Source of the DNA: Saccharothrix sp.
Lineage (GTDB): Bacteria > Actinomycetota > Actinomycetes > Mycobacteriales > Pseudonocardiaceae
DNA length: 64,000 nt
Assembly (NCBI RefSeq): GCF_031180885.1
Contig: NZ_JAPSLK010000017.1
Location: forward strand, 62,001-126,000
Direction of reading: 5' to 3'
Below the pieces are notes generated by a model. The model ran no database searches, had not been told where the DNA came from, and saw only the letters and a list, made by a program, of their open reading frames with translations. Position 1 is the first letter of the stretch. The number at the start of each line of letters is the position of its first letter. Position numbers and translations under genes: made by a program. Below, one piece after another: positions 1 to 64,000 of the stretch.

Positions 1-464
1 CCGCCCTCCTCGGGCACCTCGTAGGCCGTGTTGCCGCCGATCTCGAACGCCCGGCGCTGCTGGTCGTCGGTGATGTCCGCGCCGATCCGGAACAGCACCA
101 GGGTGAACGGGTCGTCGGTGCTCTGCACGCAGCCAGGGTCACCGGGCTGCTGGGCACCGACGGCCTCGGCGACGTCCTGCGGCGTGAGCAGTTCGCAGCT
201 GTCGAAGCCCTCGGACTTCTTGCGCGTGCCGATCTTGACGTCACCGCCCGACGAGCTGCCCGGCTTGGTCGCCGTGGTGCTCACCGCCGTCTTCTTCCCG
301 CCCGTGGACTCCTTGGTCGAGCTGGGCTTGCCGGACGTGGTCTTGGTGCCGCTCGACCCGCCCGCGGCCGGCTTCGCGGAGCCGGTGACCGTGGTCGCGC
401 ACGCGGAGAGGCCGAGCACGAGGGCCAGCGCCAGCGCGGCCGTGAGGGTGGTGGAGCGTCGCAT
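1..464 (-). CDS. DUF3558-like secreted lipoprotein (partial, 3' end outside window)
   Basis: The reading frame starts at the ATG at 464 and runs off the left edge after about 154 codons. The N-terminus has two arginines, a short hydrophobic stretch and a lipobox (LSAC, Cys near residue 22), so it should be exported and lipidated on the outer face of the membrane. A Ser/Thr/Lys/Gly-rich linker follows to about residue 65. Then comes a folded part with the CELLTPQDVAEA-type motif and a second Cys typical of actinobacterial DUF3558 lipoproteins. Function is unknown. The opposite-strand frame at 28-474 is a shadow: it would erase the signal peptide logic. Confidence 0.8.
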   Translation of the reverse strand, partial: MRRSTTLTAALALALVLGLSACATTVTGSAKPAAGGSSGTKTTSGKPSSTKESTGGKKTAVSTTATKPGSSSGGDVKIGTRKKSEGFDSCELLTPQDVAEAVGAQQPGDPGCVQSTDDPFTLVLFRIGADITDDQQRRAFEIGGNTAYEVPEEG

Positions 465-626
465 TCCTGTCTGACCCCGTTCCGACGCGCGGGGTTCCAT
501 CCTGGTGAACGCGTTCCGCCCCGACTCGTCGCGGCAGACTCTAGGACCTGGCGATCGCGGCGCACGCCGAGCGCCGCCAACCTGTGATCACACCGCCCGC
601 GGGTGCGTGCATTAGGTTCCGGGGTC

Positions 627-1808
627 ATGGGCGCCGAAGAAACCGCCGCGGTCGTGTGGGACGAGTCGTTCCTCGGCTACGACCTGGGCGGCGACCACCC
701 GTTGAACCCGGTCCGGCTCGACCTGACCATCCGGTTGGCGACCTCGCTGGGCGTGCTGGACGGCGTGGAGACCCTGGTGCCGCACCCCGCGACCGACGCC
801 GAGATCGAACGCGTCCACGAGCCGTCCTACCTGTCCGCCGTGCAGGCCGCGCCGATGGCCGCCTGGGACGTCGGCCACGGTCTGGGCACCGCCGACAACC
901 CGGTGTTCGAGCGGATGCACGAGGCGTCCGCGCTGGTCGTGGGCGGTTCGCTGGCGGGGGCGCGGGCGATCGCCGACGGGCGGACCAAGCGGGCGGTGAA
1001 CATCGCGGGCGGGCTGCACCACGCCATGCGCGACCACGCCGCCGGGTTCTGCGTCTACAACGACTGCGCGGTGGCCATCTCGTGGCTGCTGGACAACGGC
1101 TTCGACCGGGTCGCCTACATCGACTCCGACGTCCACCACGGCGACGGCGTGCAGGACGCCTTCTACGACGACCCGCGCGTCCTCACCATCTCCCTGCACC
1201 AGAACCCGCTGAGCCTGTGGCCGGGCACCGGGCGTCCCGCCGAGCTGGGCGGACCGGGCGCGGAGGGCACCGCGGTGAACGTCGCCCTGCCGCCGGGCAC
1301 CCGCGACCCGGGCTGGCTGCGCGCGTTCCACGCGACCGTCCCGGCGCTGCTGCGGGGTTTCCGGCCGCAGATCCTGGTCACCCAGTGCGGCGTGGACACC
1401 CACCGCGAAGACCCGCTGGCCGACCTGGCGCTGTCGGTCGACGGGCACCGCGCGATCTACCGGACCTTCCGCGACCTGGCCGAGGAGATCACCGGCGGGC
1501 ACTGGCTCGCGCTGGGCGGCGGCGGGTACGAACTGGTCCGCGTGGTGCCCCGGTCCTGGACGCACCTGCTGGCCACCGCGCTGGACCGCGACGTCGACCC
1601 GAAGACCCCGCTGCCCGCCGACTGGGTCGCCGACACCGCCAAGCGCGCGCCGAACTGGCCGCTGCCGGCCACCATGTCCGACGACGCCGACGTGGCGTTC
1701 GAGCCGTGGGGCGGCGACGCGGACACCCCGCTGGACGCCGCCGTCCGCGAGACCCGCCGCGCGGTGTTCCCGCTGCACGGCCTGGACCCCGACGACCCGA
1801 GGGACTGA
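627..1808 (+). CDS. acuC: AcuC-type class I histone-deacetylase-fold lysine deacetylase
   Basis: Zn-dependent protein lysine deacetylase of the arginase/HDAC fold, about 393 aa. Visible catalytic elements are the paired His in GGLHHAM (about residue 130), the metal-binding DSDVHHGDG (about residue 168) and the GGGGY loop (about residue 298). In Bacillus, AcuC removes acetyl groups from acetyl-CoA synthetase. I took the ATG at 627; an in-frame GTG at 603 adds eight residues of no family character. The next gene starts 4 bases after the stop and encodes a protein acetyltransferase, so writer and eraser of lysine acetylation share a transcript. Confidence 0.9.
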   Translation: MGAEETAAVVWDESFLGYDLGGDHPLNPVRLDLTIRLATSLGVLDGVETLVPHPATDAEIERVHEPSYLSAVQAAPMAAWDVGHGLGTADNPVFERMHEASALVVGGSLAGARAIADGRTKRAVNIAGGLHHAMRDHAAGFCVYNDCAVAISWLLDNGFDRVAYIDSDVHHGDGVQDAFYDDPRVLTISLHQNPLSLWPGTGRPAELGGPGAEGTAVNVALPPGTRDPGWLRAFHATVPALLRGFRPQILVTQCGVDTHREDPLADLALSVDGHRAIYRTFRDLAEEITGGHWLALGGGGYELVRVVPRSWTHLLATALDRDVDPKTPLPADWVADTAKRAPNWPLPATMSDDADVAFEPWGGDADTPLDAAVRETRRAVFPLHGLDPDDPRD

Positions 1809-1812
1809 CCCG

Positions 1813-4464
1813 GTGGACCCGTACGACTACCCGCGGACCTGGGAGGCCGACGTCGTCCTGATCGACGGCGGCACCGTCCACCTGCGCCCGATCACACCCG
1901 ACGACGGCGAGCGGCTGCTCGCCTTCCACGGCCGGCTGTCCGAGCGGACCCGGTACTTCCGCTTCTTCGGGCCGTATCCCCGGATGCCGAAGCGGGACGT
2001 CGAGCGGTTCACCACCGTCGACCACGCCGACCGGGTGGCGTTCGTCGCCCTGCTGGGTGACGACATCGTGGCCGTGGGCCGCTACGACCGGCTGGGTGGC
2101 GGGGACAGCGCCGAGGTCGCGTTCGTCGTGCAGGACGAGCACCAGGGTCGGGGGTTGGGGTCGATCCTGCTGGAGCACCTGGCGGCGGCGGCCCGCGAGC
2201 GCGGGCTGAGCCGGTTCACCGCCGAGGTGCTCGCGGAGAACGGCCAGATGGTGCGGGTGTTCCGGGACGCGGGGTACAAGGTGAGCCGCGCGTTCGAGGA
2301 GGGCGTGCTGCACCTGGAGTTCGACATCGACCCGACCGAGGAGTCGGTCGCGGTGGCGCGGGCGCGCGAGCAGGCGGCCGAGGCGCGAAGTGTGCACAAC
2401 CTGCTGCACCCGCGGTCGGTGGCGGTGATCGGGGCGTCGACCGACCCGACCAAGATCGGGCACGCGGTGCTGGTGAACCTGTTGGAGGGTGTTTTCCACG
2501 GGCCGGTTTACCCGGTCAACGCCGAGCACCGGTCGGTGCGCGGGGTGCGGGCTTATCCGTCGGTGTTGGACATCCCGGACGACGTGGACCTGGCTGTCGT
2601 CGCGGTGCCGGCGGCTGGGGTCGACGAGGTCATGGATGCTTGTTTGGCCAAGGGCGTGAAGGCGCTCGTGGTCGTGACCTCGGGGTTCGGGGAGACCGGG
2701 CCGGGTGGGTTGAGCGCGGAGCGGCGGTTGGCGGCGGAGGCTCGGGCGCACGGGATGCGGGTGGTCGGGCCGAACGCGTTGGGTGTGCTGAACACCGAGC
2801 CGTCCGTGCGGCTGAACGCGACGCTGGCGCCGCGGTTGCCGGGGCGTGGGCGGACGGGGTTCTTCTGCCAGTCCGGTGCTCTGGGGACGGCGATCCTCGC
2901 GGCGGCGGCCGAGCGGGGGTTGGGGCTGTCGACGTTCGTGTCGGCGGGCAACCGGGCGGACGTGTCCGGCAACGACATGCTCCAGTACTGGGAGACCGAT
3001 CCGGCCACCGATGTGGTGCTGCTGTACCTGGAGTCGTTCGGCAACCCGCGCAAGTTCGCCCGGCTGGCGCGGCGGTTGGGGCGGACCAAGCCGATCGTGG
3101 CGGTGAAGTCGGGGCGGCACGCGGTGTCTCCGGCGCTGGCGGCGACCGGGGTGCAGGTGGACGAGTCGTCGGTGCAGGCGTTGTTCGAGCAGGCCGGTGT
3201 GATCCGGGTGGAGTCGCTGGCCCAGTTGTTCGACACGGCGTTGCTGTTGGCCCACCAGCCATTGCCTGCCGGGCCTCGGGTGTCCGTGGTGGGCAACTCG
3301 ACTGCGATCGGGTTGTTGGCTGCGGATACGGCTCTGGCCCAGGGGTTGGAGTTGGCTGGGGCACCGGTGGATGTCGGTGCGCAGGCTGGGCCGGAGGTGT
3401 TCGCCAAGGCTGTGCAGGACGCGTTGGCGAACCCGGACACGGATGCGTTGGTGGTGGTTTTCGTGCCGCCGTTGGCGGTGCCCGGGGCTGCGTTCGCGCG
3501 GGCGTTGCGGGATGTGGCTGGGACCAAGCCGATCGTGTCCACGTTCCTCGCGGTCGAGGGTGTGCCGGATGAGCTGGCCGTGCCCGGGCCGGACGGTGCC
3601 CCGGGGCGGGGGTCGGTTCCGTCGTATCCGAGTCCGGAGCGTGCGGTGCTCGCGTTGGCGCGGGCGACTCGGTACGCGCGGTGGCGGTCTGCGCCCCAGG
3701 GGCACTTCGTTCGGCCGGACGGGATTGACGCTGAGGCTGCGCAGGCGTTGGTCGAGTCGCTGGCGTTGGCTGAGGAACAGCGGGTGGACGACGAGACCGC
3801 TGTGCGCTTGTTGGCTTGTTACGGGGTCGAGGTTGTGCCGTTCCGGGTGGTGTCGTCTGCCGAGGAGGCGGTGGCGGCGGCTCGGGCGTTGGGGTTCCCG
3901 GTCGCTTTGAAGTCGGTGGACGAGCGGCTGCGGCACCGGACTGACCTGGTCGGCGTGCGGTTGGACCTGACCGGGGAGGACGCGGTGCGGTCGGCGTACG
4001 AGATGCTGGCCGAGGTGTCGGAACGGGCCGACGTGTACGTGCAGCGGATGGCGCCCAAGGGCATTTCGTGTGTCGTGGGGCTGCAGGACGACCCTTCGTT
4101 CGGGACGTTGGTGTCGTTCGGGCTGTCCGGGTTGGTCAGTGATCTGCTGGGGGACCGGGCTTATCGGGCTGTGCCGTTGACGGAAACGGATGCGCGGGCG
4201 TTGGTGCGGGCGCCCAAGGCGGCCCCGTTGTTGGCGGGGTACCGGGGTGGGGAATCGGCCGACCTCCCGGCGTTGGAGGAGTTGGTCCTGCGGTTGGCGG
4301 CTTTGGCGGAGGACCTTCCCGAGGTGCGGGAGTTGGCGTTGGAGCCGGTGTTGGCCAGTGCGGCGGGGGCGTTTGTGACCAGTGCGCGGTTGACGTTGGG
4401 GCCGCCGCCGTCCCGTCATGACACCGGTCCGCGGCGGCTGCGGTCGCCTGGGGGTGCTCGCTAA
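1813..4464 (+). CDS. pat: Pat-type protein lysine acetyltransferase: N-terminal GNAT fused to NDP-forming acyl-CoA synthetase-like domain
   Basis: 883 aa. The GNAT domain is at about residues 17-165, with the acetyl-CoA pyrophosphate loop (GRGLGS, about 112). A Rossmann CoA-binding domain starts near 194 (SVAVIGAS), followed by a ligase-CoA domain and a C-terminal ATP-grasp domain from about 650. The GNAT-first order matches the Streptomyces lividans PatA arrangement rather than the enterobacterial one. Where active ADP-forming synthetases carry SHTGA, this protein reads ALAATG, so the phosphorylatable His is absent and the large domain is probably a ligand sensor. The likely role is acetylating and silencing acyl-CoA synthetases, opposed by the coupled acuC. 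The start is a GTG 4 bases after acuC. Confidence 0.88.
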   Translation: MDPYDYPRTWEADVVLIDGGTVHLRPITPDDGERLLAFHGRLSERTRYFRFFGPYPRMPKRDVERFTTVDHADRVAFVALLGDDIVAVGRYDRLGGGDSAEVAFVVQDEHQGRGLGSILLEHLAAAARERGLSRFTAEVLAENGQMVRVFRDAGYKVSRAFEEGVLHLEFDIDPTEESVAVARAREQAAEARSVHNLLHPRSVAVIGASTDPTKIGHAVLVNLLEGVFHGPVYPVNAEHRSVRGVRAYPSVLDIPDDVDLAVVAVPAAGVDEVMDACLAKGVKALVVVTSGFGETGPGGLSAERRLAAEARAHGMRVVGPNALGVLNTEPSVRLNATLAPRLPGRGRTGFFCQSGALGTAILAAAAERGLGLSTFVSAGNRADVSGNDMLQYWETDPATDVVLLYLESFGNPRKFARLARRLGRTKPIVAVKSGRHAVSPALAATGVQVDESSVQALFEQAGVIRVESLAQLFDTALLLAHQPLPAGPRVSVVGNSTAIGLLAADTALAQGLELAGAPVDVGAQAGPEVFAKAVQDALANPDTDALVVVFVPPLAVPGAAFARALRDVAGTKPIVSTFLAVEGVPDELAVPGPDGAPGRGSVPSYPSPERAVLALARATRYARWRSAPQGHFVRPDGIDAEAAQALVESLALAEEQRVDDETAVRLLACYGVEVVPFRVVSSAEEAVAAARALGFPVALKSVDERLRHRTDLVGVRLDLTGEDAVRSAYEMLAEVSERADVYVQRMAPKGISCVVGLQDDPSFGTLVSFGLSGLVSDLLGDRAYRAVPLTETDARALVRAPKAAPLLAGYRGGESADLPALEELVLRLAALAEDLPEVRELALEPVLASAAGAFVTSARLTLGPPPSRHDTGPRRLRSPGGAR

Positions 4465-4863
4465 CGCTCTCCGCTCGCGCGGTGCTTTCTCAAGCGTTTT
4501 AGTAAGAGGTTTGAACGACGCGCGTAGCGCTCTCAAGAAACGCGCTTCGCACTCTCAGGACGTACGCGCCGGCGCGCTTTCAAGATCAAAGCCAAAAGCG
4601 CGCCTGGAGGCCCCCCGGGGGACGAACCGAGGCCCCGCTGCGGCTTGGCAAGCCCGGGTGCGCCTGCGCCGCAGTGGGGGAGTGCCAGGGTTGGGAGTGT
4701 AGTGGTGAATTATTGACATTTCACGTTACGGTGATCTTGAGGTTGATGCGGAACCGTCATCCTTGACCGATCCGGAACGTGTCAACCGTCGCTCGACTAT
4801 GGACGGTAAACCTTTCGCCGCTTAGGTTTCCGACATCTTTCGAGGAACCCGAAAAGGGGAAGA
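4465..4863. other. Intergenic region with repeat copy and upstream region of the binding-protein gene
   Basis: No convincing gene. The first half (to about 4671) is made of related short units ending in CTCTCAAG/CTCTCAGG and the dispersed repeat listed separately. The second half is AT-richer than its surroundings, holds a TTGACA-like hexamer at 4713-4718, and leads to a GGGGAAG purine run just before the ATG at 4864. An open frame at 4418-4702 crosses the repeat but shows no protein-family character. Confidence 0.6.
4539..4671 (+). repeat. Dispersed repeat, copy 1
   Basis: The segment from the ACGCGCTTCGC start through the GGACGTACGCGCCGGCGCGCT core, AAGATCAAAGC, then GGCTTGGCAAGCCCGGG and GCGCCTGCG, recurs in the same order and orientation at 8897-9040. 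The core is nearly identical between copies; the middle has small indels. GGCTTGGCAAGCC-like self-complementary stretches suggest structured RNA or DNA. No transposase is nearby. Confidence 0.8.
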
Positions 4864-5691
4864 ATGGCACTGGCATCGCTGCGCGCCCTCGCTGTGGCGT
4901 GCTCCGCCGCGCTGGTCCTGGCCTCGTGCTCCGCCGGCGACGACACGACCCTCGTCGGCAAGGCGACGTCCAACAAGTTGACCATCGCCGTCGCCTACGA
5001 CCAACCCGGTTTGGGCGTGCGCCGGCTCGACGGCGTCTACAAGGGATTCGACGTCGACGTGGCGCGGTACGTCGCCAAGGAGTTGGGCGCGGACGAATCG
5101 AAGATCAACTTCGTCGAGGCGACACCCTCCCAGCGGGAGAAGCTGCTCACCGACGGCACGGCGGACCTCGTGGTCTCCAGCTACTCGATCACCGAGAAGC
5201 GCAAGGAGGTGATCGACTTCGTCGGGCCGTACTTCATCGCGGGGCAGGACCTGTTGGTGCGGTTGTCGGACACGCGGATCACCGGGCCGGAGTCGCTCAC
5301 GGCGGGCATCCGGCTGTGCTCGGTGGAGAACACGACCTCGGCGCAGTACGTGAAGGACCAGTTCGCCCAGTCCGTGGAACTGGTGAACTACCCGAACTTC
5401 AGCGACTGCGTGACCGCCCTGCTGGCCGAGCAGGTGGACGCGCTCACCACCGACGACGTGATCCTCGCGGGCTACGCCGCGCAGAACCCCGAGCTGCTGC
5501 GGGTGGTCGGGAAGCCGTTCAGCGAGGAGCGGTACGGGATCGGCATCCGGCGCGGGGACGCGGCCGGGAAGGCGAAGGTGGCCGCCGCCGTCCAGAAGAT
5601 GATGGACACCGGCGAGTGGCGCAGGTCACTGGAGGCCAACGTGGGGCAGTCCGGCTACGCCATCCCGGACCCGCCCAAGATCACCCCGTGA
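4864..5691 (+). CDS. Family 3 solute-binding lipoprotein (glutamate/amino-acid ABC transporter type)
   Basis: 275 aa periplasmic-binding-protein-like lipoprotein. The signal peptide ends in lipobox LASC (Cys about 21). The SBP_bac_3 fold begins near residue 38 (LTIAVAYDQPG), with the family's FDVDVARYVAKELG and DLVVSSYSIT motifs, which resemble GluB-type glutamate binders. The start ATG at 4864 follows a GGGGAAG purine run. No cognate permease or ATPase follows, since the next gene is a GntR regulator, so it is an orphan receptor or uses a transporter elsewhere. The substrate cannot be fixed from sequence. Confidence 0.85.
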   Translation: MALASLRALAVACSAALVLASCSAGDDTTLVGKATSNKLTIAVAYDQPGLGVRRLDGVYKGFDVDVARYVAKELGADESKINFVEATPSQREKLLTDGTADLVVSSYSITEKRKEVIDFVGPYFIAGQDLLVRLSDTRITGPESLTAGIRLCSVENTTSAQYVKDQFAQSVELVNYPNFSDCVTALLAEQVDALTTDDVILAGYAAQNPELLRVVGKPFSEERYGIGIRRGDAAGKAKVAAAVQKMMDTGEWRRSLEANVGQSGYAIPDPPKITP

Positions 5692-5749
5692 CGTGCGACC
5701 CACTCCGATAGCGGTCTGACCGGCGGGTTCCAGGTCGTAGGCTCGCCGG

Positions 5750-6529
5750 GTGCCTGCTTCGCACTTCGCACCCCAGTACCGAGCGGACGGACCGGTCCGC
5801 GCCGGTATCCCCGAGCACGGTCGCATCCCGCGCTACTACGCGGTGAAGACCGAGCTGCTCTGGCTCATCGAGGCGCTGGGGGAGGGGACGGCGCTGCCCT
5901 CGGAGCGCGAGCTGGCCGAGCGCTACTCGGTCTCGCGGGTGACGCTGCGGCAGGCGGTGGGCGAGCTGGTGCTGGAGGGCAAGCTCCAGCGCCGGCAGGG
6001 GTCGGGCACCTACGTGGCCCCGCCGAAGCTCGTGCAACCCCTGTCGCTGGTGAGCTACACCGAGGGCATGCGCCGGCAGGGCGTGGACCCGGCGCGCAGC
6101 GTGATCACCGTCGAGCACCTGCCGGCGGACGACGTGCTGGCGCGGGACCTGCGGATCGAGCGCGGCGACCAGGTGGTGCACCTGGAGCGCGTGCTGCTGG
6201 CCGACGAGGAGCGGGTCGGGCTGGAGTCGACCTACCTGCCGGAGGCGCGGTTCCCCACTCTGCTGGACGTGTTCGACCCGACGACCTCGCTGTACGCGTG
6301 CCTGACCGACCGGTTGGGGGTCGTGTTCGCCGAGGCGGAGGAGCGGGTGGAGACGGTGTTGGCCACGCCCCGGGAGGCGTTGCTGATCGGCACGAACCCG
6401 GCGCTGCCGATGCTGTTGCTGCACCGCGTGTCGCATGACAACGATGGCGTGCCGATCGAGCGCGTCCGGTCGCTGTACCGGGGGGACCGGTTCAGCTTCG
6501 TGGCTCGGTTGCGGGCCGAGGGGCGTTGA
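5750..6529 (+). CDS. GntR/HutC-family regulator with UTRA domain
   Basis: 259 aa. The winged helix is at about residues 28-92 (LPSERELAERYSVSRVTLRQ and a GSGTYV wing). The C-terminal UTRA ligand domain runs from about 105 (LSLVSYTEGM) and includes the conserved LE(S)TYLP element. The GTG start at 5750 is the most upstream plausible one. It stands directly upstream of a degraded ABC importer of the 2-aminoethylphosphonate type. UTRA regulators commonly control phosphonate or sugar uptake, so it probably once regulated that importer. The gene itself looks intact. Confidence 0.85.
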   Translation: MPASHFAPQYRADGPVRAGIPEHGRIPRYYAVKTELLWLIEALGEGTALPSERELAERYSVSRVTLRQAVGELVLEGKLQRRQGSGTYVAPPKLVQPLSLVSYTEGMRRQGVDPARSVITVEHLPADDVLARDLRIERGDQVVHLERVLLADEERVGLESTYLPEARFPTLLDVFDPTTSLYACLTDRLGVVFAEAEERVETVLATPREALLIGTNPALPMLLLHRVSHDNDGVPIERVRSLYRGDRFSFVARLRAEGR

Positions 6530-6599
6530 TCGGGTAGAGCTGGGCCATCGCGTGCACCGCTTTGGTGATGTGGAACCGGTGGCGGTTGCGGGTCGAGGC

Positions 6600-7002
6600 A
6601 AGCTCCAGCCCAAGGTGTCCAAGGGCGAGATCTTCGTGGCCAACGGCGATGTCCAGATGAACCCCTGGCCTCGATCCGCGACGACAAGTCCGAGTTCGAG
6701 ATCTTCTTCCCGGCGGATGAGAAGGGTGTGCGCTCGACGTTCGCCATCCCGTACTTCGCGGGCCTGGCCGCGGGCGCGCCGCACGCCGACAACGGCAAGA
6801 AGTTCCTGGACTTCCTGCTGTCGGCGGAGGTGCAGAAGACGATCCCGACGGATGCCCTGGGTCAGGCGACCCGGTCCGATGTGCAGGCCGAGGGTCGGGT
6901 GTCGGAGGTGTTGAAGGGCGTCGAGGTGTGGCAGCCCGACTGGACGGCCGTTGTGGCGACGCTGGACGCCGACATCGCCGCGTACACCAAGGCCGTCGGG
7001 CG

Positions 7003-7006
<4 letters not shown>
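6600..7006 (+). pseudogene. Remnant of 2-aminoethylphosphonate-type ABC solute-binding protein
   Basis: Two frames carry consecutive pieces of one binding protein. One encodes GEIFVANGDVQMN (about 6625-6662). The other, from about 6668 to 7006, encodes a continuous C-terminal half with IRDDKSEFEIFFP, TFAIPYFAGLA and KKFLDFLLSAEVQKT. The last motifs are what I recall from PhnS-like and Fe3+/AEP binding proteins. The N-terminal half and signal peptide are missing. The ATP-binding remnant begins as an ATGA overlap at the stop, which preserves the ancestral operon spacing. Confidence 0.72.
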
Positions 7007-7660
<654 letters not shown>

Positions 7661-7677
7661 ATGCGGCGGGTGGGTTG

Positions 7678-8355
7678 ATGCGGCGGGTGGTGTGGCTGGT
7701 GCCGCCGGTGGCGGTGTTGGCGGTGTTCTTCGGATATCCGCTGGTGCTGGTGTTGTGGCAGTCGTTCGTCGCTGATGACGGTGCGGTCGGGTCGCAGACG
7801 TGGCAGGCCGTGCTGGGGTCGGCGGAGTTCCAGCGGGCGGTGGTGCGGATGGCGTTGCCGGCGGTGGCGGCCACCGCGGGTGTCTCGTGTTGGGCGTTTT
7901 TCTCGCGTTGGTGATCGCGTTCGCGCCGTTCCCGGGGGTGCGGGCGGTGTCGCGGCTGGCGGGCGCGGTTCGGGGGATGCGGTGGCCAGTGCTGTGGTGA
8001 GTGCGCAGACGGCCGTTGTCGCGGCGTTGGTGGCGGTGGTGCTGGGGACGTGGTTGGCGCTGGGGACGGCTCGGGCGCCTGCGGCGGTGCGGCGGGTGTT
8101 GGACGGCGCTGCTCACCTGCCGCTGGCCGTGCCGTCGGTGGTGGTGGGGTTGGGGCTGGCGCTGTCGATGGGGGAGGTGGGGGCGACGAACATGTTGTAC
8201 CCGCCGGATTGGCGGACGTTGCCGGTGAGCGTGTTCGCGTTGACGGACCGTGGTCAGGTGTTCGCGGCTTCGGCGTCGACGGTGGTGTTGCTGGGGTCAC
8301 GTTGGCGGGGCTGGTGGCGTTGGGGGCGGTGCGGCTTCGGGCGGCTGAGCGGTAG
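7678..8355 (+). pseudogene. Degenerate ABC transporter permease (AEP-type fusion permease)
   Basis: Membrane-protein fragments lie in at least three frames. The first, from the ATG at 7678 to about 7914, starts VVWLVPPVAVLAVFFGYPL. A second, about 7890-8000, reads LALVIAFAPFPGV. A third, about 7975-8310, includes the permease-like LPLAVPSVVVGLGLAL and GEVGATNMLYPP. A short tail in yet another frame ends at 8355. Gene order SBP, ATPase, permease behind a GntR gene fits a phosphonate importer. Several indels mean the whole cassette is dead. Confidence 0.75.
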
Positions 8356-8562
8356 CTGCTGGGCTGTAGTTGCTGGGTGGGCGTGGTGCCCCTGTTGGGG
8401 CGTGGTGGTGCCTGTTGGGCGCGCAAGAGAACGTTAGCGAAGTGTGTCCGGATACCGCCCATTGGCAGGCGTCGCCTCGTGCCGGTGCGGAGCTATCGTT
8501 GGTGCTCGGGGAAGTCGAGTCTCCCTCACCCGCAACGGCGCGGGGGAAGCGGGGGTGAACCG

Positions 8563-8889
8563 GTGACGTTCAAAGAGGAGTTCCTGTCGGAACTCGAGGA
8601 CTGCCTGCGCGGGTACGGCGCGGTGCCGGTCCTCGACCCGGGTGCGCTGGCACGGTTCATCGAGTACGTGCGCCTGCTGCCGGAGGACGACTCCCGGCTG
8701 CGGTGCCTGGAGGGTGTCGACCAGGGGTCGGGGTCGTTCTGGAACAACCCGGCGGTGTGGTGGGAGGAGGTCCCCCGGTTCGGCGTGGGGACCACGGACT
8801 GCTCGGCGTTGCTGGACCGGATGCTGGACGAGGCGATCAGCGACGAGATCGACGTCTTGGAGATGGAGATCCGCGAGCTTCCCGGCTGA
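8563..8889 (+). CDS. Small acidic hypothetical protein (108 aa)
   Basis: Not recognised. 108 aa, acidic, probably cytosolic, with a Trp-rich centre (SFWNNPAVWWEEVP) between two helical halves and no signal or membrane segment. The GTG at 8563 follows a GGGGG purine tract. The frame is open upstream to 8377, but that extension is low-quality sequence continuous with the decayed permease. It is a single gene between the pseudogenes and repeat copy 2. The even acidic composition supports real coding. Confidence 0.6.
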   Translation: MTFKEEFLSELEDCLRGYGAVPVLDPGALARFIEYVRLLPEDDSRLRCLEGVDQGSGSFWNNPAVWWEEVPRFGVGTTDCSALLDRMLDEAISDEIDVLEMEIRELPG

Positions 8890-8896
8890 TTTTGGG

Positions 8897-9040
8897 AACG
8901 CGCTTCGCGCTCTCAGGACGTACGCGCCGGCGCGCTCTCAAGATCAAAGCTTGAAGGATCAAAAGCGGCGCTCGCCGCGCGGCAGGCCCCCGAGGCCCTT
9001 CCTGTGGCTTGGCAAGCCCGGGGAGCGCCTGCGGCGCCGA
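8897..9040 (+). repeat. Dispersed repeat, copy 2
   Basis: Same orientation and internal order as 4539-4671: ACGCGCTTCGC, CTCTCAGGACGTACGCGCC, AAGATCAAAGC, then GGCTTGGCAAGCCCGGG and GCGCCTGCGGCG. It begins 8 bases after a stop codon, as copy 1 begins just after the pat operon. The remainder of the gap to 9171 shows no gene. Confidence 0.8.
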
Positions 9041-9171
9041 AAAGCGGAAAGCCGGCGGGTGTGCGGCGGTTTGGGCTGGTCAGGGGGTCGCCCGTGGTGC
9101 ACCCGGGTCGCCGGACGCACCACGGGGGGACACATCCCACTTGGAATCTTCCAGTTGGAACTGTCGAACAA

Positions 9172-9714
9172 CTACACGGACAGCAGTCGGTCGAAGAACG
9201 CGCGGTAGCGGCGGAGGGCCATGCGCAGTTCTTCCGTGTCAACCTGTTCGCCCTGCTGCCACTGGCCCTCCAGGGACCGTTTGTGGTCGGCGAACGTCGT
9301 GGCCAGGCTCTGGACCACCTGGGCGACTAGTTCGTCCGCGCGGCGCACCGCGTCACGCGGGTCGTCCACGAAGTCGGACTGGAGGGTTCGCCATTCGTTC
9401 CGGTACCCGTCTGCCTCGGCCGGAGCGAACAGCGGCTCGGAGTCGGAGCGGTCCGTGGGGGTCGCGGGCTGCTCCTGGGTGTACTGCTGGTCAGCGGGCG
9501 CGTCCGTGGTCGGGGTGTCCGTGGTCGGGGTGTCCATGGACGGTTGTTCCTGGCGGTCCTGTTGGGGGACGGCGTGGGGTTGGTCTCTGTCGGTGGTGGT
9601 GGTGTCGTAGCCCGTTGGTTCCTGTTCGTAGTCCGCGACGGGCTCCTGGTAGTCGGCGGGTTGGTCGCCCTGCTTGCGGTTCGCGAAGTCTTCGGTGCTC
9701 AGGCGCTCGGTCAT
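9172..9714 (-). CDS. Hypothetical protein, soluble paralogue of its upstream neighbour
   Basis: 180 aa from the ATG at 9714. The first ~95 residues are a disordered, Gln/Pro/Thr/Asp-rich stretch with repeated TPTTD units. The C-terminal ~80 residues form a helical domain with the pattern WRTLQSDFVDDPRDAVRRAD, then TEELRMALRRYR and FFDRLL. The same pattern ends the upstream gene, so the two arose by duplication. No signal or membrane segment. Function unknown. It lies 2 bases downstream of its partner in one transcript. Confidence 0.75.
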   Translation of the reverse strand: MTERLSTEDFANRKQGDQPADYQEPVADYEQEPTGYDTTTTDRDQPHAVPQQDRQEQPSMDTPTTDTPTTDAPADQQYTQEQPATPTDRSDSEPLFAPAEADGYRNEWRTLQSDFVDDPRDAVRRADELVAQVVQSLATTFADHKRSLEGQWQQGEQVDTEELRMALRRYRAFFDRLLSV

Positions 9715-9716
9715 GG

Positions 9717-10280
9717 TCAGCGCGCTCCTTCTTCCCTGCGGTCGTCTTCGCGACGGTCCAGCAGGTCCTCGAAAAGCGTGCGGTAGTGCACCATGGCCGC
9801 ACGCAGGTCCTCGGTGGACGCCTCGCCCCGGTCCTGGCGCTGCGAGATGGTGTGCGCCTCGCGGTAGTGCTCCAGGGTGTTCGCGTGCTCGACGGACAGC
9901 AGCGCCTCCTGGCGCTCGTACCCCTCGGTGGGGTAGCCGCGTTCCGCCATCAGGTCGGTCACCAGGCGGTCCGCCTGGGTCACCGCGTCCTGCGGGGTGT
10001 CGACGAACTGCTCCTGGATGCGCGACCAACTCCGGGCGTAGCTCTCCCGGGTCACCGGCGTGAGCGGGCGGAGTTGGAGCTTGGCGTGTTCACGCTCGCG
10101 CTCGACCAGTTCACGCTCCGCAGCCATCCGGTTGTCGCTGCGCTCTACGGCCCGGTCGTACTCGGGGCCGAACCGCTCGCGCAACCTCTTGCGCTGCAAG
10201 AAGAATCGCGACAGCAATGCGACCGCTGCCACGACGACCAGCACGACGACGATGACGCCGACAAGGGTGCCGGTGGACAT
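9717..10280 (-). CDS. Membrane-anchored hypothetical protein (187 aa)
   Basis: One N-terminal transmembrane helix (about residues 6-28, rich in V/A/L) is followed by a basic stretch (RKRLRERFG), a long charged helix and a C-terminal domain carrying WSRIQEQFVDTPQDAVTQAD, TEDLRAAMVHYR and LFEDLLDR. The C-terminal domain matches that of the next gene. The topology suggests a cytoplasmic domain tethered to the membrane, perhaps pairing with the soluble paralogue. The ATG at 10280 is preceded by a GGAGG-like purine run. Function unknown. Confidence 0.78.
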   Translation of the reverse strand: MSTGTLVGVIVVVLVVVAAVALLSRFFLQRKRLRERFGPEYDRAVERSDNRMAAERELVEREREHAKLQLRPLTPVTRESYARSWSRIQEQFVDTPQDAVTQADRLVTDLMAERGYPTEGYERQEALLSVEHANTLEHYREAHTISQRQDRGEASTEDLRAAMVHYRTLFEDLLDRREDDRREEGAR

Positions 10281-10343
10281 CTGTGGCCTCCTTGGGCTCG
10301 GATGTCCACCGGGGTTCCCACGATCGAGTGAGGGTAAAACAAC

Positions 10344-11498
10344 CTACCCCTTCACGCAGACGACCTGCTTGAGCCGCGTGACGACCTCCACCAGGTCGCT
10401 CTGCTGGGCGATCACGGTGTCGAGGTCCTTGTAGGCGCCGGGGATCTCGTCCACCACGCCGACGTCCTTCCGGCACTCCACCCCGGCGGTCTGCGCGGCC
10501 AGGTCGGCGGCGGTGAACGTCTTGCGGGCCTTGGTGCGGGACATCCTGCGGCCGGCGCCGTGCGACGCGGACTCGAACGAGTCCGGGTTGCCCAGGCCGC
10601 GCACGATGTACGAGCCGGTGCCCATCGAGCCCGGGATGATCCCGAGTTCGCCCTTGCGGGCCCGGATCGCGCCCTTGCGGGTCACCAGGACGTCCTCGCC
10701 GAAGTGGTGCTCCTCCGAGACGTAGTTGTGGTGGGCGCTGATCGGCTCGTCGAAGGTGGTGTCGGGGAAGTGGCGCAGGAGGACGTCCGTGACGAGCTTG
10801 AGCATGGTGGCTCGGTTGCGGCGCGCGTACTCCTGCGCCCAGTACAGGTCGTGCCGGTACGCGGCCATCTCCGGGGTGCCGGACAGGAACACCGCCAGGT
10901 CCGGGTCGGGCAGGTCCTCGTTGTGCGCGAGGGTCCGCGCGACCGAGATGTGGTGCTGCGCCAACTGGTTGCCGACGCCCCGCGAGCCCGAGTGCAGCAT
11001 GACCCACACCCGGTCGTCGGTGTCCAGGCACACCTCCAGGAAGTGGTTGCCGCCGCCGAGGGTGCCCATCTGCCGCAGCGCCTTGCCCTGGTCCAGGGTC
11101 GGCACCAGGCGGTCGAAGGAGTCCCAGAACGGGTCGCGCGCGACGACCGGCTCCTTGTGCATGGCGAACCCGACCGGCACGGCCTTCTCCAGCGCGCTGC
11201 GCAGGTGCTTCAGGTCGGCCGGGAGGTCGTTCGCGTGCAACGAGGTCCGCACCGCCGTCATGCCGCACCCGATGTCGACGCCGACGGCCGCCGGCGACAC
11301 CGCGTCCTTGAGCGCGATGACGGACCCGACGGTGGCGCCCATGCCGTAGTGGACGTCGGGCATGACGGCAACGTGCTTGACCGCCCAGGGGAGGGCGGAG
11401 ATGTTGCGCAGCTGTCGCAGCGCCTGCTCCTCGACCTCGTCCGGGTTGGCCCACAGCCGGATGTCCACGCGGGAACCGGCGATCGTCGTTGCGGTCAT
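10344..11498 (-). CDS. rtcB: RtcB-family 3'-phosphate RNA ligase
   Basis: 384 aa, typical RtcB length. Mn2+/GMP-site motifs are in order: VMPDVHYGMGATVG (about 46), VDIGCGM with the metal-binding Cys (about 75), GGGNHFLEV, LHSGSRGVGNQLA, SMGTGSYIVRG and SHGAGRRMSR. Together they cover the metal and guanylylation site. RtcB joins 2',3'-cyclic-phosphate or 3'-phosphate RNA ends to 5'-OH ends for RNA repair. No archease or RNA cyclase is adjacent, and it appears monocistronic. The C-terminal KQVVCVKG is normal for the family. Confidence 0.93.
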   Translation of the reverse strand: MTATTIAGSRVDIRLWANPDEVEEQALRQLRNISALPWAVKHVAVMPDVHYGMGATVGSVIALKDAVSPAAVGVDIGCGMTAVRTSLHANDLPADLKHLRSALEKAVPVGFAMHKEPVVARDPFWDSFDRLVPTLDQGKALRQMGTLGGGNHFLEVCLDTDDRVWVMLHSGSRGVGNQLAQHHISVARTLAHNEDLPDPDLAVFLSGTPEMAAYRHDLYWAQEYARRNRATMLKLVTDVLLRHFPDTTFDEPISAHHNYVSEEHHFGEDVLVTRKGAIRARKGELGIIPGSMGTGSYIVRGLGNPDSFESASHGAGRRMSRTKARKTFTAADLAAQTAGVECRKDVGVVDEIPGAYKDLDTVIAQQSDLVEVVTRLKQVVCVKG

Positions 11499-11545
11499 GG
11501 TTCAAGGCTAGGTCGGGCGGTGGCGCGCCGCGATCGGTTTACGGG

Positions 11546-11574
11546 GTGCGGGTGGGTGTTGCGCCCACCCGCAC
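11546..11574. terminator. Hairpin terminator below the ABC exporter operon
   Basis: 11-bp perfect GC-rich stem (GTGCGGGTGGG / CCCACCCGCAC) with a 7-base loop, 12 bases past the permease stop codon. There is no T-tract, as is usual in actinomycetes. Confidence 0.6.
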
Positions 11575-11586
11575 GGCCACGTGGTG

Positions 11587-12386
11587 TTACCGGCTGACTG
11601 CCTTGCGGTACTGGCGGATCGCCAGCGGCACGAACACCACCAGGAAGACCACCACCCAGATGAGGGTGGTCAGCACGGGGTGCTGGAGCGACCAGACGTC
11701 CGCCTTGGGGAACTCCGGGTTGGTGTTGCCGAACAGCTCGCGCGCGGCGGCGGTGACCGCTGAGACCGGGTTCCACTCCGCGAAGACCTTCAGCGGCCCC
11801 GGCAGGTTGCTCTCCTGCACGAAGGTGTTCGCGATGAAGGTCAACGGGAAGATCGCGATGAAGCTCGCGTTGTTGAACACCTCCGGGCTGCGCACCATGA
11901 GCCCCACGATCGCCATGCCCCACGACAGGGCGTAGGCGAACAGCAGCAGCAGCGCGAACCCGGCCAGCGCCTCGAAGAACGACGAGTGGATGCGCCAGCC
12001 CACCAGCAGACCGGTCAGCGACATCACGATGATGACGATGACGTTGTTCAACAGGTCCGAGGTCGTCCGCCCGACCAGCACGGCCGACCGCGCCATCGGC
12101 AGCGACCGGAACCGGTCGATGACGCCCTTCTGGATGTCCTCCGCGAGACCGCTGCCGGTGATGGTCGCGCCGAACACGACGGTCTGGGCGAAGATGCCCG
12201 CCATCAGGAACTCGCGGTAGTCCATGCCGGGGATCTGGATCGACCCGCCGAACACGTACGCGAACAGCAGCACGAACATGATCGGCGACAGCGTGGAGAA
12301 GACCAGCAGGTCCGGCACGCGCTTGATCTTGATCAGGTTGCGCTTGGCGACGACCGCGCCGTCACCCAGCGCCTGCACGATGGTGC

Positions 12387-12390
<4 letters not shown>
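11587..12390 (-). CDS. ABC-2 type exporter permease (DrrB-like)
   Basis: 267 aa with six predicted membrane segments and the ABC-2 signature region (FRSLPMARSAVLVGRT, then the ENPVT-like EWNPVSAV near the C-terminus). The ATG at 12390 overlaps the stop of the ATPase gene by 4 bases, so the two are translationally coupled and should form one exporter. The family includes daunorubicin and other lipophilic-drug exporters. The substrate cannot be inferred, as no biosynthetic genes are adjacent. Confidence 0.88.
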
Positions 12391-13352
<962 letters not shown>

Positions 13353-13452
13353 GACCTCATCATGGCGTCGGGGTACGACAATTCAGCGGGAATTTTCACC
13401 CGGTCAGCCCAAGTTCGTCCCTGACCAGCGGTTTTCGCAACCTTCCGTCAAC

Positions 13453-13881
13453 ATGGAGGTCGTGACGATCAAGCGAGCCTCCACATCGGACCTCCCGACC
13501 ATCCTGCCTCTGGTGCGCGAGTTCTACGCCGTCGACGGGCACCACTACGACGAGGCGGTGGTGACCGCCGCGCTGGAGCCGCTGCTGGTCGACGACCGCT
13601 ACGGGCAGGTGTGGCTGTTCGACACCGGGTACGCGGTGCTGACGTGGGGCTACTCGCTGGAGTCCGGCGGGCGGGACGCGTTGCTCGACGAGTTCTTCGT
13701 GCGCAACCGCGGTGGCGGTGTGGGCGGCGCGGTGCTGAACGCGTTGGTGGAGGAGGCGCGGAAGGCGGGCGCGTTGAAGATGTTCCTGGAGACCGAGGCG
13801 CCCAACGACGCGGCCCGCCGGTTCTACGGTCGCCACGGGTTCGAGGCGGAGACCTCCACTTGGCTCAGCCGGCTCCTCTAG
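13453..13881 (+). CDS. GNAT-family N-acetyltransferase
   Basis: 142 aa, a complete single GNAT domain. The acetyl-CoA loop is represented by RNRGGGVGGAVLNALV (about 80), followed by the conserved NDAARRFYGRHGF helix-strand element near the C-terminus. The substrate is unknown. The ATG at 13453 is chosen; a GTG at 13462 would leave the GGAGG too close. An open frame extends back to 13318 but runs through the divergent promoter. The stop overlaps the convergent HNH gene by 4 bases. Confidence 0.82.
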   Translation: MEVVTIKRASTSDLPTILPLVREFYAVDGHHYDEAVVTAALEPLLVDDRYGQVWLFDTGYAVLTWGYSLESGGRDALLDEFFVRNRGGGVGGAVLNALVEEARKAGALKMFLETEAPNDAARRFYGRHGFEAETSTWLSRLL

Positions 13882-14612
13882 ACCAGGAGGTGACTGCGCA
13901 GTTCGGGGTCGCGGAGGATGGGCAGGACGGACGAGTCGAGCACCCGGTCCGCGCCGGGTGCTTCGGCGAGCCGCAGCATCGCCTGGCAGACGTCGGCCAG
14001 CGGCTGGCCGCGCACGGTGAGCACCGCCTCCCGCATCTGCTCCGGAGCACCCCGTTCGCGCCCCTCGACCCACTTCTGGAGGGCCATCACGACCACGCGG
14101 TGTGCCTGCTCCCGACCCTGCGTCAGCACCGGCCGGTTCAGGTCGAAGACCTCGATGGTCGCCCGGCCCTTGTCCGTCAGCCCCACGTACTGGCCCAGCG
14201 ACGGCGTCAGCAGCAGGTGCTCGAACGGGTCCTCGACGGTCGGGTCCACCAGCAGCGGCGTGCCGTCGGGGGCCAGCGGGAAGCGGTCGCGCTTGAGGTT
14301 GCTGTTGCAGGTGGCGCACGCGAGCAGGTGGTTGAGCCAGTCGAACGTGCGCACCGGGTTGCGGGACAACGGCTCGAAGTGGTCGATGTCGGTGCCCTGG
14401 CTGTCCCCGCAGTACATGCACCGCTGGTAGCCGGGCGCCATCTCCTCCAGCAGCCGCCGCAGCGGCGCGTGCACGGTGCGGCGCACCACGGCCCGCTTCC
14501 ACGCCGCGCGGGCCACCCGGACCCGGTCGGGGGCGGCGGCGATCTCGTCGGTCAGCGGCGGTAACCGCCTCGCCAGGTCCGGGGGCAGGGCGGTGCGGGC
14601 GAGCCGGATCAC
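13878..14612 (-). CDS. HNH endonuclease, PtuB-like (Septu defence candidate)
   Basis: 244 aa. The nuclease core is at about residues 66-110: CMYCGD, then DIDHFEPLS with the catalytic His, NHLLACATCNSNLK and RDRFP. This is a Cys4 zinc-stabilised HNH (beta-beta-alpha metal) fold. The rest is helical. The start ATG overlaps the stop of the upstream ATPase by 4 bases, so the two are made together. An ATPase-HNH pair in this order is the hallmark of type I Septu (PtuA-PtuB), an anti-phage system. Assignment rests on architecture and motifs; a TIGR02646-like nuclease of other function is possible. Confidence 0.72.
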   Translation of the reverse strand: MIRLARTALPPDLARRLPPLTDEIAAAPDRVRVARAAWKRAVVRRTVHAPLRRLLEEMAPGYQRCMYCGDSQGTDIDHFEPLSRNPVRTFDWLNHLLACATCNSNLKRDRFPLAPDGTPLLVDPTVEDPFEHLLLTPSLGQYVGLTDKGRATIEVFDLNRPVLTQGREQAHRVVVMALQKWVEGRERGAPEQMREAVLTVRGQPLADVCQAMLRLAEAPGADRVLDSSVLPILRDPELRSHLLV

Positions 14613-15940
14613 CGCTGCATCCGGGCCTGGACCTCGCGCGTGCGCGCGACCGGTGAACTGGTCAGCAGCGCCTTGAGCTTCTCGTACCGGCGCACGGTCT
14701 TCTCGTCGGCCGCGCCGGTGATCACCCGCACCTCCAGCTCCACCAGCTCCGCCCGCAGCCGCTGCGCCCGCTCCGAGTACGGGGTGTCCAGCCCGAACAG
14801 GTCGGACAACACGGCGTCGTCACCGCTGCCGTAGACGATCCGCTCGTACAGCGCCCGGTCCACCACCCGCGGCGGCTCCTGCTGGTCGGGGCCGGGCAGC
14901 CGGACCAGGCCGCCCGGGTCGGCCGCCTGGCACACGTACGGGCTGTGCGTGGTCACCAGGAACTGGATGTTCGGGAAGTGCTCCTTGAGCCACCCGCCGA
15001 TCCGCTTCTGCCACGACACGTGCAGGTGCGCGTCCACCTCGTCGATGATCACGACCCCGGGCGCGGTGAGCGCCAGCCCGCCGGCCGGCGTCGGGGCGGT
15101 GCGCAGCGCCCCGAAGGACTCGTGGATCTGCTTGACCAGGTCCACCACGAGCGAGGCGACGGTGCGGTAGCCGTCGCTCATCTCGCGCAACGGGAACCGG
15201 TGGCCGCCGTTGTCCACCCAGAGCCCGTCGGAGTCCACTCCCCGGATGCGGTAGTCGTCGGGCAGCAGGCCGTCGGACAGGATCGCCAGCGCGACCGACT
15301 TCAGCTCCTCCGCGCCCGGCCGCCGTTCCAGCGACCGGAGATGTTGCTCGATCAACCATCCCACGCCCTCGGCGAGCGACGCGTCCTCGTGGAACAGGGT
15401 CGCCAGCCGGGACACCGGGCCCAGGCTCGACATCAGCCGCTGCGCGTCGGGCGTGCCGCCGACCATGCGCCGGAACGGCCCGTAGGCGGCGCAGAACCAG
15501 CCGGTGGGGTTGTCCTGCCACGGGCCGCGGGTCGCGGCGGTCTTGCTGCCCTCCAGCTTCTCCTTCAGCGAGGGCTGGAGACCGCGGTAGCCGCGCCGGT
15601 CCTCCTCGTCCGGCATGGTCCACACCAGGCCCGCCCACAGCTCGCCGGACGGCCGGCGGCCCTTGCCCGACCACCGCTCGGCGTGTTCGTCCTGGGTGAA
15701 CCGCACCTGGGCGACGGCCTCGCGCTCACCGGCGGTGACCCAGTTCTCGAAGTCCGGTACCAGGTTGCGGGCCACCGCGGGACCGCTGATCGCCAGCGCG
15801 ATGGCGTGCAGGAGGGAGGTCTTGCCCGAGCCGTTGCGGCCGGCGATCACGGTCCAGCCGGGGGCGGCGAGCTTGAGGTCGACCTCGCGGGCGCCGTGAA
15901 ACCCCTTGATGTTCCGCAGCCGGACCTGCGAGATGTACAT
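14609..15940 (-). CDS. AAA/ABC-type ATPase, PtuA-like (Septu defence candidate)
   Basis: 443 aa from the ATG at 15940. SMC/RecF-like nucleotide-binding domain: LRNIKGF start, Walker A GRNGSGKTS (about 34), a long insertion, an ABC-signature-like REMSDGYRT (about 265), Walker B VVIIDEVDAHLH (about 307) and switch His in TTHSP. The C-terminus is a charged helix with no TOPRIM motif, which separates it from OLD nucleases. PtuA uses such a domain to control its HNH partner. It is divergent from the XRE gene; the upstream frame extension to 16018 lacks family character. Confidence 0.75.
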   Translation of the reverse strand: MYISQVRLRNIKGFHGAREVDLKLAAPGWTVIAGRNGSGKTSLLHAIALAISGPAVARNLVPDFENWVTAGEREAVAQVRFTQDEHAERWSGKGRRPSGELWAGLVWTMPDEEDRRGYRGLQPSLKEKLEGSKTAATRGPWQDNPTGWFCAAYGPFRRMVGGTPDAQRLMSSLGPVSRLATLFHEDASLAEGVGWLIEQHLRSLERRPGAEELKSVALAILSDGLLPDDYRIRGVDSDGLWVDNGGHRFPLREMSDGYRTVASLVVDLVKQIHESFGALRTAPTPAGGLALTAPGVVIIDEVDAHLHVSWQKRIGGWLKEHFPNIQFLVTTHSPYVCQAADPGGLVRLPGPDQQEPPRVVDRALYERIVYGSGDDAVLSDLFGLDTPYSERAQRLRAELVELEVRVITGAADEKTVRRYEKLKALLTSSPVARTREVQARMQR

Positions 15941-16122
15941 GGTGGCGACTGTAGTGGGGGCGGGTGTCCATCCGGTGCGGTCGGCGGGTGCGGCGTGCAG
16001 TGCTTGCGGCGGGGGCATCTTATGGGGTGCGTATGCATCTTCTTAGCGCCCGAACGAGTGAACTGAAATCGCGGCGCTCGACCACTAGGGTGTTCGCAGT
16101 CTTTTCAGAGGAGCGATGGCGG

Positions 16123-16977
16123 ATGGCAGCGGTCCAAACCCGACGCAAGCGCAAACTGGGGCAGTTCCTCAACGCACTGCGCAAGCGCGCCGGCAAGACG
16201 GAGATCGACTACCACGCGCTCACCCGCAAGACGCAGTCGACGCTGTCGCGGATGGAGAACGGTTACATCAGTCCGAGTTGGACCGAGCTGAGCGCGCTCC
16301 TGGCGCTCTACGGGGCGAGCGACGACGAGCGGCGCGAGGCGGAAGCCCTGTGGGAGGACGCGAAGCAGGATTCCACGCGCCTGGCAAACGCCGCGGCCTA
16401 CACCCCCGAGGCGCGCACGTACGCGCGGCAGGAGGCGGACGCGACCGAGGTGCGCACCATCGAGATGATCGTGATCCCGGGGCTGCTGCAGACGGCGGCG
16501 TACGCGGCGGCCATCCGCCTGGCGGGCCGGCGTTTCGTGGACACGGCGGTGTCGGTCGAGCAGGCCGTGGCGGCGCTGGCGAGCAGGCAGCGGCGGCTGC
16601 CCGGCCTGACGCTGCACGCGGTGATCGACGAGGCGGCGCTGCACCGGGTGGTGGGCGGACCGGAGGTGATGGTTGCGCAGTTATCGCACCTTTTGGACAT
16701 GTCGAAGCAGAGCAACATCACGATCCAGGTGATCCCGTTCGGCGCGGGGGCCTACGGGACCATGTCCGGCGGCGGCGCGACCGCTCTCCTGTTCGAGGAA
16801 GGCGATCCCTCCACCGTGTACCTGGAGTACGCCGGCGGTGGGAAGTGGGTGGACAATCCCGCCGATGTCGAGAAGTACCTGCTTCACTTCGATGACATGG
16901 CCGGCGAGGTCGCGCTGCCGCCCAAGGACTCGGCCTCGTTGATCAGCGAACTGGCAACCGCACTGAAGGAAACATGA
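16123..16977 (+). CDS. XRE helix-turn-helix protein with DUF5753 domain
   Basis: 284 aa. The N-terminal HTH is at about residues 9-63 (LGQFLNALRKRAG, then TLSRMENGYISPSW). The C-terminal DUF5753 ligand or partner domain runs from about 100 (IPGLLQTAAYA, RQRRLPG, IQVIPFGAGAYG). The ATG at 16123 follows AGAGGAG by 9 bases; the open frame upstream is not family-like. It overlaps the DUF397 gene (ATGA). In Streptomyces such pairs (for example BldB/WhiJ-type) act as developmental regulators and have been suggested to work like toxin-antitoxin pairs. Confidence 0.88.
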   Translation: MAAVQTRRKRKLGQFLNALRKRAGKTEIDYHALTRKTQSTLSRMENGYISPSWTELSALLALYGASDDERREAEALWEDAKQDSTRLANAAAYTPEARTYARQEADATEVRTIEMIVIPGLLQTAAYAAAIRLAGRRFVDTAVSVEQAVAALASRQRRLPGLTLHAVIDEAALHRVVGGPEVMVAQLSHLLDMSKQSNITIQVIPFGAGAYGTMSGGGATALLFEEGDPSTVYLEYAGGGKWVDNPADVEKYLLHFDDMAGEVALPPKDSASLISELATALKET

Positions 16978-17153
16978 ACACGAAGAAGACGTGGCGTAGA
17001 AGCTCGTACTCGGGCGCGGCGAACAACTGCGTCGAGCTGGCGATCGGCCCCGCGGCCGCGGTTGTGGTCCGCGACAGCAAGAAACCCGGATTGGAACTGA
17101 CCTTTCCGGACCGTCCGTTCCGGGCGTTCCTCTCCACCCTCCGCAAGAGCTGA
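16974..17153 (+). CDS. DUF397 small protein partner
   Basis: 59 aa. It has the DUF397 pattern: WRRSSYSGAANNCVELA, then VVVRDSKKPG, then the hydrophobic C-terminal LTFPDRPFRAFL. The ATG overlaps the stop of the upstream XRE gene by 4 bases. DUF397 proteins are the usual small partners of XRE/DUF5753 regulators and are thought to counter them by direct contact. Confidence 0.88.
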   Translation: MNTKKTWRRSSYSGAANNCVELAIGPAAAVVVRDSKKPGLELTFPDRPFRAFLSTLRKS

Positions 17154-17174
17154 CCTTTACTCACGATTCCGCCG

Positions 17175-17201
17175 CCGCCCGCCCTGGTGAGGGGCGGGCG
17201 G
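17175..17201. terminator. Bidirectional hairpin between DUF397 gene and fdsD
   Basis: 10-bp perfect stem CCGCCCGCCC / GGGCGGGCGG with a 7-base loop, lying between two convergent genes. Confidence 0.6.
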
Positions 17202-17237
17202 TTCCACGCGGTCCACTCCGGACTGCCCCGTCGCAGG

Positions 17238-17444
17238 TCACGACACCAGCCGTGCGGCCGCGACCACCAGCGGGTCCAAGGCTTCCGGTGTGGAAGTTGT
17301 GTGCTGCAGCAACTCTTCCCGCATCCGGGGCTCCCAGAACGCGCGGATGTGCTGGGCGATCGCCGCCGCCGCGCGGTCCGCCGACTGGTGGTGGAACTGC
17401 GCGGCGATCTCGTTGGCCAATCGGACGGTCGGTGGCACCGGCAT
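17238..17444 (-). CDS. fdsD: NAD-dependent formate dehydrogenase subunit delta
   Basis: 68 aa. It matches the short FdsD family by position and by motifs: VRLANEIAAQFHH near the start and IRAFWEPRMREEL in the middle. In other bacteria FdsD is needed for assembly or stability of the molybdenum formate dehydrogenase rather than catalysis. Its ATG overlaps the fdsA stop by one base (TGATG), so translation is coupled. It is the last gene of the fdsGBAD operon. Confidence 0.85.
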   Translation of the reverse strand: MPVPPTVRLANEIAAQFHHQSADRAAAAIAQHIRAFWEPRMREELLQHTTSTPEALDPLVVAAARLVS

Positions 17445-20227
17445 CAGTCGACCACCGCCGGCTCGCGTTGCGTGGTGCGCAGCGAGACTTGAACGGCTGT
17501 CACCTTGTACTCCGGGCAGTTCGTCGCCCAGTCGGAGTTCTCGGTCGTCACCACGTTCGCCCCGGTGACCGGGTGGTGGAAGGTCGTGTAGACGACGCCG
17601 ACCGGCATCCGGTCCGACAACACCGCGCGCAGCGACGTCCGGCCCACCCGACTGGCCAACGACACCTCGTCGCCGTCCCGGATGCCGCGCACCTCGGCGT
17701 CGTGCGGGTGGATCTCCAGCACGTCCTCGGGGTGCCAGGCCACGTTCGCGGTGCGGCGGGTCTGCGCGCCGACGTTGTACTGGCTCAGGATGCGGCCCGT
17801 GGTGAGGATGAGCGGGAACTTGCGGGTGGCGCGCTCGCTGGTGGGCACGAACGACGTCGGCACGAACCGGCCCTTGCCCCGGGTGAACGTCTCGACGTGC
17901 ATGGTCGGCGTGCCGGTGGGCGCGTTGTCGTCGCACGGCCACTGGATGCTGCCGAGTTGGTCGAGCCGTTCGAACGACACCCCGGCGAACGTCGGCGTCA
18001 GCGCGGCGATCTCGGCCATGATCTCGCGCGGGTGGCTGTAGTCCATGGGGTAGCCGAGGGCCTGGGCCAGCTCGCACACGATCTGCCACTCGTGCTTGCC
18101 GGTCTTGGGCGCCATCACCGGGCGGACGCGGTTGATGCGGCGTTCGGCGTTGGTGAACGTGCCGTCCTTCTCCAGGAACGACGTCCCGGGCAGGAAGACG
18201 TGCGCGAACTTGGCGGTCTCGTTGAGGAACAGGTCCTGCACGACGACCAGGTCCAGCGCCTCCAGGGCGGCGGTGACGTGAGCGGTGTTCGGGTCGGACT
18301 GGGCGATGTCCTCGCCCTGCACGAACAGGCCGCGGAAGGTGCCCGCGATGGCGGCGTCGAACATGTTCGGGATGCGCAGGCCGGGCTCGGGCCGGATCGT
18401 GCGGCCCCAGACGGTCTCGAAAACCGCGCGGACGGCGTCGTCGGACACGTGCCGGTAGCCGGGCAGCTCGTGCGGGAACGATCCCATGTCGCACGAGCCC
18501 TGCACGTTGTTCTGGCCGCGCAACGGGTTCACCCCGACGCCGTCGCGGCCGACGTTGCCGGTGGCCATCGCCAGGTTCGCCATGCCCATGACCATGGTGG
18601 AGCCCTGGCTGTGCTCGGTGACGCCCAGCCCGTAGTAGATCGCGGCGTTGCCGGCCGTGGCGTACAGGCGTGCGGCGGCGCGGATCTCGGCCGCGGGCAC
18701 GCCGGTGACCTCCTCGACCACCTCGGGGCTGTTCTCCGGCCGGGCGATGAACTCGGCCCACTCGTCGTAGCCCTCGCACCGGGAGTCCACAAAGGACCGG
18801 TCGACCAGGCCCTCGGTCACGACCACGTGGGCGAAGGCGTTGACCACGGCCACGTTCGTGCCGGGGCGGAGCTGGAGGTGGTGCGCGGCTTCGATGTGCG
18901 GCGACCGGACCAGGTCGATGCGGCGCGGGTCGACGACGATCAGCTTGGCCCCCTGGCGCAGGCGCTTCTTCATGCGCGAGGCGAACACCGGGTGCCCGTC
19001 GGTCGGGTTCGCACCGATCACCACGATCACGTCCGCCTGTGCCACGGACCGGAAGTCCTGCGTGCCGGCGGACTCGCCGAAGGTCTGCTTGAGGCCGTAG
19101 CCGGTGGGGGAGTGGCAGACCCGGGCGCACGTGTCGACGTTGTTGTTGCCGAACGCGGCGCGCACCATCTTCTGCACCACGTACACCTCTTCGTTGGTGC
19201 AGCGGGAGGACGTGATACCGCCGATCGACGCTTGCCCGTGCTTGGCTTGGATCTCCCGCATCCTCGCGGCCGTGTGCGAGATCGCCTCCTCCCAAGAGAC
19301 CTCACGCCACGGGTCGGTGATCTTCTCGCGGACCATCGGGCTCAGCACGCGGTCCGGGTGGGTGGCGTAGCCGAACGCGAAGCGGCCCTTGACGCACGAG
19401 TGACCCTCGTTCGCGCCACCGTCCTTGTACGGCACCATCCGCACCAGCTCGTCACCGCGCAACTCGGCCTTGAACGAGCAACCGACACCGCAGTACGCGC
19501 ACGTGGTCAACACGGTCCGACTCGGCATCCCGAGCTGCACCACGGACTTCTCCTGGAGCGTCGCGGTCGGGCACGCCTGCACGCACGCCCCGCACGACAC
19601 GCACTCGGACTGCATGAACGGCTGCCCGCCCGCCGACACCTTCGACTCGAACCCGCGGCCCTCGATGGTGAGCGCGAAGGTCCCCTGGATCTCCCCGCAC
19701 GCGCGGACGCACCGTGAGCACGAGATGCACTTGGACGGTTCGAAGTCGAAGTACGGGTTGCTGGTGTCCTTCTCCAGGCCCAGGTGGTTCTCGCCGTCGT
19801 ACCCGTAACGGACCTGGCGCAGTCCGACTTCGCCCGCCATGTCCTGGAGTTCGCAGTCCCCGTTGGCCGAGCAGGTCAGGCAGTCCAGCGGGTGGTCGGA
19901 GATGTACAGCTCCATCACGCCCTGCCGCAGCTTCTCCAGCTTCGGCGTCTGGGTGCGGACCTTCATGCCGGCGGCGACCGGGGTCGTGCAGGACGCGGGT
20001 GTGCCGCGCCGCCCGTCGATCTCCACCAGGCACAGCCGGCACGAGCCGAACGGCTCCAGGCTGTCCGTCGCGCACAGCTTGGGGATGTCGACGCCCGACA
20101 ACGCCGCCGCGCGCATCACGGACGTGCCTGCCGGGACGGTCACCGGGATGCCGTCGACCTCGACGTCCACCACGGCCGGGCCGGGCTGCGCCGGGGTGCC
20201 GCGGTCGGGTTCCTTCAACAGGGTCAC
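17444..20227 (-). CDS. fdsA: NAD-dependent formate dehydrogenase catalytic subunit alpha (Mo-bisMGD)
   Basis: 927 aa. It has an N-terminal [2Fe-2S] ferredoxin domain (GSCRLC), a His-Cys3 cluster (DHPLDCLTC, GDCELQ), two [4Fe-4S] motifs (CISCSRCVRAC and CVSCGACVQACP), then the molybdopterin oxidoreductase domain with its own CAYCGVGC cluster site. RVCHSPT near residue 370 carries the metal-ligating Cys, not selenocysteine. It oxidises formate to CO2 and passes electrons to FdsB. The start is the GTG at 20227, overlapping the fdsB stop (GTGA); the upstream open frame lies inside fdsB. Confidence 0.95.
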   Translation of the reverse strand: MTLLKEPDRGTPAQPGPAVVDVEVDGIPVTVPAGTSVMRAAALSGVDIPKLCATDSLEPFGSCRLCLVEIDGRRGTPASCTTPVAAGMKVRTQTPKLEKLRQGVMELYISDHPLDCLTCSANGDCELQDMAGEVGLRQVRYGYDGENHLGLEKDTSNPYFDFEPSKCISCSRCVRACGEIQGTFALTIEGRGFESKVSAGGQPFMQSECVSCGACVQACPTATLQEKSVVQLGMPSRTVLTTCAYCGVGCSFKAELRGDELVRMVPYKDGGANEGHSCVKGRFAFGYATHPDRVLSPMVREKITDPWREVSWEEAISHTAARMREIQAKHGQASIGGITSSRCTNEEVYVVQKMVRAAFGNNNVDTCARVCHSPTGYGLKQTFGESAGTQDFRSVAQADVIVVIGANPTDGHPVFASRMKKRLRQGAKLIVVDPRRIDLVRSPHIEAAHHLQLRPGTNVAVVNAFAHVVVTEGLVDRSFVDSRCEGYDEWAEFIARPENSPEVVEEVTGVPAAEIRAAARLYATAGNAAIYYGLGVTEHSQGSTMVMGMANLAMATGNVGRDGVGVNPLRGQNNVQGSCDMGSFPHELPGYRHVSDDAVRAVFETVWGRTIRPEPGLRIPNMFDAAIAGTFRGLFVQGEDIAQSDPNTAHVTAALEALDLVVVQDLFLNETAKFAHVFLPGTSFLEKDGTFTNAERRINRVRPVMAPKTGKHEWQIVCELAQALGYPMDYSHPREIMAEIAALTPTFAGVSFERLDQLGSIQWPCDDNAPTGTPTMHVETFTRGKGRFVPTSFVPTSERATRKFPLILTTGRILSQYNVGAQTRRTANVAWHPEDVLEIHPHDAEVRGIRDGDEVSLASRVGRTSLRAVLSDRMPVGVVYTTFHHPVTGANVVTTENSDWATNCPEYKVTAVQVSLRTTQREPAVVD

Positions 20228-21750
20228 GACGTTGCCCTCCTCGGGGTGAAGTCGTCGGCGAAGTGCAGCAGCGCGCTGCGCACCGGGTTGGGCGTGAGAC
20301 CGCCCATCGCGCACAACGACCCGTCGGTCATCAGGTCGCAAAGATCGTTCAACAGAGCCATGTTCGCGTCAGGGTCCTCGCCGCCCGTGATGCGGTCGAT
20401 CACCTCGACCCCGCGCACCGCGCCCACCCGGCACGGCGTGCACTTGCCGCACGACTCCTCGGCGCAGAACTCGAACGCGAACCGGGCCATGGCGGCCATG
20501 TCCACGGTGTCGTCGAACACCACGATCCCGCCGTGCCCCAGCATCGCGCCCGCCTCGGCGAACTTCTCGTAGTCCATGGGCAGGTCGAGGCCGCTCTCCG
20601 GGATGTACGCGCCCAGCGGCCCGCCGACCTGCACCGCGCGGACCGGGCGGCCGGACCGCGTGCCGCCGCCGTGGTGCTCCACCAGGTCGCGCAGCGAGAT
20701 GCCGAAGTCGGTCTCGAACACGCCGCCGTGCTTGACGTTCCCGGCGAGCTGGAAGACTTGCGTGCCGCGGGACCGTTCCACGCCGAGCTTGTGGTAGGCG
20801 GTGCCGCCGTCCGCAAGGATTCTCGGGACGGACGCCAGGGTGAGGACGTTGTTGACGACCGTGGGCCGGCCGAACAGCCCGGTGATGGCGGGGATCGGCG
20901 GCTTGGCGCGCACCACCCCGCGCTTGCCCTCCAGGCTCTCCAGCATGGAGGTCTCCTCGCCGCAGATGTACGCGCCCGCGCCGACCCGGACGTGCAGGTC
21001 GAACCTCAGGCCGCGGCCGAGGATGTCTTCGCCGAGCCAGTTGTGGGCGTAGGCGATGTCGACGGCACGGCGGAAGGTGGTGACGGCGTCGGGGTACTCG
21101 GAGCGGATGTAGATGTAGCCCTCGGTGGCGCCCACCGCGTGCGCGGCGATGGTCATGCCCTCGATCAGGCAGAACGGGTCGCCTTCGAGGAGCATCCGGT
21201 CGGCGAACGTGCCGCTGTCGCCTTCGTCGGCGTTGCAGCACACGAACTTCAGCTCGCCCGGGGTGTCCGCGACCGTCTTCCACTTGATGCCGGCGGGGAA
21301 CCCCGCTCCGCCCCGGCCGCGCAAACCGGACTCGGTGACCTCGGCGACGGTGGCTTCGGGCCCGATGTCGAGGGCGCGGCGCAACCCCTTGATGCCGCCG
21401 TGGTTCTCGTAGTCCGTTGTGGACAGTGGGTCGGTGACGCCGACGCGGGCGAGGCAGATCCGGTTCTGGGCGCGCATCCAGGGCAGGTCGTCGACCGGCC
21501 CGAGGTGGAGGTCGTGGTCGGCTCCGGCGCGGATGGCGTCGAGGAGTTCGGGGACGCGGTCGGGGGTGACCGGGCCGTAGCCGACTCGGCCGTGGTCGGT
21601 GGTCACTTCCACCAGCGGTTCCAGCCACAACATGCCGCGCGACCCGTTGCGGACGACCCGGACGTCGGGGTGGCGGGCGAACGCGGCGGCGACCTCGTCC
21701 GCGCCGGCGGACCGGGCGGCGGAGTCGCGGGGGACGTGGACGGTGGTCAT
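20224..21750 (-). CDS. fdsB: Formate dehydrogenase NADH/FMN subunit beta (NuoF-like)
   Basis: 508 aa. An N-terminal thioredoxin-like segment (about 1-110) is fused to a NuoF-type domain with the FMN/NAD motif GRGGAGFPAG (about 147), GAGAYICGEETS and the [4Fe-4S] ligands ESCGKCTPCR (about 437). It transfers electrons from FdsA to NAD+. The ATG at 21750 overlaps the fdsG stop by 4 bases. The open frame extends to 22266, but that part overlaps fdsG and is not family sequence. Confidence 0.94.
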   Translation of the reverse strand: MTTVHVPRDSAARSAGADEVAAAFARHPDVRVVRNGSRGMLWLEPLVEVTTDHGRVGYGPVTPDRVPELLDAIRAGADHDLHLGPVDDLPWMRAQNRICLARVGVTDPLSTTDYENHGGIKGLRRALDIGPEATVAEVTESGLRGRGGAGFPAGIKWKTVADTPGELKFVCCNADEGDSGTFADRMLLEGDPFCLIEGMTIAAHAVGATEGYIYIRSEYPDAVTTFRRAVDIAYAHNWLGEDILGRGLRFDLHVRVGAGAYICGEETSMLESLEGKRGVVRAKPPIPAITGLFGRPTVVNNVLTLASVPRILADGGTAYHKLGVERSRGTQVFQLAGNVKHGGVFETDFGISLRDLVEHHGGGTRSGRPVRAVQVGGPLGAYIPESGLDLPMDYEKFAEAGAMLGHGGIVVFDDTVDMAAMARFAFEFCAEESCGKCTPCRVGAVRGVEVIDRITGGEDPDANMALLNDLCDLMTDGSLCAMGGLTPNPVRSALLHFADDFTPRRATS

Positions 21751-22208
21751 GACGACTCCTCGCGCGTCTGGTCGGCGATGGCGGCGTCGAGCTCGTGCGG
21801 TGTCAGGCGGCCGTGGAGCCGGCCGTTGATCTGCGCGGCCGGGCCGAGGGCGCAGTTGCCCAGGCAGAAGACCTGGTCGAGCGTGACGTTGCCGGCCGTT
21901 TGGCCGATCTTGGCGATGGTGCGCTCCGCGTGGGCGACCAGTTCCTCCGCCCCGACCGCTTGGCACGCCTCGGCCCGGCAGAGGAGGACCGTCACGCGGC
22001 CGGGTGGTTCGCTGCGGAAGTCGCGGTAGAAGGTGACGACACCGTGGACGTCGGCCCGGGAGAGGTTCAACTCCTTGGCCAGCAACGGGATCACGGACTG
22101 GTCGATGTACCCGAACTCGGCTTGGAGCCCGTGCAGGATCGGCAGCAGCGCGCCTCGGTCGTGGCGGTGCGCCTCGATCACGGCCAGCACCCGATCGGCC
22201 ACATCCAT
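21747..22208 (-). CDS. fdsG: Formate dehydrogenase subunit gamma (NuoE-like [2Fe-2S])
   Basis: 153 aa. Thioredoxin-like [2Fe-2S] protein with four cluster Cys: CRAEAC (about 79-84) and CLGNC (about 116-120). The GVVTFYRDF motif is typical of NuoE/FdsG. First gene of the fds operon. The ATG at 22208 follows GGGAGG. The promoter region shared with the divergent MFS gene contains a copy of the island's operator motif, so formate oxidation is probably induced together with the ThDP/Frc pathway. Confidence 0.93.
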   Translation of the reverse strand: MDVADRVLAVIEAHRHDRGALLPILHGLQAEFGYIDQSVIPLLAKELNLSRADVHGVVTFYRDFRSEPPGRVTVLLCRAEACQAVGAEELVAHAERTIAKIGQTAGNVTLDQVFCLGNCALGPAAQINGRLHGRLTPHELDAAIADQTREESS

Positions 22209-22253
22209 GTCGACCTCCCTTGGAGAGGGTTGCGGTCGGATGTAGGCTACTCA

Positions 22254-22269
22254 ATACTGTATACAATCT
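22254..22269. promoter_or_regulatory. Operator motif copy A (ATACTGTATACAATCT)
   Basis: Near-palindromic GTATAC core in the 81-base gap between divergent fdsG and the MFS gene. Thirteen or more of 16 positions match copies at 26972 and 36868. It is the likely binding site of the FCD-type GntR protein encoded at 35543-36271. Confidence 0.65.
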
Positions 22270-22289
22270 GCAAGGTGGGTGATCCGCTC

Positions 22290-23543
22290 ATGCAGGCACA
22301 CCACGTCACCGACATGTACGGCCGCCGCTACCGCATCGGCGAGACCGACCGCGAACTCCTCGGCCGCCCCCGCTCCTGGACGACCTGGCTCACCACCACC
22401 GCGATGCTCGTCACGGGCATCGGCCAGTACGGCTTCGGCGCCCTCGTCCCCGCCCTGTCGGCCCGCTGGGGCCTGGTCGAGGTGTGCTGGGCCTTCGCCC
22501 TGTGGACCGCCTGCCAGGCGGGCGTCGCCTACCCCGCCGCCCGGTTCCGGCACGTCCTCGGCCCGGCCCGCGCGCTGCCGCTCGGCGCGGTGCTGAGCGC
22601 GATCGGCCTGCTCGCCCTCGCCCACGCCGACACCCTGCCGACCCTCTACCTCGGCTACGGCCTCATCGGCGGACTGGGCGCGGGCCTGGTCTACGCGACC
22701 TGCGTGGGCACCGCCGTCCGCTGGTTCCCCGACCGCACCACCAGCCGCATCTCCCTGGTCACGGCCGCGTTCGCACTCGGCGGGGTCCCGTTCCTGCCGG
22801 TGGCCGGGCACCCCGCCGCACTGGACGTCGCCGCCCTCCTCACCCTGGTCGTGGTCACCGCCTGCGGCCTGCCGTTGCGCGACCCGCCGCCGCACTGGTG
22901 GCCGCCCGACGTCGACCCGCGCCGCCGCGCGTTGACCCACCGCACCAACCGGCCCGCCATCCGCCCCTTCGCCCCGGCCGAAGCCCTGCGCAGCGGCACC
23001 CTCGCCCCGCTGTTCCTCACCGTCACGGCCGCCGCCGCGGTGTCGCTGTTCGACTTGGTCTTCCTGGCCGTGCCGGGACACCTGCCGACCCTCGCCGTCC
23101 TCGCCGCCGCGACCGCCCTCGGCAGGCCCGCGGCGGGCCGGCTCTCCGACCGCATCGGCCGCCGCCGCACCCTCCGCCTCGCCCTGGCCACTGGCGGCGT
23201 GGCACAGCTCGTGATCTTGTCAGGACAGGACTCGCTCCCGATCCTCATGGTCGGCGCGGCCCTGGCCGGGCTGGGCACGAGTTGCTGCTACGCCCTCCTG
23301 GTCAACCTGGTCCGCGAGTACTTCGGCGAGGACACCGCACCGCTCAACTTCGCCGTCATCTACAGCGCCAAGGCGGTCGGCGGTGTGCTCGGCGTCGGCC
23401 TGGCCTCGATCCTCGTCACGCACCAGGGCTACGCACCCGCGTTCCTGACCGCGGCGGCCCTCGGCCTGGCGGGCGCGGCGCTCGGTGGCCGGCTCAGCCA
23501 CCCCGGCCGGCCCCGCGGACTCCTGCCCAGCGAGGCGTCGTGA
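22290..23543 (+). CDS. MFS transporter, oxalate/formate antiporter (OFA) type
   Basis: 417 aa, about 12 membrane segments. OFA-like features: the ARWG element after TM1 (SARWGLVEV), the TM5-6 loop with YATCVGTAVRWFPDR, and LSDRIGRRR in the central loop. The start ATG at 22290 is preceded by an AAGGTGG run; an in-frame GTG at 22275 is possible. It is divergent from fdsG across an operator, and followed by a coupled small gene and fdhD. The likely cargo is formate, oxalate or a related small carboxylate; the sequence alone does not decide. Confidence 0.85.
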   Translation: MQAHHVTDMYGRRYRIGETDRELLGRPRSWTTWLTTTAMLVTGIGQYGFGALVPALSARWGLVEVCWAFALWTACQAGVAYPAARFRHVLGPARALPLGAVLSAIGLLALAHADTLPTLYLGYGLIGGLGAGLVYATCVGTAVRWFPDRTTSRISLVTAAFALGGVPFLPVAGHPAALDVAALLTLVVVTACGLPLRDPPPHWWPPDVDPRRRALTHRTNRPAIRPFAPAEALRSGTLAPLFLTVTAAAAVSLFDLVFLAVPGHLPTLAVLAAATALGRPAAGRLSDRIGRRRTLRLALATGGVAQLVILSGQDSLPILMVGAALAGLGTSCCYALLVNLVREYFGEDTAPLNFAVIYSAKAVGGVLGVGLASILVTHQGYAPAFLTAAALGLAGAALGGRLSHPGRPRGLLPSEAS

Positions 23544-23956
23544 CCACCCGGTTGCCGCACCTCGCACCCGGCCGCCACCCCACGCCCGCGCACGGCCGCT
23601 GCCTGCTCGAACTCGTGTCCCAACTCGCTGACGAGGTCTGGTCGGACCGCCCGGCCGCCGTGCACCCCGTCTTGGCGGCGGTCGCGCGCTGCGTCAACGA
23701 CCGCACCACCCCGCACGGCCGACAAGCCCTCTTACCGCTCGCGGTTCCCTTGCTGCACACCGCGAACGCGCCCGCCCACGCGATCGTCGACCACTGCCTG
23801 CGCACCGCAGGCTTAAAGAAGCGTTGGTGGACCGGGATCTTCCCCACCATGGCCGTGGCACGCGCGGTCCGTCGCCTGAACACCGACGAAGCGCTCCGGC
23901 GCCTGCTCACCGAATGCGTGCACCTGAGCCGAAAGGACCCCACATGGGCAGAGTGA
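23540..23956 (+). CDS. Hypothetical 138-aa protein in the formate locus
   Basis: Not assignable to a known function. 138 aa, alpha-helical, basic, no signal. It shows a pattern I associate with anonymous actinomycete proteins: [35 protein letters not shown] and then a Leu-rich region. The GTG at 23540 overlaps the MFS stop by 4 bases, and its own stop lies 10 bases inside fdhD, so it is translationally locked between a carboxylate transporter and the FDH maturation factor. A role in formate dehydrogenase assembly or regulation is only an inference. Confidence 0.72.
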
Positions 23957-24768
23957 CCAGCAGGCGGCGCGTGGTGCGGCTGGTGGACGGCGTCGCGCGC
24001 GCCCGACCGGACACGCTCACCGTCGAGGAACCGCTGGAGATCCGGGTCGCGGGCAAGCCGTTGTCGATCACCATGCGCACCCCGGGCGGCGACTTCGACC
24101 TGGCGGCGGGCTTCCTGGTCAGCGAAGGGGTGGTGCGCGCGCCCGACGACATCGCCGCGATCCGGTACTGCGCCGGGGCCACCGACGACGGCTCCAACAC
24201 GTTCAACGTGCTGGACGTCGCCCTGGCCGAAGGCGTCGCCCCGCCGGACCCGTCGATCGAGCGCAACTTCTACATGACCTCGTCCTGCGGCCTGTGCGGC
24301 AAGGCGAGCCTCGATGCCGTGCGCACGACCGCCGCGTGGACCGTGGCGGAGGACCCGGTGGAGGTCGACATCGACACCCTGGCCGCGCTGCCCGACGAAC
24401 TCCGTGCCGCACAAAGGGTTTTCGACCGGACAGGCGGCCTGCACGCGGCCGGGCTGTTCACCGCCGGCGGCGAGCTGCTGTGCTTGCGGGAGGACGTCGG
24501 ACGGCACAACGCGGTCGACAAGGTGGTCGGCTGGGCGCTGCAGCACAGGGGATTGCCGTTGCGGGCGACGGTGTTGATGGTCAGCGGTCGGGCGTCGTTC
24601 GAGTTGGTGCAGAAGGCCGTGATGGCGGGGATTCCCGTGCTGGCAGCGGTGTCCGCGCCGTCCACGCTAGCCGTCGACCTCGCCGACGAGATGGGCATGA
24701 CGCTCGTCGGGTTCCTGCGTGGCACGTCGATGAACGTCTACAGTGGACGGCACCGCCTGGTCGGTTGA
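23944..24768 (+). CDS. fdhD: FdhD formate dehydrogenase accessory sulfurtransferase
   Basis: 274 aa. It carries the CxxC catalytic pair in TSSCGLCGK (about 113-121), the [12 protein letters not shown] motif and [13 protein letters not shown]. In E. coli FdhD moves sulfur from IscS to the molybdenum cofactor of formate dehydrogenase. Here it serves the fds enzyme encoded divergently. The ATG at 23944 lies within the end of the preceding gene. The stop falls inside a terminator hairpin. Confidence 0.95.
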
Positions 24769-24784
24769 CGCCGACCAGGCGGTG
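24751..24784. terminator. Strong bidirectional hairpin between fdhD and sucD
   Basis: 14-bp perfect stem CACCGCCTGGTCGG / CCGACCAGGCGGTG with a 6-base loop. It contains the fdhD stop codon and ends 6 bases before the sucD stop on the other strand. Confidence 0.75.
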
Positions 24785-24790
24785 CGCCGG

Positions 24791-25705
24791 TCACGCCAGC
24801 ACTTCGCGGAGCAGCCGCGCGGTCTCGCTGGGCGTGCGTCCCACCCGGACCCCGGCCGCCTCCAGGGCTTCCGCCTTGGCCTGCGCGGTGCCCGCCGAGC
24901 CGGACACGATCGCGCCCGCGTGGCCCATGGTCCGGCCCTCGGGCGCGGTGAACCCGGCGACGTAGCCGACGACCGGCTTGGTCACGTGCTCCCGGATGTA
25001 CGCGGCGGCCCGCTCCTCGGCGTCCCCGCCGATCTCGCCGATCAGGACGATCGCCGCCGTGTCGGGGTCGTCCTCGAAGGCGGCCAACGCGTCGATGTGG
25101 GTGGTGCCGACGATCGGGTCGCCGCCGATGCCGATGGCGGTGGAGAACCCGACGTCCCGCAGCTCGTACATCAGCTGGTAGGTCAGCGTGCCGGACTTCG
25201 ACACCAGACCGATCGGGCCGTGACCGCAGATGTCGTCGGGGATGATGCCCGCGTTGGACTGGCCGGGGCTGATGATGCCGGGGCAGTTCGGGCCGATGAT
25301 CCGGGTCCGGTTGCCCGTCGCCACGGCGTGCGCCCAGAACCCGGCGGTGTCGTGCACCGGCACGCCTTCCGTGATCACGACCGCCAGCCCGATGCCCGCG
25401 TCGATCGCCTCCACCACCGCACCGCGGGTGTGCGCGGGCGGCACGAAGATCACGGTCACGTCCGCGCCGGTGGCCTCCATCGCCTCGGACACGGACCCGA
25501 ACACCGGCAGCACTGCTTGCCACGGGGCACTCGCACCCGAGCCGCCGTCGAAGTCGAAGGTCACCTTCTCGCCCGCCTTGCGCGGGTTCACCCCGCCCAC
25601 GACCTGCGTGCCGGACTTCAGCATCCGTCTGGTGTGCTTGGACCCCTCCGCGCCGGTCATGCCCTGGACGACCACTTTGCTGTGCTGGTCGAGGAAGACA
25701 GCCAT
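24791..25705 (-). CDS. sucD: Succinate-CoA ligase (ADP-forming) alpha subunit
   Basis: 304 aa. A CoA-binding Rossmann domain ([10 protein letters not shown] at the start) is followed by the ligase domain, with the phosphorylated His in MGHAGAI (about 250) and the GEIGGDAEE motif. Two of the usual landmarks, IGPNCPGI and SKSGTLTYQ, are intact, so it should be active. Its ATG directly abuts the sucC stop. Location in this island, rather than with other TCA genes, suggests a dedicated isozyme for CoA-thioester supply. Confidence 0.93.
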
Positions 25706-26866
25706 TCAGACCTCCCGGGAAGCGAGCCGCGCGGCCCGGTCGGCCGCGTCGTCCATCGTGTCGACCACGGTCACCAGCGGGTGGTCCGCCTCGGCGAGGA
25801 TGCGCCGACCCTCCGCCACGTTGTTCCCGTCCAAGCGCACCACCAGCGGCTTGGTCGCGGTCGGACCCAGCACGTCCAGCGCCCGCACGATCCCGTCCGC
25901 CACCGCGTCGCACGCCGTGATGCCGCCGAAGACGTTGACGAACACGCTCCGCACGTCCGGGTCGTTGAGGATGACGTCGAGCCCGTCGGCCATCACGGTC
26001 GCCGACGCGCCGCCGCCGATGTCGAGGAAGTTCGCCGGCCGCACACCGCCGTGGGCCTCACCCGCCCGCGCCACCACGTCCAAAGTGGACATGACGAGCC
26101 CCGCCCCGTTGCCGATCACGCCGACCTGGCCGTCCAGCTTGACGTAGTTGAGGCCCCTGTCCTTCGCCTCGGCCTCCAACGGGTTCTCGGCCCGGCGGTC
26201 CGCCAGTGAGGCGTGCCCGGGGTGGCGGTAGGCGGCGTTGCCGTCCAAGGTCACCTTGCCGTCGAGGGCGACCACCGACCCGTCCTCGGTGCGCACCAAC
26301 GGGTTCACCTCGACCAGCGTCGCGTCCTCCGCGACGAACGCCCGCCACAGCTTGACCAGCACGTCGGCGACCTGGTCGGCCACCTCGGGCGGGAACTTCG
26401 CCGCGGTGACGATCTCGTGCGCCTTGGCCAGGTCCACGTCCGTCACCGGCAGGCGCACGAGCGCGTCCGGCCGGGTGGCCGCGACCTGCTCGATGTCCAT
26501 GCCGCCCGCCACGGACGCCATCGCCAGGAACGTCCGGTTGGCGCGGTCGAGCAGGAAGGCCACGTAGTACTCCTCGGCGATCGCGCTCGCCTCGACCACC
26601 AGGACCTCGCGCACCCGGTGGCCCTTGATGTCCAAGCCCAGGATCGAATCGGCCACCGCCTGCGCCTCCGGAGGCGTGCGGGCGAGCTTCACGCCGCCCG
26701 CCTTACCCCGCCCACCCGTCTTGACCTGCGCCTTCACCACTACGGGCAGCCCGAGCAGTTCGGCGGCACCGCGCGCGCCGGCCGGGGTGGTGGCGAGCAC
26801 GCCGCGCGGCACGGGCACGCCGTGCGCGACGAACAGGTCTCTGGCCTGGTGTTCGTAGAGGTCCAC
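25706..26866 (-). CDS. sucC: Succinate-CoA ligase (ADP-forming) beta subunit
   Basis: 386 aa ATP-grasp subunit. [12 protein letters not shown] at the start, [17 protein letters not shown] nucleotide loop (about 45), VEVNPLV (about 200) and the GGxxxCD element [13 protein letters not shown]. It interconverts succinate, CoA and ATP with succinyl-CoA. First gene of sucCD, divergent from the ThDP gene across 198 bases that include an operator copy. The start ATG at 26866 is preceded by GGAGAGGA on its strand. Confidence 0.93.
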
Positions 26867-26971
26867 GGCAGACGTCCTCTCCGAGGGAGGTTCCAGTCGG
26901 GCTCAGGGGGATTTCGGGTCCGGTCGGCTCTGGACATCGGCCCGAACTAGGCGTAAGCATATGGCTACCCC

Positions 26972-26987
26972 ATACGGTATGCAATCT
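26972..26987. promoter_or_regulatory. Operator motif copy B (ATACGGTATGCAATCT)
   Basis: Lies about 106 bases upstream of sucC and 78 bases upstream of the ThDP gene, in their shared divergent promoter region. It differs from copy A at two positions. Confidence 0.65.
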
Positions 26988-27064
26988 ACAACGGGCCGGT
27001 TCCAGTGTCGGAAGCCCCGCTCCTCTCGGTGCTGCCGACCGCGATCGAAGGAGTTGACCAGCAC

Positions 27065-28780
27065 ATGACGCGGACAGCGACCGAGGCGGCAACCGGCGGG
27101 TCCGATGCGGGGCCGGCACTGATCTCCGGCGGCCACCTGGTGGCCAAGGCGCTCAAGGCCGAGGGCATCGACACGATCTTCACCCTGTGCGGCGGCCACA
27201 TCATCGACATCTACGACGGCTGCGTGGACGAGGGCATCACCGTCATCGACGTCCGCCACGAGCAGGTCGCCGCGCACGCCGCCGACGGCTACGCCCGCAT
27301 CACCGGCAAACCCGGCTGCGCGGTCGTCACCGCCGGCCCCGGCACCACCGACGCCGTCACCGGCGTGGCCAACGCGTTCCGCGCGGAGAGCCCGATGCTG
27401 CTCATCGGCGGCCAGGGCGCGTTGACCCAGCACAAGATGGGGTCACTGCAAGACCTGCCGCACGTGGACATGATGACCCCGATCACCAAGTTCGCCGCGA
27501 CCGTCCCGTCCACGGCGCGCGTGGCGGACCTGGTGTCCATGGCCTTCCGGGAGTGCTTCCACGGCGCGCCCGGCCCGTCGTTCCTGGAGATCCCGCGGGA
27601 CGTCCTCGACGCGTCCGTGCGGTTGGACCAGGCCCGCATCCCGGAAGCAGGCCGCTACCGCGCGTCCACGCGCAGCGCCGGCGACCCGGAGTCGGTCGAG
27701 AAGCTGGCGGACCTGTTGGTGCACGCCAAGAAGCCGGTCGTGCTGTTCGGCAGCCAGGTCTGGACGACCCGCGCCACCGACCCGGCGATCGAACTGGTCC
27801 GCACCCTCAACATCCCCGCCTACATGAACGGCGCCGGCCGTGGCACGCTCCCGCCCGGCGACCCGCACCACTTCCAGCTCTCCCGCCGCTACGCGTTCGA
27901 CAACGCCGACGTCATCGTCATCGTCGGCACCCCGTTCGACTTCCGGATGGGCTACGGCCGCAGGCTCTCCGCGCAGGCCACCGTCGTGCAGATCGACTTG
28001 GACTACCGGACCGTCGGCAAGAACCGGGACATCGACCTCGGCATCGTCGGCGACGCGGGCCTGGTGCTCGCCGGCGTCACCGCCGCCGCGTCCGGCCGCA
28101 CCGACAACGGCGCGGTCGGACGCAAGCCGTGGCTGGAAGAACTCCAAGCGGTGGAGGAGAAAGCGCGCGCCAAGCGGCTGCCGCAGCTGATGTCGACGGC
28201 CTCGCCGATCCACCCTTACCGGCTCGTGCACGAGATCAACGAATTCCTCACCGAGGACTCGATCTACATCGGCGACGGCGGCGACATCGTCACGTTCTCC
28301 GGCCAGGTCGTGCAGCCCAAGTCGCCCGGCCACTGGATGGACCCCGGCCCGCTGGGCACGCTCGGCGTCGGCGTCCCGTTCGTGTTGGCGGCCAAGCACG
28401 CCCGCCCGGACAAGGAGGTCGTCACGCTGTTCGGCGACGGCGCGTTCAGCCTCACCGGCTGGGACTTCGAGACGCTGGTGCGGTTCAACCTCCCGTTCGT
28501 CGGCATCGTCGGCAACAACTCGTCGATGAACCAGATCCGCTACGGCCAGGCGCAGAAGTACGGCACGGCCCGGGAACGCGTCGGCAACACCCTCGGCGAC
28601 GTCCGCTACGACGAGTTCGCCCGGATGCTCGGCGGCTACGGCGAGGAGGTCCGCGACCCCGAGGACATCGCGCCCGCCCTGCGCCGGGCCCGCGAGTCCG
28701 GCCTGCCGTCGCTGATCAACGTGTGGGTCGACCCGGACGCGTACGCGCCGGGAACCATGAACCAGACCATGTACAAGTAG
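27065..28780 (+). CDS. ThDP-dependent oxalyl-CoA decarboxylase / 2-hydroxyacyl-CoA lyase family enzyme
   Basis: 571 aa, three-domain ThDP enzyme: PYR domain with the activating Glu in [14 protein letters not shown] (about 67), central domain, then PP domain with [11 protein letters not shown] ending in VGNNSSMN (about 457-488). It sits 11 bases upstream of frc, which points to a formyl-CoA-producing lyase. As I recall them, canonical oxalyl-CoA decarboxylases have Tyr-Glu at the active-site loop, whereas here the loop reads SLQDLPHVD, closer to 2-hydroxyacyl-CoA lyases. Both oxalyl-CoA decarboxylation and 2-hydroxyacyl-CoA cleavage remain possible. The ATG at 27065 follows GAAGGAG by 11 bases. 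Confidence 0.8.
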
Positions 28781-28791
28781 GGGAGCCCCGC

Positions 28792-30021
28792 ATGGGAAAG
28801 GCGTTGGAGGGCATACGAGTCCTCGACCTGACGCATGTCCAATCAGGACCGTCGGCGACCCAGTTGCTGGCGTGGCTGGGCGCGGACGTCATCAAGGTGG
28901 AAGCACCCGGCCGCGGTGACGTGACGCGCGGCCAGCTGCGCGACCTTCCCGGCGTCGACAGCCTGTACTTCACGATGCTCAACGCCAACAAGCGCAGCAT
29001 CACGCTGAACATGAAGAGCGACGAGGGCAAGGCCGTGTTCGGCCAGCTCGTCACCACCGCCGACGTCCTGGTGGAGAACTTCGGTCCCGGTGTGGTCGAC
29101 CGGTTCGGGTTCACCTGGGAACGCCTCCAGGAACTCAACGAGGGCCTGGTCTACGCGTCCATCAAGGGTTTCGGCCCCGGCCGGTACGCGGACTTCAAGG
29201 CCTACGAGGTGATCGCGCAGGCGATGGGCGGCTCGATGTCCACCACCGGTTTCGAGGAAGGCCCGCCGCTGGCCACCGGGGCCCAGATCGGCGACTCGGG
29301 CACGGGCATCCACCTGGTCGCCGGCATCCTGGCCGCGCTGTACCAGCGGACGCGCACCGGCAAGGGCCAACGGGTGCAGGTCGCCATGCAGGACGCGGTG
29401 CTCAACCTGTGCCGGGTCAAGCTGCGCGACCAGCAGCGGCTCGCCCACGGCCCGCTGGGGGAGTACCCGAACGAGGTGTTCGGCGACGCCGTTCCCCGCT
29501 CCGGCAACGCCTCCGGCGGCGGCCAGCCCGGCTGGGCGGTGCGCTGCGCGCCCGGCGGCCCCAACGACTACATCTACGTGATCATCCAGCCCGTCGGCTG
29601 GGCGCCCATCACCAGGCTGATCGGCCGGCCGGAACTGGCCGACGACCCGGCGTGGGCCACCCCGGAAGCCCGGTTGACCAAGCTGGACAAGGCCTTCGCG
29701 CTCATCGAGGAGTGGACCGAGAAGCACACCAAGTGGGAGGTCATGGAGCAGCTCAACGCCCACGACATCCCGTGCGGGCCGATCCTGTCCACCAAGGAGC
29801 TGATCGAGGACGAGACGCTGCGCGAACTCGGGACCGTGGTGGAGGTCGAGCACCCCGAGCGCGGCGCGTACAAGACCGTCGGCAGCCCGCTCAAGCTCTC
29901 CGCCTCGCCGGTGGACGTGGGCCGCTCGCCGCTGCTGGGCGAGCACAACGCGGAAGTCCTCGCCGAACTCGGCTACCTGCCCGAGCAACTGGAGCGGCTC
30001 AAGGCCGCCGGTGCCATCTGA
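28792..30021 (+). CDS. frc: Formyl-CoA:oxalate CoA-transferase (class III, CaiB/BaiF)
   Basis: 409 aa. Near full-length similarity to Oxalobacter Frc is visible: FTHVQ-like [35 protein letters not shown]. The catalytic Asp is in GDSG (Asp168, aligning with Asp169 of the Oxalobacter enzyme), and the glycine loop SGGGQPGW (about 243) is present. It moves CoA from formyl-CoA onto oxalate or another acid and frees formate, feeding the fds enzyme. The start ATG lies 11 bases after the ThDP gene stop, with GGGGAG upstream. Confidence 0.93.
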
Positions 30022-30030
30022 GGAGACGTC

Positions 30031-32163
30031 ATGGCGGACTACGACCGGGCGGCGGTCGACCGGATCATCGCGGCGGTGGCGGCCGAGGGCCGCACCACCC
30101 TGACCGCGCCCGAGGGCAGGCTGGTGTGCCAGGCGTACGGCATCCCCACGCCGGCCGAGGGCCTGGCGGCCACGGCGGAGGAGGCGGTCGCGCTGGCCGA
30201 GGACATCGGGCTGCCCGTCGTGCTCAAGATCGTCTCGCCGGACGTCCTGCACAAGACCGAGGCGGGCGGTGTCCTGGTCGGCCTGGGCACCGCCGCCGAG
30301 GTCGCGGCCGGCTTCGAGACGATCGTGGCGAACGCCCGTGCGTACAAGGCGGACGCCGAAATCGTCGGTGTGCAGGTGCAGAAGTTGTTGACCGGCGGCC
30401 AGGAAGTGATCGTCGGCGCGGTCACCGACCCCACGTTCGGCAAGATCGTGGCGTTCGGCCTGGGCGGCGTGCTGGTGGAGGTGCTGAAGGACGTCACGTT
30501 CCGCCTCGCGCCGACCACTCTCGAAGAAGCCTCCTCTATGGTCGACGGCATCGCGGCGGCCGAGGTGCTGCGCGGTGTGCGCGGCGCGCCCCCGGCGGAC
30601 CGGGAGGCCCTGGCGGACGTCATCCGCCGCGTCGGCGACCTGGTCACCGACTTCCCGCAACTGTCCGAAGTGGACCTCAACCCGATCCTGGCCACCCCGG
30701 ACGGTGCGACGGCCGTGGACGTGCGGATCATCGTGGACCCCGAGCCCGCGCCCGAGCCGGTCCGGTTCAGCCAGGAGCAGATCCTGGCCGCGATGAACCG
30801 GATCATGAAACCGGCCGCCGTCGCGGTGATCGGGGCGTCCGCCGAGCCGGGCAAGATCGGCAACTCGGTCATGCGCAACCTGGTCGACGGCGGCTACCGG
30901 GGCGAGATATACCCGATCAACCCCAAATCCGACGAAATCCTCGACCGCAAGGCGTACCGGAGCATTTCGGACGTTCCGGGTGACGTGGACGTGGCGGTCT
31001 TCGCGATCCCGGCCAAGTTCGTGCCGGCCGCGCTGGAAGAGGTCGGCGCGAAGGGTGTCGCAGGGGCGATCCTCATCCCCTCCGGCTTCGGTGAGACCGG
31101 CAACCACGAGTTGCAGGCCGAGGTCGTGGCCATCGCCCGCAAGCACGGCGTGCGCATCCTCGGGCCGAACATCTACGGCTACTACTACACACCGGAGAAC
31201 CTGTCGGCTACCTTCTGCACTCCGTACGACGTCAAGGGCGGTGTGGCCCTGTCCTCGCAGAGCGGGGGGATCGGCATGGCGATCCTCGGCTTCAGCCGGT
31301 CGGCGAACATCGGCGTGTCCTCGATCGTCGGCGTGGGCAACAAGGCCGACCTGGACGAGGACGACCTGCTGACGTTCTTCGAGCAGGACGAGAACACCTC
31401 GCTCATCGCCATGCACCTGGAAGACCTCAAGGACGGCCGGGCGTTCGCCGAGACCGCGAAACGGGTCTCCGCGAAGAAACCCGTGGTCGTGCTGAAGGCC
31501 GGCCGCACCGACCAGGGCGCCAAGGCCGCCGGTTCGCACACGGGGGCGTTGGCGGGTAACGACAAGGTCTACGACGACATCCTCCGGCAGAGCGGCGTCA
31601 TCCGCGCGCCCGGCCTGAACGACATGCTGGAGTACGCGCGCGGCGTCCCGTTGCTGCCCACGCCGCAGGGGGAGAACGTCGTCATCATCACCGGCGCGGG
31701 CGGGTCCGGTGTGCTGCTGTCCGACGCGTGCGTGGACAACGGCTTGTCGTTGATGGAGATCCCGCCCGACCTGGACGCGGCGTTCCGCGAGTTCATCCCG
31801 CCGTTCGGCGCGGCGGGCAACCCGGTGGACATCACCGGCGGCGAGCCGCCGTCCACCTACCGCAACACCATCGCGCTGGGCCTGTCGGACGAACGGGTGC
31901 ACGCCCTCGTCCTCGGGTACTGGCACACCATCGTCACCCCGCCGATGGTGTTCGCCGAGCTGGTCGTGGACGTGGTGCGGGAGTTCCGCGACAAGGGGGT
32001 GCACAAGCCGGTCGTCGCCTCGCTCTCGGGTGATGTCGAGGTCGAGGAGGCGTCCGAACACCTGTACCGGCACGGGATCGTCGCCTACCCGTACACCACG
32101 GAGAAGCCGGTCGCCGTGCTGGGCGCCAAGTACCGCTGGGCCCGCTCCGCCGGGCTGCTCTGA
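30031..32163 (+). CDS. ADP-forming acyl-CoA synthetase (ATP-grasp + CoA-ligase fusion)
   Basis: 710 aa. An N-terminal ATP-grasp domain (about 1-235, with KIVSPDVLHKTEAGGV) is fused to CoA-binding (AVAVIGASAEPGKIG, about 266) and ligase domains. The phosphorylatable His is intact in GSHTGALAG (about 500), unlike in the Pat protein at 1813-4464, so this one should be catalytic. In the same operon as the ThDP lyase and frc, 9 bases after frc. It probably primes the pathway by making the acid's CoA thioester; the acid is unknown. Confidence 0.87.
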   Translation: MADYDRAAVDRIIAAVAAEGRTTLTAPEGRLVCQAYGIPTPAEGLAATAEEAVALAEDIGLPVVLKIVSPDVLHKTEAGGVLVGLGTAAEVAAGFETIVANARAYKADAEIVGVQVQKLLTGGQEVIVGAVTDPTFGKIVAFGLGGVLVEVLKDVTFRLAPTTLEEASSMVDGIAAAEVLRGVRGAPPADREALADVIRRVGDLVTDFPQLSEVDLNPILATPDGATAVDVRIIVDPEPAPEPVRFSQEQILAAMNRIMKPAAVAVIGASAEPGKIGNSVMRNLVDGGYRGEIYPINPKSDEILDRKAYRSISDVPGDVDVAVFAIPAKFVPAALEEVGAKGVAGAILIPSGFGETGNHELQAEVVAIARKHGVRILGPNIYGYYYTPENLSATFCTPYDVKGGVALSSQSGGIGMAILGFSRSANIGVSSIVGVGNKADLDEDDLLTFFEQDENTSLIAMHLEDLKDGRAFAETAKRVSAKKPVVVLKAGRTDQGAKAAGSHTGALAGNDKVYDDILRQSGVIRAPGLNDMLEYARGVPLLPTPQGENVVIITGAGGSGVLLSDACVDNGLSLMEIPPDLDAAFREFIPPFGAAGNPVDITGGEPPSTYRNTIALGLSDERVHALVLGYWHTIVTPPMVFAELVVDVVREFRDKGVHKPVVASLSGDVEVEEASEHLYRHGIVAYPYTTEKPVAVLGAKYRWARSAGLL

Positions 32164-32210
32164 AGGGGGAAATCCGCCGTCGTCGTGCACAACCTCACGG
32201 GAGGTCCGTT

Positions 32211-33728
32211 GTGGATACACCCAATCCGCCGGGACAGCTGTCCGGCGGGGACGCCACCCCGGGAACCGTAGCGCCGTCACCGTCCTCCGAGCGCGTGTGG
32301 CGGGCGGGCCGGCTGGAGCCGATGCCCATCCGGAAACTGCCGGACGCGCCACCGTCCGTCCACGTCCTCGGCCCGACGGTGTTCCTCGTCGCGCTGGGCG
32401 TGGGAATGGGCGAGTCCTACATGTGGCCGCGCCTGGTGCTGCTGTTCGGTCCCGAGATCCGGTGGCTGTTCCTGATCGGCGTGACGCTGCAAGCCGTGGT
32501 GATGCTGGAGATGGCCCGCTACGCGATGGCCACCGGCGAGAGCATCTTCTTCGGCGCGGCCCGCGTCTTCAAGCCGATCATGTGGTTCTTCTTCACCGTC
32601 GCGATCCTGGTCTACATCTGGCCCGGCCACCTCTCCGCGGGCGCCGCCGCGCTGGAGGAGATGACCGGCGTGCCGTGGACGGTCTCGGCGTGCGTCGGTC
32701 TGATCCTGGTCGGGGTGGTGTTCAGCCTGGCCAAGGTGATCTACAACCTGCTGGAGAACGTGCTGTCGCTGCTGATCGGCCTGCTGGTGGTCGGCACGGC
32801 GGTGGTGGCCGCGATGGTGGGCACGTGGTCCGACGTCGTCTCGACGATCACCGGCATGTTCCACTTCGGCTACTTCCCGTCGGAGGCGTTGTCGGCCACG
32901 TGGTTCCCGATCGTCGTGGGGTCCATCGCGTTCGCCGGGCCGTCGGGGATGCAGCAGATGTGGTACACGCTGCACCTGCGCGACAGCGGCGCGGGCATGG
33001 GCGCGCACATCCCGGCCGTGCGCGGTCTCCGGCACGCCGGCGAGGAAGAGCAGATGCCTTCGCGGGGCTTCATGTTCGACACCGACGACGCCGACGAGAT
33101 GCGCAAGTGGAAGGGCTGGCGGCGGTGGGTCACGTTCGACGCGCTGCTGTTGTTCTGGGGCGTGACGATGCTGGTGACGGTGTCGTTCACGGTGCTGGCG
33201 CAGGCGGCGAGCCGGCAGAGCCCGAACGTCAAGGCGCTGCTGGAGTCCGGTGAGCGGGAAGCGGCGTTGAACGCGATGTCCGACTCGTTCGCGGCGGCCG
33301 GTGGTCCCGCGTTGGGGATGGTGTTCCTCGGGTTCATCGCGTTGATCGGGTTGAACGCCACGCTGGGGTTGTTCGACTCGTTCTCGCGGGGTCAGGCGGA
33401 CATGACGTATCACTTCGTGCGCGGGGCGAAGCGGTTCCGGATGTCCCACCTCTATGCGGGATTCCTGTGGGGTGTCATCGTTTTCGGCATCCTGGTCCTG
33501 TTGTTCGGGCCGGCGGACGGTCCGGGGGCGATCCTGGACGTGCTGGCGTTCCTGTCGACGTTCGCGATGGGCGCGTACTGCGTGGTGTTGTTGTTGGTGA
33601 ACAACAGGATGCTGCCCAAGCCGATCCGGCCGCGGTTGGCGACCAACGTGATCATCGGGTTCGGCGCGGTGTTCTACCTCGGGATGCTGCTCTACAGCCT
33701 GGTCCGGTTCGGCGTGGTGGTGAGCTGA
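32211..33728 (+). CDS. Nramp-like (APC superfamily) membrane transporter
   Basis: 505 aa with an N-terminal disordered ~45 residues and about 11-12 membrane helices. TM1 (FLVALGVGMGESYMWP) and the following helix (LQAVVMLEMARYAMATGES) resemble Nramp transporters, but the DPGN metal motif is replaced by GMGE. A cytoplasmic insert around 270-300 is rich in charge. Divalent-metal transport is therefore doubtful. Placed in the ThDP/frc operon (GTG start 47 bases after the synthetase), it may bring in the pathway's carboxylate substrate. Confidence 0.78.
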   Translation: MDTPNPPGQLSGGDATPGTVAPSPSSERVWRAGRLEPMPIRKLPDAPPSVHVLGPTVFLVALGVGMGESYMWPRLVLLFGPEIRWLFLIGVTLQAVVMLEMARYAMATGESIFFGAARVFKPIMWFFFTVAILVYIWPGHLSAGAAALEEMTGVPWTVSACVGLILVGVVFSLAKVIYNLLENVLSLLIGLLVVGTAVVAAMVGTWSDVVSTITGMFHFGYFPSEALSATWFPIVVGSIAFAGPSGMQQMWYTLHLRDSGAGMGAHIPAVRGLRHAGEEEQMPSRGFMFDTDDADEMRKWKGWRRWVTFDALLLFWGVTMLVTVSFTVLAQAASRQSPNVKALLESGEREAALNAMSDSFAAAGGPALGMVFLGFIALIGLNATLGLFDSFSRGQADMTYHFVRGAKRFRMSHLYAGFLWGVIVFGILVLLFGPADGPGAILDVLAFLSTFAMGAYCVVLLLVNNRMLPKPIRPRLATNVIIGFGAVFYLGMLLYSLVRFGVVVS

Positions 33729-34216
33729 TGCGGGATCGGCTGGAACTCGCGGTGCCGGGTGCGGTGGTCGGCGCGGTCGGCGGGCTGGTCGCCGGCGTGC
33801 TGGCGGCGGTTGTCGGACAGCCTTACGCTTGGGCGGCAACGGTTTCGCTCGGGTTGGCGGTGCCGTTGGGGGTGTTCGGCGGGGTCTTGGGGCTGCTGCT
33901 GGGGTCGGGGCGGGTGCGGATGGGGGTGTTCGCGCCGGTCGCGTTGTTCTGGCTGGTGGGGTTCCCCCTGGCGCGGTTGGTCGGTGAGGTGTTCACGGGT
34001 GCGGTGCTCGGTGGTCGGGTGCTGCCGGACGACGTGGTCGGGTTCCTGGCGTACCAGGGGATCGTGAGCTTCGGGTGGTCGCTGGGGTTCCTGTGGCTGC
34101 ACGAGCGGATCGCGCCGCACTGGCTGGACCGGGTGCGCTCGGGGAACCCGTTGGCACAGCGGTGGTTCGAGCGGTACGCGGCGCACGCCCGGGTGCTCCG
34201 CGCGGCCCGGAGGTGA
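33728..34216 (+). CDS. Small membrane protein, unknown function
   Basis: 162 aa with four hydrophobic segments, a Gly/Val/Leu-rich N-terminal half and a C-terminal amphipathic, Arg-rich tail (LAQRWFERYAAHARVLRAARR). The ATG at 33728 overlaps the transporter stop by one base (TGATG), so it is coupled and may be an accessory subunit of that transporter. I do not recognise the family. Codon bias supports coding. Confidence 0.72.
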   Translation: MRDRLELAVPGAVVGAVGGLVAGVLAAVVGQPYAWAATVSLGLAVPLGVFGGVLGLLLGSGRVRMGVFAPVALFWLVGFPLARLVGEVFTGAVLGGRVLPDDVVGFLAYQGIVSFGWSLGFLWLHERIAPHWLDRVRSGNPLAQRWFERYAAHARVLRAARR

Positions 34217-34220
34217 CGAG

Positions 34221-35213
34221 ATGCAGCTGCCCACCTGGGTGTGGCTGACGACGATGGGCGCGATCGCGCTGGTGATCGCGTTCGACTTCTACCTGGTGGC
34301 GCGGAACCCGCGGGAGCCGTCGTTCCGCGAGTCGCTGCTGTCGGTGTCGGTGTACGTGGGGCTGGCGGTGCTGTTCGGGCTCGGCGTGGTGGTGTTCGCC
34401 GGGCCGCGGTTCGGCGGCGAGTTCTTCGCCGGGTGGATCACCGAGTACTCGCTGAGCGTGGACAACCTGTTCGTGTTCGTGCTGATCATGACGCGGTTCG
34501 CGGTGCCGCGGGAGTACCGGCAGAAGGTGCTGATCATCGGTGTCGTGCTGGCGTTGGTGCTGCGGGCGGTGTTCATCGCGTTGGGCGCCGAGGCGATCTC
34601 GCGGTTCGACTGGCTGTTCTACGTGTTCGGGGCGTTCCTGATCTTCACCGCGTGGAAGCTGTTGCGGCAGGACGACTCCGAGGCCGCGGAGTTCCACGAG
34701 AACGCGGTGCTGCGCGTGGTCCGCCGCGTGGTGCCGACCGCTCCGGCGTACCACGGCGCGCGGTTGACGGCCGTGGTGTCCGGCAAGCGGGTGGTCACGC
34801 CGATGCTGGTGGTGATGATCGCGGTCGGGACCACGGATTTGCTGTTCGCGGTGGACTCGATCCCGGCGATCTTCGGCCTGACCAAGGAGCCCTACCTGGT
34901 GCTGACCGCGAACGCGTTCGCGCTGATGGGTCTGCGCCAGCTGTTCTTCCTGGTGGGCGGGCTGCTGGACCGGTTGGTCCACCTGGGCAAGGGCCTTGCG
35001 GTGATCTTGGCGTTCATCGGGGTCAAGCTCATCTTCGAGGCGTTGCACCACCACGGCGTCCCGTGGGCGCCGGAGATCCCGATCCTGCTGTCGCTCGGGG
35101 TCATCCTGGTGGTGCTGCTGGTCACGACCGTCGCGAGCCTGATGGCCTCGGCGCGGGCCGGGACGGCGGCCGTTGTCGCTGTCGCCGAGCAGCCGCCGGA
35201 CTCGGACGCGTGA
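34221..35213 (+). CDS. TerC-family integral membrane protein
   Basis: 330 aa, about nine membrane segments. It has the paired acidic motifs of TerC/Alx proteins: IAFDFYLV in TM1, SLSVDNLFVFVLIM, and TTDLLFAVDSIPAIFG in the second half. TerC proteins are linked to Mn2+ export and to metallation of secreted proteins. It begins 4 bases after the preceding gene, so it shares the transcript, but a metabolic link to the island is not obvious. Confidence 0.92.
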   Translation: MQLPTWVWLTTMGAIALVIAFDFYLVARNPREPSFRESLLSVSVYVGLAVLFGLGVVVFAGPRFGGEFFAGWITEYSLSVDNLFVFVLIMTRFAVPREYRQKVLIIGVVLALVLRAVFIALGAEAISRFDWLFYVFGAFLIFTAWKLLRQDDSEAAEFHENAVLRVVRRVVPTAPAYHGARLTAVVSGKRVVTPMLVVMIAVGTTDLLFAVDSIPAIFGLTKEPYLVLTANAFALMGLRQLFFLVGGLLDRLVHLGKGLAVILAFIGVKLIFEALHHHGVPWAPEIPILLSLGVILVVLLVTTVASLMASARAGTAAVVAVAEQPPDSDA

Positions 35214-35220
35214 CCTGGGT

Positions 35221-35254
35221 CGTCGGGCGGCGCGGTGAGGGGCGCCGCCCGACG
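35221..35254. terminator. Bidirectional hairpin after terC
   Basis: 12-bp perfect stem CGTCGGGCGGCG / CGCCGCCCGACG with a 10-base loop, between the convergent terC and 57-aa genes. Confidence 0.7.
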
Positions 35255-35255
35255 A

Positions 35256-35429
35256 TCACACGGTGGTCTTGTCCTGGTCGCGCCGGTCGAGGAAGTCCTC
35301 GATGTCGGTGACGGTGTTCCGGCGTTCGGCTTCCCGCGCGGCGGCCAGGCCGATGCCGATCCGGCGGCCGTCGGCGCTGAAGCCGTGGTCACGGGTGAGG
35401 GCGTGCTTGAGCTGCTGCCATGCGGACAT
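35256..35429 (-). CDS. Hypothetical 57-aa protein
   Basis: 57 aa, charged, starting MSAWQQLKHALTRDHGF and continuing IGIGLAAAREAERRNTV with an acidic C-terminal helix. No family recognised. The ATG at 35429 follows an AGAGG run. Upstream on its own strand is a full copy of the island operator (35473-35495), suggesting it belongs to the same regulon. The frame can be extended to 35465, without support. Confidence 0.55.
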   Translation of the reverse strand: MSAWQQLKHALTRDHGFSADGRRIGIGLAAAREAERRNTVTDIEDFLDRRDQDKTTV

Positions 35430-35472
35430 GGTTCGGGTACCTCTTCGTGTGCTAGGGGGCTTCACATGCAGA

Positions 35473-35495
35473 ATACAGACTTTTGTATACAGAAT
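35473..35495. promoter_or_regulatory. Operator motif copy C
   Basis: Contains two ATACAGA half-sites around TTTTGTATAC. On the minus strand it reads CTGTATACAAAAG, matching copies A, B and E at the CTGTATRCAA core. It lies 44 bases upstream of the 57-aa gene and just beyond the gntR stop. Confidence 0.6.
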
Positions 35496-35542
35496 GTCGG
35501 CCAGGTGGCCACCATCACCTCATCGGGGTGGCCGGCGGCTGG

Positions 35543-36271
35543 TCAGTTCTCGGTGGCCTGCTGGTAGGCCTGACGGGTGCGCTCGGTGTGCTCGCCCATG
35601 AGGCGACCGGCGGTCTCGGCGTCGTTGGCCTTGACGGCCTCGATGAGGGCGGCGTGCTCGTCCCACGCGTCCTTGCCCCTCGTGAGGGCGAGGGGGGCGT
35701 AGTACCAGCGGACGCGGCGGTCGACGGTCGCGATCATCTCGGCCAGGACCGCGTTGCCGGCGATCTTGGTGATGTGGGCGTGGAAGGCGGCGTTCGCGGT
35801 GACGAGCTGCTCGGCGTCCTCGTCCTTGAGGGCGTTGACGCCGTTGGCGTGGAGGCGGAGGAGGTCGTCGACGTCGGCCTGGGTCGCGCGCTCGGCGGCG
35901 AGCTTGGCCGAGTAGGTCTCAAGGACGCCGCGGACGCCGAGGAGCTGGTCGGCTTCCTCGTCGGTGGGGGTGTGGACGAAGGCACCCTGGGCGGGGCGAA
36001 GGTCGACCCAGCCTTCGGTCTGGAGTCGCTGGAGGGCTTCGCGGACGGGTTGGCGGCTGACGCCGAGGTGCTCGGCGAGGTCGATCTCGACGAGGTGTTG
36101 GCCGGGCTGGAGGGTGCGGTTGACGATCAGCTCCAAGAGCGCGTCGTACACGGCTTGGCGCAGGGGAGCGGGCCTCTCGACCTTCCGAGCGGCCGCCCCG
36201 CTGAGCGACTCACGAGCCGCACGACGAGCGGCGGTCCCCGCACTGGTTGGCGGCGACTTGGGCTGACTCAC
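35543..36271 (-). CDS. GntR-family regulator, FCD (FadR-type) ligand domain
   Basis: 242 aa. After a ~40-residue basic, Ala/Arg/Ser-rich tail comes a winged helix (about 45-105: LVEIDLAEHLGVSRQPVREALQRLQTEGWV). An all-helical FCD domain follows, with its metal/ligand His pattern (AAFHAHI, DEHAALIEAV, GEHTERTRQ). The GTG at 36271 is preceded by GGAGG; the frame extending to 36340 reads through the operator. Probable regulator of the formyl-CoA/formate island, since its motif copies lie at every divergent promoter there, including its own. Confidence 0.9.
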   Translation of the reverse strand: MSQPKSPPTSAGTAARRAARESLSGAAARKVERPAPLRQAVYDALLELIVNRTLQPGQHLVEIDLAEHLGVSRQPVREALQRLQTEGWVDLRPAQGAFVHTPTDEEADQLLGVRGVLETYSAKLAAERATQADVDDLLRLHANGVNALKDEDAEQLVTANAAFHAHITKIAGNAVLAEMIATVDRRVRWYYAPLALTRGKDAWDEHAALIEAVKANDAETAGRLMGEHTERTRQAYQQATEN

Positions 36272-36313
36272 GTGCCCTCCTAGGCGGGTTGTCGGGAATG
36301 CCCGGCTTTCAGC

Positions 36314-36336
36314 ATACAGATTTTGGCATACAAAAA
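36314..36336. promoter_or_regulatory. Operator motif copy D (gntR promoter)
   Basis: ATACAGATTTTGGCATAC followed by an A-run. It aligns over 23 bases with copy C and lies about 43 bases upstream of the gntR start, as expected for autoregulation. Confidence 0.6.
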
Positions 36337-36552
36337 GCAATCGCCACCTACCTCACCTGCCACTTGCCGCGCCTGCCGCCCAACCCACCGCCACACCCCA
36401 CCGCCGGTCATCGCGGCGACTACCCGCCGCCACCGCTACTACCCCCAACCCCCCCATCGCTGCCGCCCGCCCGCCGCCCCAGCCGCCGCCCCTGGGGGTC
36501 GCCGCTGCCAGCCCGCCGCCGCTGCTGCTGGCCGCCGCCACCCGCCGCCGTC

Positions 36553-36785
36553 GTTGCCCGCCGCCGTCGTTGCCCGCCGCCGTCGTTGCCCGCCGCCGTC
36601 GTTGCCCGCCGCCGTCGTTGCCCGCCGCCGTCGTTGCCCGCCGCCGTCGTTGCCCGCCGCCACGCGCCGTCGCCGCTAGCCGCCGTTGCCCGCCGCCACG
36701 CGCCGTCGCCGCTAGCCGCCGTTGCCCGCCGCCGTCGTTGCCCGCCGCCACGCGCCGTCGCCGCTAGCCGCCGTTGCCCGCTGCC
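36553..36785 (+). repeat. Minisatellite: 16-bp and 36-bp tandem repeats
   Basis: Six perfect 16-bp units GTTGCCCGCCGCCGTC start at 36553, 36569, 36585, 36601, 36617 and 36633. Two 36-bp units (the same GTTGCCCGCCGCC head plus a CACGCGCCGTCGCCGCTAGC tail) follow at 36649 and 36685, then one 16-bp unit at 36721, one 36-bp unit at 36737 and a partial unit at 36773. The flanks (36353-36552, 36785-36835) are degenerate CCGCC-rich sequence. The 16-bp period is not a multiple of three, so translations cycle through frames. It is non-coding and lies between gntR and the next operon. Confidence 0.9.
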
Positions 36786-36867
36786 ACTGCCACTACCCGC
36801 TGCCGCCGCCGCCCGCCGCCGCCACGTTCGGCCCGGTTGGGGTATCGCCTTACCGCCGGTCGACAGG

Positions 36868-36883
36868 ATACTGTATGCAATTA
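36868..36883. promoter_or_regulatory. Operator motif copy E (ATACTGTATGCAATTA)
   Basis: Ends 20 bases before the ATG at 36904 of the reductase-aldehyde dehydrogenase-acyl-CoA dehydrogenase operon. It matches copy A at 13 of 16 positions, and its GTATGC core matches copy B. Confidence 0.65.
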
Positions 36884-36903
36884 TCGCGAAGGCGAGGGAC
36901 GTC

Positions 36904-37881
36904 ATGAGAGTCGCAGTTCTCGGGGCCGGGGCCATCGGGGCCTACGTCGGCGCTGCGCTGCACCGAGGTGGCGCGGAAGTTCATCTGATCGCTCGAGGTG
37001 CGCACCTTCAGGCCATGCAGCACAAAGGGGTTCGGGTGCGCAGTGCGCGCGGGGACTTCAGCGCGAAGCCGCACGCGACCGCCGACCCCACCGAAGTCGG
37101 CCCGGTCGACTTCGTGTTCCTCGGACTGAAAGCCCACCAGTACGCGAGTTGCGGGCCCCTGCTCGAACCGCTCCTCGGACCGGACACCGCCATCGTCGCC
37201 GCCCAGAACGGCATCCCCTGGTGGTACTTCCACGGCCTCGCCGGCCACCCCCTGGAAGGCACCCGCATCGAAGCCGTCGACCCCCGAGGCTCGGTCACCG
37301 CCGTCCTGGAAACCCAGCGGGCGATCGGGTGTGTCGTCTACTGCTCCACCGAAATCGAAGCACCCGGTGTCATCCGGCACGTCGAAGGCACGCGGTTCTC
37401 GCTCGGGGAGCCCAACCGCACAGTCTCCGAACGGGTCAAACTCCTCAGCGAAGCCATGATCGCGGGCGGCCTGAAGGCGCCGGTCGAGCGGGACCTCCGG
37501 GAGGACATCTGGGTCAAGCTCATGGGCAACGTCGCCTTCAACCCACTCAGCGCCCTCACCCGCGCGACCATGGCCGAGATCTGCGCCCACCGCGACACCC
37601 GTGAACTCGTCGCCCTCATGATGGCCGAGACGATCGCCGTCGCCCGCGCGGTCGGGTGTGAACCGAAGGTGTCCATCGAGAAGCGGATCGACGGGGCTCG
37701 GCGGGTCGGGGACCACAAGACCTCCATGCTCCAGGACCTGGAGGCGGGCAAGGCGTTGGAGATCGACGCCATCATCGGCGCGGTCGTCGAGATCGCGGGG
37801 TTGACCGGGGTCGCCGCGCCCACCCTGCGCAGCGTCTACGCGGCCACGGACCTGTTGGCGCGCAAAGCAGTCACCCTCTGA
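36904..37881 (+). CDS. 2-dehydropantoate 2-reductase family (ApbA/PanE) oxidoreductase
   Basis: 325 aa. N-terminal NADP Rossmann motif VLGAGAIGAYVG, central AQNGIPWW, and a C-terminal catalytic region with the conserved Lys in LREDIWVKLMGNVAFNPLSALT. True PanE makes pantoate, but many family members act on other 2-oxo or 2-hydroxy acids, and the operon (with aldehyde and acyl-CoA dehydrogenases) suggests catabolism. The open frame runs back to 36247 through the minisatellite; the ATG at 36904 follows GCGAGGGA and an operator. Confidence 0.85.
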   Translation: MRVAVLGAGAIGAYVGAALHRGGAEVHLIARGAHLQAMQHKGVRVRSARGDFSAKPHATADPTEVGPVDFVFLGLKAHQYASCGPLLEPLLGPDTAIVAAQNGIPWWYFHGLAGHPLEGTRIEAVDPRGSVTAVLETQRAIGCVVYCSTEIEAPGVIRHVEGTRFSLGEPNRTVSERVKLLSEAMIAGGLKAPVERDLREDIWVKLMGNVAFNPLSALTRATMAEICAHRDTRELVALMMAETIAVARAVGCEPKVSIEKRIDGARRVGDHKTSMLQDLEAGKALEIDAIIGAVVEIAGLTGVAAPTLRSVYAATDLLARKAVTL

Positions 37882-37892
37882 AAGGACCGCTA

Positions 37893-39434
37893 ATGGACCA
37901 ACCCATCCGGAAGCCGGGCACGTCCTGGCCGGAGCTGTACGAGCGGTGTCGGCGGGTCGCGCCCGAGGCTTTCCACGACGACCGGTTGCTCAACCACGTG
38001 GGTGGGCGGTGGCGGCGCAGCGGGACGGCAGGGGAAGCCACCTCGCCGGTGGACGGGTCGACCATCGCCGGACCGCCTCGCGTCGACGCCGTCACAGCCG
38101 CCGAAGCGACCCGGAAAGCCGCGGAACAGCACGAGAAGTGGCGGAGAACAGCACTCGCGGAACGCAGGAACAAGACGAGTGCCGCCCTGGACGACCTGCG
38201 GGAGCACCGGGACCTGCTCGCCCTCCTGCTGGTGTGGGAGATCGGCAAGCCCTGGAAACAAGCGACCGCCGACGTCGACCGGTGCATCGACGGAGTTCGT
38301 TGGTACGTCGAGGAAATCGACCCCATGCTGGCCGGCCGCACCCCTCTGCACGGCCCGGTCAGCAACATCGCCAGCTGGAACTACCCGATGAGCGTCCTCA
38401 TGCACGCCATGCTCGTGCAGTCCCTGGCGGGCAACGCGGTCATCGCCAAGGCGCCCACCGACGGCGGCGTCGCGTGCCTGACCCTGGCCACCGCCCTCGC
38501 CGTCCGCCACGGCCTGCCGCTCACCCTGGTCAGCGGCAGCGGTCGGGAGCTGTCCCCGGTGCTCGTCGGCGCGCCGGAGATCGGCTGCCTGTCGTTCGTC
38601 GGCGGACGCGGTGCGGGCGGCGAGATCGTGTCCGCGCTGGACCCGAGCAAACGACACGTGCTCGAACAAGAAGGCCTCAACACCTGGGGCGTCTGGGAGT
38701 TCAGCGAATGGGACAACCTGAAACCCCAGCTGCGCAAGGCATTCGACTACGGCAAGCAGCGGTGCACGGCCTACCCGAGGTACGTGGTGCAACGCGAGCT
38801 GTTCGACGAATTCCTAGCCGTCTACCTGGAGTCGTTGCGGGAACTGCGGTTCGGGCACCCGTTGGCGGTCGACCACGCCGATGATCCGTTGCCGGAACTG
38901 GACTTCGGCCCGCTCATCACCGACGCCAAGGCGAAGGAACTGGCGGACGCGGTCGAGGAGGCGATCGGCAAGGGCGGGGTGCCGCTGTACCGGGGATCGT
39001 TGACCGACGGGCGTTTCCTGCCCGACCAGGACACCTCCGCCTACTTCGCCCCGGTCGCCCTGCTCGCGCCGCCGCCGTCGAGCCCGCTGCACCACGCCGA
39101 GCCGTTCGGACCGGTCGACACGGTCGTCCTGGTCGACACCGAGGCCGAACTCCTGGCCGCCATGAACGCCAGCAACGGCGCACTGGTCGCCTCGCTGTCC
39201 TGCGACGACGAGTCCACCGCACGCCGGCTCGCCGCCGACGTCAACGCGTTCAAGGTCGGCATCAACGCCCCGCGGTCGCGCGGTGACCGCGACGAGGTGT
39301 TCGGCGGGCGGGGCGCGTCGTGGCGCGGTGCGTTCGTCGGCGGGGCGCTGCTGGTGCACGCGGTCACCGAAGGGCCGCCCGGCGAACGCCTGTACGGCAA
39401 CTTCCCGTCCTACTCGCTGTACCCACCGACCTGA
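37893..39434 (+). CDS. Aldehyde dehydrogenase family protein, divergent
   Basis: 513 aa. It has the ALDH fold landmarks ASWNYP (oxyanion Asn), EQEG with the general-base Glu (about 251), and a nucleophile Cys in GKQRCTA (about 291), where most ALDHs have GQxC. The NAD loop reads FVGGRGAGG instead of FTGS. These changes suggest an unusual substrate or CoA-acylating chemistry. It follows the reductase by 11 bases and precedes the acyl-CoA dehydrogenase by 10. It could oxidise an aldehyde released by the island's ThDP lyase. Confidence 0.82.
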   Translation: MDQPIRKPGTSWPELYERCRRVAPEAFHDDRLLNHVGGRWRRSGTAGEATSPVDGSTIAGPPRVDAVTAAEATRKAAEQHEKWRRTALAERRNKTSAALDDLREHRDLLALLLVWEIGKPWKQATADVDRCIDGVRWYVEEIDPMLAGRTPLHGPVSNIASWNYPMSVLMHAMLVQSLAGNAVIAKAPTDGGVACLTLATALAVRHGLPLTLVSGSGRELSPVLVGAPEIGCLSFVGGRGAGGEIVSALDPSKRHVLEQEGLNTWGVWEFSEWDNLKPQLRKAFDYGKQRCTAYPRYVVQRELFDEFLAVYLESLRELRFGHPLAVDHADDPLPELDFGPLITDAKAKELADAVEEAIGKGGVPLYRGSLTDGRFLPDQDTSAYFAPVALLAPPPSSPLHHAEPFGPVDTVVLVDTEAELLAAMNASNGALVASLSCDDESTARRLAADVNAFKVGINAPRSRGDRDEVFGGRGASWRGAFVGGALLVHAVTEGPPGERLYGNFPSYSLYPPT

Positions 39435-39444
39435 GGAGGCCGTG

Positions 39445-40479
39445 ATGTCCTACCGCGCCACCGTCCAGCGGATCGTCCGCACCGTGGTCGAGCCCCGGGC
39501 GGCGGAGGTCGACCGGGACGGCCGGTTCCCGCGCGAGGCGGTGCGGGCGTGCCACGGGGTGCTCGGGCTGACCATGTCGCGTGGGGTCGGCGGGGGCGGG
39601 CACGGGTTGGCGGAGGCGAGTTGGGTCGTGGAGCGGTTCGCGCGGGCGTGTGCCAGCACGGGAACCGTGTTGCAGTCCCATTTCGCGGCCGCTGCGGCGT
39701 TGGATCGGTTGGCGGACCGGGGTTTCCGGGGCGAGTTGGCGTCTGGGCGGCATCTGGCCTCACTTGCGGTGTTCGGGGCGGACGGGTGGTTCCTGAGTCC
39801 GGCCGGCACGGCGGTCCAACGCGGGACGGTGGTCGACCTGCGGGACCGCAAGAGCGGTGTGGTGTCGGCGGCGGAGGCGGACAGCTACCTGTGGTCGGCG
39901 CTGGACGGTCGCGGGCGGACGGCGCTGTGGCTCGTGCCGGGCAACGCGCCGGGGCTGCTGGTGCCGGTGAGCCGGCAGGGGATCGGCTTGCGCGGCAACG
40001 CTTCCACCACCGTGTGGGCCGACCCCGCGCAGGTGCCGGCGGACTGCGCGCTGGGTGACGGGTTCGACGCTCTCGTGCACCGCGTGCTGCCGTGGCACGT
40101 GGTGCTGGGCGCGTCGGTCGGGCTCGGGATCATGGAAGGGGCGATCGAGGCGGCGGAACGGGCGGCGGCCCCTCGGGCGTCCGTCGTCCGGATGCGGTTG
40201 CGGGCGGACGCGGTGCGGGTCCTGCACGCCGACGCGGTGGCGGCGGTGGGGTGGGAGCCGGAACGGGCGCGGCGGAAGCTGGGCCAGTTGGCGGTGGCGT
40301 CGGCGGAGGCCGTGACGGCGGTGACAGATCTGGCGGTCAAGACCTGCGGGGACGCCGCTTTCGACGGTGAACTGGGCTTGGAGCGCCGGTTCCGCGACGC
40401 GCGGGCGCTGTGCGCGATGGCCCCGACGGCGGACGCGGTGGTCGAGTTCATCGCGCGAGGCGAACGCCTGGGCGCGTAG
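39445..40479 (+). CDS. Acyl-CoA dehydrogenase-like flavoprotein
   Basis: 344 aa, slightly short for the family (about 380). The N-terminal helical domain (FPREAVRACHGVLGLTMSRGVGG) and middle beta domain are recognisable. The C-terminal helical domain holds RMRLRADAVRVLHADAVAAV and AVKTCGDAAFDGELGLERRFRDARALCAMAP, equivalent to the usual GG.G......RDAR....EGT region but reading CAMAPTAD. The catalytic Glu cannot be placed confidently. The ATG follows GAGGAGG. Last gene of the operon behind operator E. Confidence 0.8.
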   Translation: MSYRATVQRIVRTVVEPRAAEVDRDGRFPREAVRACHGVLGLTMSRGVGGGGHGLAEASWVVERFARACASTGTVLQSHFAAAAALDRLADRGFRGELASGRHLASLAVFGADGWFLSPAGTAVQRGTVVDLRDRKSGVVSAAEADSYLWSALDGRGRTALWLVPGNAPGLLVPVSRQGIGLRGNASTTVWADPAQVPADCALGDGFDALVHRVLPWHVVLGASVGLGIMEGAIEAAERAAAPRASVVRMRLRADAVRVLHADAVAAVGWEPERARRKLGQLAVASAEAVTAVTDLAVKTCGDAAFDGELGLERRFRDARALCAMAPTADAVVEFIARGERLGA

Positions 40480-40579
40480 GCACCGAGCGTGCCGGGCGGC
40501 TACCCGGGAGTGCGGTTTTCGTTACCCGGCCGGGTGATGGGCGGCGCTTGCCCGAGAACCGGCACCGATAGTGGGGTGA

Positions 40580-41001
40580 GTGGCGACCGGGCGGGGGAGG
40601 CGTGGGCGGCGCCGGGACTGGGGGCAGGTCTCGGCCCTGGTGTCCGCGTTGGCGGCGGTGGGGGCGGAGGTGTTCACCGCGCTGTCGCTGCGGGCCACGC
40701 GGGACCAGGTCGAGATCGCCGAGCGCGGGCAGGTCACCGACCGGTACAGCAAGGCGGTCGAGCAGCTCGCCCACGGCCGGTTCGAGGTGCGGCTCGGCGC
40801 GGTGCACGCGTTGGAGCAGATCGCGCGGGACTCGGCGTCGCACCGGGCGGTCCTCGCGGGCGCCGACCTCGACGGGCGAACCTCGCGGGCGCGTACGTCC
40901 GGGACGCGGACTTCACCGGCGCCACGGTCGACTTCGACCAGGCGCTCAAAGCCGGCGCGATCGACGACTACCCGCCGGACCCGCCGGCGTGCGGACTGTG
41001 A
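40580..41001 (+). pseudogene. Pentapeptide-repeat protein, frameshifted remnant
   Basis: From the GTG at 40580 the first frame encodes a hydrophobic helix and a helical linker of the kind that precedes pentapeptide repeats in actinomycetes (DRYSKAVEQLAHGRFEVRLGAVHALEQIARDS), ending LAGADLDG. At about 40878 one base is missing. Continuing in the next frame gives ANLAGAYVRDADFTGATVDF, two or three pentapeptides, then a stop at 41001. Normal members have many more repeats, so the gene is both shortened and frameshifted. Confidence 0.7.
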
Positions 41002-41014
41002 AAGGAGACCGGGC

Positions 41015-41224
41015 ATGGCGCAGAACTGCCCGAACGGCACCGCCTGGCAGGACGGGTGGTACTACCCCGACCCGCCGGGCGACGGCAGCGGGTTGCGGCA
41101 GTACGCCAAGGGCCAGTGCTTCGCCGGCAGACTTGGCACGACCTGGCGGTTCAAGCACTCGATCCTGCCGCCCGAACCGCCGTACCCGCCGGGTCCGTGG
41201 GGTGGTGCGGGCTCGCCGTCCTGA
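41015..41224 (+). CDS. Small hypothetical protein (69 aa)
   Basis: 69 aa, Pro/Gly/Trp-rich, with two Cys (AQNCPNG, GQCFAG), tandem Tyr and a PPEPPYPPGPWGG tail. No signal peptide or known family. The ATG at 41015 has a strong AAAGGAG at 7 bases, better than most genes here, which argues for real translation. It follows the pentapeptide pseudogene by 13 bases. Confidence 0.55.
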   Translation: MAQNCPNGTAWQDGWYYPDPPGDGSGLRQYAKGQCFAGRLGTTWRFKHSILPPEPPYPPGPWGGAGSPS

Positions 41225-41359
41225 CGCGCCCGCACCGGCCCTGTCTGCGCACGCCGGGCGCGGCCTCCGGCCCCGGAACGATCATCTCACGCGACACCGA
41301 CAATTCCGGTGGAGCGGGCTGACGGCCCGGTCGGTGCACGCCGGCACGGACCGGCCCGG

Positions 41360-42853
41360 TCAGTGCACGCCCAGCACGCCGTCCACCCGGCGCGGGATGC
41401 CCAGCGGGTTGTCCGCCCGCAGCTCCGCCGGCAGCAGGGCGTCCGGCCACGACTGGTAGGTCACCGGGGCCAGCCACCGCCGGATCGAGGTCGCGCCGAC
41501 CGACGTGTGCAGCGGGTTGGTGGTGGCGGGCCACGGGCCGCCGTGGTGCATGCCCCACGCCACCGCCACCCCGGTCGGCCAGCCGTTGAAGATCAGCCGC
41601 CCGGCGACCCCGGCCAGCGCGGACGCGACCGCCCCGGCCAGCCCGTGCTCGTCGTTCGAGGCGTGCACGGTGCCGGTGAGCGTGCCGGGCAGCCGGGGCA
41701 GCACCTCCAGCAGGGCCTCGGGGTCGGTGTAGGTGACGACGATCCCGGCCGGCCCGAAGTGCTCCTCGGTCAGCTTCTCCAGGTTCTCGGCGAACACGTC
41801 CAGCGGCACCTCGAACAGCTTCGGCGCGGCCGTGAACCCCTCCTCCGGCGCGCTACCGGCGGCGACCTGCTTGGCCAGCCCGGACGCGGCCAGCTCCTCG
41901 GTGCCCGACCGGTAGGAGTCCGACATCCGCTCGTTGAGCATCGCGCCACCGGTCGTCCCGTCGACCGCGGACGCCAGCGCCGGCACCAGGGACTCCGGCG
42001 CGAACAGCAGCCCCGGGTTGGTGCAGAACTGCCCCACGCCCATGGTGAGCGACCCGGCGAACCCGGTCGCCACCTCCTCCGCCCGGGTCGCCGCCGCACC
42101 CGGCAGCACCACGGCCGGGTTCACGCTGCCCAGCTCGCCGTAGAACGGGATCGGGTCCGGCCGCCCCTGCGCGATGTCGAACAACGCCCGCCCGCCGCCG
42201 GTCGACCCGGTGAACCCGACCGCCTTCACCGCCGGGTGCTTGATCAGCGTCACGCCCGCCTCGGTGCCGTAGACGATCCCGAACACCCCGTCCGGCACCA
42301 CGGAAGCCACCACGCGCGCGGTCTCCTGGGACGTCCCGGGGTGCGCCGAGTGCGCCTTCACGATCACCGGGCACCCGGCGGCCAGCGCGGACGCCGTGTC
42401 CCCGCCCGCGACCGAGAACGCGAACGGGAAGTTCGACGCGGAGAAGACCGAGACCGTCCCGAGTGGACGGAGCATCCGCCGCAGCACCGGCCGGGGCGGG
42501 ACGGTGTCCGGGTCCGCCGAGTCCAGCACCGCCTCGACGTAACCGCCCTCCCGCAGCACCTGCCCGAACAGCCGCAGCTGGTTGGTGGTCCGCTTCAGCT
42601 CGCCGGACAGCCGGGGCACGCCCAGCGCCGTCTCCGCGTCCGCCACCGCGACCAGGGTCTCGGCGGACGCGTCCAGCGCGTCGGCCACCCGTTCCAGCAC
42701 GTCCGCCCGCTCCGCCGCGGGCAGCGCCGACCAGGCCGGGAACGCGTCCGCGGCGGCCCGCGCCAGCACGTCGACCTGGTCGTCGGTGGTGGCCGGGACC
42801 GGCTCCCCGAACGGCTCGCCGGTCCGGGGGTCGTAGCCCTGCACGACGGTCAC
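41360..42853 (-). CDS. 2,5-dioxovalerate (2-oxoglutarate semialdehyde) dehydrogenase
   Basis: 497 aa ALDH of the NADP-type KGSADH subfamily. VFSASNFPFAFSVAGGDTASALAAGCPV (oxyanion and cofactor region), FTGSTGGGRALFD, ELGSVNP with the general-base Glu, GQFCTNPG with the nucleophile Cys (about 288). Final step of the oxidative uronate route: 2,5-dioxopentanoate to 2-oxoglutarate. The GTG at 42853 overlaps the uronate dehydrogenase stop (GTGA). Other ALDH substrates are possible, but the neighbours leave little doubt. Confidence 0.9.
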   Translation of the reverse strand: MTVVQGYDPRTGEPFGEPVPATTDDQVDVLARAAADAFPAWSALPAAERADVLERVADALDASAETLVAVADAETALGVPRLSGELKRTTNQLRLFGQVLREGGYVEAVLDSADPDTVPPRPVLRRMLRPLGTVSVFSASNFPFAFSVAGGDTASALAAGCPVIVKAHSAHPGTSQETARVVASVVPDGVFGIVYGTEAGVTLIKHPAVKAVGFTGSTGGGRALFDIAQGRPDPIPFYGELGSVNPAVVLPGAAATRAEEVATGFAGSLTMGVGQFCTNPGLLFAPESLVPALASAVDGTTGGAMLNERMSDSYRSGTEELAASGLAKQVAAGSAPEEGFTAAPKLFEVPLDVFAENLEKLTEEHFGPAGIVVTYTDPEALLEVLPRLPGTLTGTVHASNDEHGLAGAVASALAGVAGRLIFNGWPTGVAVAWGMHHGGPWPATTNPLHTSVGATSIRRWLAPVTYQSWPDALLPAELRADNPLGIPRRVDGVLGVH

Positions 42854-43662
42854 CGACCCGCCTCCTTCACAGCCGTGTCGAACTCCGGGCCGCACCAGGT
42901 GCCGCCCAGGTACTTGTGCGCCAACGAGTCGGGGTCGCCCTCGGGGACGTCCGCCGCGAACACCTCGGAGTCGTCCTTCGACTCGTACCCCAGCGCGCGG
43001 GCCTCGTCCAGGGAGAACCAGCGCCGCGTGTTGTCCGAGACGCCCCACACCACCCGGAAGCCCGGCGACGGCGCGGACAGGCACGCCTCGAACAGCCGTG
43101 CGCCGTCGTCCGGTGACAGCCAGGTGGACAGCATCCGGGCGTCCTTGGGCCGTTCGAAGCACGACCCGATGCGCACGGCGATGACGTCCATGCCGTACCG
43201 GCTCGCGTACAGGCTGCCCAGCGCCTCCAACGCCACCTTGCTCACGCCGTAGTAGGTGTCCGGCTGCGGGAACAGGTAGTCGCCCGCCTCGCCCGACGAC
43301 CGCTCGTAGAAGCCCACGGCGTGGTTGGAGCTGGCCAGGACCACCCGGTTGACCCCGTTGCGCCGCGCGGCCTCCAGCACCACGTGCGTGCCGTTGATGT
43401 TCACGTCGAGGATCTGCGCCCACGGCTGTTCCAGGCTGTGCCCGCCCAGGTGGATCACCGCGTCGACGCCCTCGCACGCGGCGTCCATCGCGGCCTGGTC
43501 GGTCACCGAGGCCCGCACCACCTCGACGGCCTCGCCCTCGGCGGCCGGCGGCTGCTCGCCGATGTCCAGCAGCCGCAGCACTCGGCCGGGCGCGGCGAGC
43601 CGGGTGCGCATCAAAGTGCCCACCCCACCGGCGGAACCGGTGATCAAAATGCGTGAAGTCAC
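42850..43662 (-). CDS. udh: NAD-dependent uronate dehydrogenase
   Basis: 270 aa short-chain/epimerase-fold enzyme of Udh length. It has the NAD motif ITGSAGGVGTLMR at the N-terminus, VIHLGGHS, and the catalytic Tyr-Lys pair in YYGVSKVALE (about 135), with SNHAVGFYER characteristic of uronate dehydrogenases. It oxidises galacturonate/glucuronate to the aldarolactone. Start GTG at 43662; the open frame upstream lies across the IclR gene. Coupled to the semialdehyde dehydrogenase. Confidence 0.87.
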   Translation of the reverse strand: MTSRILITGSAGGVGTLMRTRLAAPGRVLRLLDIGEQPPAAEGEAVEVVRASVTDQAAMDAACEGVDAVIHLGGHSLEQPWAQILDVNINGTHVVLEAARRNGVNRVVLASSNHAVGFYERSSGEAGDYLFPQPDTYYGVSKVALEALGSLYASRYGMDVIAVRIGSCFERPKDARMLSTWLSPDDGARLFEACLSAPSPGFRVVWGVSDNTRRWFSLDEARALGYESKDDSEVFAADVPEGDPDSLAHKYLGGTWCGPEFDTAVKEAGR

Positions 43663-43682
43663 TGGAATCCTCTCGCCGGAAT

Positions 43683-44465
43683 TCAGCGGCCGAACTGCCT
43701 CAGCAGCTCGGTAATCGTTCGAGCGCCGTGCAAAAGCGCGTCCACAACCTGCTTCTCGTGCTCCGGCGTGAGCCGCCCCAAAGGCACCGAACAGCTCATC
43801 GCGTCCAGAACCGGCGACCGATAGGGCAGCGCGACCGCGAAACAGCCCAGACCGGGCGTGTTCTCCTCGCGTTCGTGGGCGTAGCCCACGGACCGGAACC
43901 CGGCCAACTGGGCGTGCAGCGCGCCCCGGTCCACCACCGTGTTCGGCGTCAGCGGCTCCAGCCTGACCGGCAGGATCGCGTCCACCTCCTGCGGCGTGCG
44001 GGCCGCCAGCAGCGCCTTGCCCAGGGACGTCGAGTGCGCGGGCAGGCGGCGACCCACGCGCGAGACGACCCGGAGGTGGTGCTCGGACTCCCGGCTGGCC
44101 AGGTAGACCACGTCGGAGCCGTCGAGGCGGGCCAGGTGGACCGTCTCGTTGATCTCCCGGCGGACCTGCTCCATGACCCGGATCGCGACCTGCACGACCG
44201 GGTCGTGGTCCAGGTACGAGGTGCCGACGAGCAGGGCGCGCACGCCGATGCCGTAGGTGCCGCGGGTGGTGTCCAGCTCGACCCAGCCGCGCGCGACGAG
44301 CGTCTGCAACAGCATGTAGAGGCTCGACTTGGGGTAGCTCAGCTCGCGGTGCAGTTCGGTCAGCGTCAGCGGGCGCTCCGACGCCGACAGCACCTCCAGC
44401 AACTCCACCGTCCGGTCGGCCGATTTGACCGCGTTCGGCCGTGCGGGTGACGCGGGACCAGTCAC
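43683..44465 (-). CDS. IclR-family transcriptional regulator
   Basis: 260 aa. N-terminal winged helix (about 13-75: LTLTELHRELSYPKSSLYMLLQTLVARGWV) and a C-terminal IclR effector domain (ETVHLARLDGSDVVYLA, LPAHSTSLGKALLA, GYAHEREENTPGLGCFAVAL). GTG start at 44465 preceded by GGGGAGGA. It is divergent from the sugar importer operon and first in the IclR-udh-semialdehyde dehydrogenase transcript, so it probably controls both directions in response to a uronate or aldarate. Confidence 0.92.
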   Translation of the reverse strand: MTGPASPARPNAVKSADRTVELLEVLSASERPLTLTELHRELSYPKSSLYMLLQTLVARGWVELDTTRGTYGIGVRALLVGTSYLDHDPVVQVAIRVMEQVRREINETVHLARLDGSDVVYLASRESEHHLRVVSRVGRRLPAHSTSLGKALLAARTPQEVDAILPVRLEPLTPNTVVDRGALHAQLAGFRSVGYAHEREENTPGLGCFAVALPYRSPVLDAMSCSVPLGRLTPEHEKQVVDALLHGARTITELLRQFGR

Positions 44466-44498
44466 CTGTCCTCCCCGGTGAGTACTGAGACGCGCTTC

Positions 44499-44574
44499 TT
44501 GACACGTCGCAGTGGCGATTCTTACAGTCCGCCCATCACGTTCACAAGTACGACTCCGTTTCACGCATGTGAAC
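44499..44574 (+). promoter_or_regulatory. Promoter and candidate IclR operator for the uronate importer operon
   Basis: TTGACA at 44499-44504 is followed after 17 bases by TTACAG, a reasonable -35/-10 pair. Downstream, GTTCACA (44540-44546) and TGTGAAC (44568-44574) form an inverted repeat separated by 21 bases, placed where a repressor would block the plus-strand operon. AAGGAG then precedes the ATG at 44588. Confidence 0.5.
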
Positions 44575-44587
44575 AAGGAGAGCGCTC

Positions 44588-45913
44588 ATGAGAACATCCC
44601 GCCGGTCCGTCACCGCTGCCGCTGCACTGGCCGTCGTGGGACTCGTCGGCTCGGCCTGCGGCACCTCGTCCGGCGGGGCCCAAGTCCAGCAGGACCCCAA
44701 CGCGCCGTTCGAGGTGTGGACGCGCAGCACCGAGGCGCCCGCGAAGGTCTACGCGAAGCTGTTCGCCGACTTCGAGCAGAAGACCGGCGTCAAGGTGGAC
44801 TACAAGCCGATCTTCACCGACTTCGAGAAGCAGCTCCAGCAGCGCGCGGCCTCGAAGGACCTGCCGGACGTCATCATCAACGACACCGGCTCGCTCGGCA
44901 CGCTGGTCCAGCAGGGCCTGGTCCCCGAGCTGGACCGCGCCTCCGTCGTCGGCAACGGCGACATCGTCGAGCGGGCCTGGGAGAGCGCCAAGGGGGCGGA
45001 CGGCAAGTACTACGGCGTCCCGTTCTCCGCGCAGTCGTTCGTCACCCTGATCCGCAAGGACTGGCGGGAAAAACTCGGCAAGCCGCTGCCGCGGACCTGG
45101 GCCGACCTCGCCGACCTGGCCACCGCGTTCACCACGCAGGACCCGGACGGTGACGGCCAGGCCAACACCTACGGGATGCTCGTCCCGGGCACCACCGACC
45201 GCGGCTACCTGGCCTGGTGGGCGTCGAGCTACCTGCTCCAGGCGGGCGGCGACATCGTCAAGGCCGACGGCGACAAGTACGCCGTCGCCATCGACTCCGC
45301 CGAGTCGGTCAAGGCCGTCGAGTGGATCCGCGGGCTGTTCTGCGACAGCAAGGTCGTCGTGCCCGGCGCGCTGACGCTCAACACCAACGACGCGCACGCG
45401 TTCTTCGAGTCCGGCAAGGCCGGCATCTACCACACCGGCCCGTACATGTTCGGCCGCTTCGACCAGAAGCTGGGCAAGGACAAGTACGAGGTCATCGCGC
45501 CTCCGGCCGGTCCGGCGGGCGTCGGGTCGCTGGCCGAGGGCGAGAACGTCTACCTGATGGCCGGGTCGCCGCGGGTGGCCGACCAGAAGAAGCTCGCCGA
45601 GTTTTTGATCAGCGCGGGCGCGCAGCAGGCCGGCATGAAGGGCGAGACGCAGCCGGTGGTCCGGCTGCCGGTCAACAAGAACGTGGACGTGGAGACCGTC
45701 TACAACGACGCCCGCTGGAACACCGTGGCCAAGCTCTACCAGGACAGCGCGAAGCCGTTCCCGAGCCTGCCGAACTTCCAGCCGTTCCGGCAGCAGACCG
45801 CCGAGGGCCTCAACGGCATCCTCGCCACCTGCGCCACCGACGTGAAGGGCGAGTTGAGCAAGCTCGCCGGGAACCTGAAGAAGGAGCTCCAGGCGCAAGG
45901 GATGGCCAAGTGA
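44588..45913 (+). CDS. Family 1 sugar-binding lipoprotein of ABC importer
   Basis: 441 aa. Signal peptide with lipobox GSAC (Cys about 23), then the SBP_bac_1 fold: PFEVWTRSTEAPAKVY start, LPDVIINDTGSLGTLVQQGLV, and AFFESGKAGIYHTGPYMFG. Membrane-bound receptor for a carbohydrate, probably a uronate, aldarate or oligouronide given the operon. The ATG follows AAGGAG by 7 bases. No ATPase gene is in the operon, so a shared MsiK-type ATPase elsewhere is expected. Confidence 0.9.
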   Translation: MRTSRRSVTAAAALAVVGLVGSACGTSSGGAQVQQDPNAPFEVWTRSTEAPAKVYAKLFADFEQKTGVKVDYKPIFTDFEKQLQQRAASKDLPDVIINDTGSLGTLVQQGLVPELDRASVVGNGDIVERAWESAKGADGKYYGVPFSAQSFVTLIRKDWREKLGKPLPRTWADLADLATAFTTQDPDGDGQANTYGMLVPGTTDRGYLAWWASSYLLQAGGDIVKADGDKYAVAIDSAESVKAVEWIRGLFCDSKVVVPGALTLNTNDAHAFFESGKAGIYHTGPYMFGRFDQKLGKDKYEVIAPPAGPAGVGSLAEGENVYLMAGSPRVADQKKLAEFLISAGAQQAGMKGETQPVVRLPVNKNVDVETVYNDARWNTVAKLYQDSAKPFPSLPNFQPFRQQTAEGLNGILATCATDVKGELSKLAGNLKKELQAQGMAK

Positions 45914-46863
45914 CGGCGGTGGAGACCGCCCGAGACGTGGGGGCGACGGCCAACGGCGGCGGTGCCGTCGGTCCCCACCCCGTGGGGCGGCGCCGCGAGC
46001 GCCGCCTCACGGGCGCCACCCCCTGGCTGTTCCTCGCCCCCGCGCTGCTGCTGTTCGTGGTCTTCAAGTACGTGCCGATGGCCGAGGGCATCCGGCTGAG
46101 CCTGTTCCAGGTGCGGCCGTTCCTCGGGGACCTGTTCGTGGGCATGGACAACTACGTCCGCATCCTGGAGGACGACCGGTTCCGCTCGGCCATCGGCCGG
46201 ACGTTCCTGCTCGCCGCGGGCCAGACCGCCGGGGCGATGCTCATCGGGTTCGCGCTGGCGCTGCTGCTGGAGGGCCACGCCCGGTCGCTGTGGTTCGTGC
46301 GGTCGGCGGTGTTCCTGCCGGTGGTCGCGGCCACCGCGGTGATCGGCGAGATCTGGCGGCTGCTGTACTACCCGGCCCCCGAGGGGTTCATCAACAACAT
46401 CCTGTCGTTCGTCGGCCTCGGTCCGCTGACCTTCCTGGACAGCCCGGACTCCGCGCTGTGGTCGGTGATGGCGGTGGGCATCTGGAAGGGCGCCCCGTAC
46501 GACATGGTGTTGATCCTCGCGGGTCTCGCGGGCATCGACCGGCAGCAGTACGAGGCCGCCGAGATCGACGGTGCCTCGACGTGGCAACGCATCCGTTACG
46601 TCACGCTGCCCGCGCTGCGGCCGGTGGTGACGATCCTGCTGACCCTGGCGGCGATTCGCGGACTGCGGACGTTCACCGAGGTCTACGTGCTCACCGGCGG
46701 CGGCCCGGCCGGGTCGACCGACGTGTGGATGACCCGCGTGTTCTCCGTGGCGTTCGAGCGCAACGAACTCGGGATCGCGTCGGCGGGTTCGGTGCTGCTG
46801 TTCCTGATCACCTTCGCGCTGACCGTCACCGTGCAGCTCTACCGGAGGAGGAAAGCCTCGTGA
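45910..46863 (+). CDS. ABC sugar importer permease (MalF-like)
   Basis: 317 aa with six membrane segments and the EAA loop EAAEIDGASTWQRIRYVTLPALRP (about 215), which contacts the ATPase. The start is the GTG at 45910, overlapping the binding-protein stop by 4 bases; the open frame further upstream lies inside that gene. Forms the heterodimeric channel with the next gene product. Confidence 0.92.
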   Translation: MTAVETARDVGATANGGGAVGPHPVGRRRERRLTGATPWLFLAPALLLFVVFKYVPMAEGIRLSLFQVRPFLGDLFVGMDNYVRILEDDRFRSAIGRTFLLAAGQTAGAMLIGFALALLLEGHARSLWFVRSAVFLPVVAATAVIGEIWRLLYYPAPEGFINNILSFVGLGPLTFLDSPDSALWSVMAVGIWKGAPYDMVLILAGLAGIDRQQYEAAEIDGASTWQRIRYVTLPALRPVVTILLTLAAIRGLRTFTEVYVLTGGGPAGSTDVWMTRVFSVAFERNELGIASAGSVLLFLITFALTVTVQLYRRRKAS

Positions 46864-47735
46864 GCGTCGCGGAGAAGTGCGAGACCGCGCTGGGCTGGCG
46901 TTCCGACCGGTCGTCGTGGGTGTCGCGGGGCGTGCGGGTGCTGCTGTGCGTGGGCGCGGTCCTGTTCTTCACCGGGCCGCTGCTCACGATCTTCTCCGGC
47001 GCGTTCGACGACAACCCCGACCCGACCAAGCTGTCGGTGGTGCCCGACAACCCGTCGCTGGACAACTTCCGGGCGGCCGGCGAGAACCGGATCTGGCACT
47101 ACCTGGGCAACTCGCTGATCATCGCGGGCGGCGCGCTGCTGCTCCAGCTCTCGGTCAGCGTGTTCGCCGCGTACGCGTTGGCGCGCAAGAAGTTCCGCGG
47201 TCAGGCGCTGGTCCTGCTGGCCGTCCTCACCACCATGATGCTGCCCGAGGAGGTGATCGCCATCCCGCTGTCGCTGGTGATCGGCGACCTCCCGGTGCTG
47301 GGCATCAGCCTCAAGGGCACGCTGCTCGGCGTCATCCTGCCGCTGGGCGCGTGGGGCTTCTCCATCTTCGTCATGACCGAGTTCATGAAGGAGATCCCGG
47401 TGGAGATCGAGGAGGCGGCCACCGTGGACGGCGCGGGGGAGCTGCGGATCTTCGCCCAGATCATCCTCCCGCTGTGCAAGCCGGCGCTCGGCGTGGTCGC
47501 CGTGTTCGGCTTCAACATGATCTGGGAGCAGTACCTGCTGCCGCTCATCGTGGCCACCGACCCGTCCGACTACACGCTGACCGTCGCCCTGCTGTCGTTG
47601 CGCTCCGACGACCAGGTCGGTCCGGGCATCGTGCTGGCCGGGGCGCTGCTGGCGCTGGTGCCGAGCCTGCTCGTGTACCTGTCGCTGCAAAAGTCTTTCC
47701 TGCGTGGGATCACCACCGGAGCGATCAAGGGATGA
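46860..47735 (+). CDS. ABC sugar importer permease (MalG-like)
   Basis: 291 aa, six membrane segments, EAA loop EIEEAATVDGAGELRIFAQIILPLCKP (about 180). The GTG at 46860 overlaps the previous stop by 4 bases, and its own stop overlaps the dehydratase start, so the operon is tightly coupled throughout. Confidence 0.92.
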   Translation: MSVAEKCETALGWRSDRSSWVSRGVRVLLCVGAVLFFTGPLLTIFSGAFDDNPDPTKLSVVPDNPSLDNFRAAGENRIWHYLGNSLIIAGGALLLQLSVSVFAAYALARKKFRGQALVLLAVLTTMMLPEEVIAIPLSLVIGDLPVLGISLKGTLLGVILPLGAWGFSIFVMTEFMKEIPVEIEEAATVDGAGELRIFAQIILPLCKPALGVVAVFGFNMIWEQYLLPLIVATDPSDYTLTVALLSLRSDDQVGPGIVLAGALLALVPSLLVYLSLQKSFLRGITTGAIKG

Positions 47736-48646
47736 AGGTCGGTATGCAACTTGATGGGGTGCTGTTCTTCCCGGTGACGCCGTTCGACCCGGACGGGGCC
47801 GTCGCCGAGCACGTGCTGGCCGAGCACGTGAAGCGCGGGGTGGCGGCGGGCGCGGGCGGGGTGTTCGTCGCGTGCGGCACCGGCGAGTTCCACGCCCTGG
47901 ACCTCGCGGAGTTCGAGCGCGCGGTGGCCGTGGCGGTCGAGTCGACGGCCGGGCGGGTGCCGGTGTTCGCGGGCGCGGGCGGTCCGTTGCCGGTGGCCAA
48001 GGCCTGCGCCCGCGCGGCCCGGGACGCCGGCGCCGACGGGTTGCTGCTGCTGCCGCCGTACCTGGTGACCAACCCGCCGCGCGGGCTCGTCCGGTACGTC
48101 GCCGAGGTCGCGGGGGCGACCGAGCTGCCGCTGATCGTGTACCAGCGCAACAACGCGGTGTTCACGCCGGAGACGGCGGTGGAGGTCGCGTCGCTGCCCA
48201 CGGTGGTCGGGTTCAAGGACGGCCTGGGCGACATCGACCTGTTGCAGCGCATCGTGCTGGCGGTGCGGGCGGAGGTGGACAAGCCGTTCCAGTTCTTCAA
48301 CGGCCTGCCCACCGCGGAGCTGACCGTGCCCGCGTACCGGGGGATCGGCGTGGAGCTGTACTCGTCGGCGGTGTTCTGCTTCGCGCCGGACATCTCCCTG
48401 GGCTTCTACCAGGCCGTGCAGGACGGTGACGACGAACTGGTCCGCCGCTACCTCACCGAGTTCTACCGGCCGTTCGTGGAGCTGCGCGACCAGGTCCCGG
48501 GTTACGCGGTGGCGCTGGTCAAGGCGGCCGTGAAGGCGACCGGGCTGGACGTCGGCGGGGTGCGCCCGCCGTTGCTGGACCCGACCGACGAGCACCTGGC
48601 GGAGCTGGAGAAGATCGTCGCGGCTGGACGGGAGCTGGCAGCGTGA
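47732..48646 (+). CDS. kdgD: 5-dehydro-4-deoxyglucarate dehydratase
   Basis: 304 aa, DHDPS-like (beta/alpha)8 aldolase fold. GTGEFHAL near residue 46, the catalytic Tyr in IVYQRNNA (about 140) and Schiff-base Lys in VGFKDGLGD (about 170) are all present. The GFKDG and YQRNN signatures separate KdgD from DHDPS itself. It converts 5-keto-4-deoxyglucarate to 2,5-dioxopentanoate, CO2 and water. The ATG at 47732 overlaps the permease stop; an internal ATG at 47744 is a weaker choice. Confidence 0.92.
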   Translation: MKVGMQLDGVLFFPVTPFDPDGAVAEHVLAEHVKRGVAAGAGGVFVACGTGEFHALDLAEFERAVAVAVESTAGRVPVFAGAGGPLPVAKACARAARDAGADGLLLLPPYLVTNPPRGLVRYVAEVAGATELPLIVYQRNNAVFTPETAVEVASLPTVVGFKDGLGDIDLLQRIVLAVRAEVDKPFQFFNGLPTAELTVPAYRGIGVELYSSAVFCFAPDISLGFYQAVQDGDDELVRRYLTEFYRPFVELRDQVPGYAVALVKAAVKATGLDVGGVRPPLLDPTDEHLAELEKIVAAGRELAA

Positions 48647-49899
48647 AGATCACCTCGGTAGACCTGACCCCCGTCGCGTTCCGGGACCCGCCGCTGCTGA
48701 ACTCCGTCGGCTGCCATGAACCCTGGGCGCTGCGCACGATCGTCGAGGTGCACACCGACGAGGGCATTTCCGGGCTCGGTGAGACCTACGGCGACATCGG
48801 CCACCTGACCCGGCTGCGCAACGTCGCGCCCGCGTTGACCGGTCTGGACGTCCACGACCTCAACGGCCTGCACGCCCGCGTCACCACGGCGCTGGGCGGC
48901 GAGACCGGGTCCGACCGGCACGGCTTGACCGGCAAGCTGACCGTCGAGTCCACTGTGGACCGCGTGTTCGCCGCGTTCGAGGTCGCCGGCTGGGACATCC
49001 GGGGCAAGGCCCTGGGCCGTCCGGTGGTGGACCTGCTGGGAGGCGCTGTGCGGACCGCCGTGCCGTACAGCGCCTACCTGTTCTACAAGTGGGCCGGGCA
49101 CCCCGGTGCCGAGCCGGACGAGTTCGGCGAGGCGCTGGACCCGGACGGCATCGTCGCCCAGGCCCGGATGCTGGTGGAGCGGCACGGCTTCGGCTCGATC
49201 AAGCTCAAGGGCGGGGTGTACGCGCCGGAGGAGGAGATCGAGGCCATCCGGGCGCTGCGCGCGGCGTTCCCGGACCACCCGCTGCGGCTGGACCCCAACG
49301 CGGCGTGGACTCCTGCGACGGCGTTGAAGGTCGCTGCCGAGTTGGACGGGGTGCTGGAGTACCTGGAGGACCCGTCGCCGGAGATCGCCGGCATGGCGGA
49401 GGTCGCGCGGTCGTCGCCGTTGCCGCTGGCCACGAACATGTGCGTGGTGGCGTTCGAGCACATCGCCCGGTCGGTGGAGTTGGGGGCGGTGCAGGTCATC
49501 CTGTCCGACCACCACTACTGGGGCGGGCTGTCGCGGTCCAAGGAACTGGCCGCGATCTGCCGGACGTTCGACATCGGCTTGTCCATGCACTCCAACTCGC
49601 ACCTGGGCATCAGCCTGGCGGCCATGACCCACCTCGCCGCCGCCACGCCCAACCTGAACTACGCCTGCGACACCCACTACCCGTGGAACTCGGCGGACGA
49701 CGTGCTGATCTCGTCTCTGTCCTTTGTGGACGGTGCGTTGCCGGTGCCGTCCGGCCCCGGGTTGGGTGTCGAGCTGGACCGGGACGCGCTGGCCCGGTTG
49801 GCCGAGAACTACCGGAAGTGCGGGTTGGTGCAGCGCGACGACACCGGGTACATGCAGCAGCACGACCCGAGCTACGAGAGGAAGCGCCCCCGGTGGTGA
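48643..49899 (+). CDS. gudD: Glucarate/galactarate dehydratase-like enolase-superfamily enzyme
   Basis: 418 aa. Enolase-superfamily muconate/mandelate-racemase fold. N-terminal capping domain (GLGETYGD), the Lys-x-Lys acid-base pair in SIKLKGG (about 186), metal ligands in LDPNAAW and EDPSPE, and the His end region MHSNSHLG (about 313). The Asn in DPNAAW and HSNSHLG are GudD-subgroup features. Dehydrates D-glucarate (perhaps also galactarate) to 5-keto-4-deoxyglucarate. GTG start overlapping the kdgD stop. Confidence 0.88.
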   Translation: MKITSVDLTPVAFRDPPLLNSVGCHEPWALRTIVEVHTDEGISGLGETYGDIGHLTRLRNVAPALTGLDVHDLNGLHARVTTALGGETGSDRHGLTGKLTVESTVDRVFAAFEVAGWDIRGKALGRPVVDLLGGAVRTAVPYSAYLFYKWAGHPGAEPDEFGEALDPDGIVAQARMLVERHGFGSIKLKGGVYAPEEEIEAIRALRAAFPDHPLRLDPNAAWTPATALKVAAELDGVLEYLEDPSPEIAGMAEVARSSPLPLATNMCVVAFEHIARSVELGAVQVILSDHHYWGGLSRSKELAAICRTFDIGLSMHSNSHLGISLAAMTHLAAATPNLNYACDTHYPWNSADDVLISSLSFVDGALPVPSGPGLGVELDRDALARLAENYRKCGLVQRDDTGYMQQHDPSYERKRPRW

Positions 49900-51008
49900 C
49901 GACCGTCGCCCACGTCTACCCGTGGGACATCATCGGTGATCCTGCGGCCGTGCGACGGGTTGCCGGGCTGGGGGTGGACGCCGTGGCGCTCGCGGCGGCG
50001 TACCACACGGTTCGCGCGGCCACGCCGTTCCACCCCGCGCACCGGCTGGTCGACGCCCGGCACGCGGCGTTCTACCTGCCGGTGCGAAAGGAGAAGTTCG
50101 GCCGCCTGGTGCCTGCTGAACCGTCCTGGGTTTCGCCCGACTCGTACCGGACCGCGTCGGATGCTCTGGAGGCGGCCGGGCTGCCGGTGTACGCGTGGAC
50201 CGTGCTCACGCACAGCAGCCGACTCGGCGACCTGCACCCCGACGTCGTGGTGCGCAACGCTTTCGGCGACGACTACCCGTACGCGCTGTGCCCGGCGCAA
50301 CCCGATGTGGTGGAGTACGCGCGCGCGTTGGTGTCCGAGGTGCTGGAACTGGGGCAGCCGGACGGGATCGTGCTGGAGGCGTGCGGGCCGTTGGGGTTCG
50401 TGCACGGCGGCCACCACGAGAAGACCGACGGCACCGATTGGACTCCCGTTCAGCAGAAGTTGCTGTCGCTGTGCTTCTGCTCGGTGTGCGCTGCTCGGTA
50501 TCCCGAGGGGACCGCCGACGCGGTGCGGGCCGGGGTCGACGGTGGTGCGGAGTCGGTCGAGGAAGCGTTGGGGGAGTTGGCGTCGGACGTCCGGGCGGTC
50601 CGGACGGGCGTGTCACGCGACCTGCGGCGGGAGTTGGTGGCGCTGGCGGGTGACGTGCGGGTGGTCGTGCACGCGACGGCCGATCCGTGGGGCACCGGGC
50701 CGTTCGCGACCGTGGCGGACGGGGTGGGCGCGGAGGTCGACGTGCTGACGTTGACCTGTTGGCCGGGGCCGGAGGTGGCGGTGCCCGCGATCGAGGCGTT
50801 GCGGGCGTTCGACGTGCGGACGGCCGCTTACGTCCTGGGTCTGCCCCCGCGAGCCGTCGACGGGGACGAGCTGTTGGCGGAGTGGCTGGCGTATGCCAAG
50901 GCCGGGGTGGAGGAGTTCCACGTCTACCACGCCGGACTCGCCTCTTCAGCCAGGCTGGACGCGCTGCGGCACGCCGTCCACGGCATCCGGAGTCACCTGA
51001 ACGGGTAA
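49896..51008 (+). CDS. Unrecognised 370-aa protein, probable TIM-barrel hydrolase-like
   Basis: Function not recognised. About 370 aa, cytosolic. The first third (HVYPWDIIGDP, GVDAVALAAAYH, then LPVYAWTVLTHSSRLG) and the middle (PDGIVLEACGPLGFVHGGHHEK) read like successive strands of a TIM-barrel glycosidase-like protein, with acidic and His residues at strand ends. A CFCSVC element near 190 may bind metal. Two adjacent GTG codons at 49893 and 49896 overlap the gudD stop, so it is the coupled last gene of the uronate operon. It may process a uronide, but that is inference. Confidence 0.75.
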   Translation: MTTVAHVYPWDIIGDPAAVRRVAGLGVDAVALAAAYHTVRAATPFHPAHRLVDARHAAFYLPVRKEKFGRLVPAEPSWVSPDSYRTASDALEAAGLPVYAWTVLTHSSRLGDLHPDVVVRNAFGDDYPYALCPAQPDVVEYARALVSEVLELGQPDGIVLEACGPLGFVHGGHHEKTDGTDWTPVQQKLLSLCFCSVCAARYPEGTADAVRAGVDGGAESVEEALGELASDVRAVRTGVSRDLRRELVALAGDVRVVVHATADPWGTGPFATVADGVGAEVDVLTLTCWPGPEVAVPAIEALRAFDVRTAAYVLGLPPRAVDGDELLAEWLAYAKAGVEEFHVYHAGLASSARLDALRHAVHGIRSHLNG

Positions 51009-51059
51009 CTGTGAAAAGGGCGGAGCAACCCGGTGCGCGGGCGGCTCCGTCCTCCCGAC

Positions 51060-51536
51060 ATGAGAAGCCTAGGAACCGTCATCGGCGCGGGCGCGCTGCT
51101 CCTGCTGACCGCCTGCGCTTCGACCCAGCCCTCGGTGGCCCCGGGCAACAGCGGTCCGACGCTGACCACCGCGCCGAGCACCGCGCCCTCCGCCGAGGAA
51201 CCGGAATTCGACAGCCCCGTGCCGCCGGGCGCCAGGGAAGTGCCCAAGGAGAAGGTCGACGCCGCCGCCGTCCCCGAGGACCGGCCGCGCACGGTGTGGA
51301 CCGAGGGCGACGGCAGCACCATCGGCCTGGTCGCGCAGGAAGCGGGCTGCGGCAAGGCCAGCGTGGAGGTCGCCGAGCAGGGTCCGCAGGTGGTGAAGGT
51401 GGTGATGGTGGAGACCACGCCCAAGGAGTCCCAGATCTGCACCATGGACATCCGCTACCCACCGCTGACCGCCAAGCTCGACGCCCCGCTGGGCCAGCGC
51501 GTGGTCGTTCTGACCACCAGGCAGGACCAGAAGTAG
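51060..51536 (+). CDS. Secreted lipoprotein, copy 1 of a tandem pair
   Basis: 158 aa from the ATG at 51060. Signal peptide with lipobox LTAC (Cys about 17), a Pro/Ser/Thr linker, then a small domain: VPKEKVDAAAV, LVAQEAGCGKASVEV, CTMDIRYPPLT, LDAPLGQRVVVL. Two Cys in the domain probably form a disulphide. The same domain pattern occurs in the lipoprotein at 51855. Function unknown. Confidence 0.78.
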   Translation: MRSLGTVIGAGALLLLTACASTQPSVAPGNSGPTLTTAPSTAPSAEEPEFDSPVPPGAREVPKEKVDAAAVPEDRPRTVWTEGDGSTIGLVAQEAGCGKASVEVAEQGPQVVKVVMVETTPKESQICTMDIRYPPLTAKLDAPLGQRVVVLTTRQDQK

Positions 51537-51854
51537 GTCCAAGCCTGTTGGACGCTCGCGCGGTTCCGGGGCCGGCAAATACGCGAGCGTCCAGCAGCCT
51601 GTCCCCCAAGACGCCCGCCGCTCACGTGCGGCGGGACCAACGTTCCACCTCTCCCCCCGGTGCCCGGTCGCGAGGCCGCGTCGGCTTGTCGTGCCGCGTT
51701 TCGCTCCGATCACGTTCTTCGATCGGAGCGAAACGCGGCACGACGGGCCGACTAAAGGCGGGCTCGCCGCGACGCCGGAGGCGGCGCCATCCAACACAGC
51801 CCCGTCGGCCGGGCACCTTGCAACCCTTGCGCGGCGAAGTACCGTCCTACGGCT
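51537..51854. other. Intergenic region between twin lipoproteins
   Basis: No gene seen. It contains a nearly perfect 32-bp-stem palindrome (separate entry), flanked by an outer GCGAGGCCGC / GCGGGCTCGC pairing. Frames through it are shadows of the hairpin. Confidence 0.6.
51680..51752. repeat. Long palindrome, family copy 1
   Basis: The left arm 51680-51711 and right arm 51721-51752 are complementary over 32 bp, with only two positions that pair as G-U (left TT opposite GG). The loop is 9 bases. The arm begins GTCGGCTTGTCG and ends CTCCGATC. A second, more diverged copy is at 57143-57214. Confidence 0.9.
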
Positions 51855-52370
51855 ATGAGGAAGTTCGCCGTCGCCCTCGCCGCGCTCGCCCTGGCCGGCT
51901 GCACCAACAGCACGCCGACGTCCCCGTACCCAGGCGGCACGTCGCCCGGCGGTCAGTCGACGGCCACCGCACCCTCGTCACCGTCGACAACGTTGTCATC
52001 GCCGACCGACCGACCTCAGCCGCCGCCGCAGTCGAGCGCCGAGCCGTTGCCGGGTGGTCCGACGCCGGTGCCGGCCGAGCGAATCGACGCCAGCACGTTG
52101 TCCGAGCTTTACAAGAAGGACGTTCAGGTTTCGGCAGACGGTCGGACCCTGCGCGTGATCGGTCTCGCGGGTGGCTGCAAGCGGGCGTCGGCCGAGGTCG
52201 CGGCGCAGGCGGCGGACCAGGTCTGGATCACGCTCGTCACGACCTACTACCCGCCCGCCGGCGGTGGCCTGTGCACCCAGGAGTTGTACGACGTGCCCCT
52301 CAACGTCACCCTGGACGCCCCGCTGGGCGACCGCCGAGTGGTCCTGGAGTCCCGTGAAGACACCGCATGA
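51855..52370 (+). CDS. Secreted lipoprotein, copy 2 of the tandem pair
   Basis: 171 aa. Signal peptide with lipobox LAGC (Cys about 16), a long Pro/Ser/Thr linker to about residue 75, then the same domain as at 51060: VPAERIDASTL, VIGLAGGCKRASAEV, LCTQELYDVPLNVTLDAPLGDRRVVLESR. Both domain Cys are conserved between the copies. Function unknown; probably surface-exposed. Confidence 0.8.
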   Translation: MRKFAVALAALALAGCTNSTPTSPYPGGTSPGGQSTATAPSSPSTTLSSPTDRPQPPPQSSAEPLPGGPTPVPAERIDASTLSELYKKDVQVSADGRTLRVIGLAGGCKRASAEVAAQAADQVWITLVTTYYPPAGGGLCTQELYDVPLNVTLDAPLGDRRVVLESREDTA

Positions 52371-52401
52371 CCACCCGATCGGGTGATCTAGCATTCGGCG
52401 G

Positions 52402-53331
52402 ATGCCGATCCCCGACGCGTTGAACACCGCCTTGGCGGACCCGAAGTTCTGGGCGATGTACTGCTTCGAAGAGGACTTCGAGGGCTACGACGAGTACTTC
52501 GACGAGGACAACCACGTCCTCGCCTTCCCGCTGGGCGGCGGGTACTCGCTCGACCTCGACATCAGCGACTCGTACTTCGACCTCGGCCTGCGGGTGCCGG
52601 GTGCGGACGAGCCGGTCACCGTCGGCTGGTCCGACGAGGCCCACTTCCACCCGCACACCCTGCGCTGGGACGAACTGGACCTGGTCTGCCGGGCCGCTGC
52701 CCTGGTCGACCCCGACCTGCGCCACCCCGGCCCGGGGCTCGCGCTGCTGAGCCGGTTCGTGGTGATCAGCGCGTACGACGACATCGACACCATCGAGTCA
52801 CTGCTGCACGCCGCGTTCACCGGCCTCAAGCCGAAGGACGCCGAGGGCTTCTGGCCCGACGCCGACGACATCGCGGGCCGCGTCGACTTCCGGCACCAGG
52901 CCGTGGTGTGGCACCGGGACACCGACGGCAACTACAGCGTGCACAAGGACATCACGGCGTTCGACGGCACGGACGTCTACAGCACCCGCATGCGCGGCTC
53001 GGAGTTCCCGTGGGCGGACTGGAGGTCCATGCTCGACCAGGCCGAACGCACCCTCGCCGGCGCCGTCGACCCGACCTGGCTGGAACCCCTGGCCGTCGGC
53101 AAGCTCCTCGACCGCGCCGTCACCGACCGCGACCCGGCCGCCGCACCGGAACTGGCCCGCACCCTGGCCGACGCCGGCTGCGCGAACCAGACGATCCTGA
53201 ACGCGCTCACCGACCCGGTCCACCCCGCCGAAACCGCGTGGGTCCTCGAACTCCTCAGCACCGCCCCGCGCGGCACCCTGCTGCGCGGCCTGCCGACCAC
53301 CGACGCCCGCGTGTGGTGGCCGCGCGCTTGA
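52402..53331 (+). CDS. Hypothetical acidic protein (309 aa)
   Basis: Not recognised. 309 aa, acidic, no signal. The N-terminal half is rich in Tyr/Asp/Glu/Phe (CFEEDFEGYDEYFDED) with beta-like stretches, and includes FHPHTLRWDELDLVC. The second half is helical and Ala/Leu-rich, HEAT-like, ending TLLRGLPTTDARVWWPRA. Composition and organisation recall SUKH/immunity-type or anonymous actinomycete proteins, but I cannot place it in a family. Confidence 0.72.
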   Translation: MPIPDALNTALADPKFWAMYCFEEDFEGYDEYFDEDNHVLAFPLGGGYSLDLDISDSYFDLGLRVPGADEPVTVGWSDEAHFHPHTLRWDELDLVCRAAALVDPDLRHPGPGLALLSRFVVISAYDDIDTIESLLHAAFTGLKPKDAEGFWPDADDIAGRVDFRHQAVVWHRDTDGNYSVHKDITAFDGTDVYSTRMRGSEFPWADWRSMLDQAERTLAGAVDPTWLEPLAVGKLLDRAVTDRDPAAAPELARTLADAGCANQTILNALTDPVHPAETAWVLELLSTAPRGTLLRGLPTTDARVWWPRA

Positions 53332-53365
53332 CCTTCACGCGGGCGTCAATCTTTACGTTCGCGGC

Positions 53366-54103
53366 ATGACGTTCAACGGCAAGGCAGTGATCGTGACGGG
53401 CGGCGGCACGGGCATCGGGCGCGCCACCGCCCGCAGCTTCGCCGAGCGGGGCGCGCGGGTGCTGGTCGTCGGCCGCACCGCCGCCCGGCTCGCGGAGACC
53501 GCCGAGGGCCTGCCCGGCATCCACCCGCTCGCCCTCGACATCGCCGACCCGGACGCGCCGGGCACGATCGTCGACACGGCGGTGCGCGAGTTCGGCCGGC
53601 TCGACGTGCTGGTCAACAACGCCGGCGTGGTCCGGCACGGCTACGACCGCGACGCGGTGATGGACATGGTGACGACCAACCTGCTGGCCCCGTCCCACCT
53701 CGCCGAAGCCGCCCGCCCGCACCTCGCCGAGTCCAAGGGCGTGATCGTCAACGTCAGCACGTCGATCGGGCAGCGGGGCTGGCCGATGCCGGGCGGCGCG
53801 CTGTACGCGGCCCTGAAGAGCGCTTTGGAGTCGCTGACCCGCAGCTGGGCCGTGCAGTTCGCGCCGGACGTGCGGGTGGTCGCCGTCGCGCCCGGTCCGA
53901 TCGCCACGCCGATCGGCCTGCACCAGGGCCTGACGCCGGAGCAGAACACGGCGGTGCAGGAAGCCCTGGTCGCGCACGTCCCGCTGAAGCGGATCGGGCG
54001 GCCGGAGGAGGTGGCGTTCTGGATCACCCGACTGGCGAGCCCCGAGGCCGCCTTCACGACCGGTGTGGTGCTGCCGGTGGACGGGGGCGCGGTCGTCGCG
54101 TGA
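53366..54103 (+). CDS. Short-chain dehydrogenase/reductase
   Basis: 245 aa classical SDR. Cofactor motif TGGGTGIG (about 11-18) with VVGRT after beta-2, which favours NADP. NNAG (about 82), catalytic Ser in VNVSTSIGQ and Tyr-Lys in YAALK (about 146-150), then PGPIATP. Likely a soluble oxidoreductase of unknown substrate. The MerR gene follows 15 bases later on the same strand, suggesting co-transcription and possibly regulation of the SDR. Confidence 0.9.
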   Translation: MTFNGKAVIVTGGGTGIGRATARSFAERGARVLVVGRTAARLAETAEGLPGIHPLALDIADPDAPGTIVDTAVREFGRLDVLVNNAGVVRHGYDRDAVMDMVTTNLLAPSHLAEAARPHLAESKGVIVNVSTSIGQRGWPMPGGALYAALKSALESLTRSWAVQFAPDVRVVAVAPGPIATPIGLHQGLTPEQNTAVQEALVAHVPLKRIGRPEEVAFWITRLASPEAAFTTGVVLPVDGGAVVA

Positions 54104-54118
54104 CGTACCGTCGGACGG

Positions 54119-54449
54119 GTGAAGATCGGGGAGTTGGCGCGGGTCACCGGGGTGTCGACGCGGGCGTTGCGGTTCTACGAGGAGAACGGGCTGCTGGAGT
54201 CCGACCGCCTGGCCAACGGCTACCGCGTCTACCCGGACACGGCGGTCGCGCGCGTCCGCAACATCCGGAACCTGCTGGACCACGGCCTCACGCTGGAGGA
54301 CGTGGCCCACTTCAGTAGCTGCCTGGATGGTGACGTGATGTCGGCGAACCCCGATCCCCAACTCGTGGCCGTCGCGCGGCGGAGGTTGGCCGTCCTGGAC
54401 GAACGCATCGAAGCGCTCGTCCAGGTCCGCGACCAACTGGCCGAAGCGC

Positions 54450-54466
<17 letters not shown>
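54119..54466 (+). CDS. MerR-family transcriptional regulator
   Basis: 115 aa. N-terminal MerR HTH ([25 protein letters not shown]), wing RLANGYRVY, then a dimerisation helix ending before any effector-binding domain. One Cys (SSCLDGD) lies in the helix. GTG start at 54119. The 3' end overlaps the convergent fumarase gene by 17 bases. It may sense redox or a small molecule and control the adjacent SDR gene. Confidence 0.88.
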
Positions 54467-56117
<1,651 letters not shown>

Positions 56118-56194
56118 GTCGCGGGCTCCCTTGCGCGCGTTCGGGTTCCGACGAACCTATACCCAGCGGTCCGGTCCGGTCCCTCCACCGTGGT

Positions 56195-57121
56195 GTGATT
56201 CGCGTCGTGGTGGAGAGCACTTCGAAGCGGCGGCTGGGTGTCGGGGAACTCGACGCGGTGGTGCGGGAGGCGTTGGGCGTCGGTCTCGCGTCTTCTGCCG
56301 AGCTGACCGAGGGCATGTTCAACACGGCGTACCGGCTGACGACGGTCGACGGCCGCGAGGCCGTGCTGAAGGTCGCACCGCCCGCCGATGTGCCGTTGAT
56401 GACGTACGAGCGCAACCTGATGCGCACGGAGGCCCTGGCCTTCTCCCTGATGGCTGCTCGCGGCCTGCCGGTCCCGTCGGTGTTGCTGGCCTCGGACGAC
56501 CTGCTGCTGATGACCGCTTTGCGGGGAACCCCTTGGAACGCGGCTGCTCTGTCGGACGCCGAGCGGGCGGCGCTGCGGCGGGAGCTGGGGGAGATCGTGC
56601 GGGCGCTGCACGGGATCACCGGGGACGTGTTCGGCTATCCCCAGGGGCCCAACGGGTCGACGTGGCGGTCGGCGTTCCTGGCGATGGTGGACGCGGTGCT
56701 GGCGGATGCGCGCCGGTTCGGGGTGGAGCTGCCGGACGTGCGGCCGGCGTTCGCGGCGCGGGCTCACCTGTTGGACGAGGTGACGTCACCTGTGCTGGTG
56801 CACTTCGACCTGTGGGAGGCCAACATCTTCTTGGCGGACGGCCGGATCGAGGGAATCATCGACCCGGAACGGGCGATGTTCGGCGACCCCTTGGCCGAGT
56901 TGGCAACGGTGGCCCTGTTCACAGACGTGGATGCGGACTTCTTGGCCGGCTACGGACGCAGCGAACCGTTCACGCCGGCGGAAGAGACCAGAATCGCCCT
57001 GTACCGGGCATATCTCTGCCTGATCATGATTGTCGAGGGCGTGCCGCGGGGTTACAGCGGTGAAGAACGTGACGCGCACGTGGCGTTCTTCCGGCAGAAG
57101 CTCGCCGAGTACCTGGGCTGA
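56195..57121 (+). CDS. Aminoglycoside phosphotransferase-like kinase (APH family)
   Basis: 308 aa. Protein-kinase-like fold with the catalytic loop HFDLWEANIF (about 203-212) and metal-binding GIIDPERAMFGDP (about 218). N-lobe Lys in EAVLKVA (about 67) and TEGMFNTAYRL. The full set of catalytic residues argues for an active small-molecule kinase; these are often not resistance genes. It is divergent from the fumarase gene. GTG starts at 56195 or 56207 are both possible. Confidence 0.85.
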   Translation: MIRVVVESTSKRRLGVGELDAVVREALGVGLASSAELTEGMFNTAYRLTTVDGREAVLKVAPPADVPLMTYERNLMRTEALAFSLMAARGLPVPSVLLASDDLLLMTALRGTPWNAAALSDAERAALRRELGEIVRALHGITGDVFGYPQGPNGSTWRSAFLAMVDAVLADARRFGVELPDVRPAFAARAHLLDEVTSPVLVHFDLWEANIFLADGRIEGIIDPERAMFGDPLAELATVALFTDVDADFLAGYGRSEPFTPAEETRIALYRAYLCLIMIVEGVPRGYSGEERDAHVAFFRQKLAEYLG

Positions 57122-57132
57122 CGACCACCGCC

Positions 57133-57230
57133 GCGAGGCCGCGTCGGCTTGTCGCGTCGCCTTTCCCGACGATCATGCTTTCGATCGGCGGGAAGCACGG
57201 CGCGACGAGTCGACTTTCAGGCGGCCTCGC
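57133..57230. repeat. Long palindrome, family copy 2
   Basis: The outer arms GCGAGGCCGC (from 57133) and GCGGCCTCGC (57221-57230) pair perfectly. The inner arms begin GTCGGCTTGTCG at 57143, like copy 1, and pair imperfectly with the segment ending GTCGAC at 57214, around a short central loop. It lies just after the kinase gene stop. Confidence 0.8.
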
Positions 57231-57411
57231 CGCCGCGACGCCAGTCGCGGCCGAAAATGCGGAAGGCCGGGCCGGCCCCCGACCGCCCCGACCTTCCTCA
57301 GCGTGCGACAGCCCTCGCGAGATGGGGCGGGGGTGTCGCAAAGCTCGTGTAACACGCGACCGTGCCGTGATCGGCGTCACAAGTCAACACGGCTGAACGG
57401 GTGATCCGCGT

Positions 57412-57446
57412 CACCGGCCGGCGCAGCCCGCAGTCGCCGGCCGGTG
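57412..57446. terminator. Hairpin terminator downstream of the sigma factor gene
   Basis: 12-bp perfect stem CACCGGCCGGCG / CGCCGGCCGGTG with an 11-base loop, 22 bases beyond the sigma gene stop. The rest of the gap from 57231 shows no gene. Confidence 0.7.
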
Positions 57447-57468
57447 CACCGCGATCAACCGACGATCA

Positions 57469-58461
57469 CTAGCTGGCGTAAGCGCGCAGCTTGGCGGCCC
57501 GCTCGCCCTGCCGCAGCTTGGCCATGACCTCGCGCTCGATCTGCCGCACCCGCTCCCGCGACAGCCCGAACTGCTTGCCGATCTGGTCCAACGTGCGCGG
57601 CTGGCCGTCCTCCAGGCCGTAGCGCAGCCGGATCACCGCCTGCTCGCGCGGCTCCAGCGTGGCCAGCACGCGGCGCAGGTCGTCCTGCAGCAGGCCGGAG
57701 ATGACGGCGCTCTCCGCGTCCGTCGCGTCGGAGTCCTCGATGAAGTCGCCCAGCGGGGCGTCCTCCTCGGTGCCGACCGGCATGTCCAGGCTCACCGGGT
57801 CGCGGGCGTGGTCGAGCAGGTCGGCCACCTTGTCCGGCGTCAGGCCCGATTCGCGCGCCAGCTCGTCGTTGGTCGCCTCACGGCCCAGCTGCTGGTGCAG
57901 GTCGCGCTTGATCCGCGCCAGCTTGTTCACCTGCTCGACGAGGTGGACGGGCAGCCGGATGGTGCGGCCCTGGTCCGCCATTCCCCGGGTGATCGCCTGG
58001 CGGATCCACCACGTCGCGTAGGTCGAGAACTTGAATCCCTTGGTGTAGTCGAACTTCTCCACCGCGCGGATCAGACCCAGGTTCCCTTCCTGGATCAGGT
58101 CGAGCAGCGGCATTCCACGGCCGGTGTATCGCTTGGCCAGCGAAACGACCAGGCGGAGATTCGCTTCGAGCAAGTGGTTCTTCGCGACGTGGCCGTCGCG
58201 GATCAGCTGGCGCAGTTCCCCCTTGCGCGTGGCCGACAGGTTCGAGCCCGTCTCCAGCATGTGCTGGGCGAAGACCCCCGCCTCGATCCGCTTCGCGAGT
58301 TCGACCTCCTCGGCCGCGGTGAGCAGCGCTGTCTTCCCGATCCCGTTCAGGTACACCCGAACCAGGTCGGCGGCCGGGCCCTGGGCGTCGAGGTCGAACT
58401 CGGCGCTCGTGGTGGTCGTGTCGCTCTCGACCTCGCGGTCGAGGACCTTCGGGACGGTCAT
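57469..58461 (-). CDS. RNA polymerase sigma-70 factor, group 2 (SigB/HrdB-like)
   Basis: 330 aa. Region 1.2 ([27 protein letters not shown]), region 2 with [16 protein letters not shown] and [13 protein letters not shown], region 3 ([13 protein letters not shown]) and region 4.2 HTH ([20 protein letters not shown]). There is no large N-terminal region 1.1, so this is a principal-like alternative sigma such as mycobacterial SigB rather than the essential SigA. The ATG at 58461 has GGGAGGGA upstream; an open frame extends to 58503. Confidence 0.93.
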
Positions 58462-58655
58462 GGAGCTTCCCTCCCCCTTGTCGCGGGCTGGCAGTGCGGT
58501 CACGCATCCCGCGCTGCGCTGCGCGAGGTTGCCTTTCGGCTGTCATCGGGGGAAACGTTCGCCGGTGCGAAATGGTTCCCGCCTCCCCGATCTGAGAGAC
58601 GTCAGTGCCGTCACAGCGGTTGCGCCACGAATCCTGAGATTTGGCTGAGAAGGAT

Positions 58656-59081
58656 CTAGAGTTCCACCAACACGGTGAAGGGACCGTCGTTCACACTCCG
58701 CACCGACATCATCGCCCCGAACCGCCCGGTTTCCACCCGAGCGCCCTTCTGGCGCAGTTCCCGCACCACCGCGTCGACCAACGGCTCCGCGTGCTCGGGC
58801 CGTGCGGCGGCGGTCCAAGACGGCCGCCGACCCTTCCGCGTCTCTCCGTAGAGTGTGAATTGGCTCACAACGAGCAGGGGTGCGCCGGTCGTGGCGCACG
58901 ACTCCTCGTCCCGCAGGATGCGCAGCTCGTGCAGTTTCCGCGCCATCAACGGGGCTTTGGCCTCGGTGTCGTCGGCGTGGACGCCCAGGAGCACGAGAAG
59001 TCCCGGCTCGTCGATCGCGCCCACGCGCTCCCCGTCCACGGTCACCTCCGCCTCGGTGACCCGCGCCACAACTGCTCTCAC
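58656..59081 (-). CDS. dtd: D-aminoacyl-tRNA deacylase
   Basis: 141 aa, exactly Dtd size. It has the active-site motif SQFTLYG (about 81-87), MRAVVARV-like start (VRAVVARV), and the C-terminal [22 protein letters not shown], in which SVNDGPFT is the Gly-transPro-type signature (here GP follows ND). It hydrolyses D-amino acids from mischarged tRNA. The GTG at 59081 overlaps the methyltransferase stop by 4 bases. Confidence 0.94.
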
Positions 59082-60562
59082 GCCGGCACCACCATGCCGT
59101 GCCGCACCAGCTCCCGGACGACCGGCAACGCCGCGTGCGCGAGGTCCTCGGCCGACAGGTCGTTGGCGTAGGCCAACAGGGTGATCAGGTCTTCCAGGGG
59201 CAGCGCGCCCCGGAAACCGGCGAGCAGGCGCGCGGCGGTCTCGTCCAGCTCGTGCTGCCACCCCGGCCCGTCCGTGCGGTGCAGGCGGCGCACGACCGAC
59301 GCCCAGCCGTCCTCGGCCGGCGCGGAGACCTCCTCCAGCAGAACCGTCTCCGGCACGGTGAACCGGGTGGCCAGGAGCGCGTCGTTGTCGTGGGTGCGCA
59401 GCCACTCGACCCGGTCCAGCCAGGCCGCGGACTCCGGCCCCAGCGGGTCGTCGTAGGCGTGGCGCAGGTCTTCGCAGACCACCTCGGGGTGCGCGGCGTC
59501 GGTCCGGCGCAGGGTCACGAAGCCGAAACCGATGCCCTCCACGTCCTGCTCGGCGAACCAGTCCAGCCAGGCCGACGCCTTCGCGCGGCCCTCCTCGGAC
59601 CGGGGGTCGACGCCCGCGTCCCGCAGCCACGTGCCGACGTAGAGCGTGGGGTCGGCCACGTCCCGCTGGACGAACCAGGCGTCCACGTTGCGCGGCAGCC
59701 ACGACGAGACCCGGTCCGCCCAGTCCTCGCCACGCCGGTGCAGCCAGGACGCGAGGAGCTGGCCGATCCCGCCCTCGCTGAGGAACGACGGCAGCTGCCG
59801 CACCACGAGCGCGCTCGCGTCGTCCCCGCCCAACCCGGAGTCGCGGTAGACGTAGTCCACCCGCGGCGGCCCGACCACGAACGGCGGGTTGCACACCACC
59901 TGGTCGAACTTCCGGTTGCGCAGCGGCGCGAACCACTCGCCCTGCCGGAGTTCGACGTCGATGTCGTTGAGCCGGAACGTCCCCTGCGCGAGCCGGAGCG
60001 CCCGCTCGGACACGTCCGTCGCGGTGATCTTGCGCGCGTGCCGGCTGGCGTGCAGCGCCTGGACCCCGCAGCCCGTGCCCAGGTCGAGCAGCGTCTCGAC
60101 GGGTCGGCGTGACGTCGCCCGGGCGAGGCTGATCGACGCGTGCCCCACCCCGAGCACGTGATCGGCCGGCACCGGCCCGCCCCGCTGCTCGGAGTCCAGG
60201 TCCGCGATCACCCACCAGGACCCCTCGTCGTCCCCGTACGGCCTGATGTCCAGGCCCGCGCGCACCCGGTCCCCGTCCCGGACCAGCACCTGCGCGCCCA
60301 CGGCCTCGTCGAGGTCCAGGCCGTCCAGCGCCTTGCGCACGGCGGCGGGCTCCTCGGCGTCGCCGAGCAGGAACAGCCGGACCAGGGTGCCCAGCTCGCC
60401 GGCGTCGGCGGTGGCGCGCCGGGCGGCCTCCGGCTCACCCCGGCCCAACGCGGCGTGCGCCTGGGGCCCGAGGACGTCCACGACCCCGTCGGCGTCGTAC
60501 CCGGCGTTCTGGAACGCGCCCCGCAGGCGCGCGGTCAGCGATGTGGAGAGATCAGGAAGCAC
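59078..60562 (-). CDS. Class I SAM-dependent methyltransferase with N-terminal accessory domain
   Basis: About 494 aa. An N-terminal ~150-residue domain (DUF7059-like in arrangement) is followed by a Rossmann methyltransferase core: [16 protein letters not shown] (SAM motif I, about 164) and the catalytic VCNPPFVVG (motif IV, about 232), as in N6-adenine or N5-glutamine methyltransferases. The C-terminal ~170 residues are helical. The NPPF motif suggests an amino-group target on nucleic acid or protein. GTG at 60562 has GGGAG upstream; GTG 60577 or the ATG at 60613 are alternatives. Confidence 0.85.
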
Positions 60563-60616
60563 ACCGGATTCTCCCACTCCACCCCGACCGGGTCCCGATT
60601 GAGCTATGCGCACGAA

Positions 60617-62110
60617 TCAAAGAAAGATGGCGAGAGCGATGGCCATGGCGAGTCGCTGGTCCGCGTCCTCCAAAGGAAGTGGCGTGACTTCAGCCATTTT
60701 CTGCATCCGATAACGCAACGTGTTCGGGTGAACCGAAAGCGCCCGAGCCGCCTCCCGGGCGTCACCCTGAGCCGCCAGCCAAGCCCGCAAAGTCGCCGCG
60801 TACTGGGTCCCGTGCTCCTCGTCGTGCCGCACGAGTTCCGCCACCGGCCCGCGCGCCGGCAGCCGGCCGCTCGACGCGACCGCGGCCAGGCGCCGGAGCA
60901 GGACCTGCGCCCACGAGTGGTCGTACACGACCGGGTCACCCGTCGAGAGGGCCAGGCACTCGTCGGCTTCGTGCCGCGAGGCGGGGAGCTGGGCGGCTTC
61001 CGCCCGCCCCCCGATCCCGGTCTCCAGGACGACCTCCGGCGGCAGTTCGCGGCGCAGCGAACGGACCCAGTCGATCGCCGCCGCCGGGTCGTCGCCGCAC
61101 GGCAGGACGGTGTAGAGGACGTTGCCGAACAGGGCGCTCCGGCCCGGCCTTGACCAGCCAAAACCGGCGGTTGCGCGTTCGAAGGCGAGCAGCGCCGCGC
61201 CGTGCTCGCCCTCCCCGGCGTGGGCCTGCACCGCGATCACCCGCAGGTCCGTGCTCGGCAGGCCCAACCGGGGCAGGTTGGCCCCGCTGTCCAGCGCCCC
61301 GATGACCAGGTCGGCCTCGGCCTGCCGCTCCAGGTCCGCCGAGGCGCGTGCCCGCAGCAGGTGCAGGGCGGCGGTGCGAGCCCCGTCCGCCAGGGCGGCG
61401 TGGCGGGCCGGGTCGACGTCCTGGTCGACCTCCACCCACACCGACCCGAGGAGTTCCCGACCGGCCCGGACCGCGGCCACCAGCCGGCCCCCGAGCTGGT
61501 CGGTCAGCTTGGGCACGAACAGCGGCTCGTCGCTGCGGGACAGGTGGGTGAAGACGCCGTACTCGTCCAGGGCCTGCCGCGCCTCCTCCGGCACCCGCCG
61601 GCCCAGGATGGTCTGCACCCGCACCTGGTCCACGCCCTGCTGCCGGTACGAGTAGGCCAGCACGCGGGACTGCTGGTCCTCGATGGTGACCGGGCCGCCC
61701 ACCACGGCGGCGATGGCGTCGGCCACCGCGAACAGGTCGCCGGAGCCCTTGCGCCGGCCGCCCAGGACCAGGGTCTGCGCCACGTTCGCCAGCTGCCCCC
61801 ACGGCACCGAGGGCTCCACCAGCAGCACCGCCGCGCCCGAGCGCTTGGCGGCCGCGATCACCCGTTCGTCCAGCGGCGGCCGGCCGTGCAGGACCACGGC
61901 CGCCGCGGCGGTCGAGCCGACCAGGCGCGCGGCGGCTGTGGGGGTGGGGACGCCCAGGCCGAGGAGGACGTCGTCGGGGGCGGCGGTGGCGGGTTCGGCC
62001 GGGTCGTGCAGGGCGACGCCGCGCAGTTCGACGTCCCGGCCGCGGGGCGCGCAGCTCAGGTGCGTGCCCAGGCTGCCGAGCACGTCCACCAGCCGATCAA
62101 GGGCCACCAC
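60617..62110 (-). CDS. PucR-family transcriptional regulator
   Basis: About 497 aa. An N-terminal PucR-like purine-catabolism domain (RGVALHDPAEPATAAPDDVLLGLG) leads into a GAF-like middle region with VTIEDQQSRVLAYS, a GGDEF-like domain, and the C-terminal HTH_30 (REAARALSVHPNTLRYRMQKM, near 460). It probably responds to a nitrogen-rich metabolite. The start is uncertain: paired GTG codons at 62110/62107 or GTG 62155, the latter leaving only 39 bases to the divergent gene. Confidence 0.87.
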   Translation of the reverse strand: MVALDRLVDVLGSLGTHLSCAPRGRDVELRGVALHDPAEPATAAPDDVLLGLGVPTPTAAARLVGSTAAAAVVLHGRPPLDERVIAAAKRSGAAVLLVEPSVPWGQLANVAQTLVLGGRRKGSGDLFAVADAIAAVVGGPVTIEDQQSRVLAYSYRQQGVDQVRVQTILGRRVPEEARQALDEYGVFTHLSRSDEPLFVPKLTDQLGGRLVAAVRAGRELLGSVWVEVDQDVDPARHAALADGARTAALHLLRARASADLERQAEADLVIGALDSGANLPRLGLPSTDLRVIAVQAHAGEGEHGAALLAFERATAGFGWSRPGRSALFGNVLYTVLPCGDDPAAAIDWVRSLRRELPPEVVLETGIGGRAEAAQLPASRHEADECLALSTGDPVVYDHSWAQVLLRRLAAVASSGRLPARGPVAELVRHDEEHGTQYAATLRAWLAAQGDAREAARALSVHPNTLRYRMQKMAEVTPLPLEDADQRLAMAIALAIFL

Positions 62111-62193
62111 TCCTCGGATCGTACGGTCACCCTGTGCGAACGTGCGCGAATACACCGCCCTGACGGTGTCGCCGGGGACGGCGCAGTGGGACT

Positions 62194-62517
62194 ATGGGAC
62201 ACATGGTCGACCACGAGCGCGACGGCACTCCGGTGCTGATCACCGAAGCGGCGCCCTCCTACGAGGAGCAGCACGCCGCTCGCAAGCGCAAGTACGCGAT
62301 CATGATGGGCGCCCGCATCCCGTGCCTGGCACTGGCCATGGTCTTCTACCAGACGTGGTGGCTCGCGCTGCTGTTCCTCGTGCTGTCCGTGCCGCTGCCG
62401 TGGATGGCGGTGCTCATCGCGAACGACCGGCCCCCGCGCAAGGCGGAGAAGGCCAACCGGTTCGTCAAGGAGCACCGCGCCCTCGAAGCCCCCGGGCATC
62501 AGGTCATCGACGGCTGA
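62194..62517 (+). CDS. DUF3099 small membrane protein
   Basis: 107 aa. Matches the actinobacterial DUF3099 pattern: LITEAAPSYEEQHAARKRKY, a hydrophobic double-spanning region (about 36-75: IPCLALAMVFYQTWWLALL, then VPLPWMAVLIANDRPP), and a basic C-terminus. Function unknown. It is divergent from pucR and its end overlaps the convergent psuK gene by 19 bases. Confidence 0.88.
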   Translation: MGHMVDHERDGTPVLITEAAPSYEEQHAARKRKYAIMMGARIPCLALAMVFYQTWWLALLFLVLSVPLPWMAVLIANDRPPRKAEKANRFVKEHRALEAPGHQVIDG

Positions 62518-63389
62518 GCCCTCGCCACCGGCTGTGCCCCCACGTGGGAAACGGCCGAAGCCGCCGCCCGGACGCCCCCGGCCAGGGACTCCGCCCGGGA
62601 CGCGCCGCTCAGCCACGCCGCGAGCAGCCCGGCGTCGAACGCGTCCCCGGCTCCGGTCGAGTCCACGCACTCCACGTCCAGCGCCGGCGCCGACAGCACG
62701 CCCTCCCGGTCGACCCAGCTCGCGCCGTCCGCGCCGGAGGTCAGCGCGACCGCGCCCACCACGTCCAGCAGTTCCACCGCACTGGCCGGCTCCGGTGACC
62801 CGGTGAGCGCGACCAGTTCCTCGGTGTTGGGCAGCAGCAGGTCGACCCCGGCGATGTCGTCCAGGAACCCGTCGTAGATCAACGCCGCCGACTGGGGGTC
62901 CACCGAGGTGGTCAGCCCGGCCTCCCGCGCCGCGCGCAGCACCGCCAGCCCGGCGGGCCGGGACGAGGCGTCCAGCAGCACGTACCCGGACAGGTGCAGG
63001 TGCCGGACCCCGGCCAGCAGGCCGGGGTCGAGGTCGCCGGGGGAGAAGCGGGCGTTCGCGCCCCGGTCGGGCAGCATCGTGCGCTGGCCGGTGTCGTCCA
63101 CCAGCACCACGACGCAGCAGGTCGCGGCCTCCGTGTCCACGGCGAACGCGCACCGCACGCCCGCCGCCGTCAGCTCCGCGTGCACCTGCCGCCCGGCGGA
63201 GTCCGCGCCCACGCGCGCGACCAGCGTCGGCGTCGCGCCGCACGCCGCCAGCCACACCGCCGTGTTCGCGCCCGCCCCGCCGGGTTCGATGGTGACCTTG
63301 GCGCGCGAGTCGCCGCCGTGGACGATCGGGCCGGAGTGCCGGGCCACCACGTCCAGCCCGGCGTCCCCGACGACCACGACCGACGTCAC
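62499..63389 (-). CDS. psuK: PfkB-family kinase, probable pseudouridine kinase
   Basis: 296 aa ribokinase fold. GGAGANTAVWLA (about 38), HLSGY, and the catalytic-anion hole DSTGAGDAFDAG with base Asp (about 246). Sits directly after, and overlapping by 4 bases, a pseudouridine-5'-phosphate glycosidase gene, the usual psuG-psuK arrangement. PsuK phosphorylates pseudouridine for cleavage by PsuG. A different nucleoside or sugar specificity cannot be excluded. Confidence 0.85.
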   Translation of the reverse strand: MTSVVVVGDAGLDVVARHSGPIVHGGDSRAKVTIEPGGAGANTAVWLAACGATPTLVARVGADSAGRQVHAELTAAGVRCAFAVDTEAATCCVVVLVDDTGQRTMLPDRGANARFSPGDLDPGLLAGVRHLHLSGYVLLDASSRPAGLAVLRAAREAGLTTSVDPQSAALIYDGFLDDIAGVDLLLPNTEELVALTGSPEPASAVELLDVVGAVALTSGADGASWVDREGVLSAPALDVECVDSTGAGDAFDAGLLAAWLSGASRAESLAGGVRAAASAVSHVGAQPVARAQPSMT

Positions 63390-64000
63390 TTCGCCAGCTC
63401 CACCGCGACCTCGGCGGCCAGGGCCGCGTTGGACAGCACCAGCGCCTCGTTGGCGTCCAGGCTGACCCCGCCGCTCGCGGTGTGGAAGTGCTCCAGCAGC
63501 GCCGGGGTGACGTCCTTGCCGTGCACGTCCCGGGTCTTGTCCAGGCCTTCGCGCAGCAGCCGGTCGTGCAAATCCTGGTCCATCTCGAACCCGGCCGGGA
63601 TCGGGTTGGCCAGCAGCACGCCCGCGCTGCCCGGGACCTGCCCGAAGTGCGCCGCGACCACGGCCGCCGCCTCCTGCGGCCCGTCCACCCGCCAGGGCAC
63701 GGTGTGGCCGGACTCGCGCCGGTAGAACGCGGGGAAGGCGTCGGTCCGGTAACCCAGGACGGGCACCGACCGGGTCTCCAGCAGTTCGAGCGTGGCCGGG
63801 ATGTCCAGGATCGACTTCACGCCCGAGCAGACCACCAGGATCGGGGTCGTGGCCAGCACGTCGAGGTCGGCGGACACGTCCCAGGTCTCCCGCGCGCCCC
63901 GGTGCACGCCGCCCAGCCCGCCGGTGGCGAACACCCGGACGCCCGCCTGGCTCGCGATGGCGGAGGTCGAGGCCACGGTGGTGGCACCGTCCTTTTGGAG
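63386..64000 (-). CDS. psuG: Pseudouridine-5'-phosphate glycosidase (5' end outside window)
   Basis: C-terminal ~205 codons are visible; the N-terminus is beyond the right edge. Motifs of the family: GATTVASTSAIA, GVRVFATGGLGGVHRG, VVCSGVKSILDIPATLELLETRSVPVLGY and LLANPIPAGFEMD. It splits pseudouridine 5'-phosphate into uracil and ribose 5-phosphate. The stop overlaps the psuK start. An internal ATG near 63976 is not the real start. Confidence 0.93.
   Translation of the reverse strand, partial: LQKDGATTVASTSAIASQAGVRVFATGGLGGVHRGARETWDVSADLDVLATTPILVVCSGVKSILDIPATLELLETRSVPVLGYRTDAFPAFYRRESGHTVPWRVDGPQEAAAVVAAHFGQVPGSAGVLLANPIPAGFEMDQDLHDRLLREGLDKTRDVHGKDVTPALLEHFHTASGGVSLDANEALVLSNAALAAEVAVELAK

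Follow-up and report, generated by a model that had tools for sequence, protein, structure and literature searches.

Background

Bacterial use of oxalate is important for soil carbon and mineral cycling. In the available text of PMC7486775 and PMC8411744, the oxalate pathway of Cupriavidus necator and Methylorubrum extorquens comprises frc, oxc, an ApbA2/PanE2 reductase, and the glycerate pathway; the term "gntr" is absent from the main text of PMC7486775. Among the titles and abstract openings listed in searches of the open-access literature, none described a regulator for the oxalyl-CoA pathway, and the oxc-frc region of E. coli has no gntR among its 12 features. A 2-hydroxyisobutyryl-CoA lyase locus of Actinomycetospora chiangmaiensis has a ThDP enzyme with a GntR neighbor and yields formyl-CoA (PMC7176365 and PMC8760513, as available). 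Among regulators, Atu1419 of Agrobacterium fabrum, a member of the VanR group, is a repressor whose operator core, TGTATACA, was tested by gel shift according to the accessible part of PMC7797058.

Here, we analyzed a window of DNA from the soil actinomycete Saccharothrix sp., that is, the whole stretch of 64,000 nucleotides. Like C. necator and M. extorquens as described in those texts, the window has Frc, a PanE/ApbA-family reductase, and a formate dehydrogenase; unlike them, it has another ThDP subfamily at the position of the decarboxylase, and a putative GntR operator joins its operons. With E. coli oxc-frc it shares the Frc family and the ThDP superfamily, but its ThDP enzyme is only 27% identical to E. 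coli Oxc, with GSLQD instead of GDYEE. The A. chiangmaiensis locus, as far as the available text describes it, is alike in its related ThDP enzyme, GntR neighbor, and (here predicted) formyl-CoA product, but the window enzyme lacks a Glu where the lyase has E493, and its gene neighbors differ. On the one hand, the window regulator resembles Atu1419, as presented in the same excerpt, in its FCD and GntR domains, its set of three His plus Asn/Asp, and the TGTATACA core, repeated at its own promoter and at a neighboring one. On the other hand, it is 24-25% identical to Atu1419 in fold comparison, belongs to a different pathway, and has box pairs at a 14-bp offset, at gntR and at a small ORF.

Because the sites, their conservation, and their co-occurrence with gntR were observed, and the core equals that of Atu1419, we regard the five copies (A-E) as operators of the FCD GntR protein encoded at 35543-36271. 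Together they quite likely define a local regulon of oxalate catabolism under an autoregulated repressor, in which binding, repression, ligand, and substrate are predicted from sequence.

Gene content and operator copies of the cluster

The genes and candidate operators are as follows.

17444-20341, minus strand: fdsA, alpha subunit of formate dehydrogenase, start uncertain (TIGR01591 930 bits, cut-off 666)
20224-21750, minus strand: fdsB, NuoF-like subunit (PF01512 over cut-off; NuoF families below cut-off)
21747-22208, minus strand: fdsG, gamma subunit (PF01257 over cut-off; NF004638 179 bits against a cut-off of 198)
22254-22269, plus strand: candidate operator A, 16-bp site ATACTGTATACAATCT, between fds and MFS
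22290-23543, plus strand: MFS transporter, distantly related to oxalate/formate antiporters (PF07690 over cut-off)
23944-24768, plus strand: fdhD, formate dehydrogenase accessory protein (NF001943 398 bits, cut-off 269)
24791-25705, minus strand: sucD-type CoA ligase alpha (NF004230 433 bits, cut-off 336)
25706-26866, minus strand: sucC-type CoA ligase beta (NF001913 502 bits, cut-off 370)
26972-26987, plus strand: candidate operator B, 16-bp site ATACGGTATGCAATCT, between sucCD and the ThDP-frc operon
27065-28780, plus strand: ThDP enzyme, proposed non-canonical oxalyl-CoA decarboxylase
28777-30021, plus strand: frc, formyl-CoA:oxalate CoA-transferase (TIGR03253 657 bits, cut-off 504)
30031-32163, plus strand: ADP-forming acyl-CoA ligase (PF19045, PF13549, PF13607 over cut-off)
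32211-33728, plus strand: Nramp-like transporter (NF037982 over cut-off; Pfam Nramp below cut-off)
34221-35213, plus strand: TerC/Alx-family membrane protein (TIGR03718 over cut-off)
35256-35429, minus strand: conserved 57-aa ORF behind operator C
35469-35492, minus strand: candidate operator C, two boxes offset by 14 bp, ahead of the 57-aa ORF
35543-36271, minus strand: gntR, FCD-type GntR regulator, likely binder (PF07729, PF00392 over cut-off)
36310-36333, minus strand: candidate operator D, two boxes offset by 14 bp, at the promoter of gntR
36868-36883, plus strand: candidate operator E, 16-bp site ATACTGTATGCAATTA, before the reductase operon
36904-37881, plus strand: PanE/ApbA-family reductase (NF005089 453 bits, cut-off 223; PF02558, PF08546 over cut-off)
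37893-39434, plus strand: aldehyde dehydrogenase family protein (PF00171 over cut-off)
39442-40479, plus strand: acyl-CoA-dehydrogenase-like protein (PF02771 over cut-off)

The NAD-linked formate dehydrogenase set is complete by family (Fdh alpha, NuoF-like, NuoE-like, FdhD), with the small subunits recognized by Pfam domains over cut-off and scoring below cut-off in NCBIfam models. The frc gene is the only copy in the genome over the TIGR03253 cut-off. The MFS protein scored below the cut-offs of both oxalate/formate antiporter families (128/375 bits for TIGR00890 and 109/335 bits for TIGR04259), and the 57-aa ORF had no family match in profile searches. The Nramp-like gene is probably part of the same operon as the ThDP-frc-acyl-CoA ligase run.

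Re-scanning the window recovered all five copies where the first-pass annotation had placed them, and each was intergenic and close to a gene start, in agreement with its claim that every copy lies at a promoter. Site A falls between the starts of fdsG (22208) and the MFS gene (22290), B between those of sucC (26866) and the ThDP gene (27065), C lies 51 bp upstream of the 57-aa ORF, and the center of E is 28 bp upstream of the reductase start. As also claimed, gntR stands amid the copies with one at its own promoter (D, 50 bp before the gene). The near-palindromic core CTGTATRCAA is exact in A (22257-22266, CTGTATACAA), C (35483-35492 on the minus strand, CTGTATACAA), and E (36871-36880, CTGTATGCAA), whereas B has one mismatch (26975-26984, CGGTATGCAA) and D, a weaker double box reading TTGTATGCCA-AAAT-CTGTATGCTG on the minus strand, has two in its better box. 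The reported near-identity of A, B, and E over 16 bp holds, with ATACKGTATRCAAT common to all three. The assignment of copy C to the small conserved ORF is a refinement of the earlier reading.

The motif is not at background frequency genome-wide, a check that the first-pass annotation had proposed: the 9.46-Mb Saccharothrix genome contains three exact copies of CTGTATRCAA, and all three are in the cluster. Allowing one mismatch, the window contains 5 matches (0.72 expected), namely A, B, C, and E plus one unrelated match at 47740. Scanning the genome with a 16-mer returned four matches at 0-1 mismatch, all in the cluster, none with two mismatches, and 19 at three (12 for the backward control). 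A matrix built from the five copies scored 22.0-26.2 bits on its own sites and 12.9 bits at the next-best place of the window, opposite-strand readings of A-E excluded. In 54 related loci this matrix found 107 sites of at least 18 bits, against a mean of 0.15 and at most 1 for 20 column-permuted matrices; the counts were 132 versus 1.15 at 16 bits and 103 versus 0.15 at 20 bits. Since the near-palindromic motif makes the reversed matrix overlap the forward one, a threshold of 11 bits (282 matches versus 118 reversed) was not strict enough and was replaced by 18 bits with column permutation. A chance or composition artefact was ruled out by the permuted, reversed, and mismatch controls.

Conservation of the sites and co-occurrence with gntR

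The motif was also conserved upstream of orthologous operons, another check put forward earlier. Counting sites within 420 bp 5' of a gene, and including the window genes, they preceded the reductase gene in 36/36 cases, the ThDP gene in 32/37, the small ORF in 5/5, and gntR in 34/38, some of the latter being the site of the adjoining reductase. Only 3/35 MFS genes had an upstream site. In the loci viewed, most of the site-less MFS genes adjoin gntR or belong to the frc operon, and their products share 34-42% identity with the window MFS. Among five further sites inspected, four were upstream of an MFS gene of the window type and one upstream of ThDP-frc-MFS. The letters of operator A are identical in four loci of other Saccharothrix (L034, L036, L038, L042), B is conserved in Saccharothrix, Amycolatopsis, and Fodinicola, the same kind of site as C precedes the 57-aa ORF in L049-L052, and D is kept in 8/8 Saccharothrix relatives viewed (with changes in L045) and in Amycolatopsis.

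Among 25 genomes of the genus, a 14-mer with at most one mismatch was found in 7/9 with gntR and 0/16 without, and the reversed pattern in 0/25. Matches to the 14-mer outside the cluster were seen in two genomes (three in G006 and one in G004). Across 297 genomes of the family, the exact 15-mer occurred in 45/118 with a gntR orthologue and 0/179 without, its reverse was absent from all 297, and 119/123 sites were within 40 kb of gntR. The exact 15-mer was missing in 73/118 gntR genomes. Streptomyces loci carry the operator variant CTGTAGACAA, and operator drift may explain part of the gntR genomes without the exact 15-mer. A change of the recognition helix behind this variant was considered and rejected: the stretch VSRQPVREAL is identical in both groups, and therefore no residue can be named for it.

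Both gntR and the ThDP gene are present in 109 genomes, whereas 9 have only gntR and 2 only the ThDP gene; the pair is on one contig in 104/109, always within 20 kb. We inspected 4/9 gntR genomes that have no ThDP gene (G004, G007, G018, G267). Two of them (G007 and G018) have no 14-mer and keep the D-type site, and this own-promoter copy at a gntR without the ThDP gene ties the motif to the regulator.

A putative FCD repressor of oxalate catabolism

The gntR product has an N-terminal GntR wHTH (PF00392, 67.5 bits, cut-off 27) and a C-terminal FCD domain (PF07729, 90.8 bits, cut-off 24.3). N160, H164, H206, and H228 are invariant in the readable rows and in a 20-sequence alignment, and they fit the metal set of three His plus Asn given in the accessible part of PMC7797058, suggesting a predicted metal site. 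VanR-group effector domains lack the extra helix of FadR. In a fold comparison of the gntR model (pLDDT 86.9), PmiR, a Brucella GntR, VanR Atu1419, and McbR rank above FadR. The protein is probably a VanR-group FCD regulator.

The first-pass annotation had proposed a regulon covering uptake, CoA activation, formyl-CoA release, and formate oxidation. The conserved sites and the co-occurrence with gntR support such a regulon, which we narrow to oxalate catabolism as the most likely pathway, with oxalate as the presumed substrate. Judging by family, context, and the available text of PMC7486775 and PMC8411744, the PanE/ApbA-family reductase is probably an oxalyl-CoA reductase of the PanE2/ApbA2 type. 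In Amycolatopsis sp. MtRt-6 the reductase operon continues into FDH-like genes, hyi, a tartronate-semialdehyde-reductase-like gene, and glyoxylate carboligase, which places glyoxylate-to-glycerate genes beside the reductase, like the Cupriavidus and Methylorubrum pathway in those texts. In Azospirillum ramasamyi the reductase homologue is one gene from an annotated oxlT, with gcl further on; no frc or oxc was nearby in 2/6 reductase homologue loci (Vreelandella and Skermanella).

According to this model, the regulator would bind TGTATRCA-type boxes overlapping or just downstream of the promoters and block transcription, and it would be released when a small pathway acid (oxalate itself, or a compound made from it such as glyoxylate or oxalyl-CoA) enters the metal-type FCD pocket. 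The induced MFS transporter would take up oxalate, Frc and the ADP-forming ligases would load CoA onto it, the ThDP enzyme would decarboxylate oxalyl-CoA to formyl-CoA, and the formate dehydrogenase with FdhD would oxidize formate. The PanE2-type reductase would convert part of the oxalyl-CoA into glyoxylate. The aldehyde dehydrogenase, acyl-CoA-dehydrogenase-like, Nramp-like, TerC, and small-ORF genes are outside what the model explains.

Identity of the ThDP enzyme

The ThDP enzyme failed the family test for canonical oxalyl-CoA decarboxylase (243/739 bits for TIGR03254). The active-site Tyr-Glu pair (Y134, E135), which we take to lie within the GDYEE stretch, is absent from it, since GSLQD stands at that place in the alignment with E. 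coli Oxc. The pair is numbered as in MeOXC in the available text of PMC8411744; the further residues named there (A415, Y497, S568) had no reliable counterpart position in the window enzyme. The subfamily of the ThDP enzyme occurs in actinomycetes and in some Cupriavidus, Caballeronia, and Phyllobacterium. The AlphaFold model of the enzyme (mean pLDDT 58) was left unused.

A different, though unlikely, reading accepts the regulon but takes its substrate to be a 2-hydroxyacid instead of oxalate, with the ThDP protein acting as a 2-hydroxyacyl-CoA lyase that releases formyl-CoA plus an aldehyde, Frc recycling CoA, and the aldehyde dehydrogenase oxidizing the aldehyde. The best solved-structure matches of the ThDP enzyme are indeed 2-hydroxyacyl-CoA lyase entries, it scores higher with the lyase model NF058623 (366 bits) than with the oxalyl-CoA decarboxylase model NF006721 (263 bits), and an aldehyde dehydrogenase gene directly follows the reductase gene. 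However, 366 bits is below the 600-bit cut-off of that actinobacterial lyase family. We presume that 7pt3 is the lyase bearing E493, and the position of this catalytic residue is Ile in the alignment of the ThDP enzyme. This position was taken from primers quoted in the available text of PMC8760513. A GntR gene at the Actinomycetospora lyase locus (PMC7176365, as available) also speaks for a lyase, but the Amycolatopsis operon viewed has glyoxylate-to-glycerate genes at the place of the window's aldehyde dehydrogenase. Canonical Oxc is encoded in four genomes, of which two were inspected. G267 has lost the ThDP gene, and one of its two canonical copies, on another contig, has the operator, which argues against the lyase; in G213 the ThDP gene is present and the canonical copy is without operator.

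Returning to oxalate, we give slightly better than even chances to a joint proposal. In it, the ThDP protein would represent a third and so far undescribed oxalyl-CoA decarboxylase class, which replaces the canonical enzyme in these bacterial groups and works without the known Tyr-Glu pair, and the gntR product would be a repressor dedicated to sensing oxalate via a bound metal ion.

Mode of regulation and identity of the binding protein

That the gntR product activates transcription from these sites, or both activates and represses, is about as improbable as the 2-hydroxyacid reading. Sequence cannot give the sign of regulation, and sites lie 32-386 bp from the ThDP gene starts. Site centers are, however, 28-67 bp from the reductase start across the genes examined and 28-32 bp from the start of site-bearing MFS genes, and therefore too close for a usual upstream activator; the reductase distances suit steric repression. 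The repressor role of Atu1419 in the accessible part of PMC7797058 points the same way.

We consider it very improbable that another regulator binds the sites and gntR is just one target. Binding by the gntR product is itself a prediction, and a second GntR-like gene is near in loci L169 and L160, but the 15-mer is absent from the family genomes without gntR, D-type sites stay beside gntR where the ThDP gene is missing, and the core is that of a characterized protein of the same family (PMC7797058, accessible part). Shared ancestry or chance alone has a negligible probability: although the loci are related and their counts not independent, permuted and reversed controls are near zero, the boxes are retained in intergenic DNA that otherwise varies in both sequence and length, and the G267 copy is at a canonical decarboxylase gene on a different contig.

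Implications

If the proposed repressor regulon is correct, a regulator of oxalate use would be in hand together with its operator and targets. It would also mean a decarboxylase class scoring below the current family cut-off, and surveys with the canonical oxc model could therefore overlook these organisms. The operator would serve as a marker of oxalate genes across genomes.

Operator copies in the window and the genome

The first-pass annotation had placed five operator copies in the window, designated here A (fds/MFS), B (sucCD/ThDP-frc), C (57-aa ORF), D (gntR), and E (reductase), and the window sequence bears out all five positions. The core that they were said to share, CTGTATRCAA, is exact in A, C, and E, while B has one mismatch and D is a weaker box pair. 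Within the copies, GTA-type boxes are repeated with a spacing of seven or fourteen bases (A and B at 0, 7, 14; E at 0, 7; C and D at 0, 14). The features to which these sites and the comparisons below refer are as follows.

Features of the cluster discussed in the text
23540-23956, ~138-aa ORF lying between MFS and fdhD
27065-28780 (+), ThDP enzyme, proposed non-canonical oxalyl-CoA decarboxylase (Oxc)
32211-33728, Nramp-like transporter, probably of the ThDP-frc operon
35256-35429, 57-aa ORF with its own operator
35543-36271 (-), gntR, FCD-type regulator
36458-36823, GC-rich tandem repeat array
36904-37881 (+), reductase

The motif does not occur at background frequency: the exact core was found only three times in the 9.46-Mb genome, always inside one 14.6-kb stretch of the window cluster (p = 3.7e-9 for three independent uniform places). 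The 16-mer form gave four genomic matches with at most one mismatch, all in the window cluster, none with exactly two, and 19 with three, including two window sites on the opposite strand (backward control, 12). A matrix built from the five copies scored them at 22.0-26.2 bits, and the next-best score in the window was 12.9 bits once opposite-strand readings of the five sites were set aside. Between operators D and E, the space separating gntR from the reductase gene is filled by the tandem repeat array, whose units include ones of 16, 32, 36, and 48 bases; most relatives viewed have other sequence there.

Conservation of the operator and its link to gntR

Neighbourhoods of 40 kb from eight genus genomes (38 kb in one) were taken together with a partially overlapping set of 61 named loci of up to ~20 kb each around gntR homologues; locus counts are based on 54 of these (L049-L102), leaving out seven distant or partial ones (L103-L109). 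Most Saccharothrix loci with the cluster, whose genes are 56-94% identical to those of the window, share the boxes ACTCAATACTGTATACAATCTGCAAGG (MFS), ACCCCATACGGTATGCAATCTACAA (ThDP-frc/sucCD), and ATACTGTATRCAATCA (reductase). The MFS box reads CTGTATACGA in one genome (L039), and coordinate comparison placed a separate ATACGGTATACAGT ~25-40 bp before fdsG in four genomes with fds more distant from MFS. Conservation upstream of orthologous operons extends from Saccharothrix to Amycolatopsis, Streptomyces, Saccharopolyspora, Fodinicola, and Nocardioides loci, as the motif or the variant CTGTAGACAA. At 18 bits or more, the window-trained matrix found 107 places in the 0.996 Mb of the 54 loci; 20 column-permuted matrices averaged 0.15. 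In two loci one of the places falls within the acyl-CoA ligase gene, and four loci have places whose position is unclassified.

The motif also follows the regulator gene. Within the genus, gntR is present in nine of 25 genomes, and a 14-mer with at most one mismatch occurred in seven of these and in none of the 16 without it (reversed control, zero). By coordinates, 23 of the 27 matches lie inside the cluster. Four one-mismatch matches lie outside it in two Saccharothrix genomes (G006:C1:4408924, 5215450, and 8356486; G004:C4:477368), and may be chance or further targets. Among 297 family genomes, the exact 15-mer occurred in 45, all with gntR, while 73 had gntR only and 179 had neither (Fisher 1.9e-21, relatedness ignored); 119 of 123 sites were within 40 kb of gntR. 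The D-type pattern GYATRCNAAANNCTGTAT was found at 34 places, in 30 of the 54 loci plus the window. Thirty of them precede gntR by 18-65 bp and three stand ahead of the small ORF; the last, in L083, is unassigned, since the match to gntR there is divided over two or more frames. Two genomes (G007 and G018) keep gntR and have no ThDP gene; in both, gntR retains the D-type double site upstream, altered in G007.

Site geometry and the regulator

All 36 reductase genes, that of the window among them, have a site centred 28-67 bp ahead of the start; of 35 MFS genes, three have one, centred 28-32 bp ahead. Such placement close to the starts suits steric repression. For the VanR-type repressor Atu1419, PMC7797058 describes a ATGTATACAT palindrome; at two genes it overlaps the -10 box, and gel shifts show that it is bound. 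The structure model of the regulator (pLDDT 86.9) matched FCD structures, namely PmiR, a Brucella GntR, VanR Atu1419, McbR, and TM0439, and residues N160, H164, H206, and H228 were invariant in the readable alignment rows. We infer that its ligand may be a metal-bound acid, with oxalate as the candidate.

Genes of the cluster

Frc scored above its equivalog cut-off, and no other gene of the genome did; FDH alpha and FdhD scored above their family cut-offs. The gene previously annotated simply as a reductase encodes a PanE/ApbA-family protein. According to PMC7486775, C. necator apbA2 lies near frc-oxc, shares 51% identity with M. extorquens panE2, and when deleted leaves growth on oxalate slowed; PMC8411744 describes PanE2 as a putative oxalyl-CoA reductase used to convert oxalyl-CoA to glyoxylate. 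Downstream of its reductase gene, Amycolatopsis sp. MtRt-6 has FDH-alpha-, NuoF-, and NuoG-like genes and, further on, hydroxypyruvate isomerase-, tartronate-semialdehyde reductase-, and glyoxylate carboligase-like genes. The carboligase passed one cut-off (NF008431, 895 vs 791); the others of this run were below their own (FDH alpha, 651 vs 666).

Six further reductase-homologue loci were compared. Canonical Oxc and Frc are nearby in Ramlibacter; C. metallidurans has sucCD, ThDP enzyme (65.5%), Frc, and ligase homologues with GntR-like genes; and Nonomuraea carries the greater part of the cluster seen in the window. In Azospirillum ramasamyi an annotated oxlT is one gene from the reductase homologue, with gcl further on. 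No frc/oxc was found at the Skermanella and Vreelandella loci, the former having a GntR gene and a transhydrogenase. Azospirillum has GTATAC-type boxes of 15-19 bits close to oxlT and the reductase gene (L163:4998, 5152, 6919, and 7788), and C. metallidurans has such boxes close to its reductase and ThDP genes (L160:9998 and 13416); these are possibly related operators in Proteobacteria.

The Nramp-like transporter, which adjoins the ligase in Saccharothrix, Saccharopolyspora, and Nonomuraea, passed NF037982 and did not pass Pfam Nramp. The Nramp motifs DPGN and MPH are both absent from it, and its substrate may be something other than a metal ion. The 57-aa ORF (56-58% identity in Saccharothrix relatives) had no match in the family search. 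The ORF at 23540-23956 had no Pfam match, and its position suggests a product linked to formate dehydrogenase.

The ThDP enzyme and canonical Oxc

The ThDP enzyme and E. coli Oxc share 27% identity, and their alignment showed that the ThDP enzyme lacks the Tyr-Glu pair of Oxc. Entries for 2-hydroxyacyl-CoA lyase are closer to it than Oxc is, although it has Ile in place of the lyase E493. Among the family genomes, 111 of 297 have the ThDP enzyme and four have canonical Oxc above cut-off, three of them together with the ThDP enzyme. The exception is the draft genome G267, where the gntR-reductase-frc cluster retains a remnant of the ThDP gene with an internal deletion (residues 17-46 and 518-571 are left; L169:13092-13319), and the operator is still upstream of it. 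Its two canonical oxc genes are on contigs other than that of the cluster. One carries ATACTGCATACAATC (21.0 bits, L171:9382-9396), 64 bases before the ATG at 9461; no site of at least 14 bits was found at the second, nor at the canonical oxc of G213, a genome that has the ThDP gene. G267 is a possible natural replacement of the ThDP gene by an operator-bearing canonical Oxc, and we regard it as good evidence, though from a single case, that both enzymes serve one function.

Term searches of the open literature found, among the matches listed, no oxalate regulon under FCD-GntR control. A local FCD-GntR regulon is of a known kind, and the uncommon part is the likely non-canonical oxalyl-CoA decarboxylase.
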